DNA from: Streptomyces sp. NRRL S-87
GTDB taxonomy: Bacteria; Actinomycetota; Actinomycetes; Streptomycetales; Streptomycetaceae
NCBI RefSeq assembly: GCF_000719335.1
Contig: NZ_JOGB01000085.1
Coordinates: 1-25,272, forward strand
Reading direction: 5' to 3'
Length of the DNA: 25,272 nt
The notes beneath the pieces were generated by a model. It worked only from the letters and a program-made list of their open reading frames with translations. It was not told where the DNA came from and did no database searches. Below are positions 1 through 25,272 of this stretch, one piece after another. Position numbers and translations under genes: made by a program. Within the stretch, counting starts at the first letter, position 1. Every line of letters begins with the position of its first letter.

Positions 1-257
1 GGGCGAAGCCCCAAAGCCCTCGGGGTGGGCCTGCCGCAGGGCCTGCAGGCCGCCCCTGTCAAGCGCCGAGGGGACCCACACACCACGGGACCCACCCCCG
101 AAGCGAGCACCAGGTCCGAAGCGAGCCCACCCCGACACCGGACCACTCCCCGAAGCGAGCCGGCCGCCTGTACCGGAACCGCGCCCCACCCTCGAAGCCC
201 CCCGAGATCGCCCTCCCCGCCCACCGCAGGGCCGTGCCCGCGGGGGCGCTTTCCGGC
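1..257. other. Intergenic region with short direct repeats, no gene seen
   Basis: No convincing coding region is visible in this stretch. The first 11 bases read GGGCGAAGCCC, a small stem with a GAA loop that may be the inner part of a terminator hairpin cut by the window edge. An 11-base direct repeat, CCGAAGCGAGC, occurs three times at 98-108, 116-126 and 150-160. The open frames here are proline/arginine/serine-rich and look like by-products of high GC. The neighbour at 258 ends here on the minus strand. Confidence 0.5.
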
Positions 258-1124
258 CTACTTCAGGGCGAGGACGAGCGCGTCGGAGGGGGAGCGCCAG
301 ACCGGGCGGGCCTCCGCGAACCCGGCCTCCAGCAGCGTCCGGGCGTGCCATTCGGCGGACGGGGCGTCGCCGTCCGCGTGCTCGCCGTAGATCTCGTACC
401 GGCGGGCGGTGGGCTCTGCCAGGGCCGGGTCCTGCGCGGCCAGGGCCCACCAGTCCGCCCAGTCCAGGGCGCCGGCGCCCCGGGCCCGCTCCATCACGGC
501 GTGCCGGTGGGCGCGCTCGGCTGCGTTGATGCGCGGGGTGGACTCGTCGATCATGTGGTCGGCGTTCATGAAGACGCCGCCCGTGCGGAGCAACGGGACG
601 AGCTGCCCGTACAGCGTCGTCAGCGGCCCGCTGTGCAGCCAGTGCAGGGCCGTGGCGGTGAGGACCGCGTCGTAGGACGCGTACGGCAGTCGGGTGACCC
701 ACTCGGGGTCCTTGAGGTCGGCGGTCACGAAGGTGGCGCGCGGGTCGCCGGCGAAGTGCCCGCGGGCGATGGTCAGCAGCGCGGGGTCCAGATCCACCCC
801 GGTGCTCACGGCCTCCGGGAACCGCTTGAGGAGCCGGTCCGTGATACTTCCCGTACCGCACGCCAGGTCGAGCACCCGGGGCGCGGTGCCCGCCAGTGCC
901 TCGACCATGTCCAGCATCACGCGGAACCGCTCCTCGCGGTCGGGCATGTACCACTCCTGCTGGCGGTCCCAGCTGTCCTGCCAGGCCTGCCAGTCGGTAC
1001 CCGCACCGTTCTCCGACGTAGCCGTACCCGCGTCCGTACCCGCACCCGTCACCGCACCCGCACCCGCCGACGCACCCGTGCCGATGGCCGAACCTGTCGC
1101 AGTCCCCGTCTCCGTACCCGTCAC
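258..1124 (-). CDS. Class I SAM-dependent methyltransferase
   Basis: Predicted cytoplasmic S-adenosylmethionine-dependent methyltransferase of 288 residues; the substrate is unknown. The SAM-binding motif I (VLDLACGTG) lies at residues 84-92, and an acidic residue of motif II follows in GVDLDP near 109-113. A methyltransferase-like core continues to about residue 220 (ADLKDPEW, then YDAVLTATALHWL). The GTG start is supported by GGAGG seven bases upstream. The first 44 residues are an unusual low-complexity stretch of Thr, Gly and Ala, encoded by short CACCCG/GTACCC-type repeats; they lie outside the fold, so a shorter protein starting near Met60 is possible. It is divergent from the CGNR regulator, separated by 98 bases. 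The fold is clear; the reaction is not. Confidence 0.85.
   Translation of the reverse strand: MTGTETGTATGSAIGTGASAGAGAVTGAGTDAGTATSENGAGTDWQAWQDSWDRQQEWYMPDREERFRVMLDMVEALAGTAPRVLDLACGTGSITDRLLKRFPEAVSTGVDLDPALLTIARGHFAGDPRATFVTADLKDPEWVTRLPYASYDAVLTATALHWLHSGPLTTLYGQLVPLLRTGGVFMNADHMIDESTPRINAAERAHRHAVMERARGAGALDWADWWALAAQDPALAEPTARRYEIYGEHADGDAPSAEWHARTLLEAGFAEARPVWRSPSDALVLALK
1017..1119. repeat. Low-complexity CACCCG/GTACCC repeat inside methyltransferase N-terminus
   Basis: Short, degenerate 6-base units (ACCCGC, GTACCC, CACCCG) recur through this stretch. On the minus strand they encode alternating TG, TA and GA residues at the methyltransferase N-terminus. Such repeats are prone to slippage and may vary in copy number between strains. 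Confidence 0.6.
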
Positions 1125-1157
1125 CGGGATCCCTCCACAGTCTCGTACGTAATACCC

Positions 1158-1167
1158 TCAGTACTGA
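1158..1167. promoter_or_regulatory. Perfect 10-bp palindrome in divergent promoter region
   Basis: TCAGTACTGA is its own reverse complement and sits between the divergently transcribed methyltransferase (start 1124) and CGNR gene (start 1223). It could be a half-site pair for the adjacent zinc-finger regulator, but a 10-bp palindrome can arise by chance. A weak promoter-like pair for the CGNR gene is TTACCG (1176-1181), 17 bases, TAGACC (1199-1204). Confidence 0.3.
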
Positions 1168-1222
1168 ACCGGCTCTTACCGTCGACAGTGCAGACACTAG
1201 ACCGCTGCCGTAAGGACTACAA

Positions 1223-1852
1223 GTGGAACTGGCCCATTACTCGGACTGGGCCGTGCGCCTCGTCAACACCGAGGAGCCGGCCCGCGCCAAGGACTCGCTC
1301 ACCTCCGTCGAGGCCGTCCGCGCCCTCTTCGTCTCCGCCTCGCAGATGGGCCGCCGGGTCACGGACGCGGACGTCACCCGCTTCCGGTCCGTGCGCGCCC
1401 GGCTGCGTGCGATCTTCGAGGCGGCTGACGGCGGGGACCCGACGCTCGCCGTGGACCTGCTGAACTCGCTGCTGCTGGAGTTCCCCGTCAGCCCGCAGAT
1501 CTCCGGCCACGACTACCTCGACGAGCAGGGTCGGCCGCGCTGGCACATGCACCTGGCCGAGCACCCCTCCAACGCCACGACGGGGTACGCCGCCATCGCC
1601 GCGATGGGGCTCGCGATCCACCTCACGGAGTACGGCGCCGACCGGCTCGGCCTGTGCCAGGCCCCGCCGTGCCGCAACGCCTACCTCGACACCTCGACCA
1701 ACCGCTCGCGCCGCTACTGCTCCGACCGGTGCGCCACCCGCGCGAACGTCGCCGCCTACCGCGCCCGCAAGCGCTTGGAGGCCGAACGGTCCGCGAACAC
1801 CGGACGCAGCGCCGACAGCGCCCACGAGACGCGGGCGGAGAGCGAGGTCTGA
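1223..1852 (+). CDS. CGNR-type zinc-finger protein (ABATE domain), putative regulator
   Basis: A 209-residue protein of the ABATE plus CGNR zinc-finger family, generally regarded as DNA-binding regulators in actinobacteria. Residues 1-135 match the helical N-terminal region. The C-terminal zinc finger has Cys145, Cys150, Cys166 and Cys170 followed by the basic AAYRARKR segment. The eponymous CGNR tetrad reads CATR here, at 170-173. The GTG start at 1223 is preceded by AAGGAC with 5-6 bases of spacing. It is divergent from the methyltransferase, which may be its target. Its 3' end runs 97 bases into the oppositely oriented sodX coding end. Family call is confident; the effector and targets are unknown. 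Confidence 0.85.
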   Translation: MELAHYSDWAVRLVNTEEPARAKDSLTSVEAVRALFVSASQMGRRVTDADVTRFRSVRARLRAIFEAADGGDPTLAVDLLNSLLLEFPVSPQISGHDYLDEQGRPRWHMHLAEHPSNATTGYAAIAAMGLAIHLTEYGADRLGLCQAPPCRNAYLDTSTNRSRRYCSDRCATRANVAAYRARKRLEAERSANTGRSADSAHETRAESEV

Positions 1853-2154
1853 TCGGGGCGCCGCGGGCGGTAGCGCAGCCGTACGGTCGCCAGGACGAAC
1901 TCCTCGGGGACCGTGCCGTAGTCGGTGCTGTCGCCGCCCGCGAACGCGTTGTCGCCCAGCACCCACCAGCCGCCCTCGCGCCGCTCCGTGGCCCGCTTGA
2001 CCACGAGGAGGTCCTGCTGGAAGGGGTGGCGGAGGATGACGACGTTCCCCGGGCGGACCGGAGCGCCGTAGCGGACCAGGAGCCAGTCCCCGTCGAGCAG
2101 GGTCGGCACCATCGAGGGGCCGGACACCTCCACCGTCTGGAACGGCACCCGCAT
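1756..2154 (-). CDS. sodX: Nickel-type superoxide dismutase maturation protease (signal peptidase S26-like)
   Basis: A small serine/lysine-dyad peptidase, known in streptomycetes to remove the N-terminal extension of the nickel superoxide dismutase precursor so that the nickel-binding hook is exposed. With the start chosen here the protein has 132 residues. The nucleophile motif VSGPSMVPT puts Ser at residue 14, and VVKRATER gives Lys53 as the likely general base; a GDNAFAGGDS box follows, as in signal peptidases. No transmembrane helix is visible, so it is probably cytoplasmic. ATG at 2154 has GAGG six bases upstream; starts at 2160, 2229 or 2319 are open alternatives. It is divergent from sodN. 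Its last 33 codons are antisense to the CGNR gene's 3' end. Confidence 0.9.
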   Translation of the reverse strand: MRVPFQTVEVSGPSMVPTLLDGDWLLVRYGAPVRPGNVVILRHPFQQDLLVVKRATERREGGWWVLGDNAFAGGDSTDYGTVPEEFVLATVRLRYRPRRPDQTSLSARVSWALSALRPVFADRSASKRLRAR

Positions 2155-2319
2155 CGGCATCCTCGACACCCACCCCTTCGGCACGTCACACCTTCCGGCG
2201 CGATCCGTACGTTCGTTCACCGCGTCCATAGTGACCCTGGACTTTTGTCCTAAGCCCATGGGGGCGCTCGCGAAATCGGCTTTCTCACGGAGTAATCTCC
2301 CACCTGAGAAGACGATCAC

Positions 2320-2332
2320 GAGGAGGACGAGC
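2320..2332 (+). promoter_or_regulatory. Strong ribosome binding site of sodN
   Basis: An extended purine-rich tract (ACGAGGAGGACGAG) precedes the sodN ATG at 2336, well suited to 16S pairing. In Streptomyces coelicolor the 5' end of sodN mRNA, including its Shine-Dalgarno region, is the reported target of the small RNA s-SodF, derived from the sodF 3' UTR under nickel starvation. The same arrangement is plausible here, but sodF is not in the window. Confidence 0.6.
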
Positions 2333-2335
2333 TCA

Positions 2336-2731
2336 ATGCTTTCCCGCCTGTTTGCCCCGAAGGTGAAGGTCAGCGCCCACTGCGACCTTCCCTGCGGTGT
2401 CTACGACCCCGCCCAGGCCCGCATCGAGGCCGAGTCGGTCAAGGCCGTCCAGGAGAAGTACCAGGCCAACGAGGACGCCGACTTCCGCGCCCGCGCCATC
2501 GTCATCAAGGAGCAGCGCGCGGAGCTCGCCAAGCACCACGTCTCGGTGCTGTGGAGCGACTACTTCAAGCCCCCGCACTTCGAGAAGTACCCCCAGCTGC
2601 ACACGCTGGTGAACGACACCCTGAAGGCCCTGTCGGCCGCCAAGGCGTCGAACGACCCGAAGACCGGTGAGAAGGCCCTGGAGCTCATCGCCGAGATCGA
2701 CCGCATCTTCTGGGAGACCAAGCAGGCCTGA
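2336..2731 (+). CDS. sodN: Nickel superoxide dismutase
   Basis: Catalyses dismutation of superoxide to oxygen and hydrogen peroxide; the active enzyme is a cytoplasmic homohexamer with one nickel per subunit. The 131-residue precursor starts with a 14-residue extension (MLSRLFAPKVKVSA) that must be cut off before His15. The nickel hook HCDLPCGVY spans 15-23, so mature His1, Cys2 and Cys6 are all present. The rest is the four-helix bundle typical of the family, with the conserved HHVSVLWSDYFKPPH stretch. Length and sequence match the S. coelicolor protein closely. The start is fixed by the strong ribosome binding site and by the family's N-terminus. It is divergent from its protease gene sodX, and a perfect hairpin follows at 2753. 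Confidence 0.98.
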   Translation: MLSRLFAPKVKVSAHCDLPCGVYDPAQARIEAESVKAVQEKYQANEDADFRARAIVIKEQRAELAKHHVSVLWSDYFKPPHFEKYPQLHTLVNDTLKALSAAKASNDPKTGEKALELIAEIDRIFWETKQA

Positions 2732-2752
2732 GCCCGCGACCTCCCTTGCGAA

Positions 2753-2780
2753 GGGCCCGCACGGTTCGCCGTGCGGGCCC
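2753..2780 (+). terminator. Hairpin terminator after sodN
   Basis: A perfect 12-bp stem (GGGCCCGCACGG / CCGTGCGGGCCC) closed by a TTCG tetraloop begins 21 bases after the sodN stop codon. There is no T tract, which is common for Streptomyces terminators. The UUCG loop makes an exceptionally stable RNA hairpin that may also protect the 3' end. Confidence 0.85.
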
Positions 2781-2862
2781 TCGTGCCGGCTGCCCGCCCG
2801 TACGGCGGGGAGTGCGACGAAGAACTCACCCCGTCGCGGGCGGAGGGTATGGATCACGGTGA

Positions 2863-2876
2863 CTACCGGGCGGTAG
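2863..2876. promoter_or_regulatory. Inverted repeat just upstream of the oxidoreductase start
   Basis: CTACCG-GG-CGGTAG is a 6-bp inverted repeat ending 10 bases before the ATG at 2887. It overlaps where a ribosome binding site would be expected, and no good Shine-Dalgarno is visible. It could be an operator or a translation-blocking hairpin; evidence is positional only. Confidence 0.3.
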
Positions 2877-2886
2877 CGTCCGGGGC

Positions 2887-3849
2887 ATGTTCGCCGCCTA
2901 TGCCGCCCGCATCGACCGTGACCAGCCGCTCAGCGGCCTCGAGCTGGGCGAACGCCCGGCGCCCGAGGCCCGGCCCGGCTGGGTGACCGTGAACGTCAAG
3001 GCCGCCTCGCTCAACCACCACGACCTGTGGTCGCTGCGCGGAGTCGGCCTGGGGGAGGACAAGCTCCCCATGATCCTCGGCTGCGACGCCGCCGGGATCG
3101 ACCAGGACGGCAACGAGGTCGTCCTGCACTCCGTGATCGGCCAGAGCGGCCACGGGGTCGGACCGGACGAGCCCCGCTCGATCCTGACCGAGCGCTACCA
3201 GGGCACGTTCGCCGAGCAGGTGACCGTACCCGCGTGGAACGTGCTCCCGAAGCCGAAGGAGCTCAGCTTCGAGGAGGCCGCCTGCCTGCCTACCGCGTGG
3301 CTGACGGCGTACCGGATGCTGTTCACCAACGCGGGCGTCCGGCCGGGCGACTCCGTCCTCGTCCAGGGTGCCGGCGGCGGTGTCGCCACCGCCGCGATCG
3401 TCCTCGGCAAGGCCGCCGGCCTGCGCGTCTTCGCCACCAGTCGTGACGAGGCCAAGCGCAAGCGGGCCGTGGAGCTGGGCGCGCTGGAGGCGTACGAGCC
3501 CGGGGCCCGGCTGCCGCAGCGGGTCGACGCGGTGATGGAGACCGTGGGCGCCGCGACCTGGTCGCACTCGGTGAAGTCCCTGCGGCCGGGCGGCACGATC
3601 GTCATCTCCGGTGCCACCAGCGGCGACCGGCCCTCGCACGCCGAGCTGACCCGGATCTTCTTCCTGGAGCTGAAGGTGGTCGGCTCGACCATGGGCAGCA
3701 AGGACGAGCTGGAGGACCTGCTGTCCTTCTGCGCCGCGACGGGCGTGCGTCCCGTCATCGACCAGGTGCTGCCGCTCGACCGGGCCCGCGAGGGCTTCGA
3801 GCGGATGGCCTCCGGGGACCTGTTCGGGAAGGTCGTCCTGACCGTCTGA
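2887..3849 (+). CDS. MDR-family zinc-independent alcohol dehydrogenase / quinone oxidoreductase
   Basis: A 320-residue medium-chain dehydrogenase/reductase, probably using NADPH to reduce a quinone, enone or similar carbonyl substrate. The N-terminal GroES-like domain covers about residues 1-125 (SLNHHDLWSLRG, GCDAAG). The nucleotide-binding Rossmann fold starts at VLVQGAGGGVAT (158-168). The four-cysteine structural zinc cluster of classical alcohol dehydrogenases is absent, with only Cys66 and Cys133 in the first half, so it groups with quinone-oxidoreductase-like members. The C-terminal PVIDQVLPLDRAREGFERM is typical. It stands alone between the sodN terminator and the HTH promoter. ATG 2887 lacks a clear ribosome binding site. 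The exact substrate cannot be told from sequence. Confidence 0.88.
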   Translation: MFAAYAARIDRDQPLSGLELGERPAPEARPGWVTVNVKAASLNHHDLWSLRGVGLGEDKLPMILGCDAAGIDQDGNEVVLHSVIGQSGHGVGPDEPRSILTERYQGTFAEQVTVPAWNVLPKPKELSFEEAACLPTAWLTAYRMLFTNAGVRPGDSVLVQGAGGGVATAAIVLGKAAGLRVFATSRDEAKRKRAVELGALEAYEPGARLPQRVDAVMETVGAATWSHSVKSLRPGGTIVISGATSGDRPSHAELTRIFFLELKVVGSTMGSKDELEDLLSFCAATGVRPVIDQVLPLDRAREGFERMASGDLFGKVVLTV

Positions 3850-3870
3850 GGTCTCCCGCCGACGGCTGCG

Positions 3871-3912
3871 ACGCCCCCGATTCGTCAACAGTGGTTGACG
3901 AATCGGGGGCGT
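3871..3912. promoter_or_regulatory. Perfect 19-bp inverted repeat: operator and possible terminator
   Basis: Arms at 3871-3889 and 3894-3912 are exact reverse complements around a 4-base AGTG centre. The core is GTCAAC-AGTG-GTTGAC (3884-3899). It follows the oxidoreductase stop by 22 bases and so could end that transcript. It also contains the -35 element (TTGACG, 3895-3900) of the next gene, so it may be the operator of the small HTH protein. Confidence 0.75.
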
Positions 3913-3930
3913 CAATCTATGTTGACGACA
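3895..3930 (+). promoter_or_regulatory. Promoter with overlapping operators, leaderless start predicted
   Basis: TTGACG (3895-3900), a 17-base spacer and TATGTT (3918-3923) form a strong housekeeping-type promoter. Seven bases after the -10 lies the A of the ATG at 3930, and no Shine-Dalgarno is visible, which fits a leaderless mRNA. A second inverted repeat, GTCAA-TCTATG-TTGAC (3911-3926), covers the -10. The two palindromes share GTCAA/TTGAC half-sites and their centres are 27 bases apart. Confidence 0.7.
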
Positions 3931-4139
3931 TGACCGAGGCAACCGATCTGGCCGAGCGGGCCGGCGACCGTGACCCGCGCATCGGGCTCCGCGCCGTCGC
4001 CGCGCTGCGGCGGCTGTTGGAGCAACTGGAAGCCGTACAGGTCCGCAGCGCCAGGAACCAGGGCTGGTCCTGGCAGGAGATCGCGGCGGAACTCGGCGTC
4101 AGCAAGCAGGCCGTGCACAAGAAGTACGGGAGGCAGTGA
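3930..4139 (+). CDS. Small helix-turn-helix protein paired with Clp-N protein
   Basis: A 69-residue likely transcriptional repressor. Residues 20-42 form an amphipathic helix; the helix-turn-helix lies at about 46-67 (WSWQEIAAELGVSKQAVHKKYG), with SKQAVHKKY as probable recognition helix. Short proteins of this type commonly sit just upstream of a Clp-N domain gene in streptomycetes. ATG 3930 is preferred to an upstream in-frame GTG at 3891 because the latter lies inside the palindrome and the -10 element ends just before 3930. The stop TGA (4137-4139) overlaps the next ATG by one base, so translation is coupled. Two GTCAA/TTGAC palindromes over the promoter suggest autorepression, which is inferred. 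Confidence 0.85.
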   Translation: MTEATDLAERAGDRDPRIGLRAVAALRRLLEQLEAVQVRSARNQGWSWQEIAAELGVSKQAVHKKYGRQ

Positions 4140-4663
4140 TGTTCGAGAGGTTCACGCGGGAGGCCCGGGACGTCGTCACCGGGGCGGTCGGGCACGCGGA
4201 GCGCGCGGCGGCGGAGCGGGTCACGGAGGAGCACGTGCTGCTGGCCCTGACGGACCGGCCGCCCTTCACGGCGCTCGGGGTGCGGCCGGAGGCCGTGGCC
4301 GAATCGCTCGCCGAGGCCCGCCGCCGCGGGGGCCTGTCCAAGGTCGACCAGGAGGCACTGGCGAGCCTGGGCATCGACCTCGGCGAGGTCGTCTCGCGCA
4401 TCGAGGAGGCCCACGGGGTCGGGGCCCTGGACGGCGGGCCCGCCCGGCGCCGCTCCGGCCGCCCCCGGTTCACCCCGGGCGCGAAGAAGGTGCTGGAGCA
4501 GTCGCTGCGGATCGCCCTCGGGCGGCGCGACCGGCACATCGGCACCGAGCACCTGCTGCTCGCCCTGCTGACCCGCCCGGGCAGCACGGCCGAGGTGCTG
4601 GCGGACCTGGGGGTCACCTACGCCCGCGTCGAGGCCGCACTGGCCCCGCCCAGGGCGAGCTGA
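4139..4663 (+). CDS. Stand-alone Clp N-terminal repeat domain protein
   Basis: A 174-residue protein made of two Clp-N repeats without any AAA+ ATPase module. The first repeat is at about 1-65 (MFERFTREARDVV, TEEHVLLAL); the second at about 105-170 (FTPGAKKVLEQSL, IGTEHLLLALL). In ClpA/ClpC these repeats bind adaptors and substrates, or phosphoarginine in some species. A free copy could act as a decoy, adaptor or sensor for ClpC. ATG at 4139 overlaps the HTH stop codon; a GTG at 4136 is in frame but less likely. Two GC hairpins follow. The partner and signal are unknown. Confidence 0.85.
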   Translation: MFERFTREARDVVTGAVGHAERAAAERVTEEHVLLALTDRPPFTALGVRPEAVAESLAEARRRGGLSKVDQEALASLGIDLGEVVSRIEEAHGVGALDGGPARRRSGRPRFTPGAKKVLEQSLRIALGRRDRHIGTEHLLLALLTRPGSTAEVLADLGVTYARVEAALAPPRAS

Positions 4664-4671
4664 GCACCCGC

Positions 4672-4720
4672 GCGGGGGCGGAGCGGCCCCCGCCCCCGGG
4701 CCCGCGGGACCGGCCCGGGG
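4672..4720 (+). terminator. Two consecutive GC hairpins after the Clp-N gene
   Basis: The first hairpin is GCGGGGGC (4672-4679) with GCCCCCGC (4686-4693), a perfect 8-bp stem starting 9 bases after the stop. The second is CCCCGGGCC (4694-4702) with GGCCCGGGG (4712-4720), a perfect 9-bp stem. No T tract is present. They are well placed to end the HTH/Clp-N transcript. Confidence 0.6.
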
Positions 4721-4728
4721 CTCCCCGC

Positions 4729-4784
4729 GCTCGACTGCTCGTGCTCGACTGCTCGTGCTCGACTGCCCGCGCTGGACTGCCGAG
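4729..4784. repeat. Tandem 14-bp repeat, four copies
   Basis: The unit GCTCGACTGCTCGT occurs at 4729-4742 and 4743-4756 exactly; 4757-4770 and 4771-4784 are degraded copies. It is non-coding and lies between the Clp-N hairpins and the end of the convergent DUF6104 gene. A partial echo (CTCGACTACTCGT) is found at 4800-4812, across that gene's 3' end. Confidence 0.8.
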
Positions 4785-4804
4785 CCGCGAATGCCCGGCC
4801 TCGA

Positions 4805-4990
4805 CTACTCGTCCTCGTCGTCCTCGTCGTCCAGCCGGGCCAGCCAGGTGGCGAGGCGCTCGACCGGGACCTCGAAGTCCGGGTTCAGGTCGACGAAGGT
4901 GCGCAGCTGCTCCGCGAGCCACTCGAAGGTGATCTCCTCCTCGCCGCGCCGCTTCTCAAGCTCCTCGATGCCGCGATCGGTGAAGTACAC
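4805..4990 (-). CDS. Small acidic DUF6104-family protein
   Basis: A 61-residue cytoplasmic protein of unknown function, widespread in streptomycetes and matching what I recall of DUF6104. It begins MYFTDRGIEELEKRRGEEE, continues with a conserved helical segment containing FEWLAEQLRTFVDLNPDFEVP, and ends in an acidic tail (LDDEDDEDE). The N-terminal GIEELEKRR resembles helical protein-protein interaction segments. The GTG start at 4990 has GGAG about seven bases upstream. It is transcribed away from the trypco operon. The acidic tail is encoded by a GTC/CTC repeat. I cannot assign a role. Confidence 0.85.
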   Translation of the reverse strand: MYFTDRGIEELEKRRGEEEITFEWLAEQLRTFVDLNPDFEVPVERLATWLARLDDEDDEDE

Positions 4991-5146
4991 AACTGGCTCC
5001 GTGTCCGTGGGGGTCGTTCCCGGTCAGGATAATCCGCCGCTCCCGGGGGCCTCCCGCCCGCCCCGGCGCGGCGCTAGCCTGGAATGCTTCAACAGGCTTG
5101 GGCCGGGTGCCGGTTGGGCCCGTGAGCGGGGGCGGGGGCGGGGCGG
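4991..5146. other. Divergent intergenic region before the trypco/VMAP operon
   Basis: This 156-base region must carry promoters for the minus-strand DUF6104 gene and the plus-strand eight-gene cluster. A possible -10 for the minus strand is TATCCT (complement of 5026-5031). For the plus strand I see only a G-rich tract (5127-5146) acting as the probable ribosome binding site; no clear -35/-10 pair stands out. Confidence 0.35.
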
Positions 5147-5713
5147 ATGGCCGACGAACTGGTCAGCGTGGAGCTGGACGGGAAACCCGTGCTGATGCGG
5201 GTGAGCGGCGCCGGGCGGCTGCCGCTGGTCCCGGCTCAGGGGACGTACCCGGACCCCGGCGGGGCAGCGCACGGCGGCACCGGCCGGCCCACCGGCACCG
5301 GCACCGGCACCGGCAAGTACGCCGACACCGGCAAGTACACCGACACCGGCAAGGTCGCCGACCGCGTGGCCCGGGGCATCGAGGGGCTCGACGACCTCGT
5401 GCGGGGCGTCGCGGGGGCCATGCGCCGGGCCACCGAGGCCCTCGAACCCCAGCAGGTCAGCGTCTCCTTCGGCATCGAACTGGCCGCCAAGCCCGGCAAG
5501 GTCGTTTCGTTGCTCGCGGACGTGGAGGGCAAGGCGGCCCTGACGGTGACCCTGACCTGGCAGAACGACAGGCAGGACGGCGGTCACCCCGACGGGCGCG
5601 CCGACGGCCGGGACCGCGGCCGGAGCGCCGTACGGGACGACGGGCCGCCCACCGACGGGCCGCCAGTCGACGGGCCGCCCCCCGGCGGGCCGGGCCGGGA
5701 GGCCCGGGGGTGA
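5147..5713 (+). CDS. Trypsin-co-occurring domain protein (trypco1, CU044_2847-like)
   Basis: A 188-residue protein of the trypco1 family, small domains that comparative genomics finds next to trypsin-like proteases in NTP-dependent conflict systems. The domain is split: a first strand pair at residues 1-25 (ELVSVELDGKPVLMRVSG) and the body at about 75-145 (GLDDLVRGVAGAMRRAT, VSVSFGIELAAKPGKVV, AALTVTLTW). The segment at 40-72 is low complexity and holds three 6-residue TGKYAD-like repeats. The C-terminal 40 residues are Asp/Gly/Pro-rich and probably disordered. The stop overlaps the protease GTG by four bases (GTGA), so the two are translated together. The likely role is an adaptor or regulator of the protease; this is inference. 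Confidence 0.85.
   Translation: MADELVSVELDGKPVLMRVSGAGRLPLVPAQGTYPDPGGAAHGGTGRPTGTGTGTGKYADTGKYTDTGKVADRVARGIEGLDDLVRGVAGAMRRATEALEPQQVSVSFGIELAAKPGKVVSLLADVEGKAALTVTLTWQNDRQDGGHPDGRADGRDRGRSAVRDDGPPTDGPPVDGPPPGGPGREARG
5309..5362 (+). repeat. Three tandem 18-bp repeats in the trypco1 gene
   Basis: Copies at 5309-5326, 5327-5344 and 5345-5362 follow ACCGGCAAGTACGCCGAC with few changes and are in frame, encoding TGKYAD, TGKYTD and TGKVAD. Just upstream, 5291-5310 is a run of the 6-base unit ACCGGC. The array is likely length-variable among strains. Confidence 0.85.
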
Positions 5714-7803
5714 CGTACGGGCGCACGGCCGGCTCCGCGCGCGCCTTCGAGATCCTCGAACCCCTCGTCACGGCCGCGACCGTACGCGTCCACGCCCCGC
5801 CCCCCGGGTATGAACCGGACGAGTACGGCGCGCCCGGGGCCGGCGACATCTGGGGGAGCGGCTTCTTCGTGGCCCCCGGGTGGGTCCTGACGTGCGCGCA
5901 CGTGGTCGGGGAGGGAGGTGGCGGCGCGGTGCGGACCGTCGGCCGCGAGGTCGGCATCACCTTCGCCCCCGGCGTCGGCCCGGCGACCGGCACGGTCGCG
6001 GGCCGGGTGGAGTGCGTCCTGCCCGAGGTCCCCGTCCCCGCCGGCGGCATGTGGCCCGCCCCCGACCTGGCGCTCGTCCGCGTCCTCGACCCCGTCGACC
6101 ACGCGTGCGTGTGGCTGACCGACCGCCCGCGCGTCAACCGCTTCGCCGACGTGGCGTACTTCGGCTGCACCGACGACACCGGCCGCCCCGAGATCACCGG
6201 CCGCCCCACCCGGCTGCGCGGCGACCTCGGCGGCAGCGCCATGGTGCGGCTCGGCGCCGACGACGAGGTCGACCCGGGGATGTCCGGCGGGCCCGTCGTC
6301 GACCTGGAGCGCGGCGAGGTCGTCGGCGTCGTCAAGGCCCGCCGCAACGACCGCGGCGGCGGCCTGGCCGTCTCCGTCACCCAGCTGCGCACCCTCCCCT
6401 CGACCGCCAAGACCGGCCTGTACCGGCGGGTGCTGCGGGCCCACGACCGCTACCACCACGACCAGCACCAGAGCGACCAGAACACCCGCCCCACCTGGAC
6501 GGACGCCCACACCCGCCTCCAGGACGGGGCCGCCGGCGAGCCCGTCGGCCGGTGCCTGACCGCCGCCGAGCGGACCACCCTCACCGGGCTGCTCGCCGAA
6601 CTCCCGCCGCCCGCCTCCTCCGAAGCCGTCCAGCGGCTGGTCGCCGACGTCCTGGGCGAGGACTGGACCGGCCTCGGCATGGCCCCACTGACCTGGCGCG
6701 ACGGCCTGGGCATGCTCTACGACCCGGCCGGCGAGCGCAGCGAGGCCGCCGTGATGCTCCGGTACGCCACCGACGTCTCCGTGGCCGAGCACCGCGAGAC
6801 TCCGCTGTCCGGGGCGGACGAGGACCTGTGGGACTGGGTACGGGCCACCGCGGCCGGCGGCCGGTTCTGGCGCGGCCTGCGCAAGGACCTCGGCGACCGG
6901 CGCGAAGCGGGCCTGGCCGCCCGGCGGCACGGCGGCCAGGCGCCGCCCGCCGGCGCGCCGCTGCCGGGCGCGGCCGGGGCACTGCCGCCCGGGCCCTCGG
7001 TGCTGCTGGAGGTCTGGTCGCACGGCTGGGAGGAGGCGTACGACTGGCGGGTCTCGGTGCTGCTCGGACCCGAGCACACGGCCCCGATCGGCTCCGGCGT
7101 CCGGGCCACCCGGGACGGACTGCCCGACGCCGTGCGGGCCCCGCTGGCGGAGGCGTTCCGCCGCTGCGACACCACCGGGGCGGCCGCCCTGCTGGAGGCC
7201 GCGGTGGCGCCCGAGCTGTTCGGACTGGCCGTCGACGAGTGGATGGTCGCGGGCGGGGTGCCGGTGGGAGTGCAACGGCCCGTGGTGCTGCGCTGGCCCG
7301 GCGGCACCGGCGAGGACGGCTGGCCGGACGGCCCGGGCGGCGGCCGGCCCGGCGGGACCGGCACGGGCGGGGAGGACTTCCGGCGGATGGCGGCCCGCTG
7401 GGCCCGGGTCATGGCCGGCCCGGTCCAGGAGGCGCGCGCCGACTGCCGGGGCGGCCGGCCGCGTACGCCGCCGTACGCCTGGCTCGGGGCCCTGCCCGAG
7501 AACACGGTGCCGGCGCACTGCCGCATGGGCGGTCTGCACGCGGTCCAGCGGGCCGGGTTCGGCGTGGTGCTGTGCCGGCGGCCCCCGGCGGGCGGCGGCT
7601 CCTGCGCGCCCTTCCACCGGGGCGTCAAGGAGGAGCTGGCCGAGGCGGTGCGGGGCGACGCGCTGCCGGTACGGCTGCAGGCGCTGCGCGGGCGGGCCTA
7701 CGGGCGCGACCCGGACGCGTACTGGGCCACCGGGCTCGGACTCGTGTGGGACGACCCGCGCCGACCGCTGCCGACCGTCGACCCGCTCCAGGGCGACCTG
7801 TGA
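5710..7803 (+). CDS. Trypsin-like serine protease fused to VMAP-type C-terminal region
   Basis: A 697-residue cytoplasmic protein (no signal peptide or membrane segment) with a trypsin-like domain at residues 1-255. The catalytic triad is visible: His64 in LTCAHVV, Asp119 in PDLALV and Ser192 in GMSGGP. About 283-385 is a helical middle region (LTAAERTTLTGLLAEL, MAPLTWRDGLGMLYDP) that I read as the VMAP middle/effector-associated part. About 430-697 matches the VMAP-C region (VLLEVWSHGWEEAYDW, YAWLGALPEN, HRGVKEELAEAVR, WDDPRRPLP). In the ternary systems VMAP is encoded with a MoxR ATPase and a vWA protein, and both follow here. The GTG start overlaps the trypco1 stop. I infer a signal-activated protease effector; its substrate is unknown. 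Confidence 0.88.
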   Translation: MTYGRTAGSARAFEILEPLVTAATVRVHAPPPGYEPDEYGAPGAGDIWGSGFFVAPGWVLTCAHVVGEGGGGAVRTVGREVGITFAPGVGPATGTVAGRVECVLPEVPVPAGGMWPAPDLALVRVLDPVDHACVWLTDRPRVNRFADVAYFGCTDDTGRPEITGRPTRLRGDLGGSAMVRLGADDEVDPGMSGGPVVDLERGEVVGVVKARRNDRGGGLAVSVTQLRTLPSTAKTGLYRRVLRAHDRYHHDQHQSDQNTRPTWTDAHTRLQDGAAGEPVGRCLTAAERTTLTGLLAELPPPASSEAVQRLVADVLGEDWTGLGMAPLTWRDGLGMLYDPAGERSEAAVMLRYATDVSVAEHRETPLSGADEDLWDWVRATAAGGRFWRGLRKDLGDRREAGLAARRHGGQAPPAGAPLPGAAGALPPGPSVLLEVWSHGWEEAYDWRVSVLLGPEHTAPIGSGVRATRDGLPDAVRAPLAEAFRRCDTTGAAALLEAAVAPELFGLAVDEWMVAGGVPVGVQRPVVLRWPGGTGEDGWPDGPGGGRPGGTGTGGEDFRRMAARWARVMAGPVQEARADCRGGRPRTPPYAWLGALPENTVPAHCRMGGLHAVQRAGFGVVLCRRPPAGGGSCAPFHRGVKEELAEAVRGDALPVRLQALRGRAYGRDPDAYWATGLGLVWDDPRRPLPTVDPLQGDL

Positions 7804-7853
7804 CCCGCACGCGGTACGCCGGCCCCGCCCGGGGGCGGCGTCGACGAAGGAGA

Positions 7854-7874
7854 ATGGGGGCTTGCCGTGAATGA
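7854..7874 (+). other. Six-codon mini-ORF overlapping the MoxR start
   Basis: ATG 7854 opens a six-codon frame (MGACRE) ending in TGA at 7872-7874, just inside the MoxR coding start at 7867. The best AAGGAG in the region (7847-7852) is only 1 base from this ATG and 14 bases from the MoxR GTG, so neither spacing is ideal. It may tune MoxR translation or be accidental. Confidence 0.25.
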
Positions 7875-8871
7875 CGAGTGGCTCATCTACCGCGGCGTCG
7901 GGGAGCCGCACGACGGGATCGCCGCGCTGCCCGACCCGCCGCCCTGGCGCGACTTCGACGGCGGACCGGTGGCGGCGGCCGACCCGGCGGACGCCGAGCC
8001 CGACAGCACCGCCGCGCGCCGCCTGGGCGCCCACCGGCACGCGGCCGAGCTGCACCGCCCCGAGACCGAGGAGCTGGAGGCCATCAACGCGGCGCTCTAC
8101 CTGCGCCGCCCGCTGCTGGTGACCGGCCAGCCCGGCACCGGCAAGTCCACGCTCGCGCAGGCCGTGGCGCACGAACTGAAGCTCGGCCGGGTGCTGCGCT
8201 GGCCCGTGGTCTCGCGCACCGTCCTCCAGGAGGGCCTCTACCGGTACGACGCCATCGCCCGGCTCCAGGACGTGCAGATCGCCGCCAACGGCGGGACCCC
8301 CGCCCCCGGCATCGGGACCTACATCCGGCTCGGCCCCCTCGGCACCGCCCTGCTGCCCTCCGAGCGGCCGCGCGTGCTGCTCGTCGACGAGCTCGACAAG
8401 AGCGACATCGACCTGCCCAACGACCTCCTGAACGTCCTGGAGGAGGGGGAGTTCGCCCTCCCGGAGCTGGAGCGGGTCGCCGACCGCGAGCCCGAGGTCG
8501 AGGTGCTCACCGACGACGGGCGCAAGGTGACCGTCCGGGACGGCCGGATCCGCTGCCGGGCCTTCCCGTTCATCATCCTGACCAGCAACGGCGAACGGGA
8601 GTTCCCTGCCGCCCTGCTGCGCCGGTGCATCCAACTCCGGCTGGCCCAGCCGGACGAGAAGCGGCTGGCGACGATGGTGCGGGCGCACCTCGGCGAGGAG
8701 GCCGCCCGGCTGGGGGCCGACCTGATCCGCGAGTTCCTCAGCCGCTCCCAGACGGAACTCGTCGCCGCCGACCAGCTCCTGAACGCCATCTACCTCACCC
8801 ACCACGCGGCCCCGCCCTCCCGCGAGGACCTGGCCGACCTGCTCATCCAGCGCCTCGACCGCTCCCGGTGA
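7867..8871 (+). CDS. MoxR-family AAA+ ATPase
   Basis: A 334-residue AAA+ ATPase of the MoxR group, which works with vWA-domain partners as a chaperone or remodelling machine. Walker A is GQPGTGKST at 87-95; Walker B is VLLVDELDKSD at 170-180 with Asp174 and Glu175. Sensor 1 is TSN at 239-241, and LLRRC at 250-254 carries the likely arginine finger. The N-terminal segment (WLIYRGVGEPHDGIAALPDPPPWR) is characteristic of MoxR proteins in VMAP/SAV_2336 neighbourhoods. GTG 7867 is chosen for that conserved N-terminus; its ribosome binding site is ambiguous. It lies 63 bases after the protease gene and 27 before the vWA gene, clearly one operon. No transmembrane segment is seen. Confidence 0.93.
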   Translation: MNDEWLIYRGVGEPHDGIAALPDPPPWRDFDGGPVAAADPADAEPDSTAARRLGAHRHAAELHRPETEELEAINAALYLRRPLLVTGQPGTGKSTLAQAVAHELKLGRVLRWPVVSRTVLQEGLYRYDAIARLQDVQIAANGGTPAPGIGTYIRLGPLGTALLPSERPRVLLVDELDKSDIDLPNDLLNVLEEGEFALPELERVADREPEVEVLTDDGRKVTVRDGRIRCRAFPFIILTSNGEREFPAALLRRCIQLRLAQPDEKRLATMVRAHLGEEAARLGADLIREFLSRSQTELVAADQLLNAIYLTHHAAPPSREDLADLLIQRLDRSR

Positions 8872-8898
8872 CCGACTCGACCGTCAGGGTGACCCGCG

Positions 8899-11800
8899 AT
8901 GACCGCGTCCGCCGCAGGCCCGGGCCCAGGCCCGGAGCCCCGTCACGACCCCGACCCCGACCCCACCCCCGATCCTCATCCCGCCCGAGCCCAAGCCCGA
9001 GCTCAGGCCCCGGCCCCCGCCCCCGCCCCGCCCCCCGCTCCTGACGCGCCGCGCGAACTCCGGCGCCTGGTGCGGGTGCTGCGCGCCGCCGGGCTCGACC
9101 CCGATGCCGAGGAGCTGGCCGACGCGCTGTGGCTGGCCGCGGCCCGCGGCGGCCCCGTGCCGGCGACCGCGGCCCCGGCCGGCCGGCCGCCCGTACGACG
9201 GTCCGGGGAGCCCCCGCGGGAGCCGGCGGCGGCCCCGCGCCCCGGCCCGGGCCCGGCCGCGGGCCCCGACCGGCCCGCCGACCCCCAGGTCACCCTGTAC
9301 GCCCCCGGCCGCCCCGGCCCCGCGGGCGAGCCCGCCGGGAGCCGGCCCGCCGGCGCCGCCGTGCCCGTCCGCGTGCCCGCCGCCGGCGCCCTGCCCCGGA
9401 TCCTCGACATCCAGCGGGCGCTGCGCGCCCTGCAGCGCCACCGCCCGCCCGCGCCGCCCGCCCGGCTGGTCCTCGACGAGACCGCCACCGCCGACGCCAG
9501 CGCCCGCGCCCTGGGCCTGGCGATCCCCGTCATGCGCCCCGAGAACCGCCGCGAGACCACCCTGCGCCTGGTGCTCGACGCCTCGCCGTCGATGGCCGTC
9601 TGGCGGGACCTGTTCGACGAACTCCGGGGCGTCTGCGAGCGGCTGGGCGCCTTCCGTGACGTCCAGGTCCACCACCTGCACCGGCTGCCCGACGGCACCG
9701 CCGCCGTCGGCCGCGGCCCGGAGCCCGACACCCCGCTGCGCTCGGGGGAGCAGCTGCGCGACCCCACCGGCCGCGGCCTGACCATGGTGGTCAGCGACTG
9801 CGCGGGGCCGGTGTGGCGGGAGGGAGGGGCCCAGCGGCTGCTGTACCGCTGGACCGAGTGCACCCCCTCGGTGATCGTCCAGCCGCTGCCGCAGCGCCTG
9901 TGGGCCCGTACCTGGCTGCCGACCGAGCGCGGCCTCCTCGCCCGGACGGAGGACCCGGCGGGTCCGCTGCGGTTCGCCGCCGACCGGCCGCCGCTGCCGG
10001 GCCGGCCCCGCGGCGGGCTGGCCGTACCCGTGCTGCCGCCCAGCGCGCCCGCGCTCGGCGCCTGGGCCCGCCTGGTGGCCGGGCTCGGGGACGGGGCCGT
10101 GCCTGCCGAGGTGGGGCGGGTGCTGGCCGCCCACCCCGCCGTGCCGCTGCCGCCGCCCCGGGCCGCCCGGCCGGCCCGGGACCTGGTCCGCCGCTTTCGC
10201 TCCTCCGCGGCCCCGCGCGCCGTGCAGCTCGCCGTGTACCTGGCCGCCACGCCGCTCAACCTGCCGGTGATGCGCATGGTGCAGCGCACGATGCTGCCCG
10301 GCTCGGAGCCCTCCGACCTCGCCGAGGTGCTGCTGAGCGGGCTGCTGCGGCGCACCGGCCCGGGGCCCGGGGAGTGGTACGAGTTCGTCGACGGCGTCCA
10401 GGACGTGCTGCTCGGTCCGCTGGGGCGGGACGAGGCCGCCCTGGTCCTCAAGCACTGCTCGGAGTACGTCCTCCAGCACTTCGGCCGGGGCGTGCGCAAC
10501 TTCCCGGCCCTGGCCGCGGCCCAGCTCACCGGCGCGCCCCCGCCCGAGGCGGTCGCACCCACCGGTGCGGGCGCGGGGGAGGCGTCGGGCCGCCCGGCCC
10601 CGGCCCGGCTGCCGCAGGCCTTCGCGCAGGTGTCCGCCAAGGTCGTGCACCGCTACCTGCCGGCCCCGGACGCCCCCGCCGGGGTTGCGGACCCGGCCGT
10701 GACGCCCCCGGCACCCGACCGGGCGGCGGCGGTCGCCACGGCCCGCGGCCGCCTCGCCGTGTTCGACCGGGACGGCAACCAGGGCGCCCTGCACGAGGCC
10801 GTGGCGGTCCTGCGCCGGGCCACGGCCGCGGCCGGGCACGCCCCCGGCGAGGCCGAGGCGGAGCTGGCGGGGGCGCTGCTGCGGCTGTGGCAGGTGCAGC
10901 GCGATCCGGAGCTGCTGGCCGAGGCCGAGCGGGCGGCCCGCCAGGTCGCCGGCCTGCCCGGGCTGGTACGGGCCCGCGCCGTGCTCGGGCGGGTGCTCTA
11001 CGAGCGGGCCACCGACCCCGCAGCCGCCGCCCCCGCGGGGCCCGGCGCGACCGGTGCGCGCGGCGGGGCCGTCGCCGAGCTGCTGGCCGCCGCCGACCGG
11101 GAGTTCGCGGCGGTGGGCGCGGCACCCGGGGCGGAGCCCGCGCTACGGCTGGACTGCGTCCTGCGCCGCGCCGAGGTGCTGACCCGGCTGGCCGTGCTGC
11201 GCGGCGATCCGGGCGCCCTGCACGACGCACTGGCCGCCCTGGAGGAGTTCGACGTCGGTGAGCGGGCGCGCGGGGCCGCCCGGGACGGGGACCTGCAGCT
11301 GGCGCTGGGCCGGGTGCTGGCGGCGCTCGCCGAGCGGGCCGGCGACCCCGCCGGGCGGACCGAGCTGGCCCGGCGGGCGGCCGTACGGCTGGACGCGGGG
11401 CTCGCGGCCCTGGTGGCGGCGGCCGCCGACGACCCGCCCGGGCACGGCTCCGCCGTCGCGGCCCGGCACGCCCGCGCGCGGGCCCGGCTGGACCTGGCCA
11501 CCGCCCTGCGCCACCTGCCCGACCGGCTCGACGAGGCACTCGCGCAGGCCGGCACCGCGCTCGACGAGGCCACCGGTGACCCGGAACTCCGACTGGCCGG
11601 CCTGGTCCGGCTGGCCCGGGTGCACCTGGCCCGGTGGGAGCGCTACCGGGAGCCGGCCGCGCTGGAGGCGGCCGCGGACGCGTACGCGCGGGCCCGCCGG
11701 CTGGTGCCCCGCGACGCGGATGCGTACGGCGAACTCCTCGCGGAGTGGGGCGAGGTGCTGCTGGAACTGACCTGGGCCGTGGACGGGCGCCGGTACGCCT

Positions 11801-12405
11801 CGCAGGCCGTCCGCGTGCTGCGCGACAGCCGGGCCGCCGTCCCGCAGCACGACGAGCGCTACGCCCGCCGGTTGACGCGGCTGGCCTGGGGGCTGCGACT
11901 GCGGCACGACCACGAGGGCGACCTGGTGGACCTGCGGGAGGCCGAGTACCTGCTGGAGCTCGCCGTCCGGCACGGCCGGAGCCCGCTGGAGCGGGCCCGG
12001 GCCTGGCGCGAGCACGGCGACGTCCAGCAGGAGATCCACCGTCACACGCGGGCCGCCGACCGGCTGGACCGGGCCGCCGACTCCTACCGGCGGGCCTGGC
12101 GGGCCGCGCTGGAGGCGGACGCGGGGGAGCGGCGCGGCGCGGCCCTCGCGCTCGCCGCGCGCGTCCAGCAGCTGCGCGGCGAGGTGCTGGAGCGGCTGGA
12201 ACGGCCGCGTGCGGCGCTGGACGCCTACCGGTCGGCACTGGAGCTGTGGCAGTGGCTCGACGCGGCGCCGGCCGCGGCGGACGAGGGGACCGCGGGGCCG
12301 TGGACGGCGCACGCCGGGGGCCCGGACGCACGGGCGGCGCCCGGGGACCAGGGGCTCAGGGAGGCGGTCCGTGCGCGGGCCCGTGCGCTGGGGGGCGCCC
12401 TGTGA
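8899..12405 (+). CDS. SAV_2336-family protein: vWA-like domain plus TPR-like repeats
   Basis: A 1168-residue cytoplasmic protein. Residues 1-46 are Pro/Ala-rich and disordered. About 47-80 is a conserved helical segment (LRRLVRVLRAAGLDPDAEEL). After a second Pro-rich linker comes the family signature near 165-200 (GALPRILDIQRALRALQ). The vWA-like domain is at about 220-400 with an intact DxSxS metal site (Asp227, Ser229, Ser231) and a second acidic residue Asp300 in MVVSDCAG. A conserved middle region (PRAVQLAVYLAATPLNLPVM) precedes a C-terminal solenoid of helical repeats from about 620 to 1165, rich in A-E-L-A-R heptads like TPRs. It is the likely vWA partner of the MoxR ATPase. RBS at the ATG is modest (AGGG). 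Family is confident; mechanism inferred. Confidence 0.88.
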   Translation: MTASAAGPGPGPEPRHDPDPDPTPDPHPARAQARAQAPAPAPAPPPAPDAPRELRRLVRVLRAAGLDPDAEELADALWLAAARGGPVPATAAPAGRPPVRRSGEPPREPAAAPRPGPGPAAGPDRPADPQVTLYAPGRPGPAGEPAGSRPAGAAVPVRVPAAGALPRILDIQRALRALQRHRPPAPPARLVLDETATADASARALGLAIPVMRPENRRETTLRLVLDASPSMAVWRDLFDELRGVCERLGAFRDVQVHHLHRLPDGTAAVGRGPEPDTPLRSGEQLRDPTGRGLTMVVSDCAGPVWREGGAQRLLYRWTECTPSVIVQPLPQRLWARTWLPTERGLLARTEDPAGPLRFAADRPPLPGRPRGGLAVPVLPPSAPALGAWARLVAGLGDGAVPAEVGRVLAAHPAVPLPPPRAARPARDLVRRFRSSAAPRAVQLAVYLAATPLNLPVMRMVQRTMLPGSEPSDLAEVLLSGLLRRTGPGPGEWYEFVDGVQDVLLGPLGRDEAALVLKHCSEYVLQHFGRGVRNFPALAAAQLTGAPPPEAVAPTGAGAGEASGRPAPARLPQAFAQVSAKVVHRYLPAPDAPAGVADPAVTPPAPDRAAAVATARGRLAVFDRDGNQGALHEAVAVLRRATAAAGHAPGEAEAELAGALLRLWQVQRDPELLAEAERAARQVAGLPGLVRARAVLGRVLYERATDPAAAAPAGPGATGARGGAVAELLAAADREFAAVGAAPGAEPALRLDCVLRRAEVLTRLAVLRGDPGALHDALAALEEFDVGERARGAARDGDLQLALGRVLAALAERAGDPAGRTELARRAAVRLDAGLAALVAAAADDPPGHGSAVAARHARARARLDLATALRHLPDRLDEALAQAGTALDEATGDPELRLAGLVRLARVHLARWERYREPAALEAAADAYARARRLVPRDADAYGELLAEWGEVLLELTWAVDGRRYASQAVRVLRDSRAAVPQHDERYARRLTRLAWGLRLRHDHEGDLVDLREAEYLLELAVRHGRSPLERARAWREHGDVQQEIHRHTRAADRLDRAADSYRRAWRAALEADAGERRGAALALAARVQQLRGEVLERLERPRAALDAYRSALELWQWLDAAPAAADEGTAGPWTAHAGGPDARAAPGDQGLREAVRARARALGGAL

Positions 12406-12498
12406 GCGCGCTGTTTTCCGGACCTGTGCTGCGGGAAAGTGGACTGGACCGCGCCGTGGGTCGCCGCGCGTGCGGGACGACCGGGGGACAAGGAGCTG
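12406..12498 (+). other. Intergenic gap before the putative precursor peptide
   Basis: Ninety-three bases separate the vWA gene from the peptide gene, the widest gap so far in the cluster. An in-frame GTG at 12439 would extend the peptide by 20 residues but has no separated ribosome binding site. AAGGAG at 12490-12495 serves the preferred ATG/GTG starts at 12499/12502. No strong promoter is visible. Confidence 0.4.
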
Positions 12499-12687
12499 AT
12501 GGTGACAGAGCGTCAGGAAAGCACCGCGCGGGCGTGCCAGGGCCTGCTGCCCGATCTGTCCGGGCTGGATCTGGCCACCCTGCGCGGGATCGACCACGCG
12601 GTGCTCGCGGGGGTGATCGAAGGCCTGGTCGCACGCGTCACGCACCCGGCCGACGTGCTGAGCGACTACGCGGAGCGGGCGTCCTGA
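12499..12687 (+). CDS. Putative cyclophane RiPP precursor peptide (FxsA-like, atypical C-terminus)
   Basis: A 62-residue peptide directly upstream of a FxsB-like radical SAM maturase. Its leader-like part (LLPDLSGLDLATLRGIDHAV at 16-35) matches my recollection of FxsA-type leaders with alternating Leu/Asp helices. The C-terminus reads ...SDYAERAS and does not carry the FxSxx-COOH motif. Phe and Trp are absent; Tyr57 is the only non-His aromatic residue, so a Tyr57-Ala58-Glu59 three-residue cyclophane is the simplest predicted product. His33 and His49 are other possible sites. AAGGAG lies 3 bases before ATG 12499 and 6 before an in-frame GTG at 12502, either of which may be used. The call rests on context plus leader resemblance. 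Confidence 0.7.
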   Translation: MVTERQESTARACQGLLPDLSGLDLATLRGIDHAVLAGVIEGLVARVTHPADVLSDYAERAS

Positions 12688-12816
12688 GGGCCGCGGCCGC
12701 CGGTGGGGCGCACGGGTCGCAACCGGTCCGAAGGCGACCGTGGTTGACCGTATTCCGTCGTTAGGCGGTCACGGCCGGAGGGCAGGGATGGACCGTCCGC
12801 AGGGGGAGGAACACGG
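12688..12816 (+). other. Gap between precursor peptide and maturase genes
   Basis: This 129-base spacer holds a GGCCGCGGCC palindrome right after the peptide stop (12689-12698) and a TTGACC -35-like element at 12744-12749 with no well-spaced -10. GACCGT is repeated at 12736 and 12747. The arrangement could raise peptide transcript over maturase transcript by partial termination, as often seen in RiPP operons. GGGGGAGGA at 12802-12810 is a strong ribosome binding site for the maturase. Confidence 0.4.
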
Positions 12817-14181
12817 ATGAGGCCCAGGACCACCGAGGGCGGCGGCACGCGCGCGCACCACCGCCACGCCCCCTGGCCCTACGCGCGCCTCGACGTCCCC
12901 GCCCTGCGCGCGGCCGGCCACCGGCCGCACCCGCTGCGGCAGTTCGTCCTCAAGACCCGCAGCCGCTGCAACCTCGCCTGCACGTACTGCTACGTCTACT
13001 CCATGGCCGACCAGAGCTGGCGCGGCCGGCCCGACGCGATGTCCACCGCCACCCAGGACCTGGCCGCCCGCCGCATCGCCGAGCACGCCCGCACCCACCG
13101 CCTCGCCCGCGTCGACCTCGTCCTGCACGGCGGCGAACCGCTGCTCGGCCCGCCCGAGCACCTCACCGGCCCCGTGGACCGCATCCGGGCCGCCCTCGCC
13201 CCCGGCACCGAGGTCACCGCCGCCGTGCAGACCAACGCCACCCTCCTCACCCCCCGCCGCCTGGACGCCCTGGCCGCCGCGGACATCCGGGTCGGCGTCA
13301 GCGTCGACGGCGGCCTGCCCGCCCACAACGCCCGCCGCGTCACCCACCGCGGCCGCCCCGCCTTCGCCGCCGTCGACCGCGGCCTGCGCCTGCTGGCCCG
13401 GCGGCCCGAGAGCTACGCCGGACTGCTGTGCGTGGTCGACATCGGCCAGGACCCGGTCGAGACCTACGAGTCCCTGCTCGGCTACGCCCCGCCCACCCTC
13501 GGGCTGCTGCTGCCGCTCGCCCACTGGAGCAGCCCGCCGCCCGGCGCCCGGCCCGGCCGCACCCCGTACGGGGACTGGCTGGTGGCCGTCTTCGACCACT
13601 GGTGGCGGGCCGAGACCCGGCGCACCCGCATCCGGCTCTTCGAGGAGGTCATCGCCCTGCTGCTCGGACTGCCGGCCGCCACCGAGGAACTCGGCCTCGG
13701 CCCGGTCGCCGCCGCCGTGATCGAGACCGACGGCACCCTTGAGCAGGCCGACTCCCTCAAGTCCGCCTACGAAGGCGCCGCCCGAACCGGCCTGCGACTC
13801 GACACCCACAGCCTCGACGCACTGCTCGACCACCCCGGCATCGCCGCCCGCCAGCTCGGACGCGCCGCGCTGGCCGCCGAGTGCCGGGAGTGCGAACTCG
13901 TCGCGGTCTGCGGGGGCGGGCACTACCCGCACCGGTACCGGGCCGGGGCCGGCTTCCGCCAGCCCTCGGTCTACTGCGCCGACCTCCAGGTGCTCATCCG
14001 GCACGTCGCCGCCGCCCTGCACGCCGCCGCGACCGGCGCCACCGCCGCGGACCCCGGGACCGCCGCCACCGCCGCGCCCCCCGCGAGAGCCGGGACCACC
14101 GCCGCGACCACCGCCGCCGGCACCCCCACCGCCACGACCGGCGGCGCCGCCGCGGGCCCCGCCCGGGAGCTCGCCTCGTGA
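12817..14181 (+). CDS. fxsB: FxsB-like radical SAM/SPASM cyclophane-forming peptide maturase
   Basis: A 454-residue radical SAM enzyme predicted to build a C-C cross-link in the upstream peptide. The [4Fe-4S]-SAM motif CNLACTYC gives Cys51, Cys55 and Cys58, and LHGGEPLL (about 106-113) is the expected GGEP box. The C-terminal SPASM-like region has Cys356, Cys359, Cys365 and Cys387 in the pattern CxxC-x5-CGGGHYPHRY...PSVYCADL, which is characteristic of FxsB. The last 55 residues are Ala/Thr/Gly low complexity, unlike the catalytic part, and look disordered. ATG 12817 follows a strong GGGGGAGGA. Its stop overlaps the hydroxylase GTG by four bases. FxsB enzymes join an aromatic ring to the beta carbon of a residue two positions on. 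Substrate assignment here is inferred. Confidence 0.9.
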   Translation: MRPRTTEGGGTRAHHRHAPWPYARLDVPALRAAGHRPHPLRQFVLKTRSRCNLACTYCYVYSMADQSWRGRPDAMSTATQDLAARRIAEHARTHRLARVDLVLHGGEPLLGPPEHLTGPVDRIRAALAPGTEVTAAVQTNATLLTPRRLDALAAADIRVGVSVDGGLPAHNARRVTHRGRPAFAAVDRGLRLLARRPESYAGLLCVVDIGQDPVETYESLLGYAPPTLGLLLPLAHWSSPPPGARPGRTPYGDWLVAVFDHWWRAETRRTRIRLFEEVIALLLGLPAATEELGLGPVAAAVIETDGTLEQADSLKSAYEGAARTGLRLDTHSLDALLDHPGIAARQLGRAALAAECRECELVAVCGGGHYPHRYRAGAGFRQPSVYCADLQVLIRHVAAALHAAATGATAADPGTAATAAPPARAGTTAATTAAGTPTATTGGAAAGPARELAS

Positions 14182-15587
14182 CGGGGGGCCCAGAGGTCCC
14201 CGGGTTCCTGCGCGCCGAAGGCCCCGTGCTGCGCGCCCTCGCCAGTACGGAACCCAGCCCCGAGGGCGCCCGGCTGCTGCGCGACGCCCGCCGCAGCAAG
14301 CGCCTGCTGCTCCTGCGGGCCGTCCTCGACGCGGCGCCGGACGGCGAGGGCGCGGAGCACTGGGCCCTGCTCGAAGAGGCCGAGCGCCACGACCCCGCCG
14401 CCGTCCAGGACGTCCTGCACTACCCGTCCACCGGTGTCTGGGCCGAGGAGACCCTGCGCCTCCTGCACCCCTCAGCCGCCGACGGACCGCACGGCGGACC
14501 GCATGACGGACCGCATGACGCACGGCACGACGGCAGCCCCGACGCCACCCCCGCACCCGGCAGCCCCGACGCCACCCCCGCACCCGGCCGCCCCGCGGGC
14601 ACCGGCACCGGTGGCGGCCCGGCCCGCCGCCGCCCCGCCACCGCACCCGACCTCGGCCACCTCGGCGCCCTCGCCGTGGCCGCCGCCCTGCGCGCCGGCC
14701 TGACCTTCAAGGCCGTCCTGCGCCCCACCCAGGGCCGCATCGCCCTGCCCACTCTCGGCCTGCTCCGCCCCGCCCGGCCCGGCCCGGTCGCCCTCACCGA
14801 GGCCTCCTGGGACCCGTCCGACCCCGCCGTGCTGCCCCTGCACGCGCTCCCCGGCGGCCGGACCGTCCTCGACGACCTCGACCCGTACCGCGCCCCCGCC
14901 ACCGGCATGCCCGTCCAGGCCGCCCGCCGCCTCACCCCGCGCGGCCACCGCCGCTGGGACACCCAGTGGTCCGCCGCCCTCACCCTGCTCGACCGGTACG
15001 ACCCGGCCCGCGCCGCGGAGGCCGCCGGACTGCTGCGCTCCGTCGTACCGCTCGCCGGCGGCTCCCGCTCCACCGGCGCCACCCTGCCCGCGGCCCCCGG
15101 CTCCGTCCTGGTCCGCAGCCAGTCCCCGCCGGCCCTGGCCGCCACGCTCGTCCACGAGGTCCAGCACGGCAAACTCGCCGCCCTCACCGACCTCGTCACC
15201 CTGCACACCGCCGACCGCACCCCGCGCCACTGGGCACCCTGGCGCAGCGACCCCCGCCCGTTCGAGGGACTCCTGCACGGCACGTACGCCCACCTCGCCC
15301 TGGCCCGCTACTGGCAGCGCGCCGCCCTCTTCGGTGCCCGGGCCGCGTGGGCCACCCACGCCCGCTACCGCGCCCAGGTGGCCGCCGTGCTCCCCGGCCT
15401 CCAGGACCACCCCCACCTCACCCCCGCCGGACGGGAGTTCACCCGCGCCATGGCCGAGGCCGAGGCCGCCATGGACGAACTGCCCCCGCCCGGCGACCCG
15501 TACGCCACCGCCCGCGCCGCCCTCGCCCGCGAGCGCCGCGCCTGGCTCGACCGGCACCCCGAACTCGCCGCGGTCACACCGGGTTGA
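14178..15587 (+). CDS. HExxH-type putative peptide beta-hydroxylase
   Basis: A 469-residue protein of the HExxH peptide-modification family, whose members are regarded as alpha-ketoglutarate- and iron-dependent peptide beta-hydroxylases. The metal motif HEVQH is at residues 326-330, in LVHEVQHGKLAALTDLV. The C-terminal helical region (LLHGTYAHLALARYWQRAA, REFTRAMAEAEAAMD) is typical. In some FxSxx systems this domain is fused to FxsB as FxsBH; here the two genes are separate and joined by a GTGA overlap. Residues about 98-140 form a His/Pro/Asp-rich insert with repeats, probably a flexible loop between the N-terminal helical domain and the catalytic domain. Start GTG 14178 is set by the overlap. 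The hydroxylated residue in the peptide is unknown. Confidence 0.85.
   Translation: MTGGPEVPGFLRAEGPVLRALASTEPSPEGARLLRDARRSKRLLLLRAVLDAAPDGEGAEHWALLEEAERHDPAAVQDVLHYPSTGVWAEETLRLLHPSAADGPHGGPHDGPHDARHDGSPDATPAPGSPDATPAPGRPAGTGTGGGPARRRPATAPDLGHLGALAVAAALRAGLTFKAVLRPTQGRIALPTLGLLRPARPGPVALTEASWDPSDPAVLPLHALPGGRTVLDDLDPYRAPATGMPVQAARRLTPRGHRRWDTQWSAALTLLDRYDPARAAEAAGLLRSVVPLAGGSRSTGATLPAAPGSVLVRSQSPPALAATLVHEVQHGKLAALTDLVTLHTADRTPRHWAPWRSDPRPFEGLLHGTYAHLALARYWQRAALFGARAAWATHARYRAQVAAVLPGLQDHPHLTPAGREFTRAMAEAEAAMDELPPPGDPYATARAALARERRAWLDRHPELAAVTPG
14481..14585 (+). repeat. Tandem repeats in the HExxH gene, including an exact 27-bp duplication
   Basis: 14532-14558 and 14559-14585 are identical 27-base units, in frame, encoding GSPDATPAP twice. 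Just upstream, 14481-14520 has three 12-base GACGGACCGCAY-type units encoding DGPH-like repeats. The exact identity implies a recent duplication in the linker. Confidence 0.9.
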
Positions 15588-15672
15588 TGCCCCGTGACCT
15601 GCGGTATCTTTCCCCCCGTCCACACCCGTCCCGCGGACCGCGTCCGAGGGAGCCTCCACAGGGAGACGGTGC

Positions 15673-18666
15673 ATGACCGCCAGCCGGCAGGACCTCGAAG
15701 GCGCACCCCAGCGCTTCGTCATCAGCTTCGCGGGGTTCAACCGCCCCTGGGCGGCGTGGATCGGCCACCGCCTGGAGGAGCACGGCCACCGGGTCGCCCT
15801 CCAGCGCTGGGACCCGCAACGGGCCGGCGACCTCGGCGAGGCCCTGGAGGACCTGGTCCGGCCCGGCGCGCGCGTCCTGATCGTGCTCAGCGAGCGCTAC
15901 TTCTCCGGCGGCGCCCACACCGAGGAGCAGTGGAACACCGCCCTGCGCACCGTCATCCGCGCCCACCCCGACCGGTTCGCCGCCGTCAGCCTCACCGACG
16001 TCCGGCTCCCCGCCGCCACCGCGGCGCTGGAACAGGTGGAGCTGTGGAGCGTGGACGCGTACGAGGCCGAGTACCGCGTCCTGCGCCGCCTGGAGCTGCC
16101 CACCGACCGCATCGGCACCGAGACCGGCCGACGCGGCCCCCGCTTCCCCAACGACCCGCCCGAGATCTGGGGCCGGGTACCGCGCCGCAACCCCCGCTTC
16201 ACCGGCCGCAACGACGTCATCGGACGGCTCCGCGAGGCCCTCGCCGAAGCCCCGCCCGGCGCCGCGACCGTCACCCTCCTCGGCCTCTCCGGCGTGGGCA
16301 AGACGCAGATCGCCACCGAGTACGCCTACCGGTTCGCCTCCGAGTACGACGTCGTGTGGTGGGTCCCCGCCGAGGACCGGCCCACCCTGCGCGAACGCCT
16401 CGCCGACCTGGCCCCCGCCCTCGGACTGCCGCTGGGCACCGGCAGCTACGGCGAGCAGATCCGCGCCACCCTCGAAGCCCTGCGCCGGGGCTCCCCGTAC
16501 GGCCGCTGGCTCATCGTCTTCGACGGCTGCGACAACCCCGACGACCTCACCGACCTGCTGCCCTCCGGCGCCGGCGACGTCATCATCACCTCCCGCAACC
16601 GCGAGTGGGCCTCCCGGCACACCAACCTGGTCGAGGTCCCCCTCTACGCCCGAGCCGAGTCGATCACCTTCATCCGGCGCCGCGCCCAGCGACTGGGCGG
16701 CGAGGAGGCCGACCAGCTCGCCGAGGCCCTGGAGGACTACCCCCTCGCCCTCGACCAGACCGCCGGCTGGCTCGCCTCCTCGCCCCTGACCGTCGGCGAC
16801 TACCTCACCCTGCTGCGCCGCAGACTGGACTCCCACGAGGCCGTCACCGTCTCCGAGGACTACCCGCTGCCCTTCCCCACCGCCCTGGCCATACTCCTCA
16901 ACAACGTCCGGGAGAACTTCCCCGACGCCCTGGCCCTACTGCGGCTGTTCGTGTTCTTCGCCCCCGGGCCCGTACCGCTACGCCTGCTGCGCGAGTTCCC
17001 CGCCGACGAGGTGCCCGAGCAGCTCGCCGGGCTCATCAACGACCAGATCCGCTGGAACGCCGCCCTCAACAAGCTCGTGCAGTTCTCCGTGGTCCGCCTG
17101 GAGTACTCCGACCTGCCCGTGGACGAGGGCGGCGGCGGGCTGGAGACCGTCCAACTGCACCGCATGGTGCACAACATCGTGCGCGACAACCTCGCCGAGG
17201 AGGAGGCCGTCCCGCTCGCCCGCGCCGTCCGCCAGGTGCTCGCCGCGGCCGACCCCGGCCGCCCCTCCGACTCCCGCCTGTGGCCCCGGTACGCCGAGCT
17301 CATCCCGCACCTCGAACCCGCCGGCGTCCTGACCAGCACCAACCCGCGCATCCAGAACTTCCTCCTCAACTGCCTGCGCTACCTGATGCTCAGCGGCGAG
17401 TACCGCACCTGCCTGCGGCTGGCCGAGCAGGCCGACGGCGCCTGGCGCGCCATGCTCGGCGACGACCACGACCAGGTCCGCGAGCTCAGCTACCAGTACG
17501 GCGGCGCCCTGCGCATGCTCGGCCACTTCCGGCAGGCCGAGGCACTCAGCCGCAGCCGCCTCGAACGCCTCACCGCCGAGCGCGGCGACCGCGACCTGGA
17601 GACCCTGCGGGCCATGTCCGCGCACGGCGGCGTCCTGCTCCGCGTCGCCCGCTTCGAGCAGGCCCACCAGCTCTTCGAGCGCATCCTCGGCGCCTACCGC
17701 GAACTCCTCGGCGAGGACCACTCCACCACCCTCAACGAGCAGAACAACCTCGCCGCCGCACTGCGCCTGCTCGGCCGCTACCAGGAGGCGTACGACCTCG
17801 ACCTCGACACCCAGCGCCGGCGCGAGCGCGTCCTGAAGGTCCGGCACATCGCCACCCTCAACTCCGGCATCGCCTGCGCCATGAACCTGCGCCTGATGGG
17901 CCGCTACCGCGAGGCCCTCACCCGGCAGGAGCAGGGCCTGCGCCTCAACACCCAGGTCCTGGGCGCCAACCACCCCCAGACCCTGCGCGCCGAGCACAAC
18001 CTCGGCCTGTGCCTGCGCCGTTCCGGCGACATCCCCGGCGCCGGCGCCCGGCTGCGCAGCGTCTGGGAGCGCTCCACCCGCGTCTTCGGCGCCAGTTACC
18101 CGTGGACCCTGATGGTGGCCTCCGACTACGCCACCTACCTGCGCGAGTACGGCGACATCGAGGAGGCCCGCCGCATCTCCGAGGACGTCGTGCGCGGCTA
18201 CCAGACGCAGCTGGGCCTGGCCCACCCGTACAGCATCGGCACCGTCGCCAACCTCGGCCTGGTCCTGCGCGCCCAGGGCGAGCGCGAGGAGGCCCTCAGC
18301 CTGTGCGAGCAGGCCCTGGTCGGCATGCGCAACGCGCTCGGCGACCGGCACCCGTGGACCCTCGGCGTCGCCCTCAACGCCGCCGGCTGCCGCAACATCA
18401 CCGGCCGGCTGGAAGACGCCGCCGGCCTCAGCCGCGAGACCCTGCGCACCGCCGAGTCCGTGCTCGGCGGCGAGCACCCCATGGTGCTCAGCCTCCAGAC
18501 CTCGCTCGCCGCCGACCTGCGGGCGCTCGGGCGCATGGAGGAGGCGGGCAAGCACGAGGACGACGCCCTGCGGATGCTGACGCGCACCCTGGGCACGCAG
18601 CACGTCCACACCGTCTCGGCCCGCCAGCGCGTCCGGCCGTACTGGGACTTCGAGCCGCAACCCTAG
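15673..18666 (+). CDS. fxsT: FxsT-like TIR / NB-ARC-type ATPase / TPR protein
   Basis: A 997-residue STAND-like protein found in FxSxx-COOH systems. Residues about 14-145 form a TIR-type domain (RFVISFAGFNRPWAAWIGHR; LSERYFSGGAHTEEQW, where Glu84/Glu85 are candidates for a catalytic glutamate). About 175-480 is an NB-ARC-like NTPase: P-loop GLSGVGKT at 204-211 and Walker B WLIVFDGCD at 279-287, with a winged-helix-like region ending near MVHNIVRDNL. From about 550 to 985 there are some ten TPR units of the 42-residue kinesin-light-chain type (AALRLLGRYQEA). The design resembles NLR-type sensors: repeats sense, NTPase oligomerises, TIR acts. ATG 15673 has GGGAG eight bases upstream. It is 85 bases after the hydroxylase gene and may have its own promoter. 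Confidence 0.9.
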   Translation: MTASRQDLEGAPQRFVISFAGFNRPWAAWIGHRLEEHGHRVALQRWDPQRAGDLGEALEDLVRPGARVLIVLSERYFSGGAHTEEQWNTALRTVIRAHPDRFAAVSLTDVRLPAATAALEQVELWSVDAYEAEYRVLRRLELPTDRIGTETGRRGPRFPNDPPEIWGRVPRRNPRFTGRNDVIGRLREALAEAPPGAATVTLLGLSGVGKTQIATEYAYRFASEYDVVWWVPAEDRPTLRERLADLAPALGLPLGTGSYGEQIRATLEALRRGSPYGRWLIVFDGCDNPDDLTDLLPSGAGDVIITSRNREWASRHTNLVEVPLYARAESITFIRRRAQRLGGEEADQLAEALEDYPLALDQTAGWLASSPLTVGDYLTLLRRRLDSHEAVTVSEDYPLPFPTALAILLNNVRENFPDALALLRLFVFFAPGPVPLRLLREFPADEVPEQLAGLINDQIRWNAALNKLVQFSVVRLEYSDLPVDEGGGGLETVQLHRMVHNIVRDNLAEEEAVPLARAVRQVLAAADPGRPSDSRLWPRYAELIPHLEPAGVLTSTNPRIQNFLLNCLRYLMLSGEYRTCLRLAEQADGAWRAMLGDDHDQVRELSYQYGGALRMLGHFRQAEALSRSRLERLTAERGDRDLETLRAMSAHGGVLLRVARFEQAHQLFERILGAYRELLGEDHSTTLNEQNNLAAALRLLGRYQEAYDLDLDTQRRRERVLKVRHIATLNSGIACAMNLRLMGRYREALTRQEQGLRLNTQVLGANHPQTLRAEHNLGLCLRRSGDIPGAGARLRSVWERSTRVFGASYPWTLMVASDYATYLREYGDIEEARRISEDVVRGYQTQLGLAHPYSIGTVANLGLVLRAQGEREEALSLCEQALVGMRNALGDRHPWTLGVALNAAGCRNITGRLEDAAGLSRETLRTAESVLGGEHPMVLSLQTSLAADLRALGRMEEAGKHEDDALRMLTRTLGTQHVHTVSARQRVRPYWDFEPQP

Positions 18667-18682
18667 AGACGCCGTGCACGCC

Positions 18683-18718
18683 GGAAGGCCCGGCCCCCGC
18701 GAGGGGACCGGGCCTTCC
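18683..18718. terminator. Bidirectional terminator between fxsT-like gene and kgd
   Basis: GGAAGGCCCGG (18683-18693) pairs exactly with CCGGGCCTTCC (18708-18718). Inside, CCCC (18694-18697) can pair with GGGG (18703-18706), leaving a small CGCGA loop and one bulge. It lies 17 bases after the plus-strand stop and 17 bases past the end of kgd on the minus strand, so it can serve both convergent transcripts. Confidence 0.85.
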
Positions 18719-18734
18719 GATGCGTCTACGCGAC

Positions 18735-21700
18735 TCAGACCTCGAAGACCTCGGCCACGAGCTGCGCCTGCTCCGCCTGGTGGCGCTTGGCGGAACCGAC
18801 GGCCGGGGACGAGCTGTGCGGCCGCGAGATGCGGCGCAGGCGCTCGCCCGCCGGGATGTCCGCGCCGACCGCCAGGTCGAGGTGGTCGATCAGGTTCAGC
18901 GCGATGAACGGCCACGCACCCTGGTTCGCCGGCTCCTCCTGCGCCCAGATGTACTTCTCGGCGTTCGGGAACTTGGCGATCTCCGCCTGGAGCTCCGCAC
19001 CCGGCAGCGGGTACAGGCGCTCGATGCGGATGATCGCGGTGTCCGTGACGCCCCGCTTGACCCGCTCGGCCTCCAGGTCGTAGTAGACCTTGCCCGCGCA
19101 GAAGACGACCTTGCGCACGGCGTTCGGGTCGACGGTCGCGTCGCCGATCACCGGGCGGAACGAGCCGGAGGTGAACTCCTCCGCCTTCGAGGCCGCCGCC
19201 TTCAGACGCAGCATCGACTTCGGGGTGAAGACGATGAGCGGCTTGTGGTGCGGGTTGTGGACCTGCCAGCGCAGCAGGTGGAAGTAGTTCGACGGCAGCG
19301 TCGGCATGGCGACCGTCATGTTGTCCTGCGCGCACATCTGGAGGAAGCGCTCCGGGCGGGCGGACGAGTGGTCCGGGCCCTGGCCCTCGTAGCCGTGCGG
19401 CAGCAGCAGCGTGACGCCGGAGGTCTGGCCCCACTTCTGCTCGGCCGAGGAGATGAACTCGTCGACGACGGTCTGCGCGCCGTTGACGAAGTCACCGAAC
19501 TGCGCCTCCCAGAGCACCAGCGCGTCCGGGCGGGCCAGCGAGTACCCGTACTCGAAGCCCATGGCCGCGTACTCCGAGAGCAGCGAGTCGTAGACGTTGT
19601 AGCGCGCCTGGTCCTCGGAGAGGTAGAGCAGCGGGGTGTAGTCCTCGCCGGTCTCGCGGTCCACGAGCACCGCGTGGCGCTGGCCGAAGGTGCCGCGGCG
19701 CGAGTCCTGGCCGGACAGGCGCACCGGGGTGCCCTCCAGCAGCAGCGAGCCGAACGCGAGGGTCTCGCCCATCGCCCAGTCGATCGTGCCCTCGTCGATC
19801 ATCGCGGCGCGGCGCTCGATCTGCGGGCGCAGGCGCGGGTGGACGGTGATCCGCTCGGGGATGTTGACCTGGGACTCGGCGATCCGCTTGACGACCTCCT
19901 GGGAGATCGCCGTCGGCACCGACACCGGGAACTGCGGCTGGACGGCCGGCACCGGGGCGGCGACCGCCGGGTTGGCCGCGGCCTCGCGGACCTCCGCGAA
20001 CACCTTCTCCAGCTGGCCCTGGAAGTCCTGCAGCGCCTGCTCGGCCTCTTCCAGCGTGATGTCGCCGCGACCGATGAGGGACTCGGTGTAGAGCTTGCGC
20101 ACCGAGCGCTTCTTGTCGATCAGGTCGTACATCAGCGGCTGCGTGAAGGACGGGTTGTCGGCCTCGTTGTGCCCGCGGCGGCGGTAGCAGATGAGGTCGA
20201 TGACGACGTCCTTGTTGAACGCCTGGCGGAACTCGAACGCGAGCCGCGCGACGCGGACCACGGCCTCCGGGTCGTCACCGTTGACGTGGAAGATCGGCGC
20301 CTCGATCATGCGGGCCACGTCGGTGGCGTACATGGAGGAGCGCGACGACGTCGGGGCGGCGGTGAAGCCGACCTGGTTGTTGATGACGATGTGGACCGTG
20401 CCGCCGGTGCGGTAGCCGCGCAGCTGCGACATGTTCAGCGTCTCGGCGACCACGCCCTGGCCGGCGAAGGCGGCGTCGCCGTGCAGGGCGACGGGCAGGA
20501 CGGTGAAGTCCGTGCCGGCCTTGCCGATGACGTCCTGCTTGGCGCGGACGACACCCTCGAGGACCGGGTCGACGGCCTCCAGGTGGGAGGGGTTGGCGAC
20601 CAGGGAGACCTTGATCTGCTCGCCGTCGAGGCCCGTGAAGGTGCCCTCGGCGCCCAGGTGGTACTTCACGTCGCCGGAGCCGTGCATCGACTTCGGGTCG
20701 AGGTTGCCCTCGAACTCGCGGAAGATCTGCGCGTACGACTTGCCGACGATGTTCGCCAGCACGTTCAGGCGGCCGCGGTGGGCCATGCCGATGGCGACCT
20801 CGTCGAGGCGGGCCTCGGCCGCGGAGTCGATGACCGCGTCGAGCAGCGGGATGACCGACTCGCCGCCCTCGAGGGAGAAGCGCTTCTGGCCGACGTACTT
20901 CGTCTGCAGGAAGGTCTCGAAGGCCTCCGCCGCGTTCAGGCGGCGCAGGATGCGCAGCTGCTCCTCGCGCTCCGGCTTGGTGTGCGGGCGCTCGATGCGG
21001 TCCTGGATCCACTTGCGCTGCTTGGGGTCCTGGATGTGCATGAACTCGATGCCGGTGGTGCGGCAGTACGAGTCGCGCAGCACGCCGAGGATGTCGCGGA
21101 GCTTCATCATCGACTTGCCGGAGAAGCCGCCGACCGCGAACTCGCGCTCCAGGTCCCACAGGGTGAGGCCGTGCTCGGTGATGTCGAGGTCGGGGTGCTT
21201 GCGCTGCTTGTACTCCAGCGGGTCGGTGTCGGCCATGACGTGGCCGCGGACCCGGTAGGAGTGGATCAGCTCGAAGACGCGGGCGGCCTTCGTGACGTCG
21301 TCGTCGTGGCTGGTGTCGATGTCGCGCAGCCAGCGGACCGGCTCGTACGGGATCCGCAGCGACTCGAAGATGCCGTCGTAGAAGCCGTCCTCGCCGAGGA
21401 GCAGGTTCGCGACGATGCGCAGGAACTCGCCGGAGGCCGCGCCCTGGATGACCCGGTGGTCGTAGGTCGAGGTCAGGGTCATGACCTTGGAGATGCCCAG
21501 CTTGTTCAGGGTGTCCTGGGAGGTGCCCTGGAACTCGGCCGGGTAGTCCATGGAGCCGACGCCCATGATCACGGACTGGCCGGGCATGAGGCGCGGGACC
21601 GAGTGGACGGTGCCCAGGCCGCCGGGGTTGGTCAGGGAGACCGTCACGCCGGTGAAGTCGTCCATCGTCAGCTTGCCGACGCGGGCGCGGCGGACGATGT

Positions 21701-22604
21701 CCTCGTACGCCTGCCAGAAGCCGAAGAAGTCGAGGGTCTCGGCCTTCTTGATGCCGGCCACCACGAGCTGGCGGTCGCCGTTGGGCTTGACCAGGTCGAT
21801 GGCGAGGCCGAAGTTGACGTGCTCCGGCTTGACCAGCGTCGGCTTGCCGTCCTTCTCCGCGAAGGAGTAGTTCATCGACGGCATGGCCTTGATCGCCTGG
21901 ACCATGGCGTAGCCGATGAGGTGGGTGAAGGAGACCTTGCCACCGCGGGCGCGCTTGAGGTGGTTGTTGATGACGATGCGGTTGTCGAACAGCAGCTTCA
22001 CCGGGACGGCGCGGACGGACGTGGCCGTCGGCATCTCCAGCGAGGCGTTCATGTTCTTCGCGACGGCGGCGGCGGGGCCGCGCAGCGTCACCAGCTCGGG
22101 GCCGGAAGGGGCCTCGGTGGCAGGCGCGGCAGGGGCCTTGGGGGCAGCCGGGGCAGGGGCCTGAGCAGGCGCGGCCGGTGCGGCGGCCGGGGCCTGGGAC
22201 GTGACAGTCACAGCGGGAGCACCAGAGGGGGAGGCAGGAGCAGAGGCAGGGGCTGAAACAGCAGAAGCCGGAGCCGACGGAGTCGTCGGCGCCGGCACGG
22301 CGGCGGGCGCAGTGGCGCCGGCCGCCCCCGTGGCGGCGGCGTCGGAGGCCGGAGCAGCCGTCGGGGCGGCAGGAGCTGCCGTGTTACCCGTCGTGGTGTG
22401 AGCGGCCTGTGCGGAGGCGCCCCCACCGGGCTTGTAGTCGGCGAAGAAGTCCCACCAGGCCCGGTCTACGGAGTTCGGGTCCTGGAGGTACTGCTGGTAG
22501 ATCTCGTCGACGAGCCACTCGTTCGCCCCGAAGCCTGAGGCAGGGTTCTTCCCGCCTTCTGCTTGGGGCGCGGTGCTCGGATTACTCGGGGACTGTGGCG
22601 ACAC
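18735..22604 (-). CDS. kgd: Multifunctional 2-oxoglutarate decarboxylase/dehydrogenase E1 and dihydrolipoyl succinyltransferase E2
   Basis: A 1289-residue tricarboxylic-acid-cycle enzyme of the actinobacterial Kgd type, joining 2-oxoglutarate dehydrogenase E1 with an E2 catalytic domain. Residues about 24-50 ([19 protein letters not shown]) are the E1 N-terminal helix. About 55-165 is a long Ala/Pro linker. About 170-400 is the E2 domain with the catalytic DHRVIQG (His383). From about 430 comes the E1 part with the thiamine-diphosphate fold ([16 protein letters not shown], near 604) and the transketolase-like C-terminus. No lipoyl domain is present, as usual for this fusion. GTG 22604 begins the conserved VSPQSPSN; the frame stays open upstream to 22823. 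Activity is known to be inhibited by a FHA protein (GarA/OdhI) in relatives. Confidence 0.97.
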
Positions 22605-22864
22605 GGCGGCAACCGCCCTCTTCCGCTTCACAAGGTGATGGACAGCGGGAATAAAGGCTACGCCTTGCCGGGCGGGTGATGCAGGCCGGGCGGTGCTTTG
22701 GTCGTGCACGTCACATCGAACGGCGGGTTTCACGGGCTGGAATGGCGGGAAACAAGCGTGGTTCGCGTACGCGCGATCGAGGGTGCGGCCTCCGGGCCCG
22801 CATCCTGACCTGATCCTCGGCACACCGTGGCCGAGATCACTGCGTTCTCTGTTCGAACCCTACG
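22605..22864. other. Upstream region of kgd
   Basis: This 260-base region separates kgd from the histidine kinase gene, both on the minus strand, and should hold the kgd promoter. GAGGGCGG about 11 bases before the GTG is the likely ribosome binding site. A 10-bp palindrome, CGCGTACGCG, lies at 22764-22773, and a weak 6-bp stem (22783-22788 with 22798-22803) could help end the kinase transcript. No gene is convincing here. Confidence 0.4.
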
Positions 22865-23926
22865 TCAACCTGCGCCTTTGGGTACTCCCGGAAGGGTGAC
22901 CCGGATTCGGCAACCTCGTGACGATTCGGCCACGCCTATGTCACCGCCGTGCAGCCCGACCGCCCAGCGGGCGATCGCCAGCCCCAGTCCGGTGCCCCCG
23001 TCGCCGCCCGTGGCACTGCCCCGGTTGAACCGCTCGAAGACCCGGTGCCGCTCCGCCTCCGGGATGCCCGGACCCTCGTCCTGGACCTCCAGCACCAGGC
23101 TTCCGGGGTGCTCCCCGCGCCGGGCCCGGACGGTCACGCGGCCGTGCGGCGGGCTGTGCCTGATCGCGTTGTCGATCAGGTTCGCCACCACCTGGTGCAG
23201 CCGCTCCGCGTCCGCGTGCGCCGTGAGCTCCGGCGGGAACACGTCCAGGTGCAGGTGGACGTCCGCGCGCGTGCTGTTGCGCCCGAAGGCGAGCCCGCGC
23301 CGGGCGGCCGCGAGTCCGGCCTCCTTCAGCACGCCGGAGAGGTAGGGCCAGACCTCGAAGGGGCGGGCCCGCAGCGGTACGACACCGTTGTCCAGCCGGG
23401 ACAGGTCGAGCAGGGTCTCCACCAGCCCGCCCAGCCGCTCGCTCTGCTTCAGCGCCGTCCGCATCGTCTCGGGGTCGGCCGCCTGGACCCCGTCCACCAC
23501 GTTCTCCAGCACCGCCCGCAGGGCGGCTATCGGGGTGCGCAGCTCGTGGGAGACGTTGGCGACCAGCTCCTTGCGGTGCCGGTCCACCGCCTCCAGGTCG
23601 TCGGCCATGCGGTTGATCGTCACCGCCAGGTCGCCGAGCTCGTCGCGGCGGCCGGTACCGCTGACGCGGCGGGTGTAGTCACCGTTCGAGATCGACCGGG
23701 CCACCGTGGTCATCTCGTCCAGCGGCGCGGTGAGGCTGTGCGCCACGAACTGGGTGATCAGCATCGAGGCGATCACCGAGAACACCGTGATGAAGCGCAG
23801 CTCGGTCTCGGTCCGCAGGGCCACCATCAGCAGGCCCGTGGTGATGAAGACCGAGACGACGACGAGGGTGCCGAGCTTGGTCTTGATCGAGAAGGGGCGC
23901 AGGCCGGGTCCCGGTCGGGCGTTCAT
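22865..23926 (-). CDS. Membrane sensor histidine kinase
   Basis: A 353-residue histidine kinase. Two transmembrane helices at about 19-38 and 43-63 are separated by only about five residues (RTETE), so there is no real extracellular sensor domain. A HAMP domain covers about 64-115 (SLTAPLDEMTTVARSI). The HisKA box NVSHELRTPIAAL puts the phosphorylated His at 127. The ATPase domain has the N box (LIDNAIRHSPPHG), G1 (DEGPGIP) and G2 (GGTGLGLAI). It starts 15 bases after the response regulator stop, forming a two-gene operon. The short loop suggests it senses the membrane, a partner protein or a cytoplasmic cue. The signal is not known from the sequence. Confidence 0.93.
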   Translation of the reverse strand: MNARPGPGLRPFSIKTKLGTLVVVSVFITTGLLMVALRTETELRFITVFSVIASMLITQFVAHSLTAPLDEMTTVARSISNGDYTRRVSGTGRRDELGDLAVTINRMADDLEAVDRHRKELVANVSHELRTPIAALRAVLENVVDGVQAADPETMRTALKQSERLGGLVETLLDLSRLDNGVVPLRARPFEVWPYLSGVLKEAGLAAARRGLAFGRNSTRADVHLHLDVFPPELTAHADAERLHQVVANLIDNAIRHSPPHGRVTVRARRGEHPGSLVLEVQDEGPGIPEAERHRVFERFNRGSATGGDGGTGLGLAIARWAVGLHGGDIGVAESSRGCRIRVTLPGVPKGAG

Positions 23927-23941
23927 GCGCTGCCCCGCCCG

Positions 23942-24688
23942 TTACGGGGCCGGGGTGGCCGGGGTCTCGAGCGCGTACCCGACGCCGTGGACCGTACGGA
24001 TCCGCTCGGCGCCGATCTTCCGGCGCAGTGCCTTGATGTGGCTGTCCACGGTCCGGGTACCGGACGCGTCCGCCCAGTCCCACACCTCGGCGAGCAGCTG
24101 CTCGCGGGAGAGCACGGCCCGCGGCGTGCCGGCGAGGCAGACCAGCAGGTCGAACTCGGTCGGGGTCAGGTGCACGTCCTCGGCGGACACCCGGACCCGG
24201 CGCTGCGCGTGGTCGATCTCCAGGTCGCCGAGCCGCAGCGTGCCGCCGCGGGGCGTGGTGGCGGCCTGCGTGGCGCGCTCGACGCGGCGCAGCAGGACGT
24301 GCACGCGGGCGGCGAGCTCGCGCATCGAGAACGGCTTGGTCATGTAGTCGTCGGCGCCCACGCCCAGGCCGACCAGCATGTCGGTCTCGTCGTCGCGGGC
24401 GGTGAGCATCAGCACCGGCAGCGGCCGCTGGGCCTGGACCCGGCGGCAGACCTCCAGTCCGTCGAAGCCGGGCAGCATCACGTCGAGGACCAGCAGGTCG
24501 GGCTGCCAGGACTCGGCCGCGGCCACCGCGGCGGGGCCGTCACCGGCCGTCTGGACCTGGAAGCCCTCGGCGCGCAGCCGGGCCGCGATCGCGTCCGCGA
24601 TCGTGTGGTCGTCCTCGACGACCAGGACGCGCCGCTGGGCACTCGGGGTCGCCGCACTGCCGTTGTGCGTGGTCTGTGTGTGTTCCAT
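23942..24688 (-). CDS. OmpR/PhoB-family response regulator
   Basis: A 248-residue two-component response regulator. The receiver domain (20-135) has the acidic pocket VVEDD at 23-27, the phospho-acceptor Asp69 in LLVLDVMLPG, the conserved Thr in LMLTARDD and Lys in YMTKPF. The C-terminal winged helix (about 150-240) includes GTLRLGDLEIDHAQR, LTPTEFDLLVCL and RTVHGVGYALE, typical of OmpR/PhoB DNA-binding domains. The first 18 residues are a polar extension rich in Thr, His and Ser. ATG 24688 follows AGGGGCGGGG. It is the first gene of the operon with the kinase. Neighbouring kgd makes a link to central metabolism tempting, but target genes cannot be read from this window. Confidence 0.95.
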   Translation of the reverse strand: MEHTQTTHNGSAATPSAQRRVLVVEDDHTIADAIAARLRAEGFQVQTAGDGPAAVAAAESWQPDLLVLDVMLPGFDGLEVCRRVQAQRPLPVLMLTARDDETDMLVGLGVGADDYMTKPFSMRELAARVHVLLRRVERATQAATTPRGGTLRLGDLEIDHAQRRVRVSAEDVHLTPTEFDLLVCLAGTPRAVLSREQLLAEVWDWADASGTRTVDSHIKALRRKIGAERIRTVHGVGYALETPATPAP

Positions 24689-24765
24689 CGCCCCGCCCCT
24701 GCGAGTTGCCGGCCTTGATCCCGCCTACGTTCGGTGAGCAGCGTAGAGGACCCGCGGGCCTGCGG

Positions 24766-25272
24766 CTATGCGGGGTTGCGGCCGAGGTGCACGACGTCCG
24801 GGACTCCTCGGGCAACCGGCACCTCTTCGGTCCGTACCTGTTGGAATCCGGCATTCCGCATGGCCTCCTCGAAGGTGGGGGAGGGCTGTGCGGACCACAC
24901 GGCGAGCACGCCGTCCGGGTTCAGCCGGGCCCGGCAGGCCGCCAGACCCGAAGGGGAATACAGGCTTCCGTTGTCTTCGGTGACGGTCCAGTCCGGACCG
25001 TTGTCGATGTCCAGGCAGAGGGCGTCGTAGCGGTCCGTGGTGGTGTGCAGGTACGCGACGAGGTCTGTGAGGAGGATCTCCACGCGGGGGTCCGCCAGCG
25101 CCTCGGCGGACAGCTCGGCCAGCGGGCCGCCGCGGTGCCAGTCCACGATCGCGGACTCGCGCTCGGCGACCGCGATCCGGCCCCACGCGTCCTGCGCGGC
25201 GGCGTGCGCGAGGGAGAACCCGACGCCGAGACCTCCGATGAGGACGGCGGGGCGGGTGGGAGGGGGTGGGGT
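24766..25272 (-). CDS. Spermidine-synthase-like methyltransferase-fold protein (partial, 5' end outside window)
   Basis: The last 168 residues of a protein whose start lies beyond position 25272. The visible part begins with a Pro-rich stretch, then VLIGGLGVGFSLAHA, a glycine-rich nucleotide-binding loop like motif I of spermidine synthases and class I methyltransferases. Further on come AVAERESAIVDWHRGG, DPRVEILLTDLVAYL and YDALCLDIDNGPDWTV, the pattern of the spermidine synthase family; LNPDGVLAVWSAQPSP follows and the protein ends in VVHLGRNPA. A true polyamine synthase would need substrate-binding acidic residues I cannot confirm, so spermidine-synthase-like is the safe name. The gene is transcribed toward the response regulator, 77 bases upstream of its start. 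Confidence 0.8.
   Translation of the reverse strand, partial: TPPPPTRPAVLIGGLGVGFSLAHAAAQDAWGRIAVAERESAIVDWHRGGPLAELSAEALADPRVEILLTDLVAYLHTTTDRYDALCLDIDNGPDWTVTEDNGSLYSPSGLAACRARLNPDGVLAVWSAQPSPTFEEAMRNAGFQQVRTEEVPVARGVPDVVHLGRNPA

What the first reader, a model, noticed from the sequence alone, without database searches (positions are those of the whole stretch)
5147..18666. Eight-gene island joining a VMAP/MoxR/vWA protease system to a cyclophane RiPP and a TIR-NTPase-TPR protein
The sequence shows eight co-directional genes: trypco1, trypsin-VMAP-C, MoxR ATPase, SAV_2336 vWA/TPR-like, small peptide, FxsB-like radical SAM, HExxH hydroxylase-like, TIR/NB-ARC/TPR. Two gene pairs overlap by GTGA. 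Known families: VMAP ternary systems and FxSxx-COOH systems are each predicted from comparative genomics, with little biochemistry. Their combination suggests that a modified peptide is the ligand, guard or effector of an NTP-dependent immune or stress-response device with a protease and a TIR domain as outputs. The joint function is inference.
Basis: partly seen in the sequence, partly recalled or inferred. Interest (0 to 1): 0.92.

Follow-up and report, generated by a model that had tools for sequence, protein, structure and literature searches.

The report
Streptomyces conflict-system operon with modified peptide
Next to a housekeeping gene in many Streptomyces sits an eight-gene module that combines a predicted immune-like protease/ATPase machine with a small, probably chemically modified peptide; the combination was already described in print, but here it looks like one inherited unit that comes in three versions with different peptide chemistry.

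Summary
In detail: eight co-directional genes fill 5147-18666, between a 61-aa gene and sucA, with both GTGA overlaps. The architecture is not new: Kaur et al. 2020 (PMC7159879) describe VMAP ternary systems with an FxSxx-type peptide module and a separate TIR/AP-ATPase/TPR gene. They called the HExxH protein a peptidase; it now matches the aKG-HExxH hydroxylase family.

Found here: (1) The module has a fixed site. Of 56 Streptomyces genomes with both flank genes on one contig, 31 hold both halves, 1 lacks the VMAP half, 1 lacks the RiPP half, 23 hold neither (2 of these keep an orphan HExxH gene, 1 a TIR-TPR fragment). (2) There are three chemotypes: FxsB+HExxH, FxsB only, HExxH only. The peptide tail fits the enzymes in 34 of 34 loci and in all 66 typable of 80 loci of a second, slightly overlapping set. 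(3) MoxR and SAV_2336 trees split exactly by chemotype, the adjacent sucA tree does not; operon proteins co-vary (r 0.72-0.96), weakly with sucA (0.29-0.40). Both halves are thus inherited together. (4) The window's peptide ends in YAERAS, not FxSxx. (5) At the likely catalytic TIR position the window has Gln where 81 of 89 have Glu.

Function is untested.

The parts
4805..4990 (-). 61-aa conserved flank gene, left border of the site
   Evidence: match in 60 of 61 genomes; no NCBIfam hit
5147..5713 (+). Trypco1 protein, 188 aa
   Evidence: PF19493 53.3 bits
5710..7803 (+). Trypsin_2 + VMAP-C protein, 697 aa, GTG start, GTGA overlap with trypco1; His64/Asp119/Ser192 present
   Evidence: PF13365, PF20028; His in 103, Asp in 104, Ser in 105 of 105 aligned relatives
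7867..8871 (+). MoxR-type AAA+ ATPase, 334 aa
   Evidence: PF07728; GQPGTGKST and DELDKSD in invariant or nearly invariant columns of 19 orthologues
8899..12405 (+). SAV_2336-family protein, 1168 aa: N-terminal region with DASPS MIDAS-like motif (D227) and C-terminal TPR superhelix (about 608-1167)
   Evidence: NF041121 450.6 bits; motif; model and fold search
12499..12687 (+). precursor peptide, 62 aa, tail ...DVLSDYAERAS; predicted (not shown) Tyr57-Glu59 cyclophane
   Evidence: NF041709 33.3 bits and TIGR04268 25 bits, both below cut-off; protein homologues; orthologues at the same place
12817..14181 (+). FxsB-family radical SAM/SPASM protein, 454 aa
   Evidence: TIGR04269 434.3 bits; CxxxCxxC and SPASM cysteines conserved in 77-78 of 78
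14178..15587 (+). aKG-HExxH-type peptide beta-hydroxylase-like protein, 469 aa, GTGA overlap with FxsB
   Evidence: TIGR04267 145.4 bits; HExxH in 83 of 83; PDB 22nu E 8e-19 and ChlH 8s5f E 1.6e-7
15673..18666 (+). TIR - P-loop NTPase (AP-ATPase/NB-ARC-like) - TPR protein, 997 aa
   Evidence: NF040586 835.2 bits, TIR_2 66.2 bits; TIR fold
18682..18719 (.). hairpin in the spacer between the operon and sucA, likely terminator
   Evidence: z -6.0 for 18667-18734
18735..22823 (-). sucA (2-oxoglutarate dehydrogenase E1; name from recall), right border of the site
   Evidence: open frame; its C-terminal part matched in 60 of 61 genomes; neighbour

Best explanation
This is a VMAP ternary NTP-dependent conflict (immune-like) system with a built-in RiPP module, inherited as one unit at the sucA-adjacent site. 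SHOWN by sequence comparison: the genes, their fixed site, their joint inheritance, and the match between peptide tail and tailoring enzymes. INFERRED: FxsB cross-links Tyr57 to Glu59 of the precursor's tail and the HExxH enzyme oxidises a residue beside it. As no exporter or dedicated leader-peptidase gene lies in the window's module, the product probably stays in the cell, where it serves as a licence or tethered ligand for the machine: held by the vWA/TPR protein and/or the TPR face of the TIR-NTPase, it keeps the complex off or marks it ready. On an invasion or stress cue the MoxR ATPase remodels the vWA-VMAP complex, the trypsin domain cuts its targets (possibly the peptide leader or the vWA protein), and the NTPase-TPR protein assembles to arrest or kill the cell.
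For: Both halves in 31 of 33 occupied sites. Six operon proteins co-vary with r 0.72-0.96, partial r given sucA 0.68-0.95, against 0.29-0.40 with sucA. MoxR trees (32 rows, IQ-TREE quick; 96 rows, FastTree) and a SAV_2336 tree (94 rows, FastTree) need only 2 changes for three chemotypes, the minimum; the sucA tree (28 rows) needs 9. Enzyme content fits peptide tail in 34 of 34 loci (tails read by pattern and by eye) and in 66 of 66 typable of 80 loci of a GTDB scan, two of them shared with the first set (profiles trained on the first set). Motifs of protease, AAA ATPase, HExxH, FxsB and NTPase are conserved. Literature seen in passages: MscB joins Phe C4 to Ser Cbeta (PMC11002830); ChlH hydroxylates His/Asp (PMC12636437). 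That MscB is of the FxsB family rests on a recalled equivalence of IPR026335 and TIGR04269.
Against: No expression, phage or mass data. G014 keeps peptide, FxsB, HExxH and TIR-TPR at the site while tblastn finds no VMAP-half gene there (L041), and G017 keeps a VMAP system without FxsB or HExxH (L166), so neither half strictly needs the other. Two genomes keep only the HExxH gene, as an open frame with dN/dS 0.38, which suggests a use apart from this system. No protein was shown to bind the peptide. Chemotype and gene lineage are confounded by common descent, and the sucA tree keeps some signal of chemotype (9 changes, shuffled mean 13.1, as low in 2 of 200).
Confidence: 0.5

Rival explanations
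1. The peptide is a toxin or alarm signal that amplifies the response (the suggestion of Kaur et al.): inert on its leader, it is freed by the trypsin-VMAP protein or by the HExxH enzyme and then poisons or signals.
For: Kaur et al. propose a peptide toxin or signal. A protease is encoded in the operon. HEXXH enzymes PflC and PosC can cut the backbone oxidatively (passages of PMC12636437).
Against: No immunity or exporter gene in the window's module; no obvious conserved cleavage site seen when the peptides were read by eye (no statistical test); the FxsB-only chemotype has no room for an HExxH gene, so HExxH cleavage cannot be general.
Confidence: 0.2
2. The RiPP half makes an ordinary natural product and the VMAP half is a neighbour co-mobilised at a hot spot.
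For: Both halves exist alone elsewhere; the site also takes other cargo: a Trypco1 + trypsin-NB-ARC-TPR pair (L167), SBP_bac_3 and SDR genes (L168, L169).
Against: MoxR and SAV_2336, with no known role in peptide chemistry, split exactly by chemotype, and 31 of 33 occupied sites hold both halves.
Confidence: 0.15
3. The system is a physiological or developmental regulator (stress, sporulation) rather than defence.
For: Vertical component: the HExxH-only chemotype is clustered on the sucA tree (4 changes against 8.5 shuffled); the operon neighbours a central-metabolism gene.
Against: Patchy presence: 23 of 56 sites lack it, some with relics, and rapid divergence (mean identity within the FxsB+HExxH group 0.48 for trypsin-VMAP against 0.86 for sucA), as is usual for conflict systems.
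Confidence: 0.15

Closest known systems
VMAP ternary systems with peptide-processing module (Kaur et al. 2020, PMC7159879; section 24 read whole, other parts as passages)
   Same: Same gene set and logic: peptidase-VMAP with Trypco1, MoxR, vWA-TPR, small peptide, radical SAM-SPASM, HExxH protein, separate TIR-AP-ATPase-TPR gene downstream.
   Different: They make the HExxH protein the core of the module, as a peptidase, and tie radical SAM to FxSxx tails. Here: tails that are not FxSxx, a chemotype with FxsB but no HExxH, one with HExxH but no FxsB and an unfused TIR-NTPase, a single orthologous site, and block replacement. The parts I read do not give these; their supplements and the rest of the text were not read.
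FxSxx-COOH / standalone FxsB systems (NCBIfam TIGR04268, TIGR04269, NF040586)
   Same: FxsB, peptide, HExxH and FxSxx_TPR families are shared.
   Different: In most of the highest-scoring standalone loci the FxsB frame is long (about 730-960 aa) and no SAV_2336 gene lies nearby; in the window FxsB and HExxH are separate genes and a VMAP half precedes them. Other FxsB hits without SAV_2336 neighbours have shorter frames.
Triceptides and aKG-HExxH enzymes (MscB, YxdB, ChlH, PflC/PosC; PMC11002830 and PMC12636437, passages)
   Same: Same enzyme families by annotation; i to i+2 cyclophanes; hydroxylation next to a cyclophane.
   Different: The review passages list Arg, Asn, Asp, Ser and Ala as Cbeta partners; the window predicts Tyr-Glu and relatives Tyr-Gln.
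Diversity-generating VMAP systems (PMC10907252, passages)
   Same: MoxR, vWA and trypsin-VMAP core with proposed antigen sensing.
   Different: None of the Pfam or NCBIfam matches of the eight window proteins is a reverse transcriptase or C-type lectin; here the variable element is a small peptide.

Membership tests
VMAP ternary system (Kaur et al.) | VMAP-C protein with N-terminal peptidase | tested here: met
   PF20028 112.8 bits and Trypsin_2 53.9 bits, triad present
VMAP ternary system (Kaur et al.) | MoxR AAA+ partner | tested here: met
   AAA_5 over cut-off; conserved P-loop. The specific bpMoxR model is below cut-off (15.6/27)
VMAP ternary system (Kaur et al.) | vWA protein with MIDAS | tested here: inconclusive
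   DASPS motif, first Asp in 95 of 97, but no Pfam VWA match in 18 members; the 50 fold-search rows shown are TPR or other helical-repeat proteins as far as their titles tell
VMAP ternary system (Kaur et al.) | Trypco1 or Trypco2 beside the trypsin gene (frequent, not universal) | tested here: met
   Trypco1 53.3 bits in the window; not found by tblastn in 25 of 80 GTDB loci, some truncated, nor in the window's closest relatives
FxSxx-COOH RiPP system | precursor ends in FxSxx-COOH | tested here: not met
   tail YAERAS; TIGR04268 25 bits against cut-off 28
YxD-tail cyclophane RiPP (NF041709) | YxD tail over cut-off | tested here: not met
   33.3 against 55 bits, tail Y-A-E
FxSxx-COOH RiPP system | FxsB maturase and FxSxx_TPR protein | tested here: met
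   434.3/370 and 835.2/300 bits
aKG-HExxH peptide hydroxylase | TIGR04267 domain with intact HExxH | tested here: met
   145.4/40 bits, HExxH 83 of 83
aKG-HExxH peptide hydroxylase | aKG-dependent hydroxylation of the peptide | not testable with these tools
   needs enzyme assay
NADase TIR effector | TIR fold | tested here: met
   model mean pLDDT 85.8; among the best PDB matches TIR-STING, BtpA, TLR1, SPARTA TIR, with modest TM-scores (0.45-0.67)
NADase TIR effector | catalytic Glu in helix alphaC | tested here: inconclusive
   register-dependent: position 86 is Glu in 81 of 89, Gln in the window; a Trp-based register (recalled W-x-x-x-E) gives invariant Leu91

The most novel reading that the evidence does not exclude
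A chemically modified RiPP is the built-in specificity or licensing ligand of an NLR-like bacterial immune machine, and the sucA-adjacent site is a polymorphic immune locus at which whole machine-plus-peptide chemotypes (cyclophane plus oxidation, cyclophane only, oxidation only) replace each other as blocks, much as alleles at an immune or kin-recognition locus do.
Probability: 0.3. Interest if true: 0.85.

Novelty: new variant of a known kind. Interest (0 to 1): 0.55.

Why it matters
In the papers I could search and open, VMAP systems with this peptide module carry predictions but no tested function. Three chemotypes at one orthologous site, with divergence in all parts, form a natural swap experiment: which protein recognises the modified tail can be asked by mixing parts from different chemotypes, and which modification is essential can be asked by comparing loci that lack FxsB or HExxH. 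It would also correct the reading of the HExxH gene as a peptidase.

Tried and rejected
Rejected: that the combination is new. Rejected: that the window's peptide is an FxSxx peptide. Rejected: that the HExxH protein is simply a metallopeptidase; its best family and solved relatives are annotated or reported as hydroxylases, though PflC shows that such enzymes can also cut. Rejected as a firm claim: NADase output in this strain. My first view, that the catalytic Glu is lost in the whole family (Leu91 invariant), was withdrawn after aligning other TIR proteins of related genomes, which favours position 86. In that alignment L183, L186, L187, L189, L190 and L192 were translated on the wrong strand or frame (no TIR sequence), and L185 is the window itself; only L180, L181, L182, L184, L188, L191, L193, L194 and L195 were informative.

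Led nowhere: PADLOC gave only weak partial matches; phmmer of the TIR domain against PDB sequences gave nothing, its profile only weak SEFIR and one sulfurtransferase match; the spacer between peptide and FxsB folds no better than shuffles (z 0.23) and that between SAV_2336 and peptide hardly better (z -1.04); no paper held three of FxsA, FxsB, radical SAM and Streptomyces; protein search with the peptide gave 6 hits, one of them the window's own. ORF matching by length failed for most loci and was replaced. One search stopped at the trypsin-VMAP tree; it and the TIR-TPR tree on the extended set were not made. In one search I gave wrong coordinates for the L028 peptide (it hit FxsB); not used. 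The first correlations failed for some pairs and were replaced.

Dropped or partial rows: G001, G008, G018, G028, G050 from the site count, because both flanks were not found on one contig. Of the 23 sites without the module, 12 were fetched and screened; the other 11 have spacers of 80-326 bp and were judged by length and by the family searches. 14 of 80 GTDB loci could not be typed: no FxsB, HExxH, TIR-TPR or peptide was found on them, read as truncation near contig ends. L009 (assembly gap, partial SAV_2336), L024 (partial TIR-TPR), L077 (partial HExxH) and L013 (short sucA) were left out of some correlations. L039 and L042-L048 were fetched but are not modules at this site. Of the 37 FxsB hits without a SAV_2336 neighbour, 27 were fetched. 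The 17 fused SAV-NTPase loci were only screened. L179 was fetched and only screened.
Full report
OBSERVATION. The window (contig 85 of an 8.15-Mb assembly; the genus Streptomyces is inferred from the named relatives) has eight co-directional genes at 5147-18666, bounded by a 61-aa gene on the minus strand and by convergent sucA. The model of the SAV_2336 protein (mean pLDDT 76.9) has a mixed alpha/beta N-terminal half and a long C-terminal TPR-like superhelix. The trypsin triad, AAA P-loop, HExxH and iron-sulphur cysteines are intact.

PRIOR ART. Kaur et al. 2020 (PMC7159879; section 24 read whole, other parts as passages) state that about 20% of actinobacterial VMAP ternary systems carry a peptide-processing module, that FxSxx types add a radical SAM-SPASM enzyme, and that a TIR-AP-ATPase-TPR gene then follows as a separate gene. 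This is the window's architecture. They took the HExxH protein for a peptidase that cleaves the peptide. The family is now modelled as aKG-dependent peptide hydroxylase (TIGR04267), with solved relatives 22nu and ChlH 8s5f and reports of both hydroxylation and oxidative cleavage (passages of PMC12636437). Searches for papers with VMAP, MoxR, ternary, anti-phage or Trypco terms listed 8 and 5 papers; I opened three of them (PMC7159879, PMC10907252, PMC10910872) and saw no test of this module in what I read.

ONE SITE. In 61 genomes of the genus I mapped FxsB (41 of 61 genomes), SAV_2336 (53), FxSxx_TPR (59), VMAP-C (49), the 61-aa gene (60) and sucA (60). In 56 genomes both flank genes lie on one contig. 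The spacer is bimodal: 80-4547 bp in 23 genomes (at most 233 bp in 15) and 7.7-25.5 kb in 33. Of the 33, 31 hold both halves by tblastn of fetched loci: MoxR, SAV_2336, peptide, one or both tailoring enzymes and TIR-TPR in 31, trypsin-VMAP in 30 (G010 has an assembly gap there), Trypco1 in 26 (not in L009, L012, L013, L016, L021). G014 holds peptide, FxsB, HExxH and TIR-TPR, and tblastn finds no VMAP-half gene there. G017 holds Trypco1, trypsin-VMAP, MoxR and a SAV_2336 protein with a weak FxSxx_TPR-like match in the same frame, and no FxsB or HExxH. Among the 23 others, of which 12 were fetched, G012 and G046 keep a lone HExxH gene (69-71% identical to the window's over about 290 residues, open, dN/dS 0.38 between the two over the whole open frame), G024 keeps a TIR-TPR 3' relic, and G007 has a different Trypco1 + trypsin-NB-ARC-TPR pair. 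The site thus behaves as a spot for gain, loss and exchange of such systems.

THREE CHEMOTYPES. The module occurs with FxsB and HExxH (A1; 16 loci with the window), with FxsB only (A2; 7 loci; the TIR frame follows FxsB directly), or with HExxH only (B; 11 loci). L077 is too short to show a flank gene; L041 is the G014 locus without the VMAP half. Peptides read from these 34 loci by leader pattern and by eye end in F/Y-centred tails in A1 (LWGFNNAF, LNAFDSGVA, LWGYNSAL, LSDYAERAS), in Y/F-[ED]-[DN] tails in A2 (AYYEDAP, AYYDDGP, AYFENGP), and in W-centred tails in B (FWAEGAGG, AWNDGP, VWYTTGG). Fourteen could not be typed; of the other 66, 54 were A1 and all had an A1 peptide (aromatic F 51, W 2, Y 1; residue at +2 S 24, N 24, Q 2, R 2, A 1, E 1), 4 were A2 with A2 peptides and 8 were B with B peptides. 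The peptide profiles were trained on the first set, so this is a replication, not an independent discovery. At least one flank gene was found in 74 of 80; five of the six others are contigs of at most 5.2 kb, and L147 has neither flank within 10 kb. The i/i+2 spacing fits known cyclophanes (review PMC11002830, passages). The window's Tyr-Ala-Glu, with relatives Tyr-Asp-Gln (P0002, P0003) and Tyr-Thr-Gln (L010), predicts Glu or Gln as the Cbeta partner, which the passages I read do not list.

ONE HISTORY. Pairwise distances of six operon proteins correlate at r 0.72-0.96 (partial r given sucA 0.68-0.95), while their correlation with the adjacent sucA is 0.29-0.40. The MoxR tree of 32 loci puts A1, A2 and B each on one side of a branch (support 97, 92, 99); the sucA tree of 28 needs 9 changes (shuffled mean 13.1, as low in 2 of 200), so some vertical signal remains. 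With 96 MoxR and 94 SAV_2336 rows (FastTree, several long branches flagged) the split is again exact, 2 changes. Since MoxR and SAV_2336 have no known part in peptide chemistry, this is the best evidence that the VMAP half and the RiPP half form one system that moves as a block. Caveats: sucA is slow and partly truncated in some loci, and near relatives inflate counts.

TIR. The fold is TIR. Against other TIR proteins of related genomes the helix register E-x-x-x-A-L puts the catalytic Glu at position 86, which is Glu in 81 of 89 family members (19 of 19 B, 55 of 60 A1, 7 of 10 A2) but Gln in the window. The motif itself is recalled and the register is not proven. Whether this copy can cleave NAD is open.

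MECHANISM. My best reading is an intracellular modified peptide that licenses or gates a MoxR/vWA/VMAP switch with a protease and an NLR-like TIR-NTPase-TPR output. The linkage is shown; every functional step is inference. A peptide toxin or alarm signal is the main rival.

Noticed in passing
L170 275-1600 and L171 295-1593: In two genomes without the module a lone HExxH hydroxylase gene with intact motif survives between the flank genes, with dN/dS about 0.38 between the two.
   Followed up: partly
L167 1159-4433: The same chromosomal site in another Streptomyces holds a Trypco1 gene and a trypsin-NB-ARC-TPR fusion, another conflict-type pair.
   Followed up: partly
window 5147-5713; L086-L095, L109: The window's closest relatives in the MoxR tree lack Trypco1: only 120-148 bp lie between the flank gene and the trypsin-VMAP gene, while the window has an intact one.
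   Followed up: partly
L041 (G014): Peptide, FxsB, HExxH and TIR-TPR at the site without the VMAP half, with a second FxSxx_TPR hit between them and sucA.
   Followed up: no
L034, L035, L036, L037, L024; G003: The 61-aa flank gene is inverted relative to the other loci in four HExxH-only loci and in L024, and relative to sucA in the empty site of G003.
   Followed up: no
L145 and L158: FxsB-only peptides ending AYHEDSPDR carry His where relatives have Tyr, which suggests a His-centred cyclophane.
   Followed up: no
window 3891-4663: Just outside the finding: two small overlapping open frames that look like an HTH protein and a Clp N-domain protein; named from recall, not tested.
   Followed up: no
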